This document shows positions 1 to 64,000 of a stretch of 64,000 nt of DNA, piece after piece; positions within the stretch are counted from its first letter, which is position 1, and the number at the start of each line of letters is the position of its first letter. The notes under the pieces are model-generated. The model made no database searches. It had not been told where the DNA came from and saw only the letters and a program-made list of their open reading frames with translations. The position numbers and the translations under genes were made by a program. Source of the stretch: Streptomyces sp. 846.5 (GTDB taxonomy: Bacteria; Actinomycetota; Actinomycetes; Streptomycetales; Streptomycetaceae); the NCBI RefSeq assembly GCF_004365705.1, contig NZ_SOBN01000001.1:620001-684000 (forward strand), written 5' to 3'.

Positions 1-385
1 GTTCGGCACCGGCTCCTCCCGCGAGCACGCGGTGTGGGCGCTGCTCGACAGCGGCTTCCGGGCGGTGATCTCCTCCCGGTTCGCCGACATCTTCCGTGGC
101 AACTCGTTGAAGAACGGTCTGCTGACGATCCAGCTCGACCAGGGCACCGTGGAGGCGCTCTGGCGACGGGCCGAGGAGTTCCCCGCCGAGGCCGTCACGA
201 TCGACCTGGAGGCCCTGGAGGTACGGGCGGGCGACCTCCGGGTCGGCTTCGAACTCGACCCCTACCACCGGATGCGGCTGCTCGAAGGGCTCGACGAGGT
301 GGACGCCACGCTACGGCACGAGGCCGCGGTCAGCGCCTACGAGGCAGGCCGCCCGGCCTGGATGCCCACGGTCGCGGCCGTCTGA
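1..385 (+). CDS. leuD: 3-isopropylmalate dehydratase small subunit-like protein, 5' end missing
   Basis: The open frame enters from base 2, so the N-terminus lies before the window. The visible 127 residues begin with the LeuD signature GSSREHAVWAL and continue with GFRAVISSRFADIFRGNSLKNG, the swivel region of the aconitase family small subunit that positions substrate over the iron-sulfur cluster of LeuC. LeuC/LeuD isomerise 2-alkylmalate to 3-alkylmalate. A MFS gene starts 33 bases downstream, followed by a biosynthetic cluster. The protein is therefore either the housekeeping leucine enzyme at a cluster edge or a dedicated copy for alpha-keto-acid chain extension. The family call is secure; the role is inferred from context. 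The large subunit would be expected just upstream, outside the window. Confidence 0.85.
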   Translation, partial: FGTGSSREHAVWALLDSGFRAVISSRFADIFRGNSLKNGLLTIQLDQGTVEALWRRAEEFPAEAVTIDLEALEVRAGDLRVGFELDPYHRMRLLEGLDEVDATLRHEAAVSAYEAGRPAWMPTVAAV

Positions 386-418
386 GCCATCCGCCACCCA
401 CTCGGAACGGAGGACCCG

Positions 419-1651
419 ATGTCCAGCGCCGTACGGAGATTCACCGCGTACCGAATCCTGTCCCGGAGCTACTTCCACCTGACGATCCTCTTCGTCTTCT
501 TCTACGACCGGGGGCTGTCCCTGCCCGGCGTCGAGGCCGTCCTCGCGGTCTACGGGGCCACCCTGGCACTGGCCGGGCCCGTGGTCCGGCCCGTCGCCGC
601 ACGGCTCAGTCTCACCGCCGCGGTCTCCCTCGGCGAGGTGCTCAAGGCCGTCGGACTGCTGCTCCTCGCCGCTCCCGGCGGCATACCGGTGGCCGTGGTC
701 GCCCAGGTGGTCGCGGCACTCGGCTTCTCCCTGGCCAGCGGCACCGACTCGGCGCTGCTCGCCGAGATCTGCCGCCGCGACGGCGAGGACGCACGCGCCT
801 GGGAGAGCCGCAGCGGCTCGCTCACCTTCATCGCGGCCCTGGTCGCCGGGGTCGCGGGCGCCGTCCTCTACCAGGCGAGCCACAACGGCCCGTTCGTGCT
901 CTCCGCGGTCATGTCGGCGCTGGCCGCCGCCATGGCCGTGAGCGCCGGCCGCGGCCTGGACCGCGGCTCCGCCTCGGCGGCGCCGCGTCCCGCCGGCGCG
1001 GCCCCGGCCGCCGACGGCCGGGCCGGAGGCAATCCGCACGCCGGAGCGCTGCGCCGCTGGGCCGCCTTCTACACCATCGTCCGCGGCTTCGTCCTGGCCC
1101 TCTTCATCGGCTTCCTGCCCTACCTGCTGTACGTCCGGCTGCACGCCGCGCTCCCGGTCTTCGGGCTGATCCTCGGCTCGTACACACTCAGCGGCTACTT
1201 CAGCGCCCGCTACGCCAAGCTCCTGACCGAGCGGGTCGGCGCCAGGGGGACGGCTCTCGCCGCCATCGTGCTGACCGGTGCCGGGCTGCTGATCCTGCTC
1301 TGGCAGGAGAACGTCGCCGGCGCGGCCGTCGCCACCGTGGCCCTCGGCCTCGGCGTCGGCGGGGTACGGCCGATGGTGGTGGGCGCGGTGAACGACATCC
1401 TGGCCGATCGCCCGGCCACCGAGCGGGCGGCGGCGCTGCGCGCCAACGAGGCCAGGTTCGCTGCCTTCAACACCGTGCTGATCCTGCTGGCCGGGCTGGC
1501 CCTGGACCGGATCCCCTTCTCCCATCTGCTCGCCGGGCTCGCCCTGGGCTACCTGCTGGTGGCCGGTCTGGTCCTGGCGACGCTGCCGCGCGGCAACGAC
1601 GCGGCGGCAGAACCGGCGGCCGCGCCCGCTCCGGCAGCCACAGCACGCTGA
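419..1651 (+). CDS. MFS transporter (probable cluster exporter)
   Basis: A 410-residue, strongly hydrophobic protein with about 12 predicted membrane segments in two halves, split by an Ala/Pro-rich cytoplasmic loop at roughly residues 180-205. It starts at an ATG 7 bases after a GGAGG-like site. Position between leuD-like and biosynthetic genes suggests export of, or self-protection against, the cluster product. There is no motif that fixes the substrate. The C-terminus is an Ala/Pro tail ([13 protein letters not shown]). Confidence 0.75.
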   Translation: MSSAVRRFTAYRILSRSYFHLTILFVFFYDRGLSLPGVEAVLAVYGATLALAGPVVRPVAARLSLTAAVSLGEVLKAVGLLLLAAPGGIPVAVVAQVVAALGFSLASGTDSALLAEICRRDGEDARAWESRSGSLTFIAALVAGVAGAVLYQASHNGPFVLSAVMSALAAAMAVSAGRGLDRGSASAAPRPAGAAPAADGRAGGNPHAGALRRWAAFYTIVRGFVLALFIGFLPYLLYVRLHAALPVFGLILGSYTLSGYFSARYAKLLTERVGARGTALAAIVLTGAGLLILLWQENVAGAAVATVALGLGVGGVRPMVVGAVNDILADRPATERAAALRANEARFAAFNTVLILLAGLALDRIPFSHLLAGLALGYLLVAGLVLATLPRGNDAAAEPAAAPAPAATAR

Positions 1652-1726
1652 CCCTCCGGCCCGCCCTCCCCCACTGACCATCGCCCCAGTAGTCGACACC
1701 ACATCTCCACCGAAAGGCACACCATC

Positions 1727-2149
1727 ATGGCCGACATCCGCCAGCGCGCCGCCATCACCAACTCCCTGGCCCAGAAGATCCTGGCCGCCGCGCTCAAGGC
1801 CGCGGAGGAACTGGGCATCCCCTCCGCCGTGGCCGTGGCCGACGAGTCCGGGCACCTCAACGCCTTCGCCCGGATGGACGGAGCGCCCCTGCTCGCCATC
1901 GACATCGCCCAGGACAAGGCCTACACGGCCGCGGGCTTCGGCCTAGCCACCGACGCCTGGCACGAGTTCATCAAGGACGACGCGCCCCTGGCCGCCGGCG
2001 CCCCGACCGGCATCCGCCGGCTGATCGTCTTCGGCGGCGGCCTCCCCATCACGGTGGACGGCCAGCTCGTCGGCGGCATCGGCGTCTGCGGAGGCCACTG
2101 GTCCGACGACATCAAGATCGCTCAGGCCGGGCTCGCCGTCCTCGACTGA
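1727..2149 (+). CDS. GlcG/HbpS family protein
   Basis: 140 residues, the usual length of the HbpS/GlcG (DUF336) family, which includes the haem-binding HbpS of Streptomyces and many proteins encoded next to oxidoreductases. Typical pieces are ITNSLAQKILAAALKAAEELG at the N-terminus, AVADESGHLNAFARMDGA in the middle and the glycine-rich GGGLPITVDGQLVGGIGVCGG at the C-terminus. There is no signal peptide, unlike secreted HbpS. It lies between the exporter and the ACP gene, so a cofactor-binding or accessory role in the pathway is possible. Biochemical function in this family is poorly defined. Confidence 0.7.
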   Translation: MADIRQRAAITNSLAQKILAAALKAAEELGIPSAVAVADESGHLNAFARMDGAPLLAIDIAQDKAYTAAGFGLATDAWHEFIKDDAPLAAGAPTGIRRLIVFGGGLPITVDGQLVGGIGVCGGHWSDDIKIAQAGLAVLD

Positions 2150-2264
2150 ACCGCACGGGGCGAGCCCTGTGCACGGGACCGGATCCGCCGGCCCTCCCGG
2201 GCCGACGGATCCGCGTCCCCCTTCCCCGCACCCCACTTCCGACAGCCGAAGGAAACCGATCGAC

Positions 2265-2561
2265 ATGACAGTCGCCGCGAACGACACCACCAGCGAAGCC
2301 ATCAGCGCCCACCTGAAGACCTTCATCGTGGACGCGCTCTTCATCGACATCGATCCCGCGGCCATCGCGGACGACTCGCTCCTCGGCACCGAGATCGGCG
2401 TCGACTCGCTCGGCTTCGCCGAGCTCATGGCCCATCTGGAGGACGAGTACGCGATCACCGTCTCGGACGGCGAGTTCCTGCCCGAGAACTTCGCCACCGT
2501 CGAGCGCATCGTGCAGCTCGTCCGCAGCAAGCTCTCCGGCTCCGCGCCGAAGGCCGGCTGA
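2265..2561 (+). CDS. Acyl carrier protein
   Basis: 98 residues when started at the ATG at 2265, which has a GAAGGA site 11 bases upstream; an in-frame ATG at 2169 would add 32 low-complexity residues and is unlikely. The phosphopantetheine attachment motif GVDSLGFAEL is present, with the modified serine at about residue 48, in a four-helix carrier protein of normal length. It is a free-standing carrier and would hold the growing acyl chain for the ketosynthase and reductases encoded directly downstream. The C-terminal tail SGSAPKAG is disordered-looking. Confidence 0.9.
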   Translation: MTVAANDTTSEAISAHLKTFIVDALFIDIDPAAIADDSLLGTEIGVDSLGFAELMAHLEDEYAITVSDGEFLPENFATVERIVQLVRSKLSGSAPKAG

Positions 2562-2587
2562 CACCACTTCAGCAGGGGGAGCAACGC

Positions 2588-3028
2588 ATGATCGTCAATC
2601 TGGAGCACTCGGTCCTCGACGCCGAGGTGGACGAGTTCGACGTGGTCCACTTCTCCAACTACGTCCGCTGGTACGGCGCGGCGCTCAAGGAGTTCCTCGC
2701 CCGCTACAGCGAGCCCGCCGGATTCTTCGGGGACGGTGTGGAGGTCCGGGTCGCAAGGGTTCGCGCCTCCTACAGCAACTCCGCCCGACGCGACGACGTC
2801 GTGTCGGTCTCCATCCGCCGGGTGGAGAACCTCGGCCGCTCCCTGCGGCTGTACTTCAGGGCCGAGGCCAGCGGCGAATTGCTGGCCCGGGCCGAGCTGA
2901 ACCTGGTGTTCGTCCGCACCGACCCGTACGGCCTGGTGCGGGTACCGGCGGCGCTGGCCGCCCGGCTCGCCTCCGACCAGGCCGAGAAGACCGCCGCCGA
3001 ACAGCCGACGGTCGGGAGCGCGGCATGA
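2588..3028 (+). CDS. Hotdog-fold acyl-CoA/ACP thioesterase-like protein
   Basis: 146 residues with the 4-hydroxybenzoyl-CoA thioesterase type N-terminus: FDVVHFSNYVRWYGAALKEFL corresponds to the family pattern around the active-site helix. The C-terminal strand ends in FVRTDPYGLVRVPAAL, as in FadM/YbgC-type enzymes. The usual catalytic Asp of YbgC (in the DxxGHVxN pattern) is not obvious; V/H occupies the region. The stop overlaps the ketosynthase ATG by 4 bases, so the two are translationally coupled. Likely roles are release of the acyl chain from the ACP or editing. Family moderately certain, catalysis untested. Confidence 0.7.
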   Translation: MIVNLEHSVLDAEVDEFDVVHFSNYVRWYGAALKEFLARYSEPAGFFGDGVEVRVARVRASYSNSARRDDVVSVSIRRVENLGRSLRLYFRAEASGELLARAELNLVFVRTDPYGLVRVPAALAARLASDQAEKTAAEQPTVGSAA

Positions 3029-4179
3029 ACGCCGCGACCGGGCCCCGGGTCGCCGTTGCGGCCGCGGGCGCGGTGACCTGCCTGGGCGGATCCGTCGAGG
3101 CGACCTGGGAGGGACTGCTCGCAGGCCGCAGCGGCCTCGGACCGGTAGGCCTCTTCCCGGTCGAGGGGATCCGCAGCGCCATCGGCGGCGTCGTCGACGG
3201 GCTCCCCGGCCTGCGCGGCGGGGAGCGGCTCGCCCGGCTCGCGGTGCAGGCGCTCCGGCCCGCCCTGGCACGGGCCGAACAGCAGGGCCTGACCCGTGAC
3301 CAGCTGCGCGACGCCTGGATCGTGCTGGGCGTGAGCCTCGGGGACATCTTCGAACAGGGCGGCCCCGACGTGGAGCTCGACCACTTCTGGGAGGACGTCG
3401 CCCTGGAGCTGGGCCTGACCGGTCCGGTCGTCCCGTTGAGCTCGGCCTGTTCCTCGGGGACGGACGCCGTGGCCTACGGGGCGGAACTGATCGTGACCGG
3501 AATCGCCGACGTGGTGCTGGCCGTGGGCCTGGACTCACTGGAGCCCAACAAGTTCTCCGGCCACGCGGGACTGAAGACCATGTCCCCGGACCGCTGCCGC
3601 CCCTATGACGCGGAGTCCGACGGCACCACGCTCGCCGAGGCCGCCTGCTGCCTGGTGCTGGCCGGCGAGGGCCTGGTGGCCGGTGCCGGTCGGCCGCTCG
3701 GCTGGGTCAGGGGGTGGGCGGCGAGCACCGACGTGGACTCGCTGACCTCGCCCGACATGTCGGGCCGCAATGCCTCCCGCATGATCGGCGAGGCGCTGGC
3801 GATGGCCGGCGGCAGCGTCGGCCAGGTCGGATACCTCAACGGCCACGGGTCCGGAACGCCCGTCAACGACGAGATGGAGGCGGCCGTGTACCGGGCCGCC
3901 TTCCCCGCCGGCGACGTCCCGGTCTCGGCCACGAAGGGCGCCCTGGGCCACACCCTCGGCGCCACCGGCACGGTCGAGGCGCTGGCGACCCTGCTCGCCC
4001 TGCGCGACCGGACCGTTCCGCCGACCGCCGGGCTGCGCGGCACCCATCCGCGCTGGGACGGCATCCCGGTGGTGATCGACCGTCAGCTGGCGCTGGACGA
4101 ACGGCCCCTGGGCGTCAGCGTCACCTACGGCTTCGGCGGGGCCAACTCCTGCCTGGTGCTGAGCGGCGGTGCCCGATGA
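3025..4179 (+). CDS. Beta-ketoacyl-ACP synthase (FabF-like, type II)
   Basis: 384 residues, a little shorter than FabF (about 410). The condensing triad is visible: Cys142 in SSACSSG, His274 in LNGHGSGTP (normally NAHGTSTP) and His309 in KGALGHTLGATG with the partner Lys304. The end motif GFGGANSCLVL is typical. It would extend the ACP-bound chain by decarboxylative condensation. The sequence around the second motif is unusual (GSGTPVND), arguing for a specialised rather than housekeeping enzyme. Start and stop both overlap neighbours (ATGA), placing it in one operon with the thioesterase and the reductase. A second, Cys-less KS-like protein is encoded at 7693-8457. Confidence 0.88.
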   Translation: MNAATGPRVAVAAAGAVTCLGGSVEATWEGLLAGRSGLGPVGLFPVEGIRSAIGGVVDGLPGLRGGERLARLAVQALRPALARAEQQGLTRDQLRDAWIVLGVSLGDIFEQGGPDVELDHFWEDVALELGLTGPVVPLSSACSSGTDAVAYGAELIVTGIADVVLAVGLDSLEPNKFSGHAGLKTMSPDRCRPYDAESDGTTLAEAACCLVLAGEGLVAGAGRPLGWVRGWAASTDVDSLTSPDMSGRNASRMIGEALAMAGGSVGQVGYLNGHGSGTPVNDEMEAAVYRAAFPAGDVPVSATKGALGHTLGATGTVEALATLLALRDRTVPPTAGLRGTHPRWDGIPVVIDRQLALDERPLGVSVTYGFGGANSCLVLSGGAR

Positions 4180-5252
4180 CCCGCACCGCCGTGATAACCG
4201 GCGCCGGCGGGCTGGTCGGCTCCGAACTCACCGCGGCCCTGCTGCCGCACTTCGACCGGGTGCTCGCGCTGACCCGGGGCGAACCGGACCTGCCCGCGCT
4301 GCGGGCCGCCGTCGCCTCGGCCCGGCCGACCACCGATTCCGGGGAGCTCCGCCTGGAACGGCTGGACGCATTACGGGCCGACGCGCTCACCGAGGGGAGT
4401 CTCGCCGCGCACGGCGCCGACACGGTGGCCCAGGTCTGGAACGTCGCGGCCGAGCTCTCCTACGACAGCCGGCGGCTGCGCGAGACGGTGGACGCCAACA
4501 CGGCGGCGCCGCTGCGGCTGCTGGAGCTCTGCCATCCGAAGGAACGTTTCTTCCAGGTGTCGACGGTCGGCGTCACCGGCCCCGGACAGCGCGGACTGCG
4601 ACGGGTCGTCAGAGAGGAACCGCTCTGGGAGATCGACGCGGTGAACCCCTATGTCGCCTCCAAGCTCTTCGCCGAACACCTGCTGAAGGCCCGGGGGGAG
4701 CAGCTCGGGCACCCGGTCAGCTGCCTGCGGATCGGATCGGTCCTCGGGCCGAGGAACCGGGCGACCGGGCGCCGCAACAAGGCCGGCTACTTCACCCTCG
4801 CCGAGATGGCCACCCGTGCCCTGCGCACCGGGCGGCCGCTCTCGCTCGACATCGACCCGGACGGCACCCCGCCGCTGGCCCATGTCGAGGAACTGGCCGA
4901 GGCCTGCGCGGAGCTCGCCCGGCGAGCGGCCGCCGGCGCCGCCGTCCACACCCACTACCACCTCGGCGACCAGCAGCTCAGCAATCTTCGGGCGGTCGAG
5001 GCCGTCAACGCCGAACTGGGACAGGAGGTCCTGCGGATCGGCGCTCCGGTCACCGCCCTGGACCGGGCCCACGCCACCGTCAACGGCGACAACCTCGCGT
5101 TCATGGACTGCGCGTTCCGCTTCGACCGCACCGTGCTGGAGTCCCATCTGCCCGCTGCCGCCGCACCGCGTGTCGACGCGCCGTCCTACGCCGGCTTCCT
5201 GGCCCGCGAGATGCGCGCCGGGAGCGTCCGAAGCCCGAGGAGGGCGGTATGA
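4176..5252 (+). CDS. Extended short-chain dehydrogenase / NAD-dependent epimerase-type reductase
   Basis: 358 residues. The N-terminal Rossmann motif TGAGGLVG and the YVASKLFAEHLL segment (the YxxxK catalytic pair) identify an extended SDR of the thioester-reductase/sterol-dehydrogenase type. RIGSVLGPRNRATGRRNKAG and the C-terminal part resemble the terminal reductase domains that release thioester-bound acyl chains, but a simple epimerase or ketoreductase role is equally compatible. ATG overlaps the ketosynthase stop; the stop overlaps the next ATG. The tail after about residue 340 is basic and probably disordered. Confidence 0.75.
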   Translation: MTRTAVITGAGGLVGSELTAALLPHFDRVLALTRGEPDLPALRAAVASARPTTDSGELRLERLDALRADALTEGSLAAHGADTVAQVWNVAAELSYDSRRLRETVDANTAAPLRLLELCHPKERFFQVSTVGVTGPGQRGLRRVVREEPLWEIDAVNPYVASKLFAEHLLKARGEQLGHPVSCLRIGSVLGPRNRATGRRNKAGYFTLAEMATRALRTGRPLSLDIDPDGTPPLAHVEELAEACAELARRAAAGAAVHTHYHLGDQQLSNLRAVEAVNAELGQEVLRIGAPVTALDRAHATVNGDNLAFMDCAFRFDRTVLESHLPAAAAPRVDAPSYAGFLAREMRAGSVRSPRRAV

Positions 5253-5653
5253 GCAGCCCGTACACGGAGACGGCGGCACCCTGTGTGCTCGGCGCTCCCC
5301 TGACGCTGGAACCGGTGCCCGACGGGACCGGCGGCTGCTCGGCCGAGCTGGAGCTCGACCCCGGCTGGCCGATCTTCGCCGAGCACTTCCCCGGCAGGCC
5401 GATGCTGCCCGGATCGCTCACCGCCCAGCTGATGGCCACCGTGGCGGCGGCCGTGCCCGGGGCGGAGCCGGGACCACGGCCCGCCTCGCTGCGCGGGGTC
5501 CGGTTCCAGGCTCCACTGGTGCCGCCCGCCCGGATCCGGGTGACCGCGGCACCGGACCCGGCCGACGGGGACACCGTGCGGTGCCTCGTCCTGCTGCTCG
5601 GACCCGCCGGGGACACCGTCGCGGCTCGTGGGGAGGTGGTCCGGCATGGCTGA
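5249..5653 (+). CDS. FabZ/FabA-type hotdog protein with altered active site
   Basis: 134 residues. IFAEHFPGRPMLPGSLTAQ matches the dehydratase helix of FabZ (HFPGRPxxPGVLxxE): His46 is kept, but the catalytic acid is replaced by Gln60. Downstream strands (VRFQAPLVPPARIRV) fit the hotdog fold. In FabZ the Glu (Asp in FabA) is needed for dehydration, so this copy may be slow, use another residue, act in a heteromeric dehydratase, or serve a binding role. Another hotdog-like protein is encoded at 7298-7684 and could be its partner. Starts on an ATGA overlap. Confidence 0.75.
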   Translation: MSSPYTETAAPCVLGAPLTLEPVPDGTGGCSAELELDPGWPIFAEHFPGRPMLPGSLTAQLMATVAAAVPGAEPGPRPASLRGVRFQAPLVPPARIRVTAAPDPADGDTVRCLVLLLGPAGDTVAARGEVVRHG

Positions 5654-6416
5654 GCCGACCGCTGCCGGTCCGCCGGCATCCGACGCTCCCGGGGCACGCC
5701 CGGTCGCCATCGTCACCGGCGGCGCCCGCGGCATCGGCCGCGCCGTCGTCGAGCAGCTGGTGGGAGCCGGATTCGACGTCGAGTTCACCTATCTGACGTC
5801 GAGTGATCCGGCCGAGAAGCTGGTCGCGGCGATGGGCGGAAGGGCCCGCGCCTCCCGGGTGGACGGACGCGACCCCGACCAGGTCGCCCGGTTCGTCACG
5901 GACGTGGCCGCACGCGGCCGGCTCCAGGCGCTGGTCAACAACCAGGGCCTGACCGTGGACCGGCTGGTCTCCAAGGTGACCTGGACCGATCTGGAGGATC
6001 TGCTCGACTCCAACGTCGGCAGCGCGGTGACCTTCACCCACGCCGTCCTTCCGCACCTGATGCGCGGACGCCGGGGCGACGTGGTCTTCGTCTCCTCCCA
6101 GGCCCGGCGCAACGCCCGGGTCGGCAACACCATGTACGGGGTCTCCAAGGCGGCCCTCACCCGCTACGCCGCCAACCTCGCCCTGGAGGGCGCCAGGTTC
6201 AACGTGCTGGCCAACGTGGTGGAACCCGGCTTCGTGGAGACCGATCTGACCCGAAGCGTCCTGGAGGGCGCGGCCCGGCAGAAGTACCTGCTGGAGATCC
6301 CGCTGCGCCGGCTCACCCGGCCGCGGGACGTCGCCGAGGTGGTCGCGGCTCTGCTGCTGCGCCGCCCGTCCCTGGTCGGCGCCGTGATCCCGGTCGCCGG
6401 AGGGGCCCAGCTGTGA
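5646..6416 (+). CDS. FabG-like 3-oxoacyl-ACP reductase
   Basis: 256 residues from the ATG at 5646, which overlaps the previous gene by 8 bases; the upstream ATG at 5628 lies deeper inside it. TGGARGIG (residues 24-31) binds the dinucleotide. The catalytic set is Ser150/151, Tyr164 and Lys168 (YGVSK). The usual NNAG motif is NNQG. The C-terminus VAALLLRRPSLVGAVIPVAGGAQL is the typical FabG end. The predicted role is reduction of the beta-keto group formed by the ketosynthase upstream. Confidence 0.85.
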   Translation: MAEPTAAGPPASDAPGARPVAIVTGGARGIGRAVVEQLVGAGFDVEFTYLTSSDPAEKLVAAMGGRARASRVDGRDPDQVARFVTDVAARGRLQALVNNQGLTVDRLVSKVTWTDLEDLLDSNVGSAVTFTHAVLPHLMRGRRGDVVFVSSQARRNARVGNTMYGVSKAALTRYAANLALEGARFNVLANVVEPGFVETDLTRSVLEGAARQKYLLEIPLRRLTRPRDVAEVVAALLLRRPSLVGAVIPVAGGAQL

Positions 6417-6453
6417 GCATCCGACCGCGCTCGTCCGACGAGGGGAAGCAGAG

Positions 6454-7305
6454 ATGACCACCGCAGAACAGACCGCGGCCGTCCGGTCGACCGGACTGCT
6501 CGCGGGCCGCCGCGGGCTGGTGCTCGGTGTGGTGAACCAGCGCTCCATCGCCTGGGGAATCGCCGAGCGACTGGCCGCGGAGGGCGCCGAACTGGGGTTC
6601 ACCTACCGGAGCAGATCGGCCGGGCTGTGGCTGGAACGGGCCACGCCCCGGCTCGGCGGCGCCTCCTGGCTCGGCCGCTGCGACGTCACAGACGACGCCG
6701 AACTGGCCGGACTCGGAACCGACTTCGCCCGCAGCGCGCCGGCCGGCGCGGACTCCGCCCCGACGATCGACTTCATTGTGCACGCCGTCGCCCACGGCGA
6801 CCGGGAGGAGCTCGCCGGCGGGCTGGCCGCGACCAGCCGCAAGGGGTTCACCGAGTGCATGGAGTCCTCGGTGTACTCGCTGATCGGGGTCGTCCAGGCG
6901 CTGCGCCCGCATCTGTCGGAGCGGGCGAGCATCCTCACCCTCTCCTACCTCGGATCCGAGCGGGTGTGCCACGGCTACAACGTGCTGGGGGTGGCGAAGG
7001 CCGCGCTGGAGTCCTCGGCACGCTACCTGGCCGCCGAACTCGGTCCGCACGGAACCAGGGTGAACGTCCTGTCGGCCGGGCCGATGCGGACCCTGGCCAC
7101 CTTCGGCCTGCCCAACTTCTCGGCGTCGCTGGCCCAGCGCGCGGAACGGAGTCCACTGGGACGGTCCATCACCACGGCGGACGTCGCCGGAACCGCGCTG
7201 TACCTGCTGAGCGACCTGTCGTCGGGCGTGACCGGGGAGACCGTGTACGTCGACGCGGGCTACCACATCATGGGCACCTGGCCGGGTGATCCCGGCGATG
7301 AGTGA
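6454..7305 (+). CDS. Enoyl-ACP reductase, FabI-like
   Basis: 283 residues. GLVLGVVNQRSIAWGIAERL is the atypical FabI dinucleotide-binding region, and the active-site Tyr-x6-Lys is present as YNVLGVAK (Tyr175, Lys182), with the second conserved Tyr165 in SYLGSER. The substrate loop SAGPMRTLATFGLPNF and the end VTGETVYVDAGYHIMG also match FabI. It would saturate the alpha-beta double bond, so the assembly line can make reduced chains, unlike aryl-polyene or cinnamoyl systems. RBS AGGGGAAG precedes the ATG. It might also give tolerance to a FabI-directed product, a less favoured reading. Confidence 0.85.
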   Translation: MTTAEQTAAVRSTGLLAGRRGLVLGVVNQRSIAWGIAERLAAEGAELGFTYRSRSAGLWLERATPRLGGASWLGRCDVTDDAELAGLGTDFARSAPAGADSAPTIDFIVHAVAHGDREELAGGLAATSRKGFTECMESSVYSLIGVVQALRPHLSERASILTLSYLGSERVCHGYNVLGVAKAALESSARYLAAELGPHGTRVNVLSAGPMRTLATFGLPNFSASLAQRAERSPLGRSITTADVAGTALYLLSDLSSGVTGETVYVDAGYHIMGTWPGDPGDE

Positions 7306-7684
7306 ACGCGACGATCCGGGGACCGGCTGGTTCCTGGGGCTGTGCGGTCCGCTCGCACTGGGGGCGGACGGCGACGGCACCGCGTCGGCACCGTACCTCC
7401 CGCCGCCGGGCTGTCCGGCGGACGCCGGAGCGGCGCTGGCCCTGGAGGCCCTGCACCAGATCGCCTGCCGACTGGCCGCCGCCGAGCGCGGGGTGGACCG
7501 CTGCGTGCCCGCCCGGCTGGTGGAGTACCGCCCGGCCGCTACCGCCGCCGATGCCGGTGCTGCGGTGGCCGGGGTGCTCCGGGCCAGGGTCCTGCGGTCC
7601 GGGCGCCTCTCGACGGTGGAGGCCTCGCTCGATTTCGGCCCCACGACCGCCCACGCAACCCTCTGCACCCAGGAAGTGAGGTGA
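7298..7684 (+). CDS. Small hotdog-like protein of the cluster (hypothetical)
   Basis: 128 residues from the ATG at 7298, overlapping the FabI-like gene by 8 bases. There is no strong motif. The C-terminal half (VLRARVLRSGRLSTVEASL, then AHATLCTQ) has the strand pattern of PaaI/FabA hotdog proteins (ARVxRSGR..xxVEV...AxAT), so I place it tentatively in that fold. The N-terminal part is Ala/Gly/Pro-rich and lacks an HFPG-type active-site motif. Its position between the enoyl reductase and the KS-like gene suggests an accessory dehydratase subunit or thioesterase. The function is not established. Confidence 0.5.
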   Translation: MSERDDPGTGWFLGLCGPLALGADGDGTASAPYLPPPGCPADAGAALALEALHQIACRLAAAERGVDRCVPARLVEYRPAATAADAGAAVAGVLRARVLRSGRLSTVEASLDFGPTTAHATLCTQEVR

Positions 7685-7692
7685 AGGTGACC

Positions 7693-8457
7693 ATGAGCGC
7701 ACTCGTCTTCAGCGGCGTGCCCGGCGTCTACCGGCTGGACCGGATCGCGGTGCTCGCCACCCCGGGCCGGTCGGACGCGGTACGCGCCATCGTGCCGGGA
7801 ACCCCGGTCACCGAGGTGCCGACGGCCACGCTCCGGGCCCGGCTCGACCCGGCGTCACGTCTGGCCGAGCTGGCGGCGGCCGCGCTCACCGCGGAGCACC
7901 CGCTCACCGGCGATCCCGGCCGGCGGGGGGTCTTCGTCGCCTCCCGCCGCGGGAACCAGGAGTCGGTCCGGCGTTTCGCCGGCTCGCTGTCGAGCGGCAG
8001 GCGAAGCCCCGTCACCTTCTCGGTGGCCGGGTACAACATCGTCGCGCAGAGCGTGGCCAGGGCGCTGCCCGCGAACGGACCCTCGGTGGTGCTGGCCGGC
8101 CGGCGGGCGAGCCTGGACGGCGCGCTGCTGCTCGGTGCGCTGCGGCTGTACTCCCGGGCGATCGACACCGCCGTGGTGGGCGTGTGCAGCTGGGAGCCGG
8201 GCGGCGACGGCGTGCTGAGCGGGGAGGGTGTGAGCGTGATGGTCACCCTGGTCCGGGCGGCCGCCCTGCCGGAAGCCGAGGAACCGCAACGGATCGACCC
8301 ACGGGCCTCCTTCGCCGCCGTCCCGGCCGGGCCGCCCGAACGGGCCGGGCTCTCCTCCGAGGACGCCGCCGCGCTGCGACGGATCCGCTCCGCCTCGAGC
8401 AATGCCGCCCCGAGCAATGCCGCCCCGGGCCGAACCGTGCTGACCGGTGTGCGATGA
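7693..8457 (+). CDS. Ketosynthase N-terminal-half protein without catalytic Cys
   Basis: 254 residues from the ATG at 7693 (strong AGGTGAAGG site; in-frame GTGs at 7681 and 7687 are alternatives). RGVFVASRRGNQESVRRF and the segment ending SVVLAGRRASLDGALLLGAL follow the N-terminal lobe of beta-ketoacyl synthases, where a normal enzyme reads TACSSSLxAL; here the Cys position is Arg. There is no C-terminal lobe with the two histidines. It resembles the stand-alone KS N-terminal-domain proteins of aryl-polyene-type clusters and, loosely, chain-length factors. A structural partner of the KS at 3025-4179 is plausible. The C-terminus carries a duplicated SNAAP peptide. Confidence 0.6.
   Translation: MSALVFSGVPGVYRLDRIAVLATPGRSDAVRAIVPGTPVTEVPTATLRARLDPASRLAELAAAALTAEHPLTGDPGRRGVFVASRRGNQESVRRFAGSLSSGRRSPVTFSVAGYNIVAQSVARALPANGPSVVLAGRRASLDGALLLGALRLYSRAIDTAVVGVCSWEPGGDGVLSGEGVSVMVTLVRAAALPEAEEPQRIDPRASFAAVPAGPPERAGLSSEDAAALRRIRSASSNAAPSNAAPGRTVLTGVR
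8398..8427 (+). repeat. 15-bp tandem duplication inside the KS-like gene
   Basis: AGCAATGCCGCCCCG occurs twice without a gap (8398-8412, 8413-8427) and encodes SNAAPSNAAP near the C-terminus of the KS-like protein. It is in frame and probably a recent slippage event in a disordered tail. Confidence 0.9.
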
Positions 8458-9851
8458 CGGCCCACTGGATCCACCCCGACGCCGAGCTGGTCGAGCACCG
8501 GGACGGCCGGACGCGCACCCTGGGCAGCGCCGACCTGCTGGAACTGGTCCGGCTGCGCGCAGAGGAGTGGAACCGGCTCGACCTCGCCCCGGCCGCGCGC
8601 GTGATCGTGGCCACCGGCAGCCGCCTCGGCACCCTGCTGGACGTCGCCGCCGCCTGGGAGGCCGGGCTGGTCCCGGTTCTGCTCTCCGACTCGCTGGCGC
8701 CGGAGAGTTGTCGCATCCTCAGCGCGCACACCGCTGCCGCCGCCGTCCGGGCGACTCCCGCGGCGGCCCGGAGCTGGGCCGGGGCAGCCGCACGAACCGT
8801 CGGCAGCAGGGATCCGGGGGCGGTGCTGCTCGACCTCCGGGGCCACCAGGCGCTCCCGGAGCAGCCCGCAGCCGACCCGCTGGGCGAACCGGCTCTCGTG
8901 CTGGCCACCTCCGGCAGCACCGGCCTGCCCAAGGCGGTCGTGCACCGCCGGTCGAGCCTGTTGCGCAACGCCGCGATGCACTGGTCGAGCGTCGGTGAGC
9001 CGGAGCCGGGCGAGCGCTATCTGCTCTCCCAGTCCCTCCACTTCTCCTCCGCGTTCGTCTGCGGCGTGCTGGGCGTGCTCGCCAGGGGTATGCAACTCTC
9101 GCTGCTGGAACCGCCGTTCTCGGTGGCGGCGTGGCGCGACGCGGCCGCGCACAGCGAGGTCACCCACACCGCGCTCACGCCGCATCTGCTGCTGCGCATC
9201 CTCTCCGCCGGGACGGGCATGCCGGGCAGTCTCCGTCAGGTCACCGTCGGGGGCGACCGGCTGGGGCGCACCGCCGTCGGCGAGCTGCGTCGCAGCGGTG
9301 TGCGGGAGGTCTTCGCCACCTACGGACTCACCGAGGCGGGTCCCCGGGTCGCCACCAACCATCTCGACGGGGACCCCGACGGCTGGGACACGCTCGGCGA
9401 ACCCCTGCCGGGCGTGCGACTCCGGCTGGCGGAGCACTCCGACGGACCGGGAGAACTCCTGGTCAGCACCCCCACGGCGCAGGCCGGCCAGTACCGGGAC
9501 GGAGCGTTCAGTGCCTGGCCGGAAGGGGTCGACGTGCCCACCGGCGACCTCGGCGAGCCGACCGCGGACGGCACCGTCCGACTGGTCGGACGGGCGCGCC
9601 GGGTGGCCTCGGTCTCCGGCGAGAAGGTCTACCTCGGACTGGTCGAGCGCGTGCTCGCCGAACACCCGGCGGTGGGCGCGGTCCGGGTCGACACCGACCC
9701 GGACGGCCTGCTCGCGGCCCAGGTGCTGCCCCGGAACGGCATCGACCTCGACGCGGCGGAGCTGCGGAGGTGGTGCCGCGGCCGGCTCCGCGCCGTCGAG
9801 ATCCCCCACCGGCTCACGGCCGTGAGCGCGGCCGTCCAACTGACCAAATGA
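8454..9851 (+). CDS. Acyl/aryl-CoA or -ACP ligase (AMP-dependent, ANL family)
   Basis: 465 residues starting on an ATGA overlap. Core motifs are present: ATSGSTGLPKAVVHR (phosphate loop, A3), TYGLTEAG (A5), TGDL (A7) and GRARRVASVSGEKVYLGLVE (A8 hinge). It is shorter than typical ligases (500-550), missing part of the N-terminal lobe. The sequence ends VQLTK with no further residue, so the A10 catalytic lysine, usually followed by 10-20 residues, is the last amino acid. It would activate a starter or free acid as acyl-AMP and load it on CoA or the ACP encoded at 2265. The substrate cannot be read from sequence. Confidence 0.82.
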   Translation: MTAHWIHPDAELVEHRDGRTRTLGSADLLELVRLRAEEWNRLDLAPAARVIVATGSRLGTLLDVAAAWEAGLVPVLLSDSLAPESCRILSAHTAAAAVRATPAAARSWAGAAARTVGSRDPGAVLLDLRGHQALPEQPAADPLGEPALVLATSGSTGLPKAVVHRRSSLLRNAAMHWSSVGEPEPGERYLLSQSLHFSSAFVCGVLGVLARGMQLSLLEPPFSVAAWRDAAAHSEVTHTALTPHLLLRILSAGTGMPGSLRQVTVGGDRLGRTAVGELRRSGVREVFATYGLTEAGPRVATNHLDGDPDGWDTLGEPLPGVRLRLAEHSDGPGELLVSTPTAQAGQYRDGAFSAWPEGVDVPTGDLGEPTADGTVRLVGRARRVASVSGEKVYLGLVERVLAEHPAVGAVRVDTDPDGLLAAQVLPRNGIDLDAAELRRWCRGRLRAVEIPHRLTAVSAAVQLTK

Positions 9852-9913
9852 CCCCCGCAGAGCCTGCGGAACCCGCAGCACCCGCAGAACCCGCCCAGAG
9901 AGCAGAGGATCCC

Positions 9914-10606
9914 ATGAGCATCGCCGACTCGCCCGCCTCCACCGCGAAGCAGCCAAACGTCGTCAGCCCGACCCATCTCAACCTGCGGAAGGCCGCAGGA
10001 CTGATCCGCAACGGCGGCGTGGTGGTGGCCCCGTCCGACACCAATCTGGCGCTCACCCTGGACCCCTGGAACCGCGCCGCGGTGGAGCGGGCCTTCGCCA
10101 TCAAGCGCCGCCCGCCGACGTCCCCGCTCACCCTGTTCGTCCGCACCCCTCAGGAGTGGCGCGACTACACCGTCGTCCCGGAATCCCTGATCGTCCCGGT
10201 GGAGCGGCTGACCGAGGCGTTCTGGCCCGGGCCCTTCAACATCATCCTGCCCCGCAACACCCGGGTCCCCGACCATCTGGTCTGCGGGGGCCCGACCGTG
10301 GCCATCGGCTGCCTGTCCAACCCGACCATGCAGAGCCTGCTGGAGCACACCGGCGGACCGGTGGCCATGACCTCGGCCAACCTGTCGGGCCAGGCCGACG
10401 GGGTGCTGGTGGACCTGGACCTGGCCGTGGCACAGATCGGCGACTCGGTGGACATGGTCATCCGCGGCGGCAACCAGGGGACGACGGCCTCCTCCACCAT
10501 CGTCACGCTGGCCGACGGCCGCTTCCGGATCCAGCGGGCCGGTGACATCACCGCGGACCAGGTGCGCGCCGCCCTGGGGGACCGGGCCGAGCTGCTGACG
10601 GACTGA
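9914..10606 (+). CDS. YrdC/Sua5 family protein (threonylcarbamoyl-AMP synthase-like), divergent
   Basis: 230 residues from the ATG at 9914 (AGAGG site 5 bases upstream); an ATG at 9848 overlapping the ligase stop would add a repetitive Ala/Pro/Glu leader. Family marks are the KxR-type IKRRPPTSPL, WPGPFNIILPRN, MTSANLSG and the SSTIV segment near the end. The N-terminal PTETVYGL box of tRNA-modifying Sua5/TsaC is changed to PSDTNLAL. YrdC enzymes make carbamoyl-type adenylates from an amino acid, bicarbonate and ATP, and YrdC domains also occur in antibiotic O-carbamoyltransferases. As the last gene of this operon it is likely a pathway enzyme, not the housekeeping copy. The role is inferred. 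Confidence 0.78.
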   Translation: MSIADSPASTAKQPNVVSPTHLNLRKAAGLIRNGGVVVAPSDTNLALTLDPWNRAAVERAFAIKRRPPTSPLTLFVRTPQEWRDYTVVPESLIVPVERLTEAFWPGPFNIILPRNTRVPDHLVCGGPTVAIGCLSNPTMQSLLEHTGGPVAMTSANLSGQADGVLVDLDLAVAQIGDSVDMVIRGGNQGTTASSTIVTLADGRFRIQRAGDITADQVRAALGDRAELLTD

Positions 10607-10620
10607 GCCCACCGCAGGGC

Positions 10621-10673
10621 CGACACGGTGGCGGGGCGGGAGGAATGTGTCCTCCTGCCCCGCCGCCGTGTCG
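10621..10673. terminator. Bidirectional hairpin terminator
   Basis: Arms 10621-10644 and 10650-10673 pair over 24 bases with two G-T type mismatches around a 5-base loop. It sits between the end of the biosynthetic operon (+) and the end of the TetR gene (-), so it can serve both. Confidence 0.85.
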
Positions 10674-10697
10674 GTCTGCGCCCCGTCTGACGGCTGT

Positions 10698-11321
10698 TCA
10701 GCCGACCGCGAGCCGGGAGCCCTCGGGTCGCAGCCCGGCCATGGCCTCCGGGACCAGCAGGCTCGGCAGCAGCAGCTCCCACAGCTGGGTGATCCGGCGG
10801 CCGAGGTCCGCCCGGCCGCTGAGCACCTCCGAGATCAGCTGGATGCCGGTGAACATCCCGACGACGGCCTCGGCGGTGGAGTCGATGTCCACCTCCGCAC
10901 GCAGCTGCCCGATCTCCCTCGCCTGCGCAAGAGGTCCGCGCACCGCTTCGATCCACTGCAGGTACGGCGTCGGGTCCGGGCTGGAGAAGGAACCGTACTC
11001 GATCACGAGTCGTACCGCGCCGCGTGCCACCGGATCGGTCCGCAGCCCCTCGGCGAACATGTGCGACATGTCGATGAGCGCCTGCATCCCCGGGGCGGCG
11101 TCGAAGGCCCCCTCGGTCAGCAGATGCGCCTGCTCCGCCACCACGGCCTTGGCCAGGTGCTCCTTGGAGGGGAAGTGGAAGTAGAGGGCGCCCTTGGTCA
11201 CCCCGGCGGAGGCCAGGATCTGGGCCATGCTGGCGCTGGAGTACCCGTGTTCGGCGAAGACGGCGGCTGCGGCCTGGAGCACGGTCCACCGGGTCTGGAT
11301 GGCTCTCTCCTGCTGTGCCAT
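10698..11321 (-). CDS. TetR-family regulator, gamma-butyrolactone receptor type
   Basis: 207 residues from the ATG at 11321 (GGAGAGGG upstream). The N-terminus AIQTRWTVLQAAAAVFAEHGYSSASM and GVTKGALYFHFPSKEHLA are the characteristic DNA-binding region of ArpA/ScbR-type receptors. The ligand pocket tryptophan found in these receptors has a counterpart at about residue 123 (PYLQW). Such proteins repress cluster regulators and are released by gamma-butyrolactones, or act as pseudo-receptors sensing other metabolites. No AfsA-type synthase lies in the window. The adjacent clusters and the operator-like palindrome 43 bases upstream suggest autoregulation and control of the 1-10.6 kb genes. Confidence 0.85.
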   Translation of the reverse strand: MAQQERAIQTRWTVLQAAAAVFAEHGYSSASMAQILASAGVTKGALYFHFPSKEHLAKAVVAEQAHLLTEGAFDAAPGMQALIDMSHMFAEGLRTDPVARGAVRLVIEYGSFSSPDPTPYLQWIEAVRGPLAQAREIGQLRAEVDIDSTAEAVVGMFTGIQLISEVLSGRADLGRRITQLWELLLPSLLVPEAMAGLRPEGSRLAVG

Positions 11322-11363
11322 GATGCCGCCCTCTCCGTGTCGTTGGCGTTGGGGCGGCCCATT

Positions 11364-11385
11364 AGAAAACCGCACGGTAGGTACA
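11364..11385. promoter_or_regulatory. Candidate ARE-type operator upstream of the receptor gene
   Basis: AGAAAACCGCACGGTAGGTA is centred on the palindrome ACCG-CA-CGGT and sits 43-64 bases upstream of the TetR start codon, in an AT-richer stretch. Autoregulatory elements of gamma-butyrolactone receptors are semi-palindromes of this size and spacing. Assignment is by symmetry and position only. Confidence 0.45.
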
Positions 11386-11451
11386 TTACCCCATTGTTAC
11401 TGGCCCATTACCCGAAGCGGAGGATATTCCTCGCCGTCTCACCGATCGTTT

Positions 11452-12423
11452 TCAGCCCTGCTCGCGGGCGGTGCGGTCGGCCTCGCAGCGCTCCGCGAGG
11501 GTCTGCGCCAGCACCACCTCGGTCCCGGCCAGGCCGACCGAGCAGAACAGCGTCACCTGGTCGTCGGCGGTGCGGCCCGGGTGCGCGCCGGCCGCGGCCG
11601 CACCCAGTTCCACCGCCCCCGACGGGTCGAACAGCGAGCCACCGTCCAGGGCGGCCAACTGCGCCCGGGAGTCCGTGCACACCAGGTCGGTCCGGGCCGA
11701 CTCCAGCCGGACGGCGAGATCCAGGGGCACCTCACTCCGCTCGGGCCCCTTCGCCCCCAGGGTGTTCACATGGGTGCCGGGCGAGAGCCAGGACGCCTCG
11801 ACCACGGGCACCGCACTGCTGGTCGCCAGGATCACCACGTCGCGTCCGAGCACCGCCTCCCTCGCGTCGGACGCCACCCGCACCGGTATGCCGAAAGCGC
11901 GTTCGGCGCGGGCCGCGAAGAGCCGCGCACGGCTCTGCCGGCGCGAGAACACCACCGCCTCGGCCAGTTCCCTGACCGGGCGGATCGCCCAGAGCTGCGC
12001 CCAGGCCTGGGGGCCCGCCCCCACCAGTCCGATGGTTCGCGCGTCGGGCCGTGCCCAGAGGTCCACGGCGACCGCGCCGATCGCCCCGGTCCGCCGCACC
12101 CCCAACTCATGACCGGTCACCAGCGCCCGCACCCTGCCACGGGCCGAGTCCCAGAGCGCCACCAGCTGCTCCGAGCCCGCATCGGGCCCGTAGACCCGGA
12201 AGCCGTGGCACTCGCCCTCCAACCGTCCTGCGGTGAAGACCAGTCCGCTCCCCCGCCCGAGCTCCGCCGCGAATCGGGCCGGGGCGACCAGGGCGCCCTC
12301 GTGGTGGGCCACCAGGGCGCGCCGGATCGCGGCGAGAGCGGTGGATGCGTCGAGGTGGATCCGGACATCGGCGTCGGAGAGCAGCAACGGCGAGGTGCTC
12401 GACCGCCCGTGGGGGACCTTCAT
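11452..12423 (-). CDS. Ornithine cyclodeaminase / mu-crystallin family enzyme
   Basis: 323 residues when started at the ATG at 12423; further starts up to 12534 would add an Arg-rich leader. The NAD-binding motif IGLVGAGPQAWAQL and the later THVNTLGAKGPERSE segment are classic for the family (ornithine cyclodeaminase, ketimine reductase, SbnB, alanine dehydrogenase). The early RVYG..../GELTGxRTGA pattern is present as ELGVRRTGAIGAVAVDL. It catalyses NAD-dependent amino-acid deamination/cyclisation or imine reduction. It may supply a cyclic or modified amino acid to the neighbouring cluster; the substrate is unknown. Confidence 0.8.
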   Translation of the reverse strand: MKVPHGRSSTSPLLLSDADVRIHLDASTALAAIRRALVAHHEGALVAPARFAAELGRGSGLVFTAGRLEGECHGFRVYGPDAGSEQLVALWDSARGRVRALVTGHELGVRRTGAIGAVAVDLWARPDARTIGLVGAGPQAWAQLWAIRPVRELAEAVVFSRRQSRARLFAARAERAFGIPVRVASDAREAVLGRDVVILATSSAVPVVEASWLSPGTHVNTLGAKGPERSEVPLDLAVRLESARTDLVCTDSRAQLAALDGGSLFDPSGAVELGAAAAGAHPGRTADDQVTLFCSVGLAGTEVVLAQTLAERCEADRTAREQG

Positions 12424-12589
12424 GGGAATGCACCCAACCACAGCCCCGCCGAAAACGCTTGGACTGCGCGGGCGCAGGCGCGGGACACTTCGGTCTCGGC
12501 CTCCCCGTATCTCGCGCGGGGGCCTACTCGGCATGCCCTGCGACCGGAGCGGTATCCGGCGGGCTGCCGCACCACACCACGGGGGTGGG

Positions 12590-14446
12590 ATGAAATCGCC
12601 CGGAAAGCGCGACGATTCACCGCGCAGGGGCTCGATGCTCCTCGCACTTCGATATTACGGACGGGAGTTGGCCCGGCTGCGCCGGCTGACGGCGCCCGCG
12701 ATGCTGCTGCCGGCGCTGGGCAACATCGGCATCAACTACATCGCGCCGCTGGTCGTCGCCAAGCTGGTCGGCCGCATCGCCGCCAACGGCAGCATCACCG
12801 TGGGCTCGACGCTGCCCTACGTCCTCGGCTTCGGCGGTGTGCTGCTGCTCTCGGAGGCGCTGTGGCGGGTCGGCCTGCACTGCCTGAACCGCCTCGACGC
12901 CCTCGGCATTGAGCACTTGTACGTGATCGGCATGGATGAGCTGTTCGCCAAGGACGCCTCCTTCTTCCACGAGAACTTCGCCGGGTCGCTGACCAAGCGG
13001 ATCCTCAGCTTCGCTTCCCGCTTCGAGGAGTTCATCGACACGCTGACGTTCTCGGTGGTGGGCAGTCTGGTGCCGCTGGTCTTCGGGTCGGTGGTGCTGT
13101 GGAGCTACCAGCCGCTGCTGGTCGTCGGCCTGCTGGCGATGATCGTGCTGACGGCGCTCTGCGTGCTGCCGCTGATCCGGCGCCGCCAGCGGCTGGTCGA
13201 CCAGCGCGAGGAGGCGATCGCCCGGGTCTCGGGCCATGTCGCCGACAGCCTGATGAACATGGACACGGTCCGGGCCTTCGCCGCCGAGGAGCGCGAGGCC
13301 GCCGAGCACCGGTCCCGCGTCGCCCAGTCGCGCAAGCTCTCGCTGCGGTCGTGGGACTACGGCAACCTGCGCATCGACACGCTGGTCGCGCCGATGTCCG
13401 TGCTGACCAACGCGCTGGGCCTGCTGTTCGCGGTCGCCCTCGGCGGAGGCCGGCACGGCGTGGAGGCGGTCGTGGTCGCCTTCACCTACTACAGCAACGC
13501 GACCCGGATCATGTTCGAGTTCAACCAGATCTACCGGCGGCTGGAGAGCTCGATGACCGAGGCCGCGCAGTTCACCGAGTTGCTGCTGACGCAGCCGACC
13601 GTGCTCGACCCGGCGTCGCCGCAGGCGCTGCCGTCCCGCGGCGCCGACGTCCGCTTCGAGCATGTGACCTTCGCCCACGCGGGCGCGCGGCCGCTGTTCG
13701 AGGACCTGGACCTGACGGTGCCGAGCGGCTCCAGGATCGGCCTGGTCGGCCGGTCCGGCGGGGGCAAGACCACGCTCACCCGGCTGCTGCTGCGGATGAC
13801 CGACATCGACACCGGCCGGATCCTGATCGGGGGTCAGGACATCAGCCGGCTCCGCCAGGCCGACCTGCGCAGCCTGATCGCCTATGTGCCGCAGGACCCG
13901 GCGATGTTCCACCGCAGCCTGCGGGACAACATCGCCTTCGCACGGCCGGACGCGACCGACGCCGAGATCCGCCGGGCGGCCGAGGCGGCGCATGTCACCG
14001 AGTTCGCCGACGCGCTGCCGGAGGGCTTTGACACCATGGTCGGCGAACGCGGCGTCAAGCTGTCCGGCGGACAGCGCCAGCGGGTCGCCCTGGCCAGGGC
14101 GATCCTGCGGGACGCGCCGATCCTGCTGCTCGACGAGGCGACCAGCGCCCTGGACTCGGAGAGCGAGCTCCTGGTCCAGGAGGCGCTGTGGCGACTGATG
14201 GAGGGACGCACCGCGCTGGTGGTGGCGCACCGGCTGAGCACGGTGGCCACCATGGACCGGCTGGTCGTCCTCGATCGCGGCCGGATCGTCGAACAGGGCA
14301 CCCACCAGGAACTGCTCGCCTCGGACGGGGCCTACGCCAAGCTGTGGCAGCACCAGTCGGGCGGCTTCCTGAACGACGACCCGGCCAGGGCCGACCTGCT
14401 CCGACCTGCCGGCGGCGGGGCGTTTCGCCGGGCCGATATGGAGTAG
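12590..14446 (+). CDS. ABC exporter (fused membrane and ATPase domains)
   Basis: 618 residues from the ATG at 12590; the ATG at 12635 with a CAGGGG site is a good alternative. An N-terminal six-helix export domain (about residues 25-320) is followed by an ATPase with Walker A GRSGGGKTT, Q-loop YVPQDP, signature LSGGQRQRVALARA, Walker B ILLLDEAT and H-loop VVAHRLS. It works as a homodimer of the MsbA/LmrA type. It is divergent from the cyclodeaminase gene. Export of the cluster product is likely but not provable. The C-terminus has a short Gly/Arg-rich tail. Confidence 0.88.
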   Translation: MKSPGKRDDSPRRGSMLLALRYYGRELARLRRLTAPAMLLPALGNIGINYIAPLVVAKLVGRIAANGSITVGSTLPYVLGFGGVLLLSEALWRVGLHCLNRLDALGIEHLYVIGMDELFAKDASFFHENFAGSLTKRILSFASRFEEFIDTLTFSVVGSLVPLVFGSVVLWSYQPLLVVGLLAMIVLTALCVLPLIRRRQRLVDQREEAIARVSGHVADSLMNMDTVRAFAAEEREAAEHRSRVAQSRKLSLRSWDYGNLRIDTLVAPMSVLTNALGLLFAVALGGGRHGVEAVVVAFTYYSNATRIMFEFNQIYRRLESSMTEAAQFTELLLTQPTVLDPASPQALPSRGADVRFEHVTFAHAGARPLFEDLDLTVPSGSRIGLVGRSGGGKTTLTRLLLRMTDIDTGRILIGGQDISRLRQADLRSLIAYVPQDPAMFHRSLRDNIAFARPDATDAEIRRAAEAAHVTEFADALPEGFDTMVGERGVKLSGGQRQRVALARAILRDAPILLLDEATSALDSESELLVQEALWRLMEGRTALVVAHRLSTVATMDRLVVLDRGRIVEQGTHQELLASDGAYAKLWQHQSGGFLNDDPARADLLRPAGGGAFRRADME

Positions 14447-14484
14447 CGGCTGCCGGACTGGCACACTCTGGGAAGAAGAGTTAG

Positions 14485-14523
14485 CGGTCGACATACTCAT
14501 AAGGTGTTCTACATTGTCGACCG
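14485..14523. promoter_or_regulatory. GylR operator, gylR promoter
   Basis: Perfect 9-base inverted repeats CGGTCGACA (14485-14493) and TGTCGACCG (14515-14523) lie just ahead of gylR. Read on the minus strand from 14523, the site matches the glpF upstream site at 18 of 21 positions (CGGTCGACAATGT shared exactly). Recurrence upstream of both transcription units indicates one regulator, most simply GylR itself. Confidence 0.75.
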
Positions 14524-14543
14524 TATCCCAGCGGAGGTGTGCG

Positions 14544-15308
14544 ATGCCCGGCCCGATCCAGTCGCTCGAGCGCGCGGCGGCCATTCTGCGGCTGCTCGCC
14601 GGAGGCGAGCGCCGACTCGGCCTGTCCGAGGTGGCCGCCTCCCTGGGTCTGGCCAAAGGAACCGCGCACGGCATCCTGCGCACCCTCCAGGCGGAGGGCT
14701 TTGTCGAGCAGGACCTGGAGAGCGGAAAGTACCAGCTCGGCGCGGAGTTGCTGCGCCTGGGCCAGAGCTACCTGGATGTGCACGAATTGCGGGCGCGCGC
14801 CCTGGTCTGGGCGGACGACCTGGCCCGGGCCAGCGGCGAGACGGTCTACCTCGGAGTGCTGCACCAGCACGGTGTGCTGATCGTCCATCACGTCTTCCGG
14901 CCGGACGACAGCCGGCAGGTGCTGGAGGTGGGCAGCATGCAGCCGCTGCACAGCACGGCGCTGGGCAAGGTGCTGCTGGCGCACGACCCGGTGGCCCGCG
15001 GCGAGCTGGAGGAGTACCCGCCGGAGAGCTTCACCTCGCGGACCCTGGTGGACCTCGCTGCCATCGACGAGGAGTGCGCACTGACGCGCGAGCGCGGCTG
15101 GAGTGCGGCCGTCGAGGAGACCTGGGCGGGCGTGGCCTCGATCGGCGCGCTGATCCAGGACCGCCGTCGCAATCCTGTGGGTGCCGTATGTATCAGCGGC
15201 GCGGTCGAGCGGGTGTGCGAGGCCGGGGTGGTCCGTCCGGAACTGGTCGTCGCGGTGCGCGAGGCGGCCCGCGCCATCTCGCGTGACCTGGGCGCGGCCC
15301 GGTTCTGA
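14544..15308 (+). CDS. gylR: IclR-family regulator of the glycerol operon
   Basis: 254 residues from the ATG at 14544, which has GGAGGTG five bases upstream. The N-terminal winged helix ([36 protein letters not shown], about residues 4-40) and the C-terminal GAF-like effector domain ([33 protein letters not shown]) define the IclR family. Directly downstream lie glpF, glpK and glpD, the gene order of the Streptomyces gylCAB operon, so this is GylR, the glycerol-responsive repressor. Its operator appears ahead of its own gene and of glpF. Confidence 0.9.
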
Positions 15309-15463
15309 CCGGTCCCGTTCCGCCCGTTCCAGCCGATTCGAGCCGGGTCCTCATCGGCCTGCGCACGGGCAATTTGTCCGTATTTATTGGTGTCTCAACT
15401 GCTTTTTCACGAATGAGTGGTGGTCTTGACGTAATGCCGGACAGGGGGAAAACTGCCGCATGG

Positions 15464-15486
15464 CGGTCGACAATGTCGAACATTGT
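15464..15486. promoter_or_regulatory. GylR operator, glpF promoter
   Basis: CGGTCGACAATGT at 15464-15476 repeats the gylR site and forms the perfect palindrome ACAATG (15470-15475), TCGAA spacer, CATTGT (15481-15486). It lies 62 bases upstream of the glpF start, within the 239-base intergenic region, which otherwise shows no gene. Confidence 0.75.
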
Positions 15487-15547
15487 TCACGGCAGCCGCA
15501 CCACAAGCCCTCTCCCACCCACAGGGGACACGGACAAAGGAGTCGTT

Positions 15548-16258
15548 GTGTCCAACGGCCACATCTTCGTAGGCGAGCTCATCGGCACCGCCCTGCTGAT
15601 CCTGCTCGGCGGTGGCGTCTGCGCCGCCGTGACGCTCAAGAGATCCAAGGCGTTCGGCGCCGGCTGGGTCGCCATCGCCTTCGGCTGGGGCTTCGCCGTG
15701 ATGATCGCGGCGTACGTCTCGATCCACCTCTCGGGCGCCCACCTCAACCCGGCGGTCACCCTGGCCGTCGCCATCAAGAGCGGCGACTGGAGCCACGTCC
15801 CGGTCTACCTCGCCGGGCAGATCCTCGGCGCCATGCTCGGCGCGTTCCTGGTCTGGCTCACCTACCTCGGCCAGTTCCAGGCGAACGACGAGCCCACCCT
15901 GGGCATCTTCTCCACCAGCCCGGAGATCCGTAACCCGATACAGAACCTGGTCACCGAGATCATCGGCACCCTGGTGCTGTGCATCATGATCCTGACCGAG
16001 GGCCTCACCCCGGGTCTGGGCCTGTCCGGCACCGGCGTGCTGATCACCGCCCTGGGCGTGGTCGGCATCGGCTTCTCGCTCGGCGGCCCGACCGGTTACG
16101 CGATCAACCCGGTCCGCGACCTCGGCCCGCGTATCGTGCACTCGCTGCTGCCGATCCCCAAGAAGGGCGGCTCCGACTGGGGCTACGCCTGGATCCCGGT
16201 GGTCGGTCCGCTGGTCGGCGGCACGCTCGCCGGCCTGCTCTACAACGCCGCTTTCTGA
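15548..16258 (+). CDS. glpF: Glycerol uptake facilitator (aquaglyceroporin)
   Basis: 236 residues from the GTG at 15548, chosen because AAAGGAG precedes it by 5 bases; longer frames upstream run through the operator. It is a six-helix MIP channel. The first pore motif is [10 protein letters not shown] (NPA); the second is [10 protein letters not shown], where the usual NPA is NPV with the selectivity Arg retained. It admits glycerol for phosphorylation by GlpK, encoded 79 bases downstream. It corresponds to gylC in Streptomyces. Confidence 0.9.
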
Positions 16259-16337
16259 CCCACCGGCAGGGAGACCCCACCCCGCCGCACCACCCTGCCG
16301 CACCCCTGTCCGCACCCCGACCCAGAGGACCCAAGCC

Positions 16338-17870
16338 GTGACCACACTGTCCAATGGCGGCCAGTTCATCGCCGCGATCGACCAGGGCACCACCTCCAGC
16401 CGCTGCATCATCTTCGGCGCGGACGGCCGCATCGTCGCCGTCGACCAGCAGGAGCACAGCCAGATCTTCCCCCAGCCCGGCTGGGTGGAGCACGACGGCG
16501 CCGAGATCTGGACCCGGGTCCAGTCCGTGGTGGCCGGCGCCCTGGAGAAGGCCAACCTGACCCGCGCCGACATCCGCGCCATCGGGATCACCAACCAGCG
16601 CGAGACCACCATCCTGTGGGACAAGCACACCGGTGAGCCGGTCCACAACGCCCTGGTCTGGCAGGACACCCGCACCGAGGCGCTCTGCAAGGAGCTGGGC
16701 CGCAACGTCGGCCAGGACCGCTTCCGCCGCGAGACCGGGCTCCCGCTGGCCAGCTACTTCGCCGGCCCGAAGATCCGCTGGCTGCTGGACAACGTCGAGG
16801 GACTGCGCGAGCGCGCCGAGGCCGGCGACATCCTCTTCGGCACCATGGACAGCTGGGTCATCTGGAACCTGACCGGCGGCGTCAACGGCGGCGTGCACGT
16901 CACCGACGTCACCAACGCCTCGCGCACCATGCTGATGAACCTGGCCACCCTGGAGTGGGACGCCAAGATCCTGGAGTCGATGGGCGTCCCGGCGGCGGTG
17001 CTGCCGGAGATCCGCTCCTCCGCCGAGGTCTACGGGCACGCCGTGGGCGTGCTGGAGGGCGTGCCGGTCGCGTCCGCGCTGGGCGACCAGCAGGCGGCGT
17101 TGTTCGGGCAGACCTGCTTCGACGAGGGCGAGGCCAAGAGCACCTACGGCACCGGCACCTTCCTGCTGCTCAACACCGGCGAGAAGGCCGTCAACTCCTA
17201 CCACGGACTGCTGACCACGGTCGGCTACCGGATCGGCAAGGAGAAGCCGGTCTACGCGCTGGAGGGCTCGATCGCGGTCACCGGCTCGCTGGTGCAGTGG
17301 TTCCGCGACCAGCTCGGCATCATCTCCACCGCGGCCGAGATCGAGACCCTCGCCAACACCGTCGACGACAACGGCGGCGCCTACATCGTCCCGGCGTTCT
17401 CGGGTCTGTTCGCCCCGTACTGGCGCTCCGACGCCCGCGGCGTCATCACCGGCCTCACCCGCTACGTGACCAAGGGCCACCTGGCCCGCGCCGTGCTGGA
17501 GGCCACCGCCTGGCAGACCCGCGAGGTCGTCGACGCGATGGCCAAGGACTCCGGCGTGACGCTGACCGCGCTCAAGGTCGACGGCGGCATGACCAGCAAC
17601 AACCTGCTGATGCAGAACATCGCGGACGTGCTGGACGCCCCGGTGGAGCGGCCCTTCGTGGCCGAGACCACCGCGCTGGGCGCGGCCTACGCGGCCGGCC
17701 TGGCGGTCGGCTTCTGGCCGGACCTGGACACCCTGCGGGCCAACTGGCACCGCGCCGCCGAGTGGACCCCGCGCATGGACGAGGCCACCCGCGACCGCGA
17801 GTACAAGAACTGGCTCAAGGCCGTGGAACGCACCATGGGCTGGATCGAAGAGGACCAGCCCTCGGCGTAG
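16338..17870 (+). CDS. glpK: Glycerol kinase
   Basis: 510 residues, GTG start, full length for the FGGY family. [15 protein letters not shown] (phosphate 1), the substrate region [24 protein letters not shown] (phosphate 2) and [18 protein letters not shown] (adenosine) are all present. It produces sn-glycerol 3-phosphate in the cytoplasm. It follows glpF in the same operon. The 254 bases between it and glpD hold hairpin structures that may reduce read-through. Confidence 0.95.
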
Positions 17871-17880
17871 CCGCACCGGC

Positions 17881-17924
17881 ACGGGTGGGACGCGGACCCA
17901 CACCCCGGGTCCCGTCCCGCCCGT
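17881..17924 (+). terminator. Hairpin between glpK and glpD (partial terminator/attenuator)
   Basis: ACGGGTGGGACGCGGACCC at 17881-17899 pairs imperfectly with GGGTCCCGTCCCGCCCGT at 17907-17924. It begins 11 bases after the glpK stop and could set the ratio of kinase to dehydrogenase transcripts or stabilise the upstream 3' end. Confidence 0.5.
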
Positions 17925-18020
17925 ACCGACAGCACCACTTCTGAGACACCCTTCTGAGAGGAGTACGGCAGGCCCCGCGCAACTGCGGCCCGCCGGACCA
18001 GCTGATGCTCCAATTTCTCG

Positions 18021-18074
18021 GGGGGCGACCCCCCGTACCCCCACGTGAACCCCTCCCCAGCCTTCGGCCGGGGA
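18021..18074. repeat. Extragenic double-hairpin element
   Basis: Two adjacent hairpins: GGGGGG-CGA-CCCCCC (18021-18035) and CCCC-A-GCC-TTC-GGC-C-GGGG (18056-18074). Similar G/C-block elements recur between genes in Streptomyces genomes. Only one copy was noticed here. It lies 51 bases before the glpD start. Confidence 0.6.
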
Positions 18075-18124
18075 TACCCCACGTCGGCGGCGCCATACGC
18101 ACGACCTTCGCTAGGAGAAGCTGA

Positions 18125-19708
18125 GTGAATACCATCCCGACCCTGGGCGCCAACCACTCCGCCAGCCGCGCGCAGTCGCGGCACCTGCTCAGCAGCGCCA
18201 CCTACGACCTGCTGGTCATCGGCGGCGGCATCCTCGGTACGGCGGTCGCCTGGACCGCCGCCCAGTCCGGTCTGAAGGTGGCCATGGTCGACGCCGGCGA
18301 CTTCGCCGGAGCCACCTCCAGCGCCTCGTCCAAGCTGGTCCACGGCGGGCTGCGGTACCTGCAGACCGGTGCGGTGAAGCTGGTCGCGGAGAACCACAAG
18401 GAGCGCCGGGCCCTGGCCACCGACGTCGCCCCGCACCTGGTCAACCCGCTCACCTTCTTCGTGCCGGTCTACAAGGGCGGCCCCCACAGCGCCCCCAAGC
18501 TGGGCGCGGGGGTCTTCCTGTACTCGGCGCTCTCGGCGTTCCGCGACGGCATGGGCCGGGTCTCCACCCCCGCGCACGCGCTGCAGCAGGTCCCGGCGCT
18601 GAAGGCGGAGGGGCTGCGCTCGGTCGCGGTCTACGGGGACCACCAGATGAACGACTCCCGGGTCGCGGTGATGACGGTGCGCGCGGCGGTCGACTCCGGT
18701 GCCGTGGTGCTCAACCACGCCGAGGTGACCGGCCTGCGGTTCACGGGCGGCCGGGTCACCGGCGCCGACCTGCGGGACCGGCTCGACGGCACCGAGTTCG
18801 GCGTGAACGCGCGCCTGGTGCTCAACGCGACCGGGCCGTGGGTGGACCACCTGCGGACCATGGAGGACGCCGGCTCCGCGCCGAGCATCCGGCTGTCCAA
18901 GGGCGCACACGTGGTGGTCAAGCGCCGCGCGCCATGGCATGCCGCGCTGACCATCCCGATCGACAAGTACCGGGTCTCCTTCGCCATCCCCTGGGAGGAC
19001 CACGTCCTGCTGGGCACCACCGACGAGGAGTACACCGGGGACCCGGCCGACGTGCGGGCGACCGAGGCCGACATCGACCAGATCCTGGGCGAGGCCGGGC
19101 ACGCGATCCAGGACGAGCACCTGGACCGCGACCTGATCACCTACTCCTTCGCCGGCCTGCGGGTGCTGCCCGGCGGCGCCGGCCAGACCGCGGCGGCCAA
19201 GCGGGAGACCGTGGTCACCGAGGGCCGAGGCGGGATGCTGTCGGTGGCCGGCGGCAAGTGGACGACGTACCGTCACATCGGCCGGGTGGTGCTGGACAAG
19301 CTGGCGCACGTCGCCGGCACCGGCCTGGCCGAGGACATCTCGGCGATCCCCCGCACCGTGCCGCTGCCCGGGGTCGCCAGCCCCAACGCGGTGGCGCACC
19401 GGCTGCTGGTGGACCGCGAGCCGGGGACCAGGATCGACCCGCTGGTGGCGCGCAACCTGGCCACCCACTACGGGACGCTGTCCTTCGAGATCGCCCAGCT
19501 GATCGCGGACAACCCCGAGCTGGGCCGGCCGATCCACCGCGACGGCCCGGACGTCTGGGCCCAGGTCGCCTACGCGGCCGCGCACGAGTGGGCGCAGACC
19601 CCGGACGACGTGCTGCGGCGGCGCACCACCATGGTCGTGCGCGGGCTGGACACCCCGGAGGTCCGGGCCGAAGTCCAGGCGTACCTGACGGCGCACCACG
19701 TGGACTGA
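18125..19708 (+). CDS. glpD: Aerobic glycerol-3-phosphate dehydrogenase
   Basis: 527 residues, GTG start 5 bases after an AGGAGAAG site. The FAD-binding motif is VIGGGILGTAVAWTAAQSG, followed by the family segment SSKLVHGGLRYL; LLGTTDEEYTGDP and AGGKWTTYRHIG are also typical. It is a peripheral membrane flavoprotein that oxidises glycerol 3-phosphate to dihydroxyacetone phosphate and feeds electrons to quinone. Last gene of the gyl operon (gylB). Its last bases are duplicated just after the stop, and a long terminator follows. Confidence 0.95.
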   Translation: MNTIPTLGANHSASRAQSRHLLSSATYDLLVIGGGILGTAVAWTAAQSGLKVAMVDAGDFAGATSSASSKLVHGGLRYLQTGAVKLVAENHKERRALATDVAPHLVNPLTFFVPVYKGGPHSAPKLGAGVFLYSALSAFRDGMGRVSTPAHALQQVPALKAEGLRSVAVYGDHQMNDSRVAVMTVRAAVDSGAVVLNHAEVTGLRFTGGRVTGADLRDRLDGTEFGVNARLVLNATGPWVDHLRTMEDAGSAPSIRLSKGAHVVVKRRAPWHAALTIPIDKYRVSFAIPWEDHVLLGTTDEEYTGDPADVRATEADIDQILGEAGHAIQDEHLDRDLITYSFAGLRVLPGGAGQTAAAKRETVVTEGRGGMLSVAGGKWTTYRHIGRVVLDKLAHVAGTGLAEDISAIPRTVPLPGVASPNAVAHRLLVDREPGTRIDPLVARNLATHYGTLSFEIAQLIADNPELGRPIHRDGPDVWAQVAYAAAHEWAQTPDDVLRRRTTMVVRGLDTPEVRAEVQAYLTAHHVD

Positions 19709-19729
19709 CTTCGCACCACGTGGACTGAC
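19692..19729 (+). repeat. 18-bp direct repeat spanning the glpD stop
   Basis: CGCACCACGTGGACTGAC occurs at 19692-19709 and again at 19712-19729, so the last codons and stop of glpD are copied immediately downstream. Confidence 0.9.
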
Positions 19730-19759
19730 GTCCCGCTCGTGGCGGGCAGCAGGAGGGGA

Positions 19760-19800
19760 ACGGACGGGGCGGGCGACGCGAAGTCGCCCGCCCCGTCCGT
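19760..19800 (+). terminator. Terminator of the gyl operon
   Basis: Perfect 18-bp stem: ACGGACGGGGCGGGCGAC (19760-19777), loop GCGAA, and the complementary arm 19783-19800. There is no T tract, as is usual in Streptomyces. Confidence 0.9.
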
Positions 19801-19945
19801 GTCCGGGACCGCCGCCGTAGGACTTCCGTAAGCAGCCGTATCCTCTGCAAAAGCACTCCGACGCTGTGTGATGGACGCACGCACCAGACACGGCCGGCTA
19901 CCGGCGGGACGCACCCTTCCCGCCCCGCATCGGAGATGTGAGCGG

Positions 19946-21616
19946 ATGACCTACACAACCAGACCGGCCCACGGGGCCCACAGCAGCAGGCGGGCGCCCC
20001 GCTCGGTACGCCCACCTCACGGCGGACGCAAGCTGCGGGCCCTGTTCGGCGCTCTGAGCGGCCTGGTCGCGGCGTTCTCCTCGCTCGCGGTCGCCGAACT
20101 GGCGGCGGTCGCCGTCCGCCCCCAGGCCAGCCCGGTCACCGCGGTGGGTGAAGCGGTCATCGACCGCACCCCGGGGGCGCTGAAGGACTACGCGGTCCGC
20201 AATTTCGGGACCAACGACAAGCTGATGCTGCAACTGGGCATCCTGGTCCTGCTCGCGTTCTTCGCGATGGGGATCGGCCTGCTGGCGCTGCGCTGGCGCC
20301 GGGTCGGCTCGGTGGGTGTGCTCGCCTTCGGCCTGCTCGGCGCGGTCTCGGCGATGTCCCGCCCCGACGCGCAGCAGTACGACCCGGTGCCCTCGGTGGT
20401 CGGCGCCGTGGTCGGCGCGATCGTCCTCTACCTCCTCGCCGGACGGCTGGCCGCCCAGGCCGCACCCTGGCGGGACGACGGGCTGGGCGCGCAGCCGATG
20501 GGTGGCGGACCCGCGGACACCAACTTCGACCGCCGCGGATTCGTGATGCTCGCACTGTCGGCGTCGGCGGTGTCCGCCGGGGCCGGGCTGCTGGGCAACA
20601 AGCTGAACGCCGCGGGCACCCAGAAGGCCGCCGCCTCGCGCGCCGCGGTCAGCATCCCCACCCCGCGCGCCACGGCCAGCGCACCGCCGGTCGGCTCCGA
20701 CCTGAAGCTCCCCGGGCTGAGCCCCTACATCACCCCCAACCCCTCCTTCTACCGGGTCGACACCGCGCTCGTGGTCCCGACCGTGGACGCCAACACCTGG
20801 AAGCTGCGGATCCACGGGACCGGCGTCACCAAGGAACTGGACATCACCTACAAGGAGTTGGTGGCGCGCGGCGTCATCGACCGCGACATCACCCTGATGT
20901 GCGTCTCCGACGAGGTCGGCGGCTCCTACGTCGGCAACGCCCGCTGGACCGGGGTGCTGCTGGCGCCGCTGCTGAAGGAGGCCGGCGTGGTGCCTCCGTC
21001 CAAGGGCGGACCGGCGGACCAGCTCGTGGCCCGCTCGTCCGACGGCATGACGATCGGCACCCCGGTGGAGGCGATCATGGACGGCCGCGACTCCATGCTC
21101 GCCGTCGGGATGAACGGCGAGACCCTGCCCTTCGCGCACGGCTTCCCGGTCCGGATGGTCGTCCCCGGCCTGTACGGCTACGTCTCGGCCTGCAAGTGGG
21201 TGACCGACCTGGAGCTGGCCAAGTTCAGCGACTTCGACGCCTACTGGGCGAAGCGCGGCTGGTCCGCCCAGGCCCCGATCAAGACCGAGTCGCGCATCGA
21301 CACCCCCAAGGGCTCCGGCAAGCTCACCGCCGGAACGGTCCCGGTGGCCGGGGTCGCCTGGGCCCAGCGCAAGGGCATCGCCAAGGTCGAGGTACGGGTG
21401 GACGGCGGCGCCTGGCAGACCGCCACCCTGGCCGCCCAGGACACCATCGACACCTGGCGCCAGTGGGTCTACCAGTGGCCGGCCACGGCGGGCTCGCACC
21501 GCCTGGAGGTACGCGCGACCGACCGCACCGGCTACACCCAGACCGAGCAGAAGGTCGATGCCCGACCCAACGGCGCGACCGGCTTCCACAGCGTGACCGT
21601 CAACGTCGCCGCCTAA
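19946..21616 (+). CDS. Membrane-anchored sulfite-oxidase-type molybdopterin enzyme
   Basis: 556 residues from the ATG at 19946. The N-terminal part (to about residue 205) carries roughly four to five membrane helices. A linker leads to the catalytic molybdopterin domain: SPYITPNPSFYRVDTALVVP, then ITLMCVSDEVGGSYVGNARWTGV, where the Cys is the expected molybdenum ligand, and FPVRMVVPGLYGYVSACKWV. A C-terminal Ig-like dimerisation domain (AWAQRKGIAKVEVRVDGGAWQ) follows. The catalytic part is predicted outside the membrane. The substrate is unknown; the family includes sulfite oxidase and peptide-methionine-sulfoxide reductase. Stop overlaps the convergent cysteine hydrolase gene by 4 bases. Confidence 0.85.
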   Translation: MTYTTRPAHGAHSSRRAPRSVRPPHGGRKLRALFGALSGLVAAFSSLAVAELAAVAVRPQASPVTAVGEAVIDRTPGALKDYAVRNFGTNDKLMLQLGILVLLAFFAMGIGLLALRWRRVGSVGVLAFGLLGAVSAMSRPDAQQYDPVPSVVGAVVGAIVLYLLAGRLAAQAAPWRDDGLGAQPMGGGPADTNFDRRGFVMLALSASAVSAGAGLLGNKLNAAGTQKAAASRAAVSIPTPRATASAPPVGSDLKLPGLSPYITPNPSFYRVDTALVVPTVDANTWKLRIHGTGVTKELDITYKELVARGVIDRDITLMCVSDEVGGSYVGNARWTGVLLAPLLKEAGVVPPSKGGPADQLVARSSDGMTIGTPVEAIMDGRDSMLAVGMNGETLPFAHGFPVRMVVPGLYGYVSACKWVTDLELAKFSDFDAYWAKRGWSAQAPIKTESRIDTPKGSGKLTAGTVPVAGVAWAQRKGIAKVEVRVDGGAWQTATLAAQDTIDTWRQWVYQWPATAGSHRLEVRATDRTGYTQTEQKVDARPNGATGFHSVTVNVAA

Positions 21617-22179
21617 CCCTGGGCAGGGCGGCCGAAGTCGACATCCTTGGTCACCGCCGTCCCGGCTGTGCGCCCCGGGGCGGCGTGGTAGGTCCAGTAG
21701 AGGTTGGTGTGGGCGATGACCAGCTCCGGCGACGGAGCCCCCCATGCCGACTGGTCCTCCGTCGTGTGGGCGTCGCTGACCAGCGTCGCGTCGTACCCCC
21801 GGACGATCGCGCCGTGCAGGGTCGAGCGGATGCACTCGTCGGTCTGCGCGCCGGCGACGAACAGCCGTCCGACACCGAGGCCCGACAGCACGGACTCCAG
21901 GGTGGTCTCCTCGAAGGAGTCCGGGTAGTGCTTCCCGACCAGCGGCTCGGCGTCGTCCGGTGCCAGCTCGGGGACGATCCGCCACGGGTCGCTCCCCTGC
22001 GCCAGCCGCTCGTCCGAGTGCTGGACCCAGACGACGGGCACCTCCTCCCGCCGCGCCTTCTCGACCAGCACGCCGATGTTGGCGACGACGGCGTCGCGCT
22101 CATGGGCCCCCTCGACGACGCCGTTCTGCACGTCGACGACGAGGAGGGCGGTGTTCGGGCGGTTCTCCAGTGTGGTCAT
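21613..22179 (-). CDS. Isochorismatase-fold cysteine hydrolase
   Basis: 188 residues from the ATG at 22179 (GGGGAG site). The catalytic triad is visible as Asp16 (VVDVQNG), Lys83 (GKHYPDSF) and Cys116 (AGAQTDECIRST), so this is a nicotinamidase/amidohydrolase-type member rather than a true isochorismatase. The substrate is not identifiable. Convergent with the molybdoenzyme gene; followed downstream by the histidine kinase of an unrelated operon. Confidence 0.85.
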   Translation of the reverse strand: MTTLENRPNTALLVVDVQNGVVEGAHERDAVVANIGVLVEKARREEVPVVWVQHSDERLAQGSDPWRIVPELAPDDAEPLVGKHYPDSFEETTLESVLSGLGVGRLFVAGAQTDECIRSTLHGAIVRGYDATLVSDAHTTEDQSAWGAPSPELVIAHTNLYWTYHAAPGRTAGTAVTKDVDFGRPAQG

Positions 22180-22249
22180 GGTCTCCCCGTACTCTCGTGG
22201 TCCCCACACCGTAGACCGAGCCACTGACAATCGGCCGTCGGGCGGGTCG

Positions 22250-23698
22250 TCAGGGGGTGGGAAGGTCCAGCCGGAACTCGGTGCAGCCGGGACGGCTGCT
22301 CACGGTCAGGCTCCCGTGGTGGGCCGAGACCACGGCGTGGGCGATGGCCAGCCCCAGACCGCTGCCGCCGTCGGAACGCGACCGGCCCCCGCCACCGCGG
22401 GTGAACCGCTCGAACAGGGTCGGCTGCAAGGACTCGGGGATGCCGGGACCGTCGTCGGCGACCGTGAGCCGCACCGACTCCGGGAGCCGCGACATCCGCA
22501 CCCGGACGGTGCTGCCCGCCGGGGTGTGCAGCCGGGCGTTGGACAGCAGATTGCCCACGGCCTGGTGCAGCCGGTCCCGGTCGCCGGTGACCAGCACCGG
22601 GGTCTCCGGCAGGTCCAGGACCCAGTGCTGCCCGGGGCCGGCGACCTGGGCGTCGGAGACCGCGTCGATCACCAGCAGGCTGAGGTCCACCTCCGCACGG
22701 GCCAGCGGCCGTCCGGCGTCCAGCCGGGCCAGCAGCAGCAGGTCGTCGACGATCGCGCCCATCCGGACCGACTCCGCCTGGATCCGGGTCAGCGCCCGCG
22801 CCACCTCGGGGGCCTGCGGCTGCGGGTGCAGCCGGGCCAGCTCGGCATGGCCGCGGATCGCGGCCAGCGGGGTGCGCAGCTCGTGCCCGGCGTCGGCGGC
22901 GAAGCTGCGCAGCCGCTCCTCGGAGGAGTGCCGGCTGGCCAGCGCGGTCTCCACATGGCCCAGCATCCGGTTGAAGGCGGCCCCCACCTGCCCGACCTCG
23001 GTGCGCGGATCGCTGTCCGGCAGGCGGTGCGGCAGGGCCACCGCGCCGCTCTCCAACGGGAGTTCGGTGATCTGGACCGCGGTCGCGGCCATCCGGTCCA
23101 GCGGACGCAGCGACAGCCGCACCCACAGCGCCCCGGCGATGCCGGTCGCCCCCAGCGCGATCGCGAAGACCGTCAGCTCGACCATCTCCAGCCGGTGCAC
23201 CGCCCCCTCGACCCCTTCCAGCGGCATCCCGGTGATCAGGATGTCGTTGTCCCTCCCGGCCAGCGCCCTGACCCGGTAGAAGCCGCGGCCCTCCAGGTCC
23301 AGGTCACGGATGCTGCCGTCGACCGGCAGGGCCTTGATCGCGGCCAGCTCGGCGGCGGAGAGGGTGACCGCGTCGGCGCTGACGTTGGCGTCGTCCGCGT
23401 CCCCGTCCACGATGGCGGCCTGGGTGACCTTGCCGCCCGCGAGCCGGGCCCCGAAGGTGCCGACCGACTGCGCCCGGGTGTCCCCCGCCAGCCCGCCGGC
23501 GTCGGGGTGCTCCAGGCTCTGCGCGTAGCGGACCCCCGACTGCACCAGTTGCTGGTCCACCTTGGAGACCAGAAAGCTGTGCAGCGCCAGCGCCGTGGCG
23601 ACCCCGACTGCGGCGCAGGCCAGCGCGAGCAGCACCAGCAGCCCGCTGATCAGCCGGGCCCGCAGCGATCGCGGCAGCCCGACCCGGACCCGCCTCAC
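22250..23698 (-). CDS. Sensor histidine kinase (OmpR-partner type)
   Basis: 482 residues from the GTG at 23698, which overlaps the response regulator stop (GTGA). There are two membrane helices (about 13-38 and 190-212) flanking an extracytoplasmic sensor of about 150 residues, then HAMP, the H-box FAADAGHELRTPLAAIRGH, N-box GNLLSNARLHTP, G-box VADDGPGIP and GGSGLGLAIAHAVV. It phosphorylates the regulator encoded just upstream. The pair is divergent from the ferric-reductase-like genes, which are the obvious targets. Confidence 0.9.
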   Translation of the reverse strand: MRRVRVGLPRSLRARLISGLLVLLALACAAVGVATALALHSFLVSKVDQQLVQSGVRYAQSLEHPDAGGLAGDTRAQSVGTFGARLAGGKVTQAAIVDGDADDANVSADAVTLSAAELAAIKALPVDGSIRDLDLEGRGFYRVRALAGRDNDILITGMPLEGVEGAVHRLEMVELTVFAIALGATGIAGALWVRLSLRPLDRMAATAVQITELPLESGAVALPHRLPDSDPRTEVGQVGAAFNRMLGHVETALASRHSSEERLRSFAADAGHELRTPLAAIRGHAELARLHPQPQAPEVARALTRIQAESVRMGAIVDDLLLLARLDAGRPLARAEVDLSLLVIDAVSDAQVAGPGQHWVLDLPETPVLVTGDRDRLHQAVGNLLSNARLHTPAGSTVRVRMSRLPESVRLTVADDGPGIPESLQPTLFERFTRGGGGRSRSDGGSGLGLAIAHAVVSAHHGSLTVSSRPGCTEFRLDLPTP

Positions 23699-24426
23699 CT
23701 GGCCTGCTCGCGCAGGACGTAGCCGACCCCGCGCACGGTGTGGATCAGCGGCGGGTGACCGCTGTCCACCTTCTTGCGCAGATAGCTGATGTAGAGCTCC
23801 ACCACATGCGCCTGGCCGCCGAAGTCGTAGGACCACACGGCCTCCAGGATCTGGGCCTTGCTCAGCACCCGGCGCGGATTGGCCAGCAGGTACCGCAGCA
23901 GCTCGAACTCGGTCCGGCTCAGCTCCACCGGCGCGCCCCCGCGGCGGACCTCCCGCGTCCCCTCGAACAGTTCCAGGTCCGCCAGGGCCAGCCGCTCGCC
24001 GCGGTCGGTCTCCGAGCGGGGGTCGGTGCCGGCCCGGCGCAGCAGCCCGCGCAGCCGGGCGACGACCTCCTCCAGGCTGAACGGCTTGCTGACGTAGTCG
24101 TCCCCACCTGCGGTGATACCGGCGATCCGGTCGTCCACCGCGTCCTTGGCGGTGAGGAACAACACGCAGACGCCCGGGGCCTCGGCGCGCATCCGCCGCA
24201 GCACCTCCAGGCCGTCGAAGTCCGGCAGCATCACGTCCAGGACCACGGCGTCGGGGCGGAACGCCCCCGCCACGGCGACGGCCTCGGCGCCGTCGGCCGC
24301 GGTCCTGACCTCCCAGCCGTCGTACACCAGGGCCTGGGCCACCACCTCGGTCAGATCCGGCTCGTCGTCGACCACCAGCGCACGCGGAGGTCCGGCCTGG
24401 GGGCGGCGGGGGGAATCAGGAGACAT
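23695..24426 (-). CDS. OmpR/PhoB-family response regulator
   Basis: 243 residues from the ATG at 24426 (weak RBS; 24474 is an alternative). The receiver has the acidic pair in VVDDEPD, phospho-acceptor Asp in VVLDVMLPDFDG, and Thr/Lys in FLTAKD and VSKPFS. The C-terminal winged helix includes ELSRTEFELLRYLLANPRRVLSKAQIL and HTVRGVGYVL. First gene of the two-component operon. An 11-base-period direct repeat in the divergent promoter region is a candidate binding site. Confidence 0.92.
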   Translation of the reverse strand: MSPDSPRRPQAGPPRALVVDDEPDLTEVVAQALVYDGWEVRTAADGAEAVAVAGAFRPDAVVLDVMLPDFDGLEVLRRMRAEAPGVCVLFLTAKDAVDDRIAGITAGGDDYVSKPFSLEEVVARLRGLLRRAGTDPRSETDRGERLALADLELFEGTREVRRGGAPVELSRTEFELLRYLLANPRRVLSKAQILEAVWSYDFGGQAHVVELYISYLRKKVDSGHPPLIHTVRGVGYVLREQAR

Positions 24427-24516
24427 AGCATCACATGATGCACCCCGGCCGGTGGCATCCACGGCCGTCGACATGGCTGTGGATTGCCTGTGACCTGGGG
24501 CGGGAGATCTGGACTT

Positions 24517-24533
24517 TCAGAAGGAACTCAGAA
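24517..24533. promoter_or_regulatory. Direct repeat, candidate response-regulator site
   Basis: TCAGAA occurs at 24517-24522 and 24528-24533, an 11-base period typical of OmpR/PhoB-class head-to-tail binding. It lies in the 183-base region between the divergent regulator and flavoreductase genes, 77 bases before the latter's ATG. Confidence 0.45.
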
Positions 24534-24609
24534 AGACCGGTGTCAGGGTGAAGCAGTACGGCCCGCCGGGCCGGCAGTACCGGCCGTCAGCACCTGACCG
24601 AGGAGACCC

Positions 24610-26007
24610 ATGACGAGCACCGTCGGAGCGCGCCACGGCGCCGACGCGCGCCACGGATCGCCCGCGTCCCCGCGCAGCGACCAGGCAGCGCTGCTGGCCC
24701 CCGCGCTGCTCACCGCCATCGGCCTCGGCGCGGTCGCCGTGGTGTACCTCTGGTGGAACAACACCGCCTCGGTGGTCTCCGCCGCGGCCTGGATCACCAA
24801 CGCCGGACGGCTCTGCGGCCTGCTCGCCGGATACGCGGCCCCGGTGCTGGTGGTGCTGATGGCGCGAATACCGCTGATCGACCGCACCCTGGGCAGCGAC
24901 CGGCTGGCGCGCTGGCACGCGATGGGCGGCCGCTACATGGTCGGCCTGGTGGTGTCCCATGTGCTGCTGATCATCTGGGGCTACTCCCTCACCGACCACA
25001 ACGGGCTGGTCCACCAGACCGCCCAACTGGTGTTCCACTACCCCGACATGCTGAAGGCCACCATCGGCACTCTGCTGCTGCTCGGCGTCGGGGCCGTCTC
25101 GGCCAGGGCCGCGAGGCGCAGGCTCAGCTACGAGACCTGGTACTACCTGCATCTGGCCACCTACGTCGCGATCTTCCTCACCTTCTTCCACCAGCTCACC
25201 AACGGGGCCGAGTTCGTCCTGGAGGCCAAGGCCAAGGCGGCCTGGTACGGCCTCTACCTCGGCTCGGCGGCGCTGATCCTCTGGTTCCGCTTCGCCGTTC
25301 CCACGCTGCTGGCGTTCCGCCACCGGCTCAGGGTCGCCGAGATCCGCCCGGAGGCCCCCGGGGTGCACTCGGTCTTCATCACCGGACGCCGCCTGGACGA
25401 ACTGGCCAGGGCGACCCGGGCCGGCCAGTTCTTCCGCTGGCGCTTCCTGCAGCGCGGACTGCTGCTGGCCGGCAACCCCTACTCGCTGTCCGCACCGCCC
25501 AACCCGGACTACCTGCGGATCACCGTCAAGGACCTGGGCGGCCACAGCGCGGCGCTGGCCCGGCTGCGGCCCGGCACCAGGGTCTTCGCCGAGGGCCCGT
25601 ACGGCGCCTTCACCGCGGAGCGGCGCCCGGGGCGCCGGGGCAAGGTGCTGCTGCTCGCGGCCGGCGTCGGGATCACCCCGCTGCGCGCCCTGTTCGAGTC
25701 CATTCCGGCCCGGCGCGGTGAACTGACCCTGGTCTACCGGGCCAGCCGCGAGGACGACCTGGTCTTCCGGGCGGAGCTGGAGTCCATCGCGAAGGCACGC
25801 GACGCCAGGCTGTACTACCTGGTCGGCTCCCGGGCGGAGGTCGGCGAACCGCTGCAGGCCAGGACCCTGCTCGGGATCCTGCCCGACCTGCGGGAGCACG
25901 TCGTGTTCCTGTGCGGCCCGGACGGGATGACCCGCACCGCACGCGAGGCCCTGGAGACGGCGGGCGTCCCGCGCGGCCGGATCCACCACGAGTCGTTCGA
26001 GTTCTGA
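24610..26007 (+). CDS. Ferric reductase-like transmembrane protein with FAD/NAD module
   Basis: 465 residues, with GAGGAG just ahead of the ATG. Six membrane helices form the haem-binding ferric-reductase core; conserved His residues appear in ARWHAMGGRY, VVSHVLL, WYYLHLATYV and FFHQLTNG. The cytoplasmic half is a ferredoxin-NADP-reductase-type module: flavin-binding GNPYSLSAPP, GPYGAFT, NAD site LLLAAGVGITPLRALF and FLCGPDGMTR. Electrons pass from NAD(P)H through FAD and haem across the membrane, possibly to the FMN protein encoded 16 bases downstream. The final acceptor is unknown. Confidence 0.88.
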   Translation: MTSTVGARHGADARHGSPASPRSDQAALLAPALLTAIGLGAVAVVYLWWNNTASVVSAAAWITNAGRLCGLLAGYAAPVLVVLMARIPLIDRTLGSDRLARWHAMGGRYMVGLVVSHVLLIIWGYSLTDHNGLVHQTAQLVFHYPDMLKATIGTLLLLGVGAVSARAARRRLSYETWYYLHLATYVAIFLTFFHQLTNGAEFVLEAKAKAAWYGLYLGSAALILWFRFAVPTLLAFRHRLRVAEIRPEAPGVHSVFITGRRLDELARATRAGQFFRWRFLQRGLLLAGNPYSLSAPPNPDYLRITVKDLGGHSAALARLRPGTRVFAEGPYGAFTAERRPGRRGKVLLLAAGVGITPLRALFESIPARRGELTLVYRASREDDLVFRAELESIAKARDARLYYLVGSRAEVGEPLQARTLLGILPDLREHVVFLCGPDGMTRTAREALETAGVPRGRIHHESFEF

Positions 26008-26023
26008 TGGAAAGGCGTCCCGT

Positions 26024-26509
26024 ATGCGTCGCACCGCACTGACCGCTGGAGGCACCGCCCTTGGCGTGGTGCTGCTGCTGGCCGCCAAGCCGCACCACAC
26101 CGTGGCCGTCGCCGCCCCCGCGGTCACCGCTCCCCGGCAGCAGTCGACCGGGTCCGCGTCCGGAGGCTCGTCGGGGTCCTCGTCCGCGGCCTCGCCCAGC
26201 GCGTCCGCCACCGCTGGAGCCGGCAAGAAGACCGGCGTCCGCACTGTCACCGGCGGCGCGGTGGACACCCGCTGGGGCCCGGTCCAGGTCAAGGTGACCT
26301 TCAATGGATCGAAGATCACCGCGATCGACGTCGTCCAGCAGCCCAACAGCAACCCGCGCGACCAGGAGATCAACTCCCAGGCCATCCCGATCCTGACCCA
26401 GGAGGCGCTGGCCGCGCAGAGCGCGAACATCGACGCGGTCTCCGGGGCCAGCTACACCAGCCAGGGCTACATCGGCTCGCTCCAGAGCGCGCTCGACGCG
26501 GCCAAGTAG
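26024..26509 (+). CDS. Secreted FMN-binding domain protein
   Basis: 161 residues. An N-terminal signal-type segment (RRTALTAGGTALGVVLLLAA) is followed by a Ser/Ala-rich linker (residues 38-70) and an FMN-binding domain: GPVQVKVTFNGSKITAIDVVQQP and the attachment-type motif SGASYTSQGYIGSLQSAL, in which a Ser/Thr carries covalent FMN. Encoded directly after the ferric-reductase-like gene, it is probably the extracytoplasmic electron acceptor of that protein, forming a small transmembrane flavin relay under the divergent two-component system. Confidence 0.85.
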   Translation: MRRTALTAGGTALGVVLLLAAKPHHTVAVAAPAVTAPRQQSTGSASGGSSGSSSAASPSASATAGAGKKTGVRTVTGGAVDTRWGPVQVKVTFNGSKITAIDVVQQPNSNPRDQEINSQAIPILTQEALAAQSANIDAVSGASYTSQGYIGSLQSALDAAK

Positions 26510-26522
26510 GGTCCGGCGGGCC

Positions 26523-26546
26523 GGGTCTCAGGGTCTCAGGGTCTCA
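26523..26546. repeat. Three tandem copies of GGGTCTCA
   Basis: Three perfect 8-base units at 26523-26530, 26531-26538 and 26539-26546; the last covers the stop codon of the convergent SDR gene. Confidence 0.9.
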
Positions 26547-27245
26547 CCCCGCGAGCTGCGGATACAGCGCGCCGAGGTCAGCGGACAGGCCCCGCTTCAC
26601 CTGCCGGGACACCTCGTCGACCAGCACCTCGGCGGCGTTCGCCTCGATACCGTCCAGGGCCTGCCGGGCGACCTCGGCCGGCGCGGTCTTCGGCGCGTCG
26701 ACGTGGGTGACCAACTCAGTGTCGACATAGCCGACATGAAGACCCGTCACCTGGATCCCGCGCGGAAGCAGCTCCAGCCGCAGCGAGTTGGTCTGCGACC
26801 AGAGGGCCGCCTTGGAGGCGCTGTAGGAGCCGGCCAGCGCCACCCACGACAGCACCGAATGGACGTTCAGCAGGTGGCCGCCGCCGTTGCGCTCGATGAT
26901 CGGGACAAAGGCGCGGGCGGTGAGCAGCGGACCGTAGAAGTTGGTCTCGAACTCGTTGCGGACGTCCTCGACCGGGGAGCCCAGGAAGGACGCGTTGATC
27001 GCCCGTCCGGCATTGTTGATCAGGATGGTGACGTCCTGGGCCTGCGCCGCCGCAGCCGCCACCGCGGCGGGGTCGGTCACCTCCAGGGCGAGCGGTACGG
27101 CGTCGGGGTGCCGGACGGTGGAGGCGTCGCGGGCGGTGGCGTAGACCTTCTTGGCGCCGCGCTGGTACAGCTCCTCGACCAGGGACTTTCCTATGCCCCG
27201 GCTTCCGCCGGTGACGAGGACGGTGGCGCCTGAGATCGCAGTCAT
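26544..27245 (-). CDS. SDR-family oxidoreductase
   Basis: 233 residues from the ATG at 27245. TGGSRGIGKSLVEELYQRG binds NADP; NNAG is present; the catalytic residues are in HSVLSW and YSASKAAL (Tyr-x3-Lys). Classical SDR of unknown substrate. It is divergent from a TetR gene across a 24-bp palindrome and is very likely repressed by that TetR. Confidence 0.88.
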   Translation of the reverse strand: MTAISGATVLVTGGSRGIGKSLVEELYQRGAKKVYATARDASTVRHPDAVPLALEVTDPAAVAAAAAQAQDVTILINNAGRAINASFLGSPVEDVRNEFETNFYGPLLTARAFVPIIERNGGGHLLNVHSVLSWVALAGSYSASKAALWSQTNSLRLELLPRGIQVTGLHVGYVDTELVTHVDAPKTAPAEVARQALDGIEANAAEVLVDEVSRQVKRGLSADLGALYPQLAG

Positions 27246-27276
27246 GGGTTTTCTCCCTCGGGGGGTCGTGCCGACA

Positions 27277-27300
27277 AGTGGAAAACGATCGGTTTCCACT
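27277..27300. promoter_or_regulatory. 24-bp palindromic TetR operator
   Basis: AGTGGAAA (27277-27284) and TTTCCACT (27293-27300) are perfect inverted arms, and the spacer ACGATCGG contains the palindrome CGATCG. A degenerate second copy (CGATCTGTTTCCC) follows at about 27311-27323 toward the TetR gene. It lies between the divergent SDR and TetR starts. Confidence 0.75.
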
Positions 27301-27352
27301 CAACGTACACCGATCTGTTTCCCATCGCCACCACCCGGCGTACCCTCGACCC

Positions 27353-27940
27353 ATGACCACGTCCGCGCCCCGCACCCCCGCCCGTCCGACGCCCCGCGAG
27401 CGCCTGCTCGACGCCGCCGCCGGGCTCTTCTACCGCGACGGCGTGAACGTCGGCGTCGACGCCCTGTGCAAGGCGGCCGGGGTCTCCAAGCGCTCCATGT
27501 ACCAGCTGTTCGACAGCAAGGACGAGGTGCTGGCGGCGAGCCTGGAACGCAGCGGCCCCACCTACCAGGCGCTGCTGCTCCCGCTGCCGGACGACCCCCG
27601 CCCTCCCCGTGCGCTGCTGCTGCACGTGTTCGAGCGACTCGACCTGCTCTCCACGAGCCCGGCGTACCAGGGCTGCCCGTTCGTCTCCACCGCGACCGAA
27701 CTCAAGAACCCGGACCACCCCGCGAGCGTGGTGGCCCGGGCCTTCAAGCAGGAGCTCACTGCGTTCTTCCACGCCCAGGCCGCTCGCGGGGGCGCGCCCT
27801 CCCCGGAGACCCTGGCCCGTCAGCTGACCATCGTCTTCGACGGCGCCGGCGCCCGCGTCGTCGTCCAGGGCCGGCCTTTGGACGGCCTGGCCACCGCGAC
27901 GGCGACCGTCCTCCTGGACGCGGCCGGAGTTGTCGCCTGA
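27353..27940 (+). CDS. TetR/AcrR-family regulator (local repressor of the SDR gene)
   Basis: 195 residues from the ATG at 27353. The HTH is in RERLLDAAAGLFYRDGVNVGVDALCKAAGVSKRSMYQLFDSKDE (about 14-55). The C-terminal ligand domain is of the type with YQGCPFVSTATEL. Divergent from the SDR; the palindrome at 27277-27300 overlaps both promoters, so it probably represses both genes. The ligand is unknown, possibly the SDR substrate. Confidence 0.88.
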   Translation: MTTSAPRTPARPTPRERLLDAAAGLFYRDGVNVGVDALCKAAGVSKRSMYQLFDSKDEVLAASLERSGPTYQALLLPLPDDPRPPRALLLHVFERLDLLSTSPAYQGCPFVSTATELKNPDHPASVVARAFKQELTAFFHAQAARGGAPSPETLARQLTIVFDGAGARVVVQGRPLDGLATATATVLLDAAGVVA

Positions 27941-27946
27941 GAGAGG

Positions 27947-30103
27947 TCAGACCTTGGCGAGGTCGAGGCGCTCGCCCTCTATGTCGGGGTCCGGGACGTA
28001 GCGGGAGAACCAGCGGGGGTGGTACCAGGCCCTGGCGCCGAGGACGGCCATGGCGGCCGGGACCAGGGTGAGCCGGACCACGAAGGCGTCGACCAGAACC
28101 CCGACGGCGAAGCTGAAGCCGATCTCCTTGACGGTCGGTTCGGGCGCGAAGATGAACGACACGAAGATCGACGCCATGATCAGCGCGGCCGCGCTCACGA
28201 CGCGGGCGGACTGCCCGGTGCCCAGCACCACCGCCCGGCGGGCGTCACCGTTCCTGGTGAACTGCTCCTTGATCCGGGAGACGACGAAGACCTCGTAGTC
28301 GCTGGACAGCCCGAACATGATCGCCAGCAGGATGACCGGCAGAAAGCTCAGGGTCTGGGTCGGCTCGATGCCCAGCAGGTGCTTGCCCCATCCCCATTGG
28401 AAGACGGCGACCTCGGCCCCGAACGCGGCACCGGCCGACAGCAGGAAGCCGATGATGGACTTGATCGGCACGATGACGGTCCGGAAGGCGAACGTGAGCA
28501 GCACGAACGCCAGGGCCACCACGGTGACCAGGAAGACCGGCAGAGCTCCGGCGAGCTTCGCGGAGACGTCGATGTTGGTGGCGGTGACGCCGCCGACCAG
28601 CAGGTGGGCGCCGGTGCCTGACTCCAGCGCGCCGCGCCGGTCCCGGATGTGGTGGACCAGGTCGGTGGTGGCGGGGTCGTTGGGGCCGGTGGTCGGGACG
28701 ACGTTGATCAGGGCGATGTCGTTGGTGACGACGGCGACCGAGGACGAGGCGACGCCGGGGACCTGGCTGATCGCCGCGCTGATCTGCCGGGCCTGGCCTG
28801 CAGTGGACACGTTGTCGGCGACGACCGTCAGGGCGCCGTTGTAGCCGGGACCGAAGTGCTCGGTGGTCAGGTCGTAGGCGCGGCGGGAGGTGTCGCTGGT
28901 GGGCAGCGACCCGTTGCCGGGCAGGCCCAGATCCACGCTCGCCACCGGGACGGCCAGCACCCCCAGCGCGATGACGCCGATGACCAGGATCGGGACGCGA
29001 CGGCGGACCACCCAGCGGGCCCAGCGGGTGCCGGTCAGCCGGTCGGAGTCGGTGGCGGCGGTACGGCTGGCCGGCTCGGCGCGTCGCAGCAGCGGCAGCC
29101 GGCTGAAGCGGGCCGCGCGCCGGCCGAGCAGTCCGAAGGCGGCCGGGACCAGGGTCAACGCCACGAGCAGGGCCAGGGCGACGGTGGCCGCGGCGGCCAG
29201 CCCCATGGTGGTGAGGAAGGGGATCCCGACGACCGAGAGCCCGCACAGGGCGATGATCACGCTCAGCGCGGCGAAGACGACGGAGCTGCCCGCGGTGCCG
29301 GCCGCGCGGCCGGCCGCGTCCTCGGGTTCGTGGCCCTCCAGGAGGTAGGTGCGGTAGCGGGCCAGGATGAACACGCCGTAGTCGATCCCGCAGGACAGGC
29401 CGAGCATGGTGGCCACGGACGTCGCCGAGGAGGCGATGTCGGTGACCGCCGCCAGTGCGGTGATGCCCATCATCGTGGTGATCAGGCCGAAGAAGGCAGT
29501 GATGATCGGCAGGCCGGCCGCCACCAGCGAGCCGAACGTCAGACACAGGATGACCAGCGCGACGGCGATCCCGATGCTCTCGGAGCTGGCGCCGGCGGCT
29601 GCCTTGGGATAGACCGCTCCCCCGAACTCCACCTGCACCCCGGCGTCGCGGGCGGCCGAGACGGCCGGGTTCAACTGGTCCATGGTGCCGGCCTTCACCT
29701 CCGCGGCCTGCGTGTCGTAGGTGACGCTGCCCAGCGCGACCCGCCGGTCCGGCGAGACGGCCTTGGCCTGGAAGGGGTTGGTGGCACTGGCGACCTGGCT
29801 GACCTTGCCCAGAGCCGTGACCGCCCGGTCGATGGCGGCCTGGTTCGCCGCGCTGGTGATGTCCCCGTCCCTGACAGCGAACACCACCTGGGTGGAGGCC
29901 CCGGAGGCGGCCGGCAGCTTGTCCTCCAGCAGGGTCAGGGCCTGCTGCGCCTCGGTCCCGGGGATGGCGATGGCGTCATTGGTCTTGCCGCCGCTCGCGC
30001 CGGCGATCACGACCGCCGCGACGACGACCGCCACCCACGCGGCCAGCGTCCTCCAGCGGTTCCGGAAGCACCAGCGTGCGATGCGGTACAGGTACGTGGA
30101 CAA
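27947..30103 (-). CDS. MMPL-family RND transporter
   Basis: 718 residues with a TTG start after a GAGGAG site. Twelve membrane helices in two repeats, each preceded by a large periplasmic loop (about 45-170 and 395-535). MMPL marks include the pairs of polar residues in GLSCGIDYGVFILARYRTYLLEG (first half) and FGLSSDYEVFVVSRIKEQF (second half), which form the proton relay. Such proteins export lipids, polyketides or toxic compounds. It is divergent from a TetR gene with inverted repeats between them. Confidence 0.9.
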   Translation of the reverse strand: MSTYLYRIARWCFRNRWRTLAAWVAVVVAAVVIAGASGGKTNDAIAIPGTEAQQALTLLEDKLPAASGASTQVVFAVRDGDITSAANQAAIDRAVTALGKVSQVASATNPFQAKAVSPDRRVALGSVTYDTQAAEVKAGTMDQLNPAVSAARDAGVQVEFGGAVYPKAAAGASSESIGIAVALVILCLTFGSLVAAGLPIITAFFGLITTMMGITALAAVTDIASSATSVATMLGLSCGIDYGVFILARYRTYLLEGHEPEDAAGRAAGTAGSSVVFAALSVIIALCGLSVVGIPFLTTMGLAAAATVALALLVALTLVPAAFGLLGRRAARFSRLPLLRRAEPASRTAATDSDRLTGTRWARWVVRRRVPILVIGVIALGVLAVPVASVDLGLPGNGSLPTSDTSRRAYDLTTEHFGPGYNGALTVVADNVSTAGQARQISAAISQVPGVASSSVAVVTNDIALINVVPTTGPNDPATTDLVHHIRDRRGALESGTGAHLLVGGVTATNIDVSAKLAGALPVFLVTVVALAFVLLTFAFRTVIVPIKSIIGFLLSAGAAFGAEVAVFQWGWGKHLLGIEPTQTLSFLPVILLAIMFGLSSDYEVFVVSRIKEQFTRNGDARRAVVLGTGQSARVVSAAALIMASIFVSFIFAPEPTVKEIGFSFAVGVLVDAFVVRLTLVPAAMAVLGARAWYHPRWFSRYVPDPDIEGERLDLAKV

Positions 30104-30166
30104 GGCAGGAACTCCTCGTTCGACGGGGAAGGGGCGCAGCGGTCGCGTCCCCCACCACCGCCTTAA

Positions 30167-30209
30167 TTGCCACCATAGGCAAAAGTATCCTGAGTGGCAA
30201 ATAAGCCAC
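30167..30209. promoter_or_regulatory. Overlapping inverted repeats, TetR operator candidates
   Basis: TTGCC (30167-30171)/GGCAA (30178-30182), GTGGC (30194-30198)/GCCAC (30205-30209), and the longer pair TTGCCAC (30167-30173)/GTGGCAA (30194-30200). They sit between the divergent MMPL and TetR starts in a locally AT-rich stretch. Confidence 0.6.
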
Positions 30210-30227
30210 CCCTGCTACGCTCCACCC

Positions 30228-30818
30228 ATGGCTGCAGCAGCGACATCCCTCCGCGAACGGTCCAAGGCCAAGCGCCGGGCGGCCATCCAGCGCGCCGCGA
30301 TTCAGCTGTTCGCCGAGCACGGCTACGAGGGCGCCACCATCGCCGATATCGCCGAGGCGGCCGAGGTCGCTCCACGGACCGTGCGGATGTACTTCCCCAA
30401 CAAAATCGACATCGCGACCTCGGCCGCCGACGACATCGCCGCACGTCTGACCGCGACGTTCACGGCCCACCCCGACCTGGCGTTCAGCGAGGTCATCGAT
30501 CGGTGGATGCTCGGCGAGGCCGAGACCACGGATCCGGAACTGGCACGGCTGGTAGCCGCCATGTACGACGCCAACCCGGCCCTGCAGGCCGTGTCCACCA
30601 CCCACATCACCGATGTCGGACGCCTCAGCGGACCCGCCCTCGTGGCAGAGCTCGGCCTCGCCCCCGACGACCCGCTCACCTCCGTCGCCAATGCCGCCGT
30701 CAGTGCCGCCGTGGGCGACTACGTGGTCATCGCCCTCAAGGACGGCGTACCGCGGGAAGCGCACCGGCAGTTCATGCGCTATCTGCGCGCCATCATCGGC
30801 GCCGCCCGGGACGACTGA
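30228..30818 (+). CDS. TetR-family regulator (of the MMPL gene)
   Basis: 196 residues from the ATG at 30228. HTH: AAIQRAAIQLFAEHGYEGATIADIAEAAEVAPRTVRMYFPNK (about 18-58). The C-terminal domain is of the AcrR multidrug-type fold, without a recognisable ligand motif. Divergent from the MMPL exporter and adjacent to inverted repeats, so autoregulated control of export is expected. Confidence 0.88.
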   Translation: MAAAATSLRERSKAKRRAAIQRAAIQLFAEHGYEGATIADIAEAAEVAPRTVRMYFPNKIDIATSAADDIAARLTATFTAHPDLAFSEVIDRWMLGEAETTDPELARLVAAMYDANPALQAVSTTHITDVGRLSGPALVAELGLAPDDPLTSVANAAVSAAVGDYVVIALKDGVPREAHRQFMRYLRAIIGAARDD

Positions 30819-30854
30819 CCGTCACATCCGGGGGCTGGTACAGACTGTGCGGTC

Positions 30855-31322
30855 ATGGAGACACAGATCGAACCCGCCCGGGTCACCGACATCCACCAGG
30901 TTCTCGCCGACCACTCCCGCTACTGGGGCGAGCGCGACCTCCGCTCGCTGCATCTGCTGTCGCTGGTGCAGGAGTTCGGCTCGACCTGTCTCATCGCCCG
31001 GGCGGAGGACGGGATCCGGGGCTACCTCATCGGATTCGTCACCCCGGTCGGCGTCGGCTACGTCCATCTGATCGCCACCCGGGACGACTCCCGCGGCGGC
31101 GGGCTCGGGCGGAGTCTGTACGCCGCGTTCGCCGACGCCGCGCAGCGCCAGGGAGCGGTGCGGCTGAAGGCGATCACCTCGGTCGCCAACGCCGGCTCGA
31201 TCGCCTTCCACCGCACGCTCGGCTTCGACGTACGGATCGAGGACGACTACAACGGCCCAGGGCAGGCCATGATCGTCTTCACCCGGCCACTGCCGTTCGA
31301 GGGGACCGTCCGGAACTGCTAA
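30855..31322 (+). CDS. GNAT-family N-acetyltransferase
   Basis: 155 residues. The acetyl-CoA loop is recognisable in YVHLIATRDDSRGGGLGRSLYAAFADAA (R/Q-x2-G-x-G/A), and the final HRTLGFDVRIEDDYNGPGQAMIVFTRPL matches GNAT strands 6-7. The substrate is unknown. It begins 36 bases after the TetR gene and may be co-transcribed with it. Confidence 0.85.
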   Translation: METQIEPARVTDIHQVLADHSRYWGERDLRSLHLLSLVQEFGSTCLIARAEDGIRGYLIGFVTPVGVGYVHLIATRDDSRGGGLGRSLYAAFADAAQRQGAVRLKAITSVANAGSIAFHRTLGFDVRIEDDYNGPGQAMIVFTRPLPFEGTVRNC

Positions 31323-31382
31323 TCTCTGCGCACCCCACCGTGATTGACGCGGTGACACAACACCATAGAGAGACGGGGAACC

Positions 31383-31868
31383 ATGGCGATTCGCCGGGCC
31401 AAGATGAAGGCTCAGGTCATCGAGAAGCTCTCCCAGGCAGCCCCGCCCGGAGAGACCTTCATCGCCTGCGTGCACACCGAGACGGGGCCCAGCCCCTGGC
31501 TCAACGCCATATTCGACGAGATTCCACTTGTCGGCATCATCGTCGCATTCACGCGCAAGTTCTACTTCCTGACGCTGACCAACACGTCGATCGTGGTCAA
31601 CTCCGCCAGCCGCTGGACCAATCGTCCCGGTGACGTCGTCGCGGTGTTCCCGCGGGCCGGCTTCCCGGTCAGCCGGATCAAGCGCGCCTCGGTGTGGAGC
31701 TCGATGTACGTGGAGCTCACCCCGGGGTCCAAGCCGATCCGGCTCAACGTCCACCGCTACTGGCGCGCCGAGCTCGACCAGGTGATCGCCGCCTTCCCGC
31801 AGGCGGCCGTCTTCACCGGCGCCGTCCCCGGCCAGCCGACCGGCCAGGACGCCGCCAAGACGGTCTGA
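31383..31868 (+). CDS. Hypothetical protein, possible PH-like domain
   Basis: 161 residues not assigned to a named family. A hydrophobic middle (LVGIIVAFTRKFYFLTLTNT) is followed by alternating strands (SIVVNSASRWTN, AVFPRAGFPVSRIKRASVW, MYVELTPGSKPIRLNVHR) and a helix at the end, the pattern of bacterial PH-like proteins. No signal peptide. Preceded by a good spacing and GACGGGGA site. Isolated between a GNAT and a convergent oxidoreductase gene. Confidence 0.65.
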   Translation: MAIRRAKMKAQVIEKLSQAAPPGETFIACVHTETGPSPWLNAIFDEIPLVGIIVAFTRKFYFLTLTNTSIVVNSASRWTNRPGDVVAVFPRAGFPVSRIKRASVWSSMYVELTPGSKPIRLNVHRYWRAELDQVIAAFPQAAVFTGAVPGQPTGQDAAKTV

Positions 31869-31937
31869 CAGCCGAGAACATGCGGACGCGAGGGCCTCCG
31901 AACCGCCGCTGCGGTCGAGGCCCTCGGGTCCGTGGTC

Positions 31938-32861
31938 TCACTTCGCCAACTCCCCCAGCAGCTCCCAGGTCCGGCGACGATCCGCGTCCCCGGCGACCTC
32001 CGTCCCGGAGAACACCACCTCCGTCGCCCCGGCGTCCCGATAGCGCCGCACCTCGGCGGCGACCGTCCGTTCGTCACCGACGACGGCGACGTCGGCGGCC
32101 CGCCTGCCGCCGGAGAGCTCGATGACCCGTGCGTAGGAGGGGATCCGCTCGTAGAACGCGAGCCGTTCGGCGACCTTCTCGCGCACCGAGTCGGCATCGT
32201 CGGTCACCACGCCGGACACCAGCGCCACGATCCTGGGCGCGGGACGACCCGCGGCCTCCGCCGCCTTGTTGACGGCCGGCACTATGTGCTCGGCCAGGGC
32301 GCGAGGCCCGGCGAGATACGGCAGAATCCCGTCCGCCAACTCACCGCTGGCCCGCAGCGCCTGCGGTCCCATGGCGGCGACCAGCAACGGCACCCCGGCC
32401 TCGGCGCCCGGCACCCGCGCGGGCAGCGGCGTCGTCGCGGTGAGCAGCTCACCGTGGAAGTCGGCGGCGCCCCTCTCGGTCAACTGCCGGAGTGCGATCA
32501 GGAATTCACGCAACCTGGCAATGGGCCGCTGATAGGGGATGCCGAACGCCGCCTCGGTGAGCAGCTTGGTGCCGAGCGCGAGCCCGAGATGGTAACGGCC
32601 GTGCGTGGCCGCCTGCGCGGTCTGAGCCTGGCTGGAGACCAGCAACGGATGGCGTCCAAAGACCGGAATCGCGGACGTCCCCACCTGCAGCTCCGGCACC
32701 TCTCTGCCGACGAGCGCCGCAAGTTGGGGCGAGTCGGCCCCAAAGGTCTGCCCGAACCAAACAGACCGCAGCCCCGCCGCCGCGGCCTCCCCGGCAAGCT
32801 CCACACTGACGTCGATCTGGTTGCCCGCGTCCGGCGCGGTGAGTGCTACTCCGACTGTCAT
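31938..32861 (-). CDS. LLM-class (F420-dependent type) oxidoreductase
   Basis: 307 residues from the ATG at 32861 (GAGGTGG site). It has the luciferase-like TIM-barrel features: GLRSVWFGQTFGADSP, the cofactor-side segment GRYHLGLALGT, and VPLLVAAMGPQALRASGELADGILPYL near the C-terminal half. Actinobacterial members commonly use F420 rather than FMN, but the cofactor is not proven by sequence here. The substrate is unknown. Confidence 0.82.
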   Translation of the reverse strand: MTVGVALTAPDAGNQIDVSVELAGEAAAAGLRSVWFGQTFGADSPQLAALVGREVPELQVGTSAIPVFGRHPLLVSSQAQTAQAATHGRYHLGLALGTKLLTEAAFGIPYQRPIARLREFLIALRQLTERGAADFHGELLTATTPLPARVPGAEAGVPLLVAAMGPQALRASGELADGILPYLAGPRALAEHIVPAVNKAAEAAGRPAPRIVALVSGVVTDDADSVREKVAERLAFYERIPSYARVIELSGGRRAADVAVVGDERTVAAEVRRYRDAGATEVVFSGTEVAGDADRRRTWELLGELAK

Positions 32862-32971
32862 GCCACCTCGAACGACCAACCAGCGGCCGCGCATTCCGGC
32901 CTTGCCTGCCCGCTCTGCTGATCCCCCGTCACAGCCCGGCAGCCGACCCTGCCGCCGACCCGACCTCCCTG

Positions 32972-33586
32972 TCAGTCGGCGGTTGAGCCGGCGGCCTTGA
33001 GCAGCTCGGCCAGTCGGGTCGTGTCGATCAGGTGGGCGCGGGACGGGAAGACCTCGTTGACCAGGATTCGGTTGACCTCCGGGTGGGGGTCGGCGACGCC
33101 GTCGGTCAGGACGTAGACGCGGTAGTCGCGGTCGGCGGTGTCGATGAGTGTGGAGAGGACGACGCCGCCGGTGCTGACGCCGGAGAGGATCAGGGTGTCG
33201 ATGCCGCGGTCGCTCAGCTGCTGGTGGAGGTCGGTGGTGGAGACCGAGCCGAAACGGATCTTGCGGACGACGATGTCACCGTCCTCGGGGGCGATCCGCT
33301 CGTCGATCCGGGTGGCCTCGTCCTCGTGGTGGAGCATCTTCGCTGCGGCGACCGCGCTGAAGGTCTTATTGGTCTCCGGGACTGCCGCCCAGTCGTCCTC
33401 GGTGAAGGCGACGCGGACGTAGCCGATGGTGCCACCGGCGGCGCGGACGTCCGCGATCGCGCCCCTGACCCGCTCGACCAGCGCGTCGGGCTCGGGGACG
33501 GCCGCGACGATCCCGTTCTGGAAGTCCATCGCCAGCAGGGCGGTGCGCTTGGGGTCGATCTCGGGGAGGGCAGGGGTGGTGCTCAT
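32972..33586 (-). CDS. Isochorismatase-fold hydrolase lacking the cysteine
   Basis: 204 residues. Asp21 (AMDFQNG) and Lys109 (VVRKIRFGS) of the fold are kept, but in GVSTGGVVLST the position of the catalytic Cys (GxxTxxCV) is Val142. True isochorismatases also lack the Cys and work through the Asp, so hydrolysis of a vinyl ether or another non-amide substrate is possible. Last gene of a marR-MFS-hydrolase operon; its ATG overlaps the MFS stop by one base (TAATG). Confidence 0.82.
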   Translation of the reverse strand: MSTTPALPEIDPKRTALLAMDFQNGIVAAVPEPDALVERVRGAIADVRAAGGTIGYVRVAFTEDDWAAVPETNKTFSAVAAAKMLHHEDEATRIDERIAPEDGDIVVRKIRFGSVSTTDLHQQLSDRGIDTLILSGVSTGGVVLSTLIDTADRDYRVYVLTDGVADPHPEVNRILVNEVFPSRAHLIDTTRLAELLKAAGSTAD

Positions 33587-35082
33587 TAGGGGTGCTCCTT
33601 GCAGGTGGTTGTCGCTGCGTTCGCAGTGTTCACAGGGGTGTTGGTCTGGTTCGGGATACCGGTCCCGCGGTCCGCCCCGCGGGCCATCAGCCGGCGGTCG
33701 AGGACCGTCAGCAGCAGGACCGCGACGCCCGCGGCGACCAGGACCAGGCCGAGGGTGTGCAGACCGTGGTCGCTGGCGCCGTGGCGGAAGACGATGCTGC
33801 CGATCACGGCGGAGGTGATGGTTCCGAGGTATCCGAAGGTCCGGAACAGCCCGGAGGCGGTTCCGATCCGGTCGGGTGGCGCCGCGAGGTAGAGCGCGGT
33901 CTGGTTGCCGACCGTGGTGGCGGCCGACGTCACGCCGAAGATCAGCGAGACGAGGACGATCGCGATCGCCGGGCTGTGCGAGCCGAGCAGCACGATGCCG
34001 CCCGAGCCGAGCACCATGGTCACCGCCGCGACCAGCAGGGGTCCGCGGACCAGGTTGCGCCTGGCGAGCGGGCGCGAGAGCAGTGCGGAGACGGCGCCCA
34101 TCGGCAGCAGCAGGAGTCCCGCCGTCACCGTGGAGAACCCGTGTGCTGCCTCCATCCACTGCGTCATGCCGTACATCACGGTGTAGACGCCGAGCAGGGT
34201 GAGGGCCTGTCGCAGGTAGGTGCGGGCCAGGGCGCCGTTGGCGGCGAGTTCGCGGAAGTCGAAGAACGGCGCGGTTCGGCGCAGCTCCCACACCACCGTG
34301 GGTACCGCGGTCACGACGAAGACGATCAGCGCGATCCACTCGACGTGCGGAAGCGCCATCAGGAAGACGACCAGTGCCGTCATCGACGCGGCGAAGCCGA
34401 GGATGCCGGTCAGGTCGATCCGCTCGGCGATCCTGCGGAAACTGCTGTCCGCGCGGTCCAACGCCGGGTCCCGGGGCAGCCAGCGTACGGCCATCACCAG
34501 CGCGATCGCGGTGACCGGGATGTTGATGAGGAAGGCCCAGCGCCAGCCTGCGGCGCCGACCAGCAGTCCGCCGATCGGCGGGCCGACGGCGGCCGTGGCC
34601 ATGCCCGCGATCGCGAGGCCGCCGAGCACCCCGCCCGGCGGCGCGTCCAGGCCGGCCTGCTCGGCGCGGCGCCGGATCAGCACCATCCCGCAAGGAAAGG
34701 CGGCCGAGGTGCCGATGCCGATCAGGACCCGGGCGACGGTCAGCATCGCCAGGTTCTGGCCGAGGCCGCCGACCAGGCCGCCGAGCAGCACCAGCACGAT
34801 GCCGGCCAAGAAGACCCGGCGCGGGCCGAGCACCTCGGCCAGCTTGCCGGCCGTCGGCTGGGCGACGGCGCTGGCCAGGTAGAGGGAGGAGACCAGGACG
34901 GCGGTGGCGCCCACCGCGACGTGCAACTGCGCGGCGATGGGCACCAGGGCGGTCGCGATGATGGAGCTGTTGATCGGGTTGAGGGCGGAGCCCACGTAGA
35001 GCGGGGTGGTGAAGGGCCACGCGAAGGGCTTGCTGCCGAGGTCGCGCGCCGAGGCGTCGCTCTCGCTGACGGCGATGCTCAT
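33586..35082 (-). CDS. MFS drug transporter, 14-helix type
   Basis: 498 residues from the ATG at 35082, which overlaps the marR stop (ATGA). Motifs AQPTAGKLAEVLGPRRVFLAG (loop 2-3) and a helix 5 region with GPPIGGLL fit the DHA2 drug/proton antiporter family. The C-terminus is Asn/Thr-rich. Co-transcription with a MarR regulator and a hydrolase suggests an inducible detoxification unit: sense, export and degrade a small molecule. Confidence 0.88.
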   Translation of the reverse strand: MSIAVSESDASARDLGSKPFAWPFTTPLYVGSALNPINSSIIATALVPIAAQLHVAVGATAVLVSSLYLASAVAQPTAGKLAEVLGPRRVFLAGIVLVLLGGLVGGLGQNLAMLTVARVLIGIGTSAAFPCGMVLIRRRAEQAGLDAPPGGVLGGLAIAGMATAAVGPPIGGLLVGAAGWRWAFLINIPVTAIALVMAVRWLPRDPALDRADSSFRRIAERIDLTGILGFAASMTALVVFLMALPHVEWIALIVFVVTAVPTVVWELRRTAPFFDFRELAANGALARTYLRQALTLLGVYTVMYGMTQWMEAAHGFSTVTAGLLLLPMGAVSALLSRPLARRNLVRGPLLVAAVTMVLGSGGIVLLGSHSPAIAIVLVSLIFGVTSAATTVGNQTALYLAAPPDRIGTASGLFRTFGYLGTITSAVIGSIVFRHGASDHGLHTLGLVLVAAGVAVLLLTVLDRRLMARGADRGTGIPNQTNTPVNTANAATTTCKEHP

Positions 35083-35570
35083 ATGCCGCCGCCGCGCAGG
35101 TCGGCTTCGGCGAGCCGCTCCAGGAGTTCGACGGCCTTCTCCAGGACTTCGCGTTCCTCCGGGGCGACCACCTGGTCGATGGCGCGCGCCAGGAACGAGC
35201 CGCGGCCCGCGCTGATCCGGTCGATCAGCTCGGTCGCGGAGGCGTCGGCACTGACCAGCTTCTTCCGGCCGTCCAACGGGTCGGGCTCGCTGTGGACCAG
35301 GCCGGCGGCCTTGAGCACCGTCAGGCTCTGGGTGATCGCCTGCGCGCTGACGTGCTCCAGCGCGGCGAGCCGGGCCGCGGTGACCGGACCCTCCCGTATG
35401 ACGCTGACCAGGATGCCGAGCTGCGTGAGGGTGAGGCCGGTCGCGTTCTGCCCGGACTCCGCGCGCAGGCGTGCGCGCAGCCGTTTCATCGCGTCCTGGA
35501 GACGCTGTGCGGTCGCAGCGGACACGTTGGGCTGCTGCGGCCGGGGCTTCGTGTTCATGAATCCCACCAT
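35079..35570 (-). CDS. MarR-family regulator
   Basis: 163 residues from the ATG at 35570, which follows GAGGAG by 4 bases; ATG 35558 is also possible. The winged helix is in LTLTQLGILVSVIREGPVTAARLAALEHVSAQAITQSLTVLKAAGLV with the wing DPLDGRKKLVSA. First gene of the operon with the MFS exporter and hydrolase. Its start codon and RBS are part of a 48-bp perfect palindrome, a likely autoregulatory site. Confidence 0.9.
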   Translation of the reverse strand: MVGFMNTKPRPQQPNVSAATAQRLQDAMKRLRARLRAESGQNATGLTLTQLGILVSVIREGPVTAARLAALEHVSAQAITQSLTVLKAAGLVHSEPDPLDGRKKLVSADASATELIDRISAGRGSFLARAIDQVVAPEEREVLEKAVELLERLAEADLRGGGI

Positions 35571-35615
35571 AAAACTCCTCAAGCAACTTTGCCAAGTTGC
35601 TTGAGGAGTTTTATG
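35568..35615. repeat. Perfect 22-bp inverted repeat over the marR start
   Basis: Arms 35568-35589 and 35594-35615 are exact complements around the 4-base loop TGCC. Each arm reads, outward from the loop, AAGTTGCTTGAGGAG then TTTTATG, so the palindrome contains the marR RBS and ATG on the minus strand and a mirror RBS-ATG on the plus strand. The core is a plausible MarR operator; the whole could also form a hairpin that hides the RBS. Confidence 0.9.
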
Positions 35616-35697
35616 CGGCGGCGGGCGATCGGGACAGCACGGCACGCCTGCGGGCCGCATCCAGGGCCCACATCCGTTGGCGCTCTACGCTGCGGGC

Positions 35698-36927
35698 ATG
35701 ACCTCACAACAGTCCCGGTGGGCCCGGATTCGCCGGCAGCTGTGGCAGCCCCCGCGCGCCCATGGCGAGCAGCCGCGCGAGCGGGTGGTCGGCCCGCTCG
35801 AACTGTTCTACGACCTGGTCGTGGTCGTACTGGTGGCCCAGGCCGCCCACCACCTGGCCGGGCACCTGACCTGGCGCGGGCTGGGCGAGTTCGCCGTGGT
35901 GTTCTCGCTGGTGTGGATCGCCTGGCTGAACGGCAGCCTGCACCACGAGCTGCACGGGCACGAGGACGCCCGCGGCCGGAGCATGTTCCTGCTGCAGATC
36001 CTGGTACTGGTACCGCTGGGGGCGTTCATCCCCGAGGCAGGCGGCGCACACGGCGCCGCCTTTGCCGTGGACGCCGGGGTGCTGTTCGCCGTCCTCGCCG
36101 TGCTGTGGCTGCTGGCCGCACGCGGGGACAGCGCCGAATTCCGCCGTCCCAGCAGGCTGTTCGTGACCGGGACGGCGTTCTGCGCGGTAGTCCTGGCCGC
36201 GAGCGCCGCGCTGCCCGCGGGGCCGCGCGTGCTGACCTGGGGCCTGCTGGCCGTCGCCTACCTGGCGGGGTTCACCGTCGTGATCGCCACGGCCATCCCG
36301 GAACAGGCGGTCGCCCTCAGCGTGACCGACGCGCTGACCGAACGGTTCGGCCTGTTCATCATCATCGTGCTCGGCGAGACCGTGACCGGGGTGGTCGACG
36401 GACTGGCGCACGAGCCGACCAACGCGCTCACGCTCGCCGTCGGTCTGATCGCCGTCGTCGTCGGCTTCGGCGCCTGGTGGACCTACTTCGACTTCGCCGG
36501 GCACCGGCAGCCCAGGCCCACCCGCGCAGGCACCGTGCAGTGGATGCTGGTCCACCTGCCGCTCACAGCCGCAGTCGGCGCCATGGGCGCCGCGATGGTC
36601 GACCTGGTCGAGCAGGCCCACGACAGCCGGACCCTCGCCGACACCGCTTGGGTACTCGGCGGGGGCGCGGCCGTCGTGCTCTGCGCGACGATGGCCCTCG
36701 CGACCACCCTCCCGGCCTGGCGCCAGGACCGCAGGCTCTACCGTCCGCTGGCCCGCACCTGCGTCGCCGCAGCCGTCGTGGCCGTGGCAGTCAGCGCGGC
36801 ACGCCCGGCCCCACTCGTCCTCGGCCTGGTCCTCGTCCTGGCCTTTGCCGTCCCCTGGACCCTCGCCGTGACCATCCGACTCTCCGACGACGAAACCGAA
36901 CGCGCCGAAACCGAACCCGCCTCCTGA
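35698..36927 (+). CDS. LtrA-family membrane protein
   Basis: 409 residues from the ATG at 35698. The family signature VGPLELFYDLVVVVLVAQAAHHLAGH starts at about residue 31 and ERFGLFIIIVLGETVTGV lies in the middle; about 10-11 membrane helices. Named after the Listeria low-temperature-requirement protein A; the molecular activity is not established. Monocistronic by spacing. Confidence 0.85.
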   Translation: MTSQQSRWARIRRQLWQPPRAHGEQPRERVVGPLELFYDLVVVVLVAQAAHHLAGHLTWRGLGEFAVVFSLVWIAWLNGSLHHELHGHEDARGRSMFLLQILVLVPLGAFIPEAGGAHGAAFAVDAGVLFAVLAVLWLLAARGDSAEFRRPSRLFVTGTAFCAVVLAASAALPAGPRVLTWGLLAVAYLAGFTVVIATAIPEQAVALSVTDALTERFGLFIIIVLGETVTGVVDGLAHEPTNALTLAVGLIAVVVGFGAWWTYFDFAGHRQPRPTRAGTVQWMLVHLPLTAAVGAMGAAMVDLVEQAHDSRTLADTAWVLGGGAAVVLCATMALATTLPAWRQDRRLYRPLARTCVAAAVVAVAVSAARPAPLVLGLVLVLAFAVPWTLAVTIRLSDDETERAETEPAS

Positions 36928-36997
36928 GAACCGTCCGCAGCTGCCTGGCACTGACAGGGGCAGGCACGCCCAACCGCCCCCGCCCATACTCGAGTCC

Positions 36998-37918
36998 ATG
37001 AAGAGCAAGTCGCAGTTGGGGCGGTTCCTGAGGACCCGTCGGGCGCTGCTGAAGCCGTCGGACGTCGGGTTGCCGGAGTTCGACGAGCGGCGGCGGGTGC
37101 CGGGTCTGCGCCGGGACGAGCTCGCCCGGTTGGCGGGCGTGAGCGAGTCGTACTACACGCGATTGGAGCAAGGACTTTCGCTCAATGCCTCGGTGGACGT
37201 ACTGGATGCGCTCGCCCGGGCACTTCGCCTGGATGGGACCGAGCACCGGCATCTGTACGACCTCGCCGGCGTCGGACGGCTGGACGGCAAGGACCGGTCC
37301 CGCAGGGCGCCGACACCCGAGCGCATCTCCGAGTCGACCCGGCGGCTGATCGACGCCTTCGGCGACACCCCGGTGATCGTGCTCGGCCGCCGCAGCGACG
37401 TACTGGCGTGGAACCGCACCGGGCACGCGCTCTTCGCCGGGCACCTCGACCCGGGCAGCCCGGACGACCCGGCCCGGCGTCCCAACACCGCGCGACTGGT
37501 CTTCCGGGACGCCCACACCCGCGAGCTCTACGAGGACTGGCCGAAGAAGGCCAGGGACGCGGTGGGGCGACTGCGGCTGGCCGTCGGCCGATACCCCGAC
37601 GATCCGCTGCTGGCCGCGCTGATCGGCGAACTGGTGATGCACAGCCCGGAGTTCACCGACCTGTGGTCCGAACACCGGGTCCGGGCCTGGGACCTGGCGG
37701 CCTACCGGATGCGGCATCCGCTCGTCGGGCCAATGGACGTCACCCAGCAGGCCATGCCGGTCCCGGACGACCACGGACAGCGACTCGTGGCCGTCACCGC
37801 AGCAGCGGGATCGGCCTCCCAAGCCGCACTGACCCTCCTCGCCCAAGCCACCACCCCGGACGGGCACCCTCGTCCGGCAACCGACAACCCGACGACCGTC
37901 ATGTCCGAACACCTGTGA
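36998..37918 (+). CDS. XRE-family regulator with MmyB-like C-terminal domain
   Basis: 306 residues. N-terminal HTH: LGRFLRTRRALLKPSDVGLP..RRVPGLRRDELARLAGVSESYYTRLEQG, the common Streptomyces MmyB type. The C-terminal PAS-like ligand domain (DVLAWNRTGHALF, NTARLVFRDAHTRELYEDW, WSEHRVR) binds fatty-acid-like ligands in family members. Ends 11 bases before ohr, so the two probably share a transcript; it may control ohr. Confidence 0.87.
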   Translation: MKSKSQLGRFLRTRRALLKPSDVGLPEFDERRRVPGLRRDELARLAGVSESYYTRLEQGLSLNASVDVLDALARALRLDGTEHRHLYDLAGVGRLDGKDRSRRAPTPERISESTRRLIDAFGDTPVIVLGRRSDVLAWNRTGHALFAGHLDPGSPDDPARRPNTARLVFRDAHTRELYEDWPKKARDAVGRLRLAVGRYPDDPLLAALIGELVMHSPEFTDLWSEHRVRAWDLAAYRMRHPLVGPMDVTQQAMPVPDDHGQRLVAVTAAAGSASQAALTLLAQATTPDGHPRPATDNPTTVMSEHL

Positions 37919-37929
37919 ATGGAGACACC

Positions 37930-38352
37930 ATGTCCACGCTCTACACCACCGAAGCCCTCTCGACCGGCGACGGCCGCAACGGAGAGGTCCGCACCGCCGA
38001 CGGCGTACTCGACGAACTCCTCGCCGTCCCCAAGGAGATGGGCGGCCCCGGCGGCGACCGCACCAACCCCGAACAGCTCTTCGCCGCCGGCTACGCCGCC
38101 TGCTTCCACAACGGCATGCGCCTGATAGCGGGTCAGCAGAAGCTGAAACTGGGCGAGTCGACCGTCCGGTCCACGGTAAGCCTGGTCACCCTGGACAACG
38201 GAGGCTTCTCCCTCGAAGTCGCCCTCTCCGCCCACCTGCCCGGCCTCGACCAGGCCACGGCCGACCAGTTGGTGCAGACCACGCACCAGGTGTGCCCGTA
38301 CTCCAACGCCACCCGGGGAAACATCCCGGTCACGCTAGAGGCAACCGTCTGA
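37930..38352 (+). CDS. ohr: Organic hydroperoxide resistance protein
   Basis: 140 residues of the OsmC/Ohr family. Both redox cysteines are present: Cys58 in AAGYAACFH and Cys122 in HQVCPYSNATRGN; Arg21 (EVRTADG) matches the conserved Ohr arginine. Thiol peroxidase that reduces organic and fatty-acid hydroperoxides using lipoylated or dihydrolipoamide-type partners. Follows the XRE gene with a GGAG site. No OhrR-type MarR is adjacent. Confidence 0.92.
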   Translation: MSTLYTTEALSTGDGRNGEVRTADGVLDELLAVPKEMGGPGGDRTNPEQLFAAGYAACFHNGMRLIAGQQKLKLGESTVRSTVSLVTLDNGGFSLEVALSAHLPGLDQATADQLVQTTHQVCPYSNATRGNIPVTLEATV

Positions 38353-38366
38353 GTCCGGTCCGACCT

Positions 38367-38400
38367 CCTCGCGGGCGGGCCTGCAAGCCCGCCCGCGAGG
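38367..38400. terminator. Bidirectional terminator between ohr and tpg
   Basis: Perfect 14-base arms CCTCGCGGGCGGGC (38367-38380) and its complement (38387-38400) with a 6-base loop, between convergent genes. Confidence 0.88.
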
Positions 38401-38413
38401 ACGACGGCCCGCG

Positions 38414-38968
38414 TCAGTACGAGAGGTCCAGGTAGTCGATGGTGTTGAGGTCGACGACCAGGCCCTGGGCGCGGCGGTCGCGGTCCTTGAAGTACATCTC
38501 CTGAAGGCCCTGGGCGACGATCGCGGCCAGTTGCTGTTCGGTGGCGCCGGACGCGTGGGCGTCGAAGAGCTGCTGGGCGTAGGCCGGGGGGAGGTGTTCG
38601 GTGATGCGGCGCAGCCGGGGGTCGTCGGTGGAGCCGGGGGCGGCGGTGAAGCCGAAGCGGGCGCGGGTCTCGACGGTGATGCCGCCGGTGTCGACCGCGC
38701 GCTTGACGGCGCGCTTGCGGATCAGCGGCTGCCAGCGCCGCTTCACCTCGGCCTCGATCCGGGCGGCGATGGCCTGCGGCGGATGCCTGCGGGTGCCCTT
38801 GAGGTAGCGCTCGACCGAGCGCTGGGAGACTCCCAGCAGTTGGGCCGTGGCCTTGGTGGTGCCGAGCTGCTTGACCAGGTAGCCGACCCGAGCCGCGGTG
38901 GAGACCGGCGGCTTCCGGGTGAAGGTGTCCTCGGCCGCGCGCTCCAGGCTGTCCCCGATCGTTCCCAT
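38414..38968 (-). CDS. tpg: Telomere terminal protein Tpg
   Basis: 184 residues, the size of Streptomyces Tpg. The opening MGTIGDSLERA..DTFTRKPPVST and the following AKATAQLLGVSQRSVERYLKGTRR HTH region are diagnostic, as are GGITVETRARFGFTAAPGSTDD and the end YLDLSY. Tpg is bound covalently to the 5' ends of linear Streptomyces replicons and primes end patching. It is encoded 9 bases downstream of tap, the conserved operon order. This shows that the replicon, or one in the same cell, is linear. Confidence 0.93.
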   Translation of the reverse strand: MGTIGDSLERAAEDTFTRKPPVSTAARVGYLVKQLGTTKATAQLLGVSQRSVERYLKGTRRHPPQAIAARIEAEVKRRWQPLIRKRAVKRAVDTGGITVETRARFGFTAAPGSTDDPRLRRITEHLPPAYAQQLFDAHASGATEQQLAAIVAQGLQEMYFKDRDRRAQGLVVDLNTIDYLDLSY

Positions 38969-38977
38969 GGCGGTGTC

Positions 38978-40993
38978 CTACTCCCCGCCCGCGGCGGCGT
39001 CGGTGCCCTTGATGTGCCGGGCCGGATTGTGCGCCTGGTCCAGGAGTTGGGCCGCCCAGAGGAAGGTCTGGGTGCCCTCGTGCTTGACCATCCCCGGGCT
39101 CACCCCGAGCCGGAATCCGCCCGGCAGCGGCTTGCCCGTGACCGGGTCGTACGGCAGCACGTCCAGCGGCGACGGCCCCGGGGAAGGGTAGACCGCGCAG
39201 TCGGAGAGCACCGCGACCGGGTACAGGTCGGCCTTGGTGGCCAGCGCCAGCATCTTGCGGTGCATGTTGATCCGCGCGGCCGAGATCACCGCGGCGCGGA
39301 TGTCGGGACGCCAGGTGGGGCGCTCCAGCGCCGGCCAGCGCTCGCCGGGCCGGTGCCGGGCGCCCTGGGGACGCTCGCGCAGCTTGCCGATACCGCCCTT
39401 GACGGTGGCTTTGATCGCGGACAGCACCGCGGCCCGCCCGGGGTCGCGCTGCTTGTGCTGCTCCATCGCGGCCAGGAACTCGGCGGGCGTCATCGCCGAG
39501 TTGACCCCCAGCTCGGCCATGGTGGCCAGGTAGGCGTCCCGCAGCCGCTGGTACCAGGGATCCAGGTAGGGGCCGTGCTCCGGACGCAGCCAGCCCTCCA
39601 ACGGCCTTACGCTGTGCCCGAGTTCGACCGCGTAGGCCACGGTCGGGGTGGCGTACCAGGCCGGGCCCTGCGGCTGCTCGCCGTCCGGCGTGAAGGGGTT
39701 GGGCAGCCGGGCGTCGAAGGAGATGTGCGAGAGGTCGACGAACCAGGACCCGGGCAACGCCTTGTCGAACGCGGGCTGCTGGACGTGGACCGGGGCGCCC
39801 AGGCCGACGTTGAGCCGGTTCGCGGCGGCGGCGAAGGCCATGTTGACGTCCACTCCCACCGCCCAGGGCAGCTCGCACTCGGCATCGGTGAGCAGTTCCG
39901 GATCACGGATCCACTCATAGGCCTCCTCGTCGAGGACCTCGCCCTCGGCCCGGCCGACCGCGACCGGGTGCTCGTCGGGGGCCTCCGGCGGGGCCGGGTC
40001 GACCGCGACCGCGAGCGATCCGGGGACCGGGCCGGACTGCCAGACGCCGTCCTCGCCGCGCACCGCACGCGTGGGCGGGCGCAGCGCGGACATCAACTCC
40101 AGGCCGGAGACGGCGGTGGAGCCGCGCGGGGTGATCACCCGGGTCGCGTACTCGCCCAGCACCTGGGCGAGTTCGGGCGGCGGGAGAGTGGCCGCGTCGT
40201 TCCAGGCGCGGGTGTCCAGCGCTTCCCAGGGCAGTACCGCGAGTTGGACGCATTGGCGGCGGCCGGCCTCGGCCGGCCGGTAGATCCGGGCCCAGGGGCC
40301 GAACCCACGCTTCGTCAACTGCCACTTGGCCTTGGTCAGTTGCTTGATGACGGGGTGGTTGTCGGGGAGCCGCAGGCCGCGCCGGTCCGCGAGTTCCAGC
40401 GGCAGTCCGAGGGACTCGGCGGCCGCTGCGGTGAGGACGACCAGGGGGTCGCCGTCCCGGCCGGAGCGATGCAGCCGGGGCGAGCCGATCTGAGCCTGCG
40501 TCAGAGCCCAGTCCACCAGCGAGGGAAGGGTACGGGCCGGGCAGTCCAGCACCAGACCGCCGGTGCCGTAGGCGGTCCCGTCGCCGTCCAGGACGAGGAG
40601 CGGGCCGTTGGCGAAGCGGCGCTCGGCCTGCTCGTCGGAGGGCGGCACCGGGGCGGGGCGGATGGTCCGCGCGGGCGCGGGGACCGGTGCCGACACCTCC
40701 GCCAGCTCGGGCTCAGGCTCAGGTTCGCGTCCGGCGGGGAAGCGTTGCGCCAGGCCCTCCAGCAGACGGCGGTACGCCTCCCGCTTGGCGCCCGACGGCT
40801 CGCTGCGGCCCTCCTCCCACGCCTGCACCGAGGCCGGACGGGTCCTCAGTGCCTGCGCGACCGCCGCCTCGGTGAGCCCGGCGGCCCGCCGCAACCGCAC
40901 CCGCTCCTCCGGGACCGGCAGGACCTGCCCTGCCTGCACCGCGGCCAGCAGCGCGTCGACGCCCGCGAACAGCGGGTCCGGCTGGTCGGGCAT
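38978..40993 (-). CDS. tap: Telomere-associated protein Tap
   Basis: 671 residues from the ATG at 40993 (GAAGGAGAG site 8 bases upstream). The N-terminal XRE-like HTH (VRLRRAAGLTEAAVAQALRTRPASVQAWEEGRSEPSG, about 28-65) and the rest match Streptomyces Tap, which binds the 3' single-stranded telomere overhang and recruits Tpg. Family proteins are about 740 residues, so this one is somewhat short, mainly in the Pro/Glu-rich linker at about 85-120. Divergent from mug with 105 bases between. Confidence 0.88.
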   Translation of the reverse strand: MPDQPDPLFAGVDALLAAVQAGQVLPVPEERVRLRRAAGLTEAAVAQALRTRPASVQAWEEGRSEPSGAKREAYRRLLEGLAQRFPAGREPEPEPELAEVSAPVPAPARTIRPAPVPPSDEQAERRFANGPLLVLDGDGTAYGTGGLVLDCPARTLPSLVDWALTQAQIGSPRLHRSGRDGDPLVVLTAAAAESLGLPLELADRRGLRLPDNHPVIKQLTKAKWQLTKRGFGPWARIYRPAEAGRRQCVQLAVLPWEALDTRAWNDAATLPPPELAQVLGEYATRVITPRGSTAVSGLELMSALRPPTRAVRGEDGVWQSGPVPGSLAVAVDPAPPEAPDEHPVAVGRAEGEVLDEEAYEWIRDPELLTDAECELPWAVGVDVNMAFAAAANRLNVGLGAPVHVQQPAFDKALPGSWFVDLSHISFDARLPNPFTPDGEQPQGPAWYATPTVAYAVELGHSVRPLEGWLRPEHGPYLDPWYQRLRDAYLATMAELGVNSAMTPAEFLAAMEQHKQRDPGRAAVLSAIKATVKGGIGKLRERPQGARHRPGERWPALERPTWRPDIRAAVISAARINMHRKMLALATKADLYPVAVLSDCAVYPSPGPSPLDVLPYDPVTGKPLPGGFRLGVSPGMVKHEGTQTFLWAAQLLDQAHNPARHIKGTDAAAGGE

Positions 40994-41098
40994 GGTACGG
41001 GCTCTCCTTCGAACGACGGCCTGGCGGCGTCCCTGGATGCTAACGCAGCGGAGAGGCCGTACAACGGACCGCCGGTCGCAGCGGGCAGACTGTCGTCT

Positions 41099-41641
41099 GT
41101 GAAGCCCACAGCAGCGCAGCTCGCCGCCGCCCCCGACCTGACCATCCCCGATGTGATCGCTCCCGGACTGCGGGTGCTGTTCTGCGGTATCAACCCCGGA
41201 CTGTGGTCCGGGGCCACCGGCCACCACTTCGCGCGCCCGGGCAACCGCTTCTGGCCCGCGCTGCACCTCAGCGGGTTCACCCCGCGCCGGCTGCAGCCGG
41301 AGGAGCAGCAGGAACTGCTGGGCTTCGGCCTGGGCATCACCAATGTGGTCGCCCGGACCACCGCCAAGGCCGACGAACTGACCGCCGAGGAGTACCGCGA
41401 GGGCGGGGTGGCGCTGCGCGAGCGGGTGGAGCGACTGCGCCCGCAGGCCCTGGCGGTGCTGGGCATCGGCGCCTACCGGGTGGCGTTCGACGCGCCCCGG
41501 GCCGTGGTCGGCCCGCAGCCCTCCGCCCTCGGCGCCACGGCGGTGTGGGTCCTGCCCAATCCCAGCGGCCTCAACGCCCACTACACCCTGGACGCCATCG
41601 CCGAGCGCTTCCGCGAGCTGCGGCTGAGCGTGAGCGGATGA
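41099..41641 (+). CDS. mug: G/U mismatch-specific DNA glycosylase
   Basis: 180 residues from the GTG at 41099. Mug/TDG motifs: FCGINPGLWSGATGHHFARPGNRFWPAL, with the active-site region GINPG (Asn), and VLPNPSGLN near the end (intercalation loop). It removes uracil or other lesions opposite guanine, relevant to cytosine deamination in GC-rich DNA. There is no clear RBS near the GTG. Confidence 0.88.
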   Translation: MKPTAAQLAAAPDLTIPDVIAPGLRVLFCGINPGLWSGATGHHFARPGNRFWPALHLSGFTPRRLQPEEQQELLGFGLGITNVVARTTAKADELTAEEYREGGVALRERVERLRPQALAVLGIGAYRVAFDAPRAVVGPQPSALGATAVWVLPNPSGLNAHYTLDAIAERFRELRLSVSG

Positions 41642-41655
41642 CTGCGCCTGGAACG

Positions 41656-41694
41656 CCGTCAGGGGCGCGGCCGGATCGGCCGCGCCCCTGACGG
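41656..41694. terminator. Bidirectional terminator between mug and the cell-wall hydrolase
   Basis: Perfect 18-bp stem (41656-41673 with 41677-41694) with loop GAT, between convergent genes. Confidence 0.9.
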
Positions 41695-41711
41695 GTGGAG
41701 ATGATGGTGCG

Positions 41712-43088
<1,377 letters not shown>

Positions 43089-43328
43089 TCCGGAGATGTC
43101 GGTTCCGCTTAAGTGCGAACGCCAGAAAGGTAGACAGACCTTGATTGAAACCACAACAGACTGTGGGATCCGTCACGCCGCCGTTCCATGATTCACAGGT
43201 TCCCGACCCTGTTCGCCGCAGCCAGTCACACGTCCGCAGGATCAGACGCGCCCGAGCGGATAGCGTAGGAACCCGGCCCTCGCGCGACCTCTGGGCCGAG
43301 GCAGATCCGACGACAGGGCGGAGCGGCG

Positions 43329-45014
43329 ATGCCGACGACGACCGGACCGGAGAGCACCAAGCGACCGGTGATCGTGACCGTGGACGACGACCCGGCGGTG
43401 TCCCGGGCTGTCGCCAGGGACCTGCGGCGCCGCTACGGCGAGGGCCATCGTATCGTCAGGGCCGAGTCGGGCCCCTCGGCGCTGGAGGCGCTGCGGGAGA
43501 TGAAGCTGCGCGGCGAGCTCGTCGCGGTGCTGCTGGCCGACCACCGGATGCCGGAGATGAACGGCATCGAGTTCCTGGAAGCGGCCATGGACATCTACCC
43601 CCAGGCCCGCCGGGTGCTGCTGACCGCCTACGCGGACACCGGCGCCGCCATCGACGCCATCAATGTGGTGGACCTGGACCACTACCTGCTCAAACCGTGG
43701 GACCCGCCCGAGGAGAAGCTCTACCCGGTGCTGGACAGCCTGCTCAAGGCCTGGCTGGCCGACGACCCGCACCAGGTCGACGAGACCAAGGTGGTCGGGC
43801 ACCGGTGGTCGGCCCGCTCCTCCGAGGTCCGCGAGTTCCTGGCCCGCAACCAGGTCCCCTACCGCTGGTACCCGGTCACCGAGGCCGAGGGACGGCAGCT
43901 GCTGGCGGCGGCCGGCGAGGACGGGGAGCGGCTGCCCGTGGTGATCACCTCGGACGGCGACGCCCTGGTGGAGCCCAGCAACGAGGAGCTGGCCCAGCGG
44001 GTCGGCCTCTCCACCACCCCCGCCGCCGACTTCTACGACCTCATCGTCATCGGCGGCGGCCCGGCCGGACTGGGCGCGGCCGTGTACGGGGCCTCCGAGG
44101 GCCTGCGCACCGTCCTCATCGAGCGCACCGCCACCGGCGGCCAGGCCGGGCAGAGCTCCAGGATCGAGAACTACCTCGGCTTCCCGGACGGGGTCTCCGG
44201 CTCACAGCTCGCCGACCGGGCCCGACGCCAGGCCACCAAGTTCGGCGCGGAGATCCTGACGGCCCGTGAGGTGACCGGCTTCGAGATCTGCGGCTCGGCC
44301 CGGACGGTCCGCTTCGCGGACCGCAGCTCCATCTCCGCCCACACCGTCATCCTGGCCACCGGCGTCGCCTACCGGCAGCTGACCGCCCCCGGCATGGAGG
44401 AGCTGACCGGCCGCGGCATCTTCTACGGCTCCGCGCTGACCGAGACGGTGGGCTGCGCCGGCCAGGACGTCTACATCGTCGGCGGCGCCAACTCCGCCGG
44501 GCAGGCCGCGGTCTTCCTGTCCAGGGGCGCCAAGTCGGTCACCATGCTGGTCCGCGGCGAGTCGCTGACCGCCTCCATGTCGCACTACCTGATCCAGCAG
44601 GTCGAGGCCGACCCGGTGATCACGGTCCGCACCGGGACCGAGGTCGTCGCCGCGCACGGCGAGGACCATCTGGAGCGGCTGACCCTGCTCGACACCGCGA
44701 CCGGCCGCACCGAGGAGGTCGACGCGCAGTGGCTGTTCGTCTTCATCGGCGCGGTGCCGATGACCCAGTGGCTGGACGGGGTGGTGGTGCGCGACGACCA
44801 CGGCTTCGTCCTGGCCGGTCCGGATCTGGGCGAGGCCGGGCAGCGGTCCGGCGGCTGGCCGCTGGACCGCCCGCCGCACCATCTGGAGACCAGCGTGCCG
44901 GGCGTGTTCGCGGCCGGTGACGTGCGCTCGGAGTCCGCCAAGCGGGTCGCCTCGGCGGTCGGCGAGGGCGCGATGGCGGTCATGTTCGTCCACCGCTACC
45001 TGGACAAGCTTTGA
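43329..45014 (+). CDS. Receiver domain fused to thioredoxin-reductase-like flavoprotein
   Basis: 561 residues. Receiver about 13-130 (VTVDDDP, phospho-acceptor Asp71 in LLADHRMPEMNG, Lys122 in LLKPWD), a glutaredoxin/thioredoxin-like middle about 150-230 and a class-II pyridine nucleotide-disulfide reductase fold from 237 (YDLIVIGGGPAGLGAA; VYIVGGANSAGQAA; PGVFAAGDVRSESAKRVASAVGEGAMAV). The redox CxxC of thioredoxin reductase is missing: the region reads YGSALTETVGCAG. It cannot therefore be a normal thioredoxin reductase. Its stop overlaps the start of the kinase gene, which presumably phosphorylates the receiver. The output may be redox enzymology rather than DNA binding. Confidence 0.88.
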   Translation: MPTTTGPESTKRPVIVTVDDDPAVSRAVARDLRRRYGEGHRIVRAESGPSALEALREMKLRGELVAVLLADHRMPEMNGIEFLEAAMDIYPQARRVLLTAYADTGAAIDAINVVDLDHYLLKPWDPPEEKLYPVLDSLLKAWLADDPHQVDETKVVGHRWSARSSEVREFLARNQVPYRWYPVTEAEGRQLLAAAGEDGERLPVVITSDGDALVEPSNEELAQRVGLSTTPAADFYDLIVIGGGPAGLGAAVYGASEGLRTVLIERTATGGQAGQSSRIENYLGFPDGVSGSQLADRARRQATKFGAEILTAREVTGFEICGSARTVRFADRSSISAHTVILATGVAYRQLTAPGMEELTGRGIFYGSALTETVGCAGQDVYIVGGANSAGQAAVFLSRGAKSVTMLVRGESLTASMSHYLIQQVEADPVITVRTGTEVVAAHGEDHLERLTLLDTATGRTEEVDAQWLFVFIGAVPMTQWLDGVVVRDDHGFVLAGPDLGEAGQRSGGWPLDRPPHHLETSVPGVFAAGDVRSESAKRVASAVGEGAMAVMFVHRYLDKL

Positions 45015-45022
45015 CGGGCGGG

Positions 45023-46465
45023 GTGAGCGGGGTGAACTGTTCTCCGGAGGAGCTGCGCTCGCTGTTCCTGTTCGACAAACTGACCTTCGATCAACTGGCG
45101 TGGCTGTGCCGGGTGGGCCGGGTGGAGTGCTTCGAGCCCGGTCCTGTGTACGCCGAGGGCGAGCCGGCGGTCTGCTTCTACGTCATGGTCGAAGGCACCG
45201 TGGTGCTCTCCCGGCGGGTCGGCCCCGACGACATCGAGGTCAACCGCTCCTCCAGCCCCGGCGTCTACTCGGGCGCGTTCCAGGCCTACCTGGGCGAGCG
45301 GGTGCCGCAGGTGTACGTCAACTCGATGCGGGTGGCCGTGCCCTCGCGGTTCTTCGTGCTGTCGGCCCATGACTTCGCCGCGATGATGCACGACTGGTTC
45401 CCCATGGCCGAGCATCTGCTGGAGGGACTGTTCTTCGGCACCCGGACGCTGCAGCAGGCGGTCGGCCAGCGCGAGCGGCTGCTCGCCCTGGGGACGCTGT
45501 CGGCCGGGCTGACCCATGAGCTGAACAACCCGGCCGCGGCGGCGGTGCGCGCCACCGCGGCGCTGCGGGAGCGGGTCGCGCAGATGCGCGGCGCGCTGGG
45601 CGAGCTGGCCGGAAGCCCCGGCAAGGGCGCGGCGCTGGACGAACTGGTGCGGCTGCAGGACGAGGCGGTACGCGCCGTCGCCGGACAGCCGGTGTTGGGG
45701 CCGCTGGAGGCGTCCGACCGTGAGGACGCCCTGACCGACTGGCTGGACGACCACGATGTCGCCGAGGGCTGGGAGTTGGCCCCGGTGCTGGTCCAGGCCG
45801 GCCTGGACGCGGACTGGCTGGAGCAGGTCGACGCGGCGGTGGGCCCCGAGGGCCTGCCGGGAGCACTGCGCTGGCTGGTCCACGGCGTGGAGACGGAACT
45901 GCTGCTGTCCGAGATCGAGACGGCGTCCTCGCGGATCTCCTCGCTGGTGGGGGCGGCCCGGCAGTACTCCCAGCTGGACCGCGCCCCCTACCAGCAGGTC
46001 GACCTGCACGAGCTGCTGGACAGCACCCTGGTCATCCTGGGCGGCAAGCTCGGGCCCGGCGTCACCGTGGTGCGCGACTACGACCGCTCGCTCCCCCGGG
46101 TCCCGGCCTTCGCGGCGGAGCTGAACCAGGTGTGGACCAACCTGATCGACAACGCCCTCTACGCCATGGCCGGGCACGGCACGCTGACCATCAGCACCCG
46201 CACGGAGGACGACCAGGCGGTGGTCGGCTTCCGCGACACCGGCCCCGGGGTGCCCGCGGAGATCCAGGGGCGGATCTTCGAGCCCTTCTTCACCAGCAAG
46301 CCGGTCGGCGAGGGCACCGGGCTCGGGCTCGACATCTCCTGGCGGATCGTCGTGCACCGTCACCACGGGGACCTTAGGGTCGAATCGGTACCGGGCGACA
46401 CCCTGTTCCGGGTGGCGCTGCCGCTGACCGCACACGATCCCGACCAGGAAGAAGAGGCACGATGA
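45023..46465 (+). CDS. Histidine kinase with cyclic-nucleotide-binding-type sensor domain
   Basis: 480 residues from GTG 45023; a TTG at 45011 would overlap the upstream stop and is an alternative. The N-terminus is a cNMP/CRP-like domain (about 10-140: FDKLTFDQLAWLCRVGRVECFEPGPVYAEGEP, YVMVEGTVVLSRR). No membrane helix. Kinase core: H-box GTLSAGLTHELNNPAAAAV with His at about 165, N-box NQVWTNLIDNALYAM, G-boxes DTGPGVP and GEGTGLGL. The H-box resembles HPK4/NtrB-like soluble kinases. Coupled to the receiver-flavoprotein gene on one side and the zinc-finger gene on the other (ATGA). Confidence 0.88.
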   Translation: MSGVNCSPEELRSLFLFDKLTFDQLAWLCRVGRVECFEPGPVYAEGEPAVCFYVMVEGTVVLSRRVGPDDIEVNRSSSPGVYSGAFQAYLGERVPQVYVNSMRVAVPSRFFVLSAHDFAAMMHDWFPMAEHLLEGLFFGTRTLQQAVGQRERLLALGTLSAGLTHELNNPAAAAVRATAALRERVAQMRGALGELAGSPGKGAALDELVRLQDEAVRAVAGQPVLGPLEASDREDALTDWLDDHDVAEGWELAPVLVQAGLDADWLEQVDAAVGPEGLPGALRWLVHGVETELLLSEIETASSRISSLVGAARQYSQLDRAPYQQVDLHELLDSTLVILGGKLGPGVTVVRDYDRSLPRVPAFAAELNQVWTNLIDNALYAMAGHGTLTISTRTEDDQAVVGFRDTGPGVPAEIQGRIFEPFFTSKPVGEGTGLGLDISWRIVVHRHHGDLRVESVPGDTLFRVALPLTAHDPDQEEEAR

Positions 46466-46815
46466 GCGACATCCCGGCGATCGACCCGACCGCAGCTCCC
46501 AGCGGTGCCGGCTGCGCGGAATGCGACGCCGCCGACGGCTGGTGGTTCCACCTGCGGCGCTGCGCCTTCTGCGGCCACATCGGCTGCTGCGACAGCTCGC
46601 CCTCCCAGCACGCGAGCGCCCACGCGGCGGCCGCCGGCCACCCGGTGATCACCAGCTTCGAACCCGGCGAGGCCTGGTTCTGGAGCTATCCGGACGAGCA
46701 GTTCTACGAGAGCGGCCCCGCCCTGGCCGGACCCGAACACCACCCCCTCGACCAGCCCACCCCGGGCCCGGCCGGGCGGGTTCCCGTGGACTGGCAGCAG
46801 CGCCTGCACCAGTAG
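46462..46815 (+). CDS. UBP-type zinc finger protein
   Basis: 117 residues. [45 protein letters not shown] carries the Cys/His set of the zf-UBP domain, which in eukaryotes binds the C-terminus of ubiquitin. Then [10 protein letters not shown], a frequent companion. Bacteria of this group have no ubiquitin, though mycobacteria and streptomycetes have Pup or related tags. The start overlaps the kinase stop, so it belongs to the flavoprotein-kinase cassette. The target is unknown; a free C-terminal peptide or a redox-sensing zinc site are possible. Confidence 0.88.
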
Positions 46816-46819
46816 CCGA

Positions 46820-47353
46820 TCACTCGACCCTGGCGGCGACAATCCGCGCGCACTCCAGCGACTCCGTGTGCGTGGTGTCCACCTCCAGGTCGTAGACCAC
46901 ACCCCGATGGACCAGCTCCGCCTGCGACGCGGCCATCCCCCGCCCCCGATCCCCGCGGGCAACCTCGCGACCTGCGGCGACCGCAGACTCACAGCTGACC
47001 CCGACCCACAGCACGTCCAGTCCGCCCAGAGCCTTCCGCCACCGCTCCTGCGACCCCGCTCCACCGAGGAACACGTCATCGACGATGACCCGGGCCCCGG
47101 CCCGGGCCATCGCGGCGACCCCCGCCATCCACGCCGCTTCCAGCTCCCGGAACTGCGCTCCGACCTGCACACCGCCGTCCGCGGCGAAGTCGATCCCTGC
47201 CGCCGAGTTCCGCAGCGAAGCGGGCATCGCCTCGACCAGCGAGTCGATCGAGGCGGCAAGCCACGGATCCGGCAGCACCGCCTGCAGACACCGGACGATC
47301 CCGGACTTCCCCGAACTGGACCCGCCGTTCAACACGATCACCTGAGTCGTCAC
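46820..47353 (-). CDS. Chloramphenicol phosphotransferase-like kinase
   Basis: 177 residues, GTG start. P-loop [16 protein letters not shown] and the middle [12 protein letters not shown] match the CPT family of Streptomyces venezuelae, which phosphorylates chloramphenicol at the 3'-hydroxyl. The catalytic Asp of CPT (Asp37) is probably the Asp in [11 protein letters not shown]. Many CPT-like proteins have unknown substrates, so resistance is not certain. Convergent with the zinc-finger gene, 4 bases apart. Confidence 0.8.
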
Positions 47354-47470
47354 CAGGTCACCGTAGAGGCAACCGCCACAACGCCCGAAGCGCTTTACGG
47401 CAGGCCAGGAGGAATACGACGACCCGCGACCACGTTGTCATGGCCACAGCGCAAAGAGAGGAAAACGCCC

Positions 47471-47593
47471 ATGAAGGTCCGCCAGTCGCTCAAATCGCTG
47501 AAGGCCAAGCCGGGCGCGCAGGTCGTGCGTCGCCGCGGGCGGGTTTTCGTCATCAACCGTCGTGACCCCCGGTACAAGGCCCGCCAGGGCTGA
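47471..47593 (+). CDS. rpmJ: Ribosomal protein L36 (bL36), cysteine-free paralogue
   Basis: 40 residues: [20 protein letters not shown] opens the YkgO-like form and [17 protein letters not shown] closes it. The four zinc-ligand positions of canonical L36 carry no Cys. Such zinc-free copies replace the zinc form during zinc starvation, usually under Zur control; I did not find a clear Zur box in the 117 bases upstream. RBS AGAGGAAA precedes the ATG. Too short for many gene callers. Confidence 0.88.
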
Positions 47594-47761
47594 TCCGGAA
47601 GGTCTGTGCCCAACAACGCTCATCCCCGGCCCCGGCGCCCATCAGGACGCCGGGGCCGAACGCGCAGCGGGTCAAGGTCCCATTCCCGTCCCACCGGTAG
47701 CCCGGGCTGCGGCTAGGGTTCCGGGGTGAGCGCCCGCCCCCGACCTTGGAGTGACCGCACC

Positions 47762-48574
47762 GTGTCCGGAACCATCGACCCGTCCGCACTGCGGGCCGAC
47801 TGCGGCAGCTGCTTCGCGCTGTGCTGCGTCGTGCCCGCGTTCGCGCGCTCGGCGGACTTCGCCGTCGACAAGGGCGCCGGGCAGGCCTGCCCGAACCTGG
47901 GCGGGGACTTCCGCTGCGGCATCCACACCCGGCTGCGGGACGAGGGTTTCAAGGGCTGCACCGTCTACGACTGCTTCGGCGCGGGCCAGAAGGTCTCCCA
48001 GGTCACCTTCCTGGGGCGGGACTGGCGGCAGGACCCGGGCTCGGCGCGGCGGATGTTCGCGGTGTTCCCGGTGATGCGCGACCTGCACGAGCTGCTGAGG
48101 TATCTCGCGGAGGCCCTCGCCCGGCCCGCGGCCGCCGCCGTCCACGATGAGCTGCGGGCCGCCTTCGCGGAGACCGAGCGGCTCACCCTGGGCGGCGCGG
48201 ACACGCTGCCGGGGCTGGACGTGGACGCGATCCGGGGCGGCGTCAACCCGCTGCTGCTGCGGGCGAGCGAACTGGTCCGGGCCGCGGTGGCGGGGAAGAA
48301 GCGGGACCACCGCGGGGCGGACCTGATCGGGGCGCGGCTGAAGGGCGCCGGCCTGCGCGGCGCCAACCTGCGCGGCGCTCTGCTGATCGGGGCCGATCTG
48401 CGCGGCGCGGACCTGCGGACCGCCGATGTCATCGGCGCCGACTTCCGCGACGCGGACCTGCGCGGGGCGGATCTGACCGGGGCGCTGTTCCTGGTGCAGT
48501 CGCAGCTGGACGCGGCCAGGGGCGACGGGACGACCGTGCTCCCCGACACGATGCGGCGCCCGGGGCACTGGTGA
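47762..48574 (+). CDS. Cys-cluster (YkgJ-like) protein fused to pentapeptide repeats
   Basis: 270 residues from GTG 47762 with GGAGTG upstream; GTG 47726, 7 bases after a TAGGGT -10-like box, is an alternative leaderless start. The N-terminal 75 residues hold eight Cys (14, 17, 21, 22, 43, 52, 66, 71) and one His in an order like the YkgJ metal-binding family. A helical middle leads to about twelve pentapeptide repeats (A(D/N)LRG-type, residues about 180-240), which form a right-handed beta-helix. The protein is cytoplasmic. Function is unknown; pentapeptide proteins can mimic DNA or act as scaffolds. Confidence 0.82.
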   Translation: MSGTIDPSALRADCGSCFALCCVVPAFARSADFAVDKGAGQACPNLGGDFRCGIHTRLRDEGFKGCTVYDCFGAGQKVSQVTFLGRDWRQDPGSARRMFAVFPVMRDLHELLRYLAEALARPAAAAVHDELRAAFAETERLTLGGADTLPGLDVDAIRGGVNPLLLRASELVRAAVAGKKRDHRGADLIGARLKGAGLRGANLRGALLIGADLRGADLRTADVIGADFRDADLRGADLTGALFLVQSQLDAARGDGTTVLPDTMRRPGHW

Positions 48575-48587
48575 CCTGAACGGCGAA

Positions 48588-48639
48588 GGGCCCCGGCGGC
48601 CCCGGTCCGCGCGCTGCGGAACGGGGCCGGCCGGGGCCC
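48588..48639. terminator. Bidirectional terminator
   Basis: GGGCCCCGGC (48588-48597) with flanking GGCCCCG pairs with CGGGGCC and GGCCGGGGCCC (to 48639), between convergent genes. Confidence 0.8.
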
Positions 48640-48669
48640 GAGGCGTGCGAACGCCCGTGCGGCGAGGCG

Positions 48670-49227
48670 TCAGGCCGAGACCGCGGTGGCCTCGGCGAGC
48701 TGGGCCAGGACCGCGGGGAGCTGCTCGACGACCTCGGCGTCGTCCTGCGGGTGCAGCTCGGCGAAGCGCACCACGGAGCCGGGGACGGACAGCTTGGCGT
48801 CGGCCAGCACGTTGGCGCCGGCGATGCCGAGGGACTTGCGGGCCTCGTCCTGGGCCCACAGGCCGCCGAACTGGCCGTAGGCGGTGCCGACCACGGCGGT
48901 GGGCTTGCCGGAGAGGGCGCCGGCGCCGTACGGGCGGGACAGCCAGTCGATGGCGTTCTTCAGCACGGCGGTGACGGTGCCGTTGTACTCCGGGGAGAAG
49001 AAGAGGAAGGCGTCGGCCTGGCCGGCGGCCTCACGCAGCGCGGTGGCGGCGGCGGGGACGGAGCCCTCGACGTCGATGTCCTCGTTGTAGAAGGGGACGT
49101 CGGCAAGACCCTCGTGGATGACGACCTCGACGCCCTCAGGGGCGTGCTTGACCGCTGCCTCGGCGAGCTGGCGGTTGTGCGAACCGGCGCGAAGGCTGCC
49201 GACGAGGGCGAGAACGCGAACAGACAT
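48670..49227 (-). CDS. NADPH-dependent FMN reductase
   Basis: 185 residues from the ATG at 49227 (AGGAG 7 bases upstream). Flavodoxin-like fold: ALVGSLRAGSHNRQLAEAA (phosphate loop), FFSPEYNGTVTAVLKNAIDWLSRP (isoalloxazine region with the SPEYN motif) and GTAYGQFGGLWAQ. It reduces FMN, quinones or azo compounds. Divergent from a TetR gene, with a pair of GGAC-N4-GTCC palindromes between, so probably induced by an electrophile or quinone through that TetR. Confidence 0.9.
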   Translation of the reverse strand: MSVRVLALVGSLRAGSHNRQLAEAAVKHAPEGVEVVIHEGLADVPFYNEDIDVEGSVPAAATALREAAGQADAFLFFSPEYNGTVTAVLKNAIDWLSRPYGAGALSGKPTAVVGTAYGQFGGLWAQDEARKSLGIAGANVLADAKLSVPGSVVRFAELHPQDDAEVVEQLPAVLAQLAEATAVSA

Positions 49228-49266
49228 GACGTGCTCCTGAAGGTTGGGCAGAGCGTCCACGGAAGT

Positions 49267-49314
49267 GGACTGTGGTCCGGGTACAGTCGTAGCACGAGAA
49301 GCGGACCTGAGTCC
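49267..49314. promoter_or_regulatory. Paired TetR operators GGAC-N4-GTCC
   Basis: Two copies of the same palindrome, at 49267-49278 and 49303-49314, spaced 36 bases centre to centre. The sequences flanking them are also mirrored (AAGTGGAC on the left, GTCCACTT on the right). One lies near each divergent start. Confidence 0.7.
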
Positions 49315-49345
49315 ACTTTTCCCGGACTAGGGCTATCGTGGAGCC

Positions 49346-49999
49346 ATGACCGCGCAGCTCCCCCGCCCCGCCGAGACGCCGTCGCCCTGTCGTCCCGAAC
49401 TCCCCGTCGTCGACCAGACGCCCCGGGAGCGCTCCGACGCCGCCCGCAACCGGGCCCGCCTGCTCGACGCCGCGACCGCGCTGGTGCGCGAGCACGGCGC
49501 CCAGAACGTCACCATGGAGGCCGTGGCCGACGCAGCCTGCGTGGGCAAAGGCACGCTGTTCCGGCGCTTCGGGGACCGCGAGGGCCTGATGCTGGCGCTG
49601 CTCGAACACGCCGAGGAGGAGTACCAGCGCGGCTATCTCTTCGGCCCGCCGCCGCTGGGCCCGGGCGCCGAGCCGCTGGAACGGCTGGACGCCTTCGGCG
49701 CGGCCACCATCCGCCACCTGCTCTGCAGCATGGACCTCTACCTGGCCGCCGACGCCTGCGCGAGCCGGCGCTACACCGTGCCGGCCGGGGTGCTCCGGGT
49801 CACCCATGTGGCGATGCTGCTGCGCCAGGCCGGCGCGGTCGGCGACGTCGAGCTGGTGGCCCAGACCCTGGCCGGCTATCTGGACCCGGCCCTGATCCAC
49901 CATCTGGTGCAGCAGCGCGGTCTGCCGCTGGAGCGGGTCGAGGCCGGCTGGCGCGAGCTGGTGGTACGGGCGGTGGCGCCGCTGCCCTCGCCCTCCTGA
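49346..49999 (+). CDS. TetR-family regulator (of the FMN reductase gene)
   Basis: 217 residues with a Pro-rich 25-residue leader. HTH: NRARLLDAATALVREHGAQNVTMEAVADAACVGKGTLFRRFGDREGL (about 35-80). The effector domain is undefined. Divergent from the FMN reductase gene; the two GGAC-N4-GTCC palindromes between them make autoregulated repression likely. Confidence 0.88.
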   Translation: MTAQLPRPAETPSPCRPELPVVDQTPRERSDAARNRARLLDAATALVREHGAQNVTMEAVADAACVGKGTLFRRFGDREGLMLALLEHAEEEYQRGYLFGPPPLGPGAEPLERLDAFGAATIRHLLCSMDLYLAADACASRRYTVPAGVLRVTHVAMLLRQAGAVGDVELVAQTLAGYLDPALIHHLVQQRGLPLERVEAGWRELVVRAVAPLPSPS

Positions 50000-50007
50000 G
50001 CGGATGA

Positions 50008-50055
50008 CGGCAGGGCCGGGTCGCGGGCGCGGCGCGCCCGGACCCGGCCCTGCCG
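50008..50055. terminator. Bidirectional terminator
   Basis: CGGCAGGGCCGGGTC (50008-50022) pairs exactly with 50041-50055; the 18 bases between form an additional GC hairpin. Convergent genes on both sides. Confidence 0.9.
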
Positions 50056-50094
50056 GTGGGGGTGTGACGGTGGGGGTGTGTCAGCGACGGTCCG

Positions 50095-51336
50095 TCAGCT
50101 GGTGAAGGCGGTCAGACCGTTCGGGGTGCCCAGGCCGGTCGGGCCGTCGTAGCCGGTCTCGGCGGTGCACAGGTAGGCCGGGGAGCAGCTGGTGGTGGAG
50201 CCGCTGGTCACGTCGTTGAGCGAGGACGTGTTGGCGTACAGGTCGGCCGCCGGGTAGTCGACGGTCGGGGTGCCCGCGTCCGCGTAGACCGCGGCGATCA
50301 GCGGGGAGGCCACGCTGGTGCCGCCGTACACGGCCCAGCCCGAGGCGCCGTAGGTCTGGTAGACCGCGACGCCGGTGGCCGGGTCGGCGACCGCGGAGAC
50401 GTCGGCGACGGTGCGGTTGGAGCAGCCGGTGTCGGTCTGCCAGCTCGGCTTGGCGTCGTAGGACGAGCAACCGGAGCCCGCGCCCTCGGTGCTGCTGGTG
50501 GACCACACGCTCTCGGTCCAGCCGCGGGAGTTGGACGACGTCGACAGCGAGGTGCCGCCCACCGCGGTGACGTACTGGGATGCCGCCGGGTACTCGACGC
50601 CGTAGCCGGAGTCGCCGGAGCTGGCGGTGATGACCACGCCCGGGTGGTTGAAGTAGCTGCTGTCGTACGTGGTGTCGGAGCTGGACTCCGAGCCGCCGTA
50701 GCTGTTGGAGACGAACCCGGCGCCCAGCGCCACCGCTTCGTTGACCGCCTTGCCGAGGTTGGTCATCGACGAGCTCTTGGCCTCCACCAGGATGATGTTG
50801 GCCTCGGGGGCGATCGCCGAGACCATGTCCAGGTCCAGCGAGATCTCCCCGGCCCAGCCGGTGTTGCTGGTGGGCAGCGAGGTGGTGCTGCCGGTCTGGC
50901 TGACCTGCTTGAAGCAGCCGCTGGCCACGGTGCAGGCCGGCAGCCCGTACTGGGAGCGGTAGACGGCCATGTCCGCGGCGGCGTTGGGGTCGTTGTAGGC
51001 GTCGACGATCGCGACGGTCTGACCGGCGCCGCCGTCGGCCGGCAGGTTGTACGCGCTCAGCAGGCTGCTCGGGCCGAAGCCGGACGGCGTGGCGTTGGCG
51101 GTGACGCCGAGCGCGTGGACGTGCTCGGTGGTGCTGGTGACCCGGAGCGCGTTGCAGGCCGCCTGGCCCACGGTGTGGACCACGGCGCAGGAGTGCACCC
51201 AACTGGTGTGGGCCGAGTGCGCGGTGGCCGCTCCGGCGGGGGCAGCGCCCAGCAGACCGGCCGCGGCGAGGGCCGCCGAGCCGAGCAGCGGGAGCGCTAC
51301 GCGCCGGGAGGCGCGGGAGTTCGGGGTGGTACGCAA
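50095..51336 (-). CDS. Secreted S53-type (sedolisin) peptidase
   Basis: 413 residues. Signal peptide 1-37 ending AGAATAHS. Catalytic elements: Glu and Asp in GEISLDLDMV, oxyanion Asp in SSGDSGYGVEYPA and Ser in YGGTSVASPLIAAV. It lacks the long N-terminal prodomain of classical sedolisins (only about 60 residues before the catalytic part), like the short kumamolisin-related proteins of Streptomyces. Serine-carboxyl peptidases usually work in acid. Followed on the minus strand by a strong terminator. Confidence 0.85.
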   Translation of the reverse strand: MRTTPNSRASRRVALPLLGSAALAAAGLLGAAPAGAATAHSAHTSWVHSCAVVHTVGQAACNALRVTSTTEHVHALGVTANATPSGFGPSSLLSAYNLPADGGAGQTVAIVDAYNDPNAAADMAVYRSQYGLPACTVASGCFKQVSQTGSTTSLPTSNTGWAGEISLDLDMVSAIAPEANIILVEAKSSSMTNLGKAVNEAVALGAGFVSNSYGGSESSSDTTYDSSYFNHPGVVITASSGDSGYGVEYPAASQYVTAVGGTSLSTSSNSRGWTESVWSTSSTEGAGSGCSSYDAKPSWQTDTGCSNRTVADVSAVADPATGVAVYQTYGASGWAVYGGTSVASPLIAAVYADAGTPTVDYPAADLYANTSSLNDVTSGSTTSCSPAYLCTAETGYDGPTGLGTPNGLTAFTS

Positions 51337-51717
51337 CGTACTGCCTCCAGAAATGGGGGTGTGCCCGGGGGCTTGTGACGGATCATCAGCTCAGGGGTGG
51401 GGTACCCCGGCCGCTGCTGCCTCCCCGGTCCGGGGTGGCAACTTCCGAGTACGTTAGGCGAGGTGTCCGTGTGCAGACAAGACCCAACCGACGATCATCT
51501 AATTGAGGTCGCCACGGGAAACATTCCGGAAACGCGGCCGCAAAGAAGGGCCGACGGGCTCTCAGCTCGGAGGCAGGGCAAAGCGTTCAGCGGGAGAACA
51601 CAAGATCTCCAAAAAAATATCCGATCGCCTGCACACTTTCCCGGCAGTTCCTGCACATGCCTATCGCATATGCGAAAGGATAGGGAGAGTACACGTCAAA
51701 TTCCCCAGGAGACCGCC
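51337..51717. other. 381-base intergenic region with an A-rich patch
   Basis: It contains the promoter region of the sedolisin gene on the minus strand, then a stretch at about 51600-51690 of clearly lower GC than the window, including a run of seven A (AAAAAAATATCC). No convincing coding frame or palindrome was seen. The low GC probably marks the promoter of the small gene at 51718. Confidence 0.6.
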
Positions 51718-52005
51718 GTGGGCCGTCACGCACCAGACCCCCTACCCAGTCCGAGTGCCACCCGCACTCATCTGCGCGTGCTTTCCATTCTGCTCGCGCG
51801 GCACGCAGCCGATCTGCCGGACGCCACCCTGAGCGACAGCTCCCGCCAGGACGCCGTGCGGCTGCTGGCCTGGGCGACCTCGGCGGCGGCACTGGCGGCG
51901 GCGGCACTGACCGAGAGCGATCCGGCCCAGGCCGTCAGGTATCGCATCCAGGTGCGGGACACCCTCGCCGAGGCGCACGCCCTGGCCTGGTATCCCGGCA
52001 CCTAG
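51718..52005 (+). CDS. Small hypothetical helical protein
   Basis: 95 residues from the GTG at 51718, chosen for the AGGAG site 6 bases upstream; an ATG at 51670 is in frame. Mostly helix: THLRVLSILLARHAADLPDA, then a long Ala-rich segment (VRLLAWATSAAALAAAALTE) and VRYRIQVRDTLAEAHALAW. The Ala-rich part is only moderately hydrophobic, so soluble rather than membrane. I do not recognise the family. Its end converges with the FBP-domain gene, 3 bases apart. Confidence 0.6.
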   Translation: MGRHAPDPLPSPSATRTHLRVLSILLARHAADLPDATLSDSSRQDAVRLLAWATSAAALAAAALTESDPAQAVRYRIQVRDTLAEAHALAWYPGT

Positions 52006-52008
52006 CGC

Positions 52009-52500
52009 TCAGGCGGTGACCTTGGCGATGAACGCGGCCAGGTTCGCGACGGTCCGCTGGATCTTCTCCTCCAGGGTGAGCGACTCATGGGGCCGCGCTC
52101 CGACGCCCGCCTCCTTCTTGCCCCGCACGTACAGCGGGCAGGCGAGGTCGCTGCAGATGTACGCGCCCACGGAGTTGCCCTGCTGCCCGGCCCTGCCCGC
52201 CCTGGCGGCGACCATCAGCGAGACGCCTCCGGAGTGGGTGGTCACGCACAGCGAGCACATGCTGAGCCGGGTCTGCCAGGAGGCCGGACTCGGGCAGCGC
52301 AGCGCGAGCGCCACCGGACTTCCGTCCAACTCGGTGGCGAGGTAGGCCCGCTGGGGCGCCTGCGGGTCCCGCCAGCCCAGGAAGTCCAGATCGCCCCAGG
52401 GCTGCTCGGCCAGGTCGCGGGGGACGGCCAGGCGCTTCGCCTCGCCCTTGGTGCAGTTCACGAACGCGGTGCGGATCTCTTGCTCGGTCAGCGGCCTCAT
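52009..52500 (-). CDS. FBP-domain (FusB-like, EF-G-binding type zinc finger) protein
   Basis: 163 residues. MRPLTEQEIRTAFVNCTKGEAKRL and LDFLGWRDPQAPQRAYL, then a four-Cys treble-clef finger (CSLCVTTH and ICSDLACPLYVRG), match the C-terminal domain of the FusB/FBP family. FusB proteins bind elongation factor G and rescue it from fusidic acid; actinobacterial members are mostly uncharacterised and need not give resistance. An AT-rich inverted repeat lies just upstream of the start. Confidence 0.8.
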   Translation of the reverse strand: MRPLTEQEIRTAFVNCTKGEAKRLAVPRDLAEQPWGDLDFLGWRDPQAPQRAYLATELDGSPVALALRCPSPASWQTRLSMCSLCVTTHSGGVSLMVAARAGRAGQQGNSVGAYICSDLACPLYVRGKKEAGVGARPHESLTLEEKIQRTVANLAAFIAKVTA

Positions 52501-52514
52501 GGGTGGCAGGCTAA

Positions 52515-52537
52515 TTTACCTAAACCTGTTAGGCAAA
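52515..52537. promoter_or_regulatory. AT-rich inverted repeat upstream of the FBP gene
   Basis: TTTACCTAA (52515-52523) and TTAGGCAAA (52529-52537) are inverted arms with one mismatch and a 5-base spacer. Vaguely like iron-box (DmdR/IdeR) half-sites (TTAGG..CCTAA) but not a full match. It lies 15 bases upstream of the start codon. Confidence 0.45.
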
Positions 52538-52687
52538 TCTGTTATTGCTGTCGCCGGACAGGATGATAGCTATGGTAGTTCCCTCGCCGACGTGGATCCG
52601 GCCCGTCCGCCGCGCGGCGATCGCCCGGCGATGCGGCCCGGGTCCGGTGGACGGCAGGATCCGGGCGCGCATCGTCCCCATCAGGAG

Positions 52688-53689
52688 CTAGTAACCCCAG
52701 CCCCAGCGCAGTTGGGTGACTCCCGAGGCGTTGTTGTTCGACAGGCCGCTGCCGTTGTGCGCCTCCGCCGAGAAGGTGTCCCCGGTCTTGAGGCCGGCCC
52801 AGTAGACGCTGCCCATGCCGTCGGAGCGGGCCAGGTCGGTGACGGCGGCGAAGTAGGACTGGTTCAGGGCCCCGTTGTGGTTGGTCAGGTAGTTGGTGCC
52901 GGTGGTCATCGGCACGCCGAACTCGTCGATGATCGTTCGACTGGTGTAGCTGCCGATACGGTTGTTGAGGTCCGACTGCCACTGCGATTCCTGGGTGTAG
53001 CTGTTCCAGGTCGGGTAGTAGTGCAGCGACAGCAGGGTGCCCGCCAGCGCGGAGGCCGCGCCGACGCCGGTCACGTTGTCGTTGTAGCCGGTACCGCTGA
53101 CGATGACCCGAGCCTTGGGGACGCTGGAGTAGGTCGAGAGCCAGGAGGAGCAGATGGAGACCCACTGGCTCAGCGAGTAGCCGTACGGCTCGTTCAGCGG
53201 TTCGAAGTACACATTGCTGTTGCCGCCGTACTGGCCGACGACGGTGTTCCACATCGACTGCCACGCCGTCATGTCGGTGATCGTCCCGGTGCTGGTGCTC
53301 TGCGTCCAGGCGCTGATGATCACTTTCATGTTGTCCGCGAGGGCCGCGTCGATCGCCCCGCGGTAGGCGCTCCACCAGGACGCGCTCACACTCGGCGGGT
53401 TGATCGGCAGGCGCACGGTGTTGGCGCCGAGGTTGTTCTGGAACGCCTTGATGTAGGTGTTGGCGATCGAGTACACCTGCGCGTAGCTGTCCGAGGCGGC
53501 CAGTCCGTCCGGGATGACCCATCCGGTGTTGTAGTTGTCGCGCGTGTCGGCCCAGTTCACGCCCTTGAACTGGTTGGTGGCGGCCGACGCCGACTGCGCC
53601 GGTGCGATGAAGAGCACGGAGGCCGCAGCCACCGCGACGACCGATACGGCCCCTGCCGACTTCCTGTGCATCCGTACCCGAGCGAACAT
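52688..53689 (-). CDS. Secreted GH5-family glycanase (cellulase-like)
   Basis: 333 residues from ATG 53689 (GGAGAG site). Signal peptide 1-37 (VSVVAVAAASVLFIAPAQSA). GH5 acid/base Glu167 in FEPLNEPYG and nucleophile Glu256 in IIDEFGVP; NTVRLPINPP near the start is typical. No carbohydrate-binding module. The substrate is a beta-glucan or mannan; the exact specificity is open. A 16-bp palindrome in its promoter and the LacI gene upstream suggest sugar-inducible expression. Confidence 0.88.
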   Translation of the reverse strand: MFARVRMHRKSAGAVSVVAVAAASVLFIAPAQSASAATNQFKGVNWADTRDNYNTGWVIPDGLAASDSYAQVYSIANTYIKAFQNNLGANTVRLPINPPSVSASWWSAYRGAIDAALADNMKVIISAWTQSTSTGTITDMTAWQSMWNTVVGQYGGNSNVYFEPLNEPYGYSLSQWVSICSSWLSTYSSVPKARVIVSGTGYNDNVTGVGAASALAGTLLSLHYYPTWNSYTQESQWQSDLNNRIGSYTSRTIIDEFGVPMTTGTNYLTNHNGALNQSYFAAVTDLARSDGMGSVYWAGLKTGDTFSAEAHNGSGLSNNNASGVTQLRWGWGY

Positions 53690-53745
53690 GCGGCTCTCCA
53701 GTCGTTGGCGTCTCTGTGGATGTCCAACTTTGTGCGCTCTCGTTT

Positions 53746-53761
53746 ATGGTTGCGTAACCAT
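53746..53761. promoter_or_regulatory. LacI-type operator in the GH5 promoter
   Basis: ATGGTT-GCGT-AACCAT is a perfect 6-base-arm palindrome 57-72 bases upstream of the GH5 ATG, in a locally AT-richer stretch, and directly downstream of the LacI-family gene in the same orientation. Confidence 0.6.
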
Positions 53762-53829
53762 GGCGACATATTTGGACAGTGACGTCGGACTGTCAAGACT
53801 CTGGACAGACACAGCGAGTTGACGGCCGC

Positions 53830-54840
53830 TCAGGCCGGGCTGACGGGACTCCGTCCCGTGCTCTCGCGCACGACAAGCGAGGTGGGCACCACGTGCTGGC
53901 GCAACTGCCCGTCCCCATGGCCGAGTTCGCCGTGATCGATCTCGCGCAGCAGACTGTCGACGCACCGGCGGCCGACCTCGGCGAAATCCTGGTGCACCGT
54001 GGTGAGCGGCGGCCAGTAGGAGTCGGAGTCCTCGGTGTCGTCGAACCCGACGACACTGACCTCCGCAGGGATGCGCCGCCCCGCCTCGTGCAGGGCGCGC
54101 ATCACGCCCAGGGCCATCTGGTCGTTGGCCGCGAAAACCGCGGTGACCTGGGGGTCGGCGGCGAGCACGGCGCCCAGCCGGTGGCCGGAGTCCGCCGTCC
54201 AATCGCCGACGAGCACCTCCGGAGGAGCGACCCCGCGCGCGAGCAGGGCCTCCCGCCACCCGGCCGCCCTGCTGGTGGCCGCGAAGGCGTTGAGCGGTCC
54301 GCCGATGTGCCGGACGGTCTCGTGCCCCAGGTCGAGCAGGTGCTCCGTGGCCAGGCGGGCCCCGCCGCGCTGGTCCGAGTCCACCACGCAGTACTGCGAC
54401 GCTCCCCCGTTGTCAGCGACGACGATCGGCACCCGGGGCGGCAGCGAGAGCGCCGGGCTGTCCAGGAGGCGCGCCTCCATGATCACGATGACCCCGTCCA
54501 CCGCCTGCTTCGACAGCCGGTCGACCGCCCCGCGCACCCTGTCCTGCCGGACCGAGTCGACCGGCAGCAGGCACACGGAGTACCCCCGCTGCTCCGCCGC
54601 GGTCGCGATGGCGTTCACGGTCTTGGAGTTCCCGTACGTCGCCAGCGTGAAGGTGACCACACCGATCATGCCGAACCGGCCGGTCACCAGCGCCCGGGCC
54701 GCCGTGTTCGGACGGTAGCCCAGGCGCTCCATGGCCTCCAGCACCCGTTGCCGGGTCTCGTCCCCGACGTTCGCATGCCCGTTCGCCACCCGGGAGACCG
54801 TGATCGGGGCGACGCCGGCCACCCGGGCCACATCGGCCAT
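53830..54840 (-). CDS. LacI-family transcriptional regulator
   Basis: 336 residues from ATG 54840. HTH MADVARVAGVAPITVSRVANGHANVG at the very N-terminus, hinge RPNTAARALVTGR and a periplasmic-binding-protein-like sugar domain. No RBS precedes the ATG; instead GGAGGTGG stands 4 bases before an in-frame CTG at 54883-54885, which would add 15 residues and fit the usual short leader of Streptomyces LacI proteins. So the real start may be this CTG. Probable target: the GH5 gene 140 bases downstream. Confidence 0.88.
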   Translation of the reverse strand: MADVARVAGVAPITVSRVANGHANVGDETRQRVLEAMERLGYRPNTAARALVTGRFGMIGVVTFTLATYGNSKTVNAIATAAEQRGYSVCLLPVDSVRQDRVRGAVDRLSKQAVDGVIVIMEARLLDSPALSLPPRVPIVVADNGGASQYCVVDSDQRGGARLATEHLLDLGHETVRHIGGPLNAFAATSRAAGWREALLARGVAPPEVLVGDWTADSGHRLGAVLAADPQVTAVFAANDQMALGVMRALHEAGRRIPAEVSVVGFDDTEDSDSYWPPLTTVHQDFAEVGRRCVDSLLREIDHGELGHGDGQLRQHVVPTSLVVRESTGRSPVSPA

Positions 54841-55003
54841 CGAGGGCCTGGACCGGGCCGCTGCCCTGCTGCCGTCCCCGCTCAGGGAGCCACCTCCGTG
54901 AATACCGCTGCCCGGCGGACAGCATCGTACCGAGTACAGGATGCCCTCCGGAGGTGGCCGCGCGGCTCTGCACCCCTACGGCGCGAACTCTCGCCCTCGG
55001 GGC

Positions 55004-56757
55004 TCAGAGCGCCGGACCGAGCAGGACCGCATGACCGTCGGCATGGTGGTCGGTGCCGGCTCGCGTCGTCGCGGGGCGCAGGCGGCCGGTTCGGTCGACG
55101 GTGAAGAGGAGGTCGTGGCCCGGCTCCAGGGGCAGGTCCGCGGGGCGGACCTGGATCGTCGCTCCGGAGCGGTGGCGGCCGGCCAGGGCGTGGGCCGAGA
55201 GGCCGGGGGCGAACAGGACCTCACCGCTCAGGAACGGCGCCACCACGCCCCGGCCCTCCTCGCGCTCGGCGAGCCGGTAGACCTCCGGGCCGCCCTGGCC
55301 GCGCAGCAGGGTCGCGGCCAGGGCGTTGAAGTCGTCCTCGCCTGTGAGCAGGAGCACCGAGGTGATCCCCTCCAGTTCGGCGCCCTCGCCGGTGGCGGTG
55401 GCCAGCAACTCCCCCGGTGCGAGGGCGAGCCCGGCCTCGGTGATCCGGGTGCGTTCCTCCGGCCCGCCCGCCCACATCAGCACGTCCAGGCCCAGGCCGT
55501 GCAGCGCGGCGCCGAGTTCGGTGACCCAGGGGTCGCCGCCGACCAGTAGCGGCCGGGAGCGGGTGGAGCCGGTCACCCCGAGCCGGCGCGCGACGGGGAC
55601 GGCGGTCAGTCCGTACAGCAGCACGGTGGCGACGATCACCACGAAGGTGGCGGGCAGGATGCGTTCCGCTCCGCCGATGCCCTTCTGGACCAGCGTGGCC
55701 GAGAAGGTCGAGGCGGTGGACGCGGCGACGATGCCGCGCGGCGCCATCCAGCCCAGGAACGCGCGCTCGCCCGCTCGCCGGCCGCCCCGAGCGTGGACAG
55801 GGCGGCGACCAGCGGGCGGACGCCCAGCACCAGGACGGCGGCCAGCCCGAGCGCGGGCAGCACCACATGCCGCAGCGACGCGGGGGTGACGGTCGCGGAG
55901 ATGGACACGAACAGCACTCCGATGGTCAGCGACACCAGCGTCTCGAAGAACGGTCGGCGGACCGGCAGGTCGAGGCCGGGCAGGGTGGTCAGGGCGACGC
56001 CCATGACGATGGCCGCGATCAGCCCCGCGTCGTCGCGCAGCAGGTCGCAGCCGGCCGCGACGCCGATGACCACGGCCAGTTGCGCGGTGCTGCCCAGGGT
56101 CTCGCCGAGTCCGAGGTGGCGCAGCAGCAGCCACAGCACGGCCGTGCCCAGGGCGCCGCCGGCGAGTCCGACGCCGGCGCTGCCGAGGGTCTGCAGCACG
56201 GCGTCGACCAGGGTGACCCGGTGCCCGGACTCCAGGGCCGCGAAGACCAGTGCGCCCAGCACGCCGCCGACGGCGTCGATCAGCGTGCCCTCCCAGATCA
56301 GGATCCGGCGCAGCCCCTCGCCCGGTCGGACGAAGTTCAGCAGCGGTCCCACCACGGTGGGTCCGGAGACGATCAAGATGACCCCGAGCATGGTGGCGGC
56401 CTTGGCCGAGATGTCCAGCAGCGGCGCGGCCACAACGGCGGCGATCGGCCAGGTGAGCAGGGTGCCGATCCAGATCAGCCGGGCCACGGTCCGCCGGGAT
56501 CCGCCGGTCAGCCGGCGTACGTCCAGCTCCAGGCCGGCGTCGTAGAGGATGACCGCCACCGCGAGCGAGACCAGCGGTGAGAACGCGGATCCGACCAGCA
56601 GGTCCGGGTGGACATCGTCGGTGAGCGCCCCGGCGAGGAAGCCGGCCGGCAACAGCAGGATGATCCCCGGCAGCCGCAGCCGCGCCGCGAGCACCTGCGA
56701 ACCGACGGCAAGGACGGCGATGAGGCCGACGCCCGCGAAGACCTGATCGGACGTCAT
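55004..56757 (-). pseudogene. Cation/proton antiporter with RCK-like domain, frameshifted
   Basis: The first frame (56757 down to about 55775) encodes ten or so membrane helices of a CPA-type Na+(K+)/H+ antiporter (GVILIVSGPTVVGPLL, WEGTLIDAVGGVLGAL). Near 55770 it degenerates, while the next frame continues with ERAFLGWMAPRGIVAASTAS, the expected antiporter continuation, then the last helices and a TrkA/RCK-like domain (LLVGGDPWVTELGAAL). The break lies in the G/C repeat between 55768 and 55776 and needs one base. Either a real loss of function or a sequencing error; the rest of both parts looks intact. Confidence 0.82.
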
Positions 56758-56889
56758 CCGACCGCCGTCGGACCGCTGGTCGGCTCAGAGGCGCTGCTTG
56801 GCATGCTCCCAGCTTGATCCAGCGGAGATGCGCTCGCTGCGCCGAACCGCCATCGGGGTGAACCCGGGCGTACCGGTCATCAGTGCCGG

Positions 56890-57606
56890 TCAGCGGCCCG
56901 CGGCGCGGTAGCGGTGCTCGGGGCGGCCGGTGGTGCCGTAGCGCAGCTCCAGCCGGGCCGCGCCCTCCCGTACCAGGTAGGAGAGGTAGCGCTGGGCGGT
57001 GGCCCGGGAGACGCCGGTGAGTTCGGCGACCTCGCTGGCGGAGAGGTCGCGGTCGGCCGCGCGGACGGCCTCGCGGACCAGGGCCAGGGTGGGTGCGGAG
57101 TGGCCCTTCGCCGGTACGGCCGGGGCCGGGACCGGCCGGGCCGCGTGGAACAGGGCGTCCACGTCGGCCTGCTCGGTCACCGCCGCCGGACCGAGCGCGG
57201 CCATCCGCTGCCGCAGCTGCTGATACGCGGTCAGCTTCTCGGTCAGCATGGGAAAGCCGAAGGGCTTCACCAGATAGCCCACCGCGCCGAGCTGCATCGC
57301 CTCCCGGACCGATCCGACGTCCCGGGCGGCGGTGATCATCAGCGCGTCGGGGCGCTCCGCCGCGGCGGCGGCGCTGTCGCCGCTGAGCCGCCGCAGCACG
57401 TCGAGTCCGCTGCCGTCGGGCAGGTAGACGTCCAGCAGCAGCAGGTCGGGGCGCAGTTCGCGGACGGCGTCCAGGGCGGCGGCCACGGTCGCCGCCTGGC
57501 CGACCACCTCGAAGCCGGGCACCCTGCGGACGTAGGCCGCATGGATGCCGCTTACCCGGAAGTCGTCGTCCACCACCAGCGTGCGGATGATCGGTGTGCC
57601 GGTCAT
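56890..57606 (-). CDS. CitB/DcuR-type response regulator, no adjacent kinase
   Basis: 238 residues from ATG 57606 (GGAGGAGGTG site). Receiver: VVDDDFRVSGIHAAYV, phospho-acceptor Asp in LLLLDVYLPDGSG, Thr in MITAARD and Lys in YLVKPFGF. The C-terminal HTH (LSASEVAELTGVSRATAQRYLSYLVREG) is of the type regulating dicarboxylate/citrate uptake. A CitA-like sensor kinase normally sits directly upstream, but here the upstream neighbour is the divergent Clp_N gene, so the kinase is elsewhere or lost. Confidence 0.88.
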   Translation of the reverse strand: MTGTPIIRTLVVDDDFRVSGIHAAYVRRVPGFEVVGQAATVAAALDAVRELRPDLLLLDVYLPDGSGLDVLRRLSGDSAAAAAERPDALMITAARDVGSVREAMQLGAVGYLVKPFGFPMLTEKLTAYQQLRQRMAALGPAAVTEQADVDALFHAARPVPAPAVPAKGHSAPTLALVREAVRAADRDLSASEVAELTGVSRATAQRYLSYLVREGAARLELRYGTTGRPEHRYRAAGR

Positions 57607-57700
57607 CTCAGCACCTCCTCCTTCACCGCCGCGGCCTCGGGGCCGGCTCCGTCGCCTGCCCGCATCCCGGAGATTGTGCCCGAAATACGGCCCGATCGGA

Positions 57701-57750
57701 GTGACAACCATGGGTTGACACCCATCCTACTGTCAACCTACGGTTGTCAC
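57701..57750 (+). promoter_or_regulatory. Nested palindromic promoter of the Clp_N gene
   Basis: Arms GTGACAACCATGGGTTGACA (57701-57720) and 57731-57750 are inverted complements at 17 of 20 positions; each arm is itself an imperfect palindrome (TGACAACC/GGTTGACA). TTGACA (57715-57720), an 18-base spacer and TACGGT (57739-57744) form a good promoter, whose start would fall at or next to the ATG at 57751, predicting a leaderless mRNA. The operator covers both promoter boxes. Confidence 0.75.
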
Positions 57751-58491
57751 ATGACGGAACCCGTAGCAATGACGAACCACGTCCGGCTCGACGACCTTAT
57801 CGAGGCGATCAGGAAGGTCCACCCGGACGTCCTCGACCAGCTCTCCGACGCGGTCATCGCCGCCGACCACCTCGGCGAGATCGCCGACCACCTGATCGGC
57901 CACTTCGTGGACCAGGCCCGGCGCTCCGGCGCGTCCTGGACGGACATCGGCCGCAGCATGGGCGTCACCCGGCAGGCGGCCCAGAAGCGCTTCGTCCCCA
58001 AGGCCTCCGGCGAGGCCGTGGCCCTGGACCTGAGCCAGGGCTTCGGCCGGTTCACGCCGCGGGCCAGGAACATCGTGATGGCCTCCCAGAACGAGGCCCG
58101 CGCGGCCGGCAACGCCACCATCGGCACCGGCCACCTGGTGCTGGGCCTGCTCTGCGAGCCGGAGGGACTCGCCGCCAAGGCGCTGCTCGCCCAGGGCGTG
58201 ACCCTGGAAGCGGTCCGCGAGGCCGCCACCGCCTCGCTGCCCGCCGCCGCCGGCCCGGTGCCCGAGCTCATCCCCTACGACGCCCAGGGCAAGAAGGCCC
58301 TGGAGCTGACCTTCCGCCAGGCCCTGCGCCTGGGCCACAACTACATCGGCACCGAGCACATCCTGCTCGCCCTGCTGGAACTGGAAGACGGCGCCGGCGT
58401 GCTCACCGACCTGGGCATCGACAAAACCGCCACCGAAGCCTCCGTCGCCGAGGCCCTGGCCGGCTACACCGCCACCCACGGCCAGGCCTGA
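57751..58491 (+). CDS. Clp_N-domain protein with N-terminal HTH
   Basis: 246 residues from ATG 57751 (no RBS, leaderless promoter); ATG 57769 is an alternative. The N-terminal part holds an HTH-like segment ASWTDIGRSMGVTRQAAQKRF (about 61-81). The rest is two Clp_N repeats (FTPRARNIVMASQNEARAAGNATIGTGHLVLGLL and KALELTFRQALRLGHNYIGTEHILLALL) as in ClpC, without an ATPase. Thus a small DNA-binding adaptor-like protein that might be fed to, or compete for, ClpC. Autoregulation through the palindrome at its promoter is likely. Confidence 0.85.
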   Translation: MTEPVAMTNHVRLDDLIEAIRKVHPDVLDQLSDAVIAADHLGEIADHLIGHFVDQARRSGASWTDIGRSMGVTRQAAQKRFVPKASGEAVALDLSQGFGRFTPRARNIVMASQNEARAAGNATIGTGHLVLGLLCEPEGLAAKALLAQGVTLEAVREAATASLPAAAGPVPELIPYDAQGKKALELTFRQALRLGHNYIGTEHILLALLELEDGAGVLTDLGIDKTATEASVAEALAGYTATHGQA

Positions 58492-58499
58492 GACCCGCG

Positions 58500-59324
58500 T
58501 CAGCCCGAGGAGGCGTCGAAGCGGAGTTTGGAGGTGATCCGGTACCGGTCGCCGCGGTAGACGGCGTGGACGAACTCGACGATTCGGCCGGTGGTGTCCC
58601 GGGTGGTGCGCTCGACCTGGAGGATCGGGGCGTAGACCGGGACGTCGAGGAGTTCGGCCTGTTCGGGGTTGGTGACGGCGGGTTCCAGGGTCTGCACCGC
58701 GTCGGAGACCACGACGTCGAAGCGTTCGCGGAGCAGCTGGTAGAAGTTGCCGCTCTCCATGTCCTCGGGTGCGAGTCCGGGGACGACGGCGGCCGGCAGT
58801 TCCAGCTGTTCGATCGACATCGGCTCGTTGTCGACGTCGCGGACCCGGGTGATCCGCAGCACCGGCTCCTCGGGGCCGATGCCCAGCCGGGCCGCGCGCG
58901 GCGGTCCGGCCGGGCCGACGGTGAAGCGGATCACCCTGCTGGTCCAGTCGCCCTCGGCGGGCGGCACCGCCAGGGCGTTGGTGGTGGTGCCGGACATCTC
59001 CTGGGTGACCTTGTGCGGGCTGGTGAAGGTGCCCTTCCCCTGCTGACGGACCAGCAGCCCGCTGCGGGTCAGCTCCTCGACGGCGGCCCTGACCGTGGGC
59101 CTGGACACCCCGAGCTGGGTCGCCAGGTCGCGTTCGGCGGCGAGACTGGTGCCGGGGCCCGAGCGCTCGATGACGTCGAGCAGATGCCGGCGGACCCGGT
59201 CGCGCTTGGCCGTGGGGAGCTTGCGGGCCGCCGGATGGGCCGCGGGGTCGGCGGCGGCGCTGTCCGGGCTGATTTCCGTGCTGCTGTCGGTGCTGATGTC
59301 CGTGCTGCTGTCGGTACTGGTCAC
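58500..59324 (-). CDS. GntR/HutC-family regulator (DasR-like position)
   Basis: 274 residues from GTG 59324, overlapping the hexosaminidase stop (GTGA). A low-complexity leader with an 8-residue repeat (STDSSTDI/STDSSTEI), then winged HTH RRHLLDVIERSGPGTSLAAERDLATQLGVSRPTVRAAVEELTRSGLLVRQQGKGTF and a UTRA ligand domain (EPVLRITRVRDVDNEPMSIE, HAVYRGDRYRITSKLRFD). DasR, the GlcNAc-6-phosphate-responsive regulator, is of this family and is normally encoded divergently from dasA; this gene is instead the last of the operon. Probably a local regulator of amino-sugar uptake, not DasR itself. Confidence 0.87.
   Translation of the reverse strand: MTSTDSSTDISTDSSTEISPDSAAADPAAHPAARKLPTAKRDRVRRHLLDVIERSGPGTSLAAERDLATQLGVSRPTVRAAVEELTRSGLLVRQQGKGTFTSPHKVTQEMSGTTTNALAVPPAEGDWTSRVIRFTVGPAGPPRAARLGIGPEEPVLRITRVRDVDNEPMSIEQLELPAAVVPGLAPEDMESGNFYQLLRERFDVVVSDAVQTLEPAVTNPEQAELLDVPVYAPILQVERTTRDTTGRIVEFVHAVYRGDRYRITSKLRFDASSG
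59275..59315 (-). repeat. In-frame 24-bp period repeat in the GntR leader
   Basis: TCCGTGCTGCTGTCGGT occurs at 59275-59291 and 59299-59315, exactly 8 codons apart, giving the repeated STDSST peptide. Confidence 0.85.
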
Positions 59325-60913
59325 CCCTCCATCGTCCCAATCATCCGGGGAGTGTGCGTACCGCCCGCCGAGAGCAGTGCGGCGATCCTGCGCCGGTGCG
59401 TCGCGGCCCGCTCCAGCAGCGAGTCGCGGTCGTGCGGTCCGGGCCGCCAGGCGATCTCGGCGACGGCGCACAGCCGGGGGTAGAGCAGGTAGCGCGCGTG
59501 CGCCGGGGTGGCCACATACTCCGTCCACAGCGAGCCCTGGACGCCGAGCACGCCCGGGCGTTCGTCCTGCGCCGGGTCGGCGACCGGCAGTCCGCCCGGC
59601 AGCAGGTCGGCGGCCAGCGGGTCAAAGCGCAGGATGTCGTCGAGGCCGACGATCCCGCCGGGCTGGCCGGGCGGCTCGTGCGGGTGGTCCCGCTGCGGGT
59701 AGTCGAGGTAGGTGGAGCGGTGCGGTCCCATCACCACCTGGTGGCCGCGGCCGACCGCCAGCACCCCGTGCACCGGTTCGCGCCAGGCGCCGAGCACCAT
59801 CCCGGCGGGCGGTTCGCCGGCGGCGTGGCCGGCCTCGTCCCAGCAGACAGTGCGGCGGCCGTGTCCGGCCAGGTGGTCCTGCATCCGGCCGAGGAACCAG
59901 CCGCGGAGCTGGGCGGGGTGCTCCAGCCCCAGCTCCTGGGCGCGCTCCCGGGCCGCCTCGCTCTGCTCCCACTGGACGGTCGGGCACTCCTCGCCGCCGA
60001 TGTGGACGTGCCGGGACGGGAAGACCTCCACCACCGTGTCCAGGATCTGGCGGCAGAAGTCCAGGGTCTTGTCATCCACCGACAGAATGTCTTCGCTGAT
60101 GCCCCGCTGGGTCCACACCGGCAGCGGCTGCTCCGGGTGGTTGCCGTACTCCGGGTAGGCGGCCAGCGCGGCGCGGACGTGTCCGGGCATCTCGACCTCG
60201 GGGACGACGGTGATCCCACGCCGGGCCGCGAAGGCCACCAGCTCGCGCAGTTCGGCACGGGTGTAGTAGCCGCCGTGCGGGGTGCCGTCGGCCAGGCCCG
60301 ATCCGGGAGGGCCGACCTGGGTCTCGGCCCGCCAGGCGCCGACCTCGGCGAGCCGGGGCAGGCCGTCCACCTCGAAGCGCCAGCCCTGGTCGTCGGTGAG
60401 GTGCAGCTGCAGCACGTTGAACTTCAGCAGGGCCAGCTCGTCGACCAGTTCGAGCAGGTAGGAGAGCGGGAAGAAGTGGCGGACCACGTCGAGCATGAAG
60501 CCGCGCCAGGGCAGTCGCGGACTGTCCCGGATCTCCAGGCAGGGCCAGTAGCTGCCCTCGACCGCGGGACTGGCCGGGTCCAGCACCTCGGGGGGCAGCA
60601 GCTGACGCAGCGTCTGGACCCCGGAGAGCAGGCCGGCCTCGGCGGGTGCACTGAGCCTGGCGCCGTCGGGGCGGATGTCCAGGAGGTAGCTCTGCGGACC
60701 GAGGGCGGAGTGCTCCGGCGCGGCGGGGTCCTCCGGAGTGAGCTCCAGCCGGAGCCGCGGTCCCTCCCAGGCGGGGGTGTCGGGGAGGCCGAGGTACTCG
60801 GCCAGCAGCCCGGCGGCCTGCTCGGCGCCCGGGCCTGCGGAGAGCCGGAGTTCGGGGCCGACGGGGAGGGTGCCCGGACGGGGGGTGAGCTCGCGGGGGC
60901 TGGGGATGATCAC
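59321..60913 (-). CDS. GH20 beta-N-acetylhexosaminidase
   Basis: 530 residues, ATG 60913, no signal peptide, so intracellular. N-terminal GH20b domain, then the barrel: WRGFMLDVVRHFFPL, QLHLTDDQGWRFE, VVPEVEMPGHVRAAL and the catalytic motif HIGGEECP. The substrate-assisted Asp-Glu pair reads Glu308-Glu309. Tryptophans in WDEAG and QGSLWTEYV line the pocket. It would cleave imported chitobiose or other GlcNAc oligomers to GlcNAc, and corresponds in position to dasD after dasABC. Confidence 0.9.
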   Translation of the reverse strand: MIIPSPRELTPRPGTLPVGPELRLSAGPGAEQAAGLLAEYLGLPDTPAWEGPRLRLELTPEDPAAPEHSALGPQSYLLDIRPDGARLSAPAEAGLLSGVQTLRQLLPPEVLDPASPAVEGSYWPCLEIRDSPRLPWRGFMLDVVRHFFPLSYLLELVDELALLKFNVLQLHLTDDQGWRFEVDGLPRLAEVGAWRAETQVGPPGSGLADGTPHGGYYTRAELRELVAFAARRGITVVPEVEMPGHVRAALAAYPEYGNHPEQPLPVWTQRGISEDILSVDDKTLDFCRQILDTVVEVFPSRHVHIGGEECPTVQWEQSEAARERAQELGLEHPAQLRGWFLGRMQDHLAGHGRRTVCWDEAGHAAGEPPAGMVLGAWREPVHGVLAVGRGHQVVMGPHRSTYLDYPQRDHPHEPPGQPGGIVGLDDILRFDPLAADLLPGGLPVADPAQDERPGVLGVQGSLWTEYVATPAHARYLLYPRLCAVAEIAWRPGPHDRDSLLERAATHRRRIAALLSAGGTHTPRMIGTMEG

Positions 60914-60951
60914 GGTGGCCCTTCATGATGCCGGACGTGCGGATGAGCGGG

Positions 60952-60984
60952 GTGGGGAGAAGAACGCAGTGGGGAGAAGAACGC
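60952..60984. repeat. 16-bp tandem repeat between permease and hexosaminidase genes
   Basis: GTGGGGAGAAGAACGC at 60952-60967 and again at 60969-60984 (17-base period), in the 78-base gap. Confidence 0.85.
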
Positions 60985-60991
60985 GGCGGGG

Positions 60992-61831
60992 TCAGTCCTT
61001 GACGGCTCCTGCGGTCATGCCGGCCACCAGCCGGCGCTGGATGAGCATGAAGAACACCACCACCGGCAGCGCGAACAGGGTGGAGGCGGCGATCAGACCG
61101 CCATAGTCGGTCCCGGCGCTGGTGCTGAAGGAGACCAGCCACACCGGCAGGGTGTAGTGGCTCTGGTCCTTCATCAGCACATAGGCGAACAGGTAGTCGT
61201 TCCAGGCGGTGATGAAGGCGAAGACACTGGTTGCGATCACCCCCGGCAGCACCAGCGGCAGCAGGATCGTGCGGATGATCCGCATCCGGCCCGCGCCGTC
61301 GACCATCGCGGCCTCCTCCAGCTCGACCGGGATGCCCTGCAGGAAGCCGCGCAGCACCCAGATGGTGAAGGGCAGCACCAGCGCCAGATAGGTGAGGGTC
61401 AGCCCGAACAGGCTGTTGAGCATGTGGGCGCTCTTGAGGCTGAGGAAGATCGGGATCAGCAGTGCCGGCTGCGGCACCATCTGCACGATCAGCACCCCGA
61501 CCAGGAAGCTGCGGCGGCCGAAGAAACGGAACCGGGTCAGCGCGGTGGCCGCCAGGAACGCCACCACGAGGGCCAGCAGCACCACCGAGCAGGTCACCAC
61601 GGCGCTGTTGGCGAGGTCGGTGAGGAAGCCCGACTTGTGCACCGCGTCGTCGAAGTTGGCCAGGCTGAAGGGGAAGGGCAGGAACCCCGGGGTGGACTTG
61701 AGGATGTCGGCGTAGGGCTTGAAGGCGGTGTTGACCATCCAGTAGACGGGGAAGATCCAGACCGCGCAGAACAGCACGGCAGCGGCGTTCAGCCCGATCC
61801 GGCGGGCCCGCACCGCGGCGGGGAGGCTCAC
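60992..61831 (-). CDS. Sugar ABC transporter permease, MalG type
   Basis: 279 residues from GTG 61831 (GGAGAAG site), overlapping the upstream permease stop (GTGA). Six helices; the EAA loop PVELEEAAMVDGAGRMRIIRTILLPLVLPG contacts the ATPase. Pairs with the permease encoded upstream. No ATPase gene in the window; carbohydrate importers of Streptomyces commonly share the multitasking ATPase MsiK encoded elsewhere. In the das system this is DasC. Confidence 0.9.
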   Translation of the reverse strand: MSLPAAVRARRIGLNAAAVLFCAVWIFPVYWMVNTAFKPYADILKSTPGFLPFPFSLANFDDAVHKSGFLTDLANSAVVTCSVVLLALVVAFLAATALTRFRFFGRRSFLVGVLIVQMVPQPALLIPIFLSLKSAHMLNSLFGLTLTYLALVLPFTIWVLRGFLQGIPVELEEAAMVDGAGRMRIIRTILLPLVLPGVIATSVFAFITAWNDYLFAYVLMKDQSHYTLPVWLVSFSTSAGTDYGGLIAASTLFALPVVVFFMLIQRRLVAGMTAGAVKD

Positions 61832-62799
61832 AGGTCTTCTCCTGACCGCACCAGTCGGCGCACATAGAGGGCGGTGGCGCCGAGCAGCAGCAGCACCGAC
61901 AGCACCGCGATGGCGGCGCCCTGCCCGAACGAGTTGCTGCTGAACGCCTTGGTGAAGGACCAGATCGGCAGCGTGGTGGTGCTCGTGCCCGGGCCGCCCC
62001 TGGTGAGGATCCAGAGCTGGTTGAAGACGTTGAAGTCCCAGATCACCGAGAGGATGGTGACCAGCCCCAGGATCGGCCGCAGGAACGGCAGGGTGATCAC
62101 CCGGAACACCGTCACCGGCCCGGCGCCGTCCAGGGCCGCGGCCTCGTAGTAGGTGCGCGGGATCTGCGAGAGGCCGGCGTAGAGGGTCAGCGCCACAAAG
62201 GGCACCGACTGCCACACCACCAGCAGCCAGACCAGCAGGAAGGCGCTGAGGGTGGAGCCGGACCAGTCGCGCTGGGTGAGGTCGCCGAACAGCTGGGTGC
62301 GCGTCAGCAGCCAGTTGACGACCCCGTAGACCGGCTGGAACAGCCACTGCCAGACCAGGCTGGAGGCGACGCTGGGCATGGCCCAGGCGGCGATCAGGCA
62401 GAGCGTCACCGCGGTGCGCATCCGCCCTCCCAGCCGCTGCATCATCAGCGCGACGGCGAGCCCGATCAGCAGCGTCCCGGCGACCAGCGCGGCACAGAAC
62501 CCGACGGTGCGCAGCAGCACCGGGACCAGCTGGGGGTCGTCCAGGACGCTGCTGTAGTTGGCCCAGCCGGCCCAGGTGATCCTCCCGGTGAACAGCGCGC
62601 GCAGTCCGTAGTCCTGGAAGGAGATGACCACCACGCGCACCAGCGGGTAGCCCAGGACCAGGCCGAGCACGGCGGCGGCGGGTACCAGCAGCAGGTAGGG
62701 CAGGGCGTGTCCGCGGCGGCGCGGCCGGTGCCGCGGCGGGACCGCCGCCCCCTGAAGGGCGGCGGTGCGCTTCCTGGGTGCCTTGATCAAGGTCGTCAT
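61828..62799 (-). CDS. Sugar ABC transporter permease, MalF type
   Basis: 323 residues from ATG 62799, only 2 bases after the binding-protein stop. A basic leader (residues 1-30) precedes six helices. EAA loop IPRTYYEAAALDGAGPVTVFRVITLPFLRPI. Heterodimer partner of the MalG-type permease. In the das system this would be DasB. Confidence 0.9.
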   Translation of the reverse strand: MTTLIKAPRKRTAALQGAAVPPRHRPRRRGHALPYLLLVPAAAVLGLVLGYPLVRVVVISFQDYGLRALFTGRITWAGWANYSSVLDDPQLVPVLLRTVGFCAALVAGTLLIGLAVALMMQRLGGRMRTAVTLCLIAAWAMPSVASSLVWQWLFQPVYGVVNWLLTRTQLFGDLTQRDWSGSTLSAFLLVWLLVVWQSVPFVALTLYAGLSQIPRTYYEAAALDGAGPVTVFRVITLPFLRPILGLVTILSVIWDFNVFNQLWILTRGGPGTSTTTLPIWSFTKAFSSNSFGQGAAIAVLSVLLLLGATALYVRRLVRSGEDL

Positions 62800-62801
62800 C
62801 G

Positions 62802-64000
62802 TCACTGGGAGGCGTTGAGGGCCTGGTCGAGGTGGGCGTCGAAGTCCTTGGCCGCCTGGGCGACGGTCTTGCGCCCGGTGGCGATGTCGGCGAAGAAGGT
62901 ATTGATCGACTTGTCGCTCTCGATGGTGGCCCAGCCCGGTGCGGCCGGGGTGCCGACGCTGGTCTTGGCGGCCTCGGTGAAGGCGGCGGAGGTGTCCGGC
63001 AGCAGGCTCTTGGTGGAGTCGATGAGCTGGGTGGACACCGGAGTCCAGGCGTCGATGCCGACGATGGCGCTGGTCTGCACGGCCGGGCTGGCGGCGGCCT
63101 TCAGGTAGGCGAGGGCCAGGTCCTGGTTGCGGCTCTTGGTCGCGATCGCCAGGTCGGAGCCGCCCAGGAAGACCGGCTGGGTCTTGCCCGCGGTGGCGCC
63201 GGGGAACGGGAAGGTGCCCAACTGCCCCTTGAGCGAGGGGTTGTCCTTGAGGATCCGGTTGATGCTGGTGTCCAGGATGGTGGCGGTCTTGCCGCTCGCG
63301 AACAGCGCCCGCTGGTCCGGGGCGGTGGTGTCGACATTGCGCGAGGCCGGGCTGGAGTAGGCGTTCTGGAAGGCCTTCCAGGCCTGCAGGCCCTGCTGGG
63401 CGGCGGCCGACTCCAGCGCCCCGGTCCACTTGCCGCCGCTCTGGGTGGCCAGCTGGCCGCCGGCGTCCCAGACGAACTGCAGCGCGCCGTACCAGTACTC
63501 GCCGGGGAAGTAGAAGGCGGAGAAGTCCGCGGCCCGGTTGGCCGCCTTGACCTTGTCCAGGTCCGCCGTGAACTGGGCCATGGTGGTGGGCGCCGTGGTC
63601 ACGCCGGCCTTGGACCAGGTGGTCCTGTTGTAGATCACGGCGCGGTTGGCGGCGAACAGCGGCGCGGCGTAGAGCTTTCCGTCCACGGTGGCGGGGTCGG
63701 CCAGACCGGAGAGCCAGGTCTGACCCGCCGACAGGTCGGCGCGGTGGGCGGTGATGTCGCTCAGCGCGCCGTTGGCCGCGAACAGCGGGACGTCGGTGTT
63801 GCCGATCTCCAGCACGTCCGGCGGGTTGTCCTGCGCCAGCGCGGTGCTGATCTTGGTGTTGATGTTGTCCCACTCCTGGATCTGCACGTTCACCTTGGCG
63901 CCGGTGGCCTCCTCGAAGGCCGCGTTGATGGCGTCGCTGTCCTTGGTGCTCAGGTCGCCGTCCATCAGCCAGACGGTGATCGTCTTCCCGGCGGCCGAGG
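62802..64000 (-). CDS. Extracellular sugar-binding protein, N-terminus missing
   Basis: The frame stays open to the window end: residues before the first ATG inside the window still read SAAGKTITVWLMDGDLS, a mature binding-protein beginning, so the lipoprotein signal and about 30-40 residues lie beyond 64000. Further motifs: YAAPLFAANRAVIYNRTTW and VFLGGSDLAIATKSRNQDLALAYLKA, typical of family 1 solute-binding proteins. First gene of the operon with two permeases, a hexosaminidase and a GntR regulator, so an amino-sugar oligomer (chitobiose-like) is the probable ligand. Confidence 0.88.
   Translation of the reverse strand, partial: SAAGKTITVWLMDGDLSTKDSDAINAAFEEATGAKVNVQIQEWDNINTKISTALAQDNPPDVLEIGNTDVPLFAANGALSDITAHRADLSAGQTWLSGLADPATVDGKLYAAPLFAANRAVIYNRTTWSKAGVTTAPTTMAQFTADLDKVKAANRAADFSAFYFPGEYWYGALQFVWDAGGQLATQSGGKWTGALESAAAQQGLQAWKAFQNAYSSPASRNVDTTAPDQRALFASGKTATILDTSINRILKDNPSLKGQLGTFPFPGATAGKTQPVFLGGSDLAIATKSRNQDLALAYLKAAASPAVQTSAIVGIDAWTPVSTQLIDSTKSLLPDTSAAFTEAAKTSVGTPAAPGWATIESDKSINTFFADIATGRKTVAQAAKDFDAHLDQALNASQ

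Follow-up and report, generated by a model that had tools for sequence, protein, structure and literature searches.

Streptomyces sp. 846.5, a soil actinomycete, carries a biosynthetic gene cluster that we read, with moderate confidence, as a divergent and more reductive relative of the KS-CYF type II polyketide synthases (PKS), the branch of cispentacin and coronafacic acid, with proposed LeuCD and YrdC tailoring. Cispentacin is an antifungal amino acid with a five-membered ring. The KS-CYF subfamily was proposed in 2023 by Hibi et al. (PMC10698177), who describe the conversion of 2-oxoglutarate and malonate to a cyclopentenone dicarboxylate. The best NCBIfam matches of the cluster's acyl carrier protein (ACP), ketosynthase (KS), cyclization-factor-like KS half (CYF) and acyl-ACP ligase are the cispentacin proteins AmcB, AmcF, AmcG and AmcH. 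The sequence-only reading of this DNA had found no described pathway to match; the cispentacin/coronafacic acid KS-CYF system (PMC10698177) is a described relative.

A conserved fifteen-gene cassette

The window is a stretch of 64,000 nucleotides of contig C1. ORF calls, Pfam/NCBIfam profiles and, for one hotdog protein, a structure model recovered on the + strand every gene that had been listed from the letters alone, from leuD-like through YrdC-like. The operon starts upstream of window base 1, where C1:618320-620000 holds a complete leuC (C1:618320-619789; NCBIfam isopropylmalate dehydratase 716.3 bits, cut-off 560) and the 5' end of leuD, an isopropylmalate dehydratase small subunit paralogue that starts at C1:619792, directly after leuC and about 210 bases before base 1, and whose 3' part occupies 1..385 (+; Pfam Aconitase_C). 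A conserved MFS gene lies further upstream, beyond leuC. With the starts chosen, 8 of the 14 junctions of the leuC-yrdC cassette overlap by 4 or 8 bases, bearing out the tight packing on one strand described earlier, and the other six have gaps of 2-115 bases.

A Kitasatospora and Streptomyces griseosporeus carry all 15 genes in collinear order. In Streptomyces sp. XM83C the cassette is likewise collinear, but the contig breaks off just ahead of the ACP; the hbpS-yrdC core recurs on a plasmid of Skermanella (Alphaproteobacteria). Because gene order is kept in other genera and the core in another phylum, the arrangement is not due to chance; the cassette is a real unit. The HbpS/GlcG-like small protein (1727..2149, +; Pfam HbpS-like), whose nearest solved relatives are NahX and EfgA, is 57% identical in Skermanella, and the MFS transporter at 419..1651 (+; Pfam MFS_1) is kept in Kitasatospora and S. 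griseosporeus and, weakly (30%), in Skermanella. A locus in a Puia MAG (L050, 33% KS) holds several KS genes and proved to be unrelated; tblastn found no match there to the ligase or YrdC at E 1e-4.

Could these be housekeeping fatty acid and leucine genes, with which they share family names? Copy number and distribution count against this, and we consider it extremely improbable: a separate leuC (C1:2682289) and leuA-, leuB- and Sua5-type genes stand elsewhere in the genome, and among the family's 394 genomes the KS is found at E 1e-70 in only 3, Streptomyces sp. 846.5 included. The view of a dedicated, non-housekeeping cluster is thus upheld.

Beyond yrdC, on the - strand, lies a gamma-butyrolactone receptor-type regulator of the ScbR family (10698..11375; NCBIfam ScbR 221.7 bits, cut-off 150), and 5-6 kb before base 1 there is an ScbA-type synthase (332.6 bits, cut-off 200). 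Production in Streptomyces sp. 846.5 is probably under gamma-butyrolactone control. The ornithine cyclodeaminase/mu-crystallin family protein that follows (11452..12534, -; Pfam OCD_Mu_crystall) is a doubtful member, such a gene standing beside the cluster in Kitasatospora only, among the four loci compared.

The KS-CYF-like core and its reductive enzymes

The ACP (2265..2561, +) scores 74.4 bits to AmcB (cut-off 80), with a generic ACP model as runner-up at 39.3. The KS (3025..4179, +), which has no other ketoacyl-synthase match beside it on C1 from 586821 to 725840, reaches 284.7 bits to AmcF (cut-off 325; runner-up FabF-type, 186.4), and the adenylate-forming acyl-ACP ligase (8454..9851, +) 216.2 bits to AmcH (cut-off 370; runner-up 115.7). 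The CYF (7681..8457, +) matches AmcG weakly, at 23.1 bits (E 4.7e-5, cut-off 80). On these best matches, the cluster looks akin to, but divergent from, the KS-CYF type II PKS. None of the four scores reaches its NCBIfam equivalog cut-off (80, 325, 80 and 370), so the cluster is not filed as a cispentacin cluster. The three Skermanella counterparts profiled, of KS, ligase and CYF, score higher (AmcF 322.4 against the cut-off of 325, AmcH 241.3 and AmcG 36.7 bits) and are all sub-cut-off as well; starter and cyclisation may therefore differ. Catalytic residues C142, H274, K304 and H309 are kept in the KS, and Ser48 of the ACP is in place. The alpha-keto acid starter suggested earlier is probable, the best family of the ligase being the 2-oxoglutaryl-ACP ligase AmcH.

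The predicted structure of the CYF matches KS and chain-length-factor folds in Foldseek, with the ishigamide CLF (6kxd_B) at rank 2 and ApeC (6qsp_B) at rank 6, at a modest TM near 0.45; the protein searches with the CYF scored the best 7999 and best 7998 candidates. Beside it stand the enzymes of a reductive cycle. The FabG-type ketoreductase (KR; 5646..6416, +; Pfam adh_short; TIGR01830 149.9 bits, below the cut-off of 297.8) keeps the catalytic S...Y..K. The FabI-type enoyl-ACP reductase (6454..7305, +) finds its best NCBIfam matches in FabI models, the highest at 256 bits and all below their cut-offs, and its catalytic residues Y165, Y175 and K182 are in place. A FabA/FabZ-like hotdog protein, presumed dehydratase or decarboxylase subunit (5249..5653, +; Pfam FabA 26.4 bits), has, in an alignment read by eye, the HFPG motif and no Glu at the FabZ position; it has no AmcE match in NCBIfam, and its Skermanella counterpart scores 52.2 bits to FabZ and 19.9 to AmcE (AmcE cut-off 140), both sub-cut-off. 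The second dehydratase-like hotdog (7298..7684, +) has no Pfam match at E 0.001 and no NCBIfam match at E 1. In alignments it has LEALHQ and no HFPG; its AlphaFold2 model is hotdog-like (pLDDT 79.6), and the best Foldseek match is FabZ (5buy, E 3.4e-4). The set is completed by a presumed thioesterase, a 4HBT-type hotdog (2588..3028, +; Pfam 4HBT_2 29.8 bits, cut-off 25.5), and an extended SDR (4176..5252, +; Pfam Epimerase 84.5 and NAD_binding_4 58.0 bits) that is weakly thioester-reductase-like (TIGR01746 56.9 bits, cut-off 213).

The KR, the two dehydratase-like hotdogs and the FabI make up a full reductive cycle, as in linear reducing type II PKS, and two of the CYF's best structural matches are of that kind. 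The cluster might thus be a highly reducing type II PKS (aryl-polyene/ishigamide kind), with the KS and its half-sized partner working as KS-CLF, repeated elongation, a linear reduced chain and an unusual starter. We consider this unlikely: the KS prefers AmcF over FabF-type models, which stay at or below 186.4 bits, and the nearest models of the ACP and the ligase are Amc proteins too. Furthermore, FabI would saturate the chain, unlike in polyene systems. The cluster is indeed unlike plain aryl-polyene or cinnamoyl clusters, as had been noted. Of the short, partly saturated acyl chain then proposed, the FabI-type reductive step stands; the existence of a cispentacin/coronafacic acid KS-CYF relative makes a ring likelier than an open chain. 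Set against cispentacin, the dedicated KR, the two dehydratase-like hotdogs and the cluster-borne FabI look new, as do the LeuCD paralogues and the separate YrdC subfamily described below.

LeuCD paralogues and the YrdC protein

The cluster LeuD is 60-63% identical to housekeeping LeuD and keeps the GSSRE motif in the alignment; its differences from housekeeping copies lie chiefly around the substrate loop. Five of 12 cluster-specific LeuD columns fall inside a 19-residue loop against 1.2 expected (hypergeometric p 0.0025, with columns taken as independent, shared ancestry of the three cluster copies, and loop limits set by the analyst for a loop noticed before testing). The five residues are fixed in 3 of 3 cluster LeuDs and seen in none of the 31 housekeeping-type rows covering the loop (32 rows in total); the housekeeping-type substrate-recognition loop is absent from the cluster copies. 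Homoaconitase loops were reportedly the subject of a study by Jeyakanthan in 2010.

The earlier reading had suggested that dedicated Leu-type enzymes extend a keto acid. A genome profile search placed the HMGL-like (leuA-type) matches at C1:2703669, C1:5568861 and C3:75313 and the only Iso_dh (leuB-type) match at C1:2706338, with none of either type near C1:620000. Since these genes are all far away, Leu-type chain extension is not supported and was rejected as a function of the cluster; the advice to look upstream of base 1 was rewarded with the complete leuC but not with a leuA-type gene near the cluster.

Self-resistance offers another role for LeuCD. The product would mimic isopropylmaleate and inhibit leucine biosynthesis, and the altered loop would exclude it. 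In favour, LeuC scores as a canonical isopropylmalate dehydratase, no leuA- or leuB-type gene is nearby, the LeuD changes concentrate around the binding loop, and a ring with cis-vicinal carboxylates would, on chemical grounds, resemble isopropylmaleate. The LeuC tree counts against it. Cluster LeuCs are 83-86% alike among themselves versus 70-72% to housekeeping LeuC, and in a midpoint-rooted tree they form one clade (100/100) outside the class's 14 housekeeping LeuCs (98/96). The tree holds 29 loci taken as best matches (76 of 149 genomes matched) and six sequences, a choice that favours rows most like the cluster LeuC. In this tree the split predates the class-level families, so the paralogue is old and a recent self-resistance duplication of leuC is rejected. 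Skermanella, moreover, carries two LeuCD-family pairs of another type adjoining its cluster copy, though their divergent orientation and identity of only 32-35% mean that they might be a separate unit. Relatives of LeuCD are also proposed as pathway enzymes in pantaphos (PMC7858074). We find self-resistance quite unlikely. It is compatible with a KS-CYF ring and differs only on the role of LeuCD.

The YrdC/TsaC-like protein (9848..10606, +; TIGR00057 130.5 bits, above the cut-off of 123.2) carries PSDTNLALT where the usual motif is PTDTVYGLG and forms a separate subfamily. Key residues of Pa-Sua5 are K56xR58, S143xN145, T33, S181 and R195 according to PMC10321239. On positions mapped by the analyst, the cluster protein keeps KxR, SxN, the Ser and the Arg, with T33 replaced by Ser and VYGLG by NLALT. 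The host genome has two further YrdC-family genes, and no Kae1-like partner was recognised among the cassette genes profiled. Among the best 120 of 261 matches of the protein search, with context taken from the Halobellus plasmid and Skermanella loci only, the same subfamily also occurs outside such clusters, beside amino-sugar genes on the Halobellus plasmid; this counts against the favoured reading, and the setting gave no hint of a role. The protein may perform the carbamoyl-type adenylate chemistry proposed earlier.

Proposed pathway and known systems

From these assignments we infer the substrates, the steps, the ring and the product of the favoured KS-CYF route. The ligase would load a gamma-keto diacid, most likely 2-oxoglutarate, onto the ACP; KS and CYF would add one malonyl unit and close a five-membered ring with two neighbouring carboxyls. 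Reduction of the ring by the cluster FabI, KR and hotdog dehydratases may follow, with either the extended SDR or the hotdog thioesterase releasing it. LeuCD with its changed loop could add, remove or move water on the vicinal dicarboxylate, YrdC could make a carbamoyl- or threonylcarbamoyl-type adenylate, and the MFS proteins would export the product. Our best guess for the latter is a small carbocyclic carboxylic acid on which LeuCD and YrdC act as tailoring enzymes.

The cassette looks like a reductive KS-CYF variant that occurs in two phyla and brings its own FabI; an adenylating enzyme of the tRNA-modification (YrdC) type travels with the synthase, as does, in actinomycetes, a leucine-pathway hydro-lyase. 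It points to a metabolite that is probably small and polar. Only tentatively do we suggest a new natural-product class, in which the cluster's KR, dehydratase pair and enoyl reductase carry out the full processing of a KS-CYF ring, an aconitase-family hydro-lyase acts on the ring directly, and a free-standing YrdC without a Kae1-type partner draws on small-molecule metabolism, not on tRNA metabolism, to supply carbamoyl or threonylcarbamoyl; in a sharper form, the product would also inhibit leucine or t6A synthesis. If true, this would show a stand-alone YrdC at work as a tailoring enzyme of small molecules, and an aconitase-family enzyme that either acts on a carbocyclic diacid or is protected from it. 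The literature search found no paper on the gene combination. The main text of PMC10698177 mentions none of the four host names, isopropylmalate or threonylcarbamoyl; its supplementary lists may include the cluster.

Several known systems share parts of it. TsaC/Sua5 and TobZ/HypF YrdC domains have the KxR/SxN motifs and fold family in common (PMC10321239), whereas the cluster YrdC is stand-alone, has TNLALT for TVYGLG and lacks a recognised Kae1-like partner in the cassette. Pantaphos (hvr) has the LeuCD relatives HvrDE, for which dehydration of an alkylmalate to the maleate is proposed, but is a phosphonate pathway for which the accessible text of PMC7858074 mentions neither a KS nor an ACP or ligase. 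The aryl-polyene and ishigamide systems, as highly reducing type II PKS, have in common the KS with a short partner, the KR and the hotdog pair, and differ in that the present cluster has an AmcH-type ligase and FabI and a KS nearest AmcF. Coronafacic acid cfa1-5 shares the ACP, a dehydratase-type hotdog, the KS, Cfa4 (CYF-type) and the ligase, as described in PMC10698177; no type I PKS stands beside the Streptomyces sp. 846.5 cluster in the C1 stretch from 586821 to 725840, and its reductive set and LeuCD/YrdC are extra. Closest is amcB-H, the cispentacin genes within the amipurimycin cluster. This set shares homologues of the ACP, KS, CYF and ligase, a FabA/FabZ-like hotdog, a thioesterase-type hotdog and the need for FabI, and according to PMC10698177 its proteins carry out 2-oxoglutarate loading, a single extension and cyclisation. 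The cluster differs in its sub-cut-off Amc scores and in the AmcC-type class III aminotransferase, which was not recognised among the cassette genes profiled nor annotated in the Skermanella copy. KR, FabI, the further hotdog, extended SDR, HbpS, LeuCD and YrdC are in-cluster here. PMC10698177 reports that no shared genes that could stand in for FabD and FabI were found around amcG-type clusters; the cispentacin system borrows the FabI of its host, whereas the Streptomyces sp. 846.5 cluster has its own.

Layout of the operon and its flanks

Every gene type listed in the sequence-only reading, from leuD to the YrdC-like gene, was found in the window on the plus strand. The operon itself starts upstream of window base 1, with leuC at C1:618320-619789 (C1 being the contig that holds the window) and leuD from C1:619792. 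Between leuC and yrdC there are 14 gene junctions, and with the starts chosen 8 of them are overlaps of 4 or 8 bases. Beyond leuC, outside the window, lie genes for an organic-anion-type MFS transporter (best model HpaX, 292.8 bits, below its cut-off), a ScbA-type gamma-butyrolactone synthase scoring above its cut-off, two ScbR-like regulators that score below theirs, and an SDR. The other cluster end is flanked by a ScbR-family regulator (10698-11375) scoring above its cut-off.

Some 33 kb before the window starts, two neighbouring KS-type matches on the minus strand (C1:584840-586821, open frames of 594 and 480 aa) have the look of a standard type II KS/CLF pair and may belong to an aromatic pigment cluster. 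A second contig carries a giant modular polyketide synthase locus, with ~30 KS domains in a row in very long open frames (C2:529532-707466). Within the window, a receiver domain precedes a pyridine nucleotide-disulphide oxidoreductase domain in one protein (43329-46465), overlapped by a gene whose product has an ATPase domain of histidine-kinase type; an 867 aa protein predicted at 38978-41581 (minus strand) has no Pfam match at E 1e-5.

Conservation and distribution

The cluster is rare. At E 1e-70, and counting its own genome, the KS was found in 3/394 genomes of the family, and a profile of three KSs found 1/394 genomes of the class. Among the protein-database matches listed, the closest relative is Streptacidiphilus sp. 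EB103A (YrdC 97%, cyclization-factor-like protein, CYF, 94%), which suggests that the host strain probably belongs to Streptacidiphilus. The complete leuC-yrdC set of 15 genes is collinear in Kitasatospora sp. GAS204B (identity 62-86%) and Streptomyces griseosporeus JCM 4766 (48-84%), and both retain the outer MFS gene. The Kitasatospora locus also has butyrolactone genes and an ornithine cyclodeaminase-like gene; the 40 kb read in S. griseosporeus gave no butyrolactone gene match. Streptomyces sp. XM83C has ACP-yrdC and the outer MFS gene, its contig ending immediately before the ACP.

Plasmid pSM-2 of Skermanella mucosa (Alphaproteobacteria) carries hbpS-ACP-thioesterase-KS-SDR-hotdog-KR-FabI-hotdog-CYF-ligase-yrdC, then HlyD and MFS genes. 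Core identities, some covering only part of the protein, run from 34% (SDR) to 60% (YrdC); the third hotdog was assigned from its place in the gene order and an alignment at 30% identity. In Skermanella stibiiresistens SB22, relatives of CYF and YrdC bear the locus tags N825_09770 and N825_09780.

LeuC/LeuD and YrdC

Across the own strain, Kitasatospora and S. griseosporeus, cluster LeuCs share 83-86% identity, versus 70-72% to housekeeping LeuC of the same genomes; the LeuD values are 76-82% versus 60-63%. In a midpoint-rooted tree of 35 LeuC rows, the three cluster copies form one clade (100/100) outside a group of 14 same-class housekeeping LeuCs (98/96). Twelve LeuD columns are fixed in 3/3 cluster copies with a residue seen in 0/32 housekeeping-type rows (31/32 cover the loop). 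Five of these 12 fall in loop residues 22-40 (1.2 expected, p 0.0025), a lead rather than a clean test because the loop was spotted ahead of the count. Changes there include A/S/K to V and H/V/D/E/A/Q to R; in Arabidopsis, the small-subunit loop is known to influence which substrate is chosen (PMC7308503).

The main rival explanation is that LeuC/LeuD are a self-resistance copy rather than pathway enzymes. LeuCD relatives were proposed as pathway enzymes for pantaphos (PMC7858074). Skermanella encodes two large and two small subunits, nearest to archaeal/DmdB-type models, divergently from hbpS; the common factor is a hydro-lyase acting on a dicarboxylate. Another genome of the family (G021) has a second LeuC match (C1:390701-392095, 64% to the cluster LeuC, one TGA counted within), perhaps belonging to a further cluster.

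The cluster YrdC is 26-37% identical to other YrdC-family copies of the three genomes, and at E 1e-50 was found in 1/396 genomes of the phylum, its own. Among the best 120 of 261 relatives, 114 carry P[ST][DE]TN, 6 PSDCN and none P[ST][DE]TxYG; the matches listed include Actinomyces, Paenibacillus, Enterococcus and Halonotius. ATP motifs KxR and SxN are retained, as are two of three threonine-site residues (the third is Thr to Ser), suggesting that YrdC is probably active on some acceptor. A 49% relative on a Halobellus plasmid (locus L053, 9989-10627) has glmM on one side and an AbrB/VapC-type gene pair on the other; relatives of the cluster YrdC therefore also have a life beyond such clusters.

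The synthase core and the cispentacin system

Four core proteins find their best NCBIfam match among cispentacin proteins, below the equivalog cut-offs: ACP to AmcB (74.4 bits, cut-off 80; generic ACP 39.3), KS to AmcF (284.7, cut-off 325; FabF types at most 186.4), ligase to AmcH (216.2, cut-off 370; next 115.7), and CYF (7681-8457) to AmcG, its sole match (23.1, cut-off 80). The Skermanella KS scores 322.4 bits against AmcF, also below cut-off. The predicted CYF model (pLDDT 75.9) resembles KS and CLF structures, including ishigamide CLF and ApeC (E 5e-6 and 2e-5), although TM is ~0.45 and rmsd 6-8 A. In alignments, the hotdog at 5249-5653 keeps the FabZ-like HFPG histidine stretch and not the glutamate, and that at 7298-7684, predicted to fold like FabZ, lacks HFPG and has LEALHQ; the two may form a heterodimer, each giving one catalytic residue.

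As described in the cispentacin study (PMC10698177), AmcH loads 2-oxoglutarate and AmcF-AmcG add one C2 unit and close the ring to 3-oxocyclopent-1-ene-1,2-dicarboxyl-ACP; decarboxylation by AmcE and reduction by host FabI follow. The study reports no common FabI substitute in KS-CYF-type clusters. For the present cluster, we infer ring formation, the starter and the roles of LeuC/LeuD, YrdC and HbpS. Whereas the cispentacin system draws FabI from its host, this operon encodes its own FabI-type enzyme (Tyr, Tyr and Lys all present; score below NCBIfam cut-offs), so a reductive step is part of the cluster itself. Together, these sequence comparisons make the cluster look like a divergent, reductive KS-CYF-type system with unusual conserved partners alongside.
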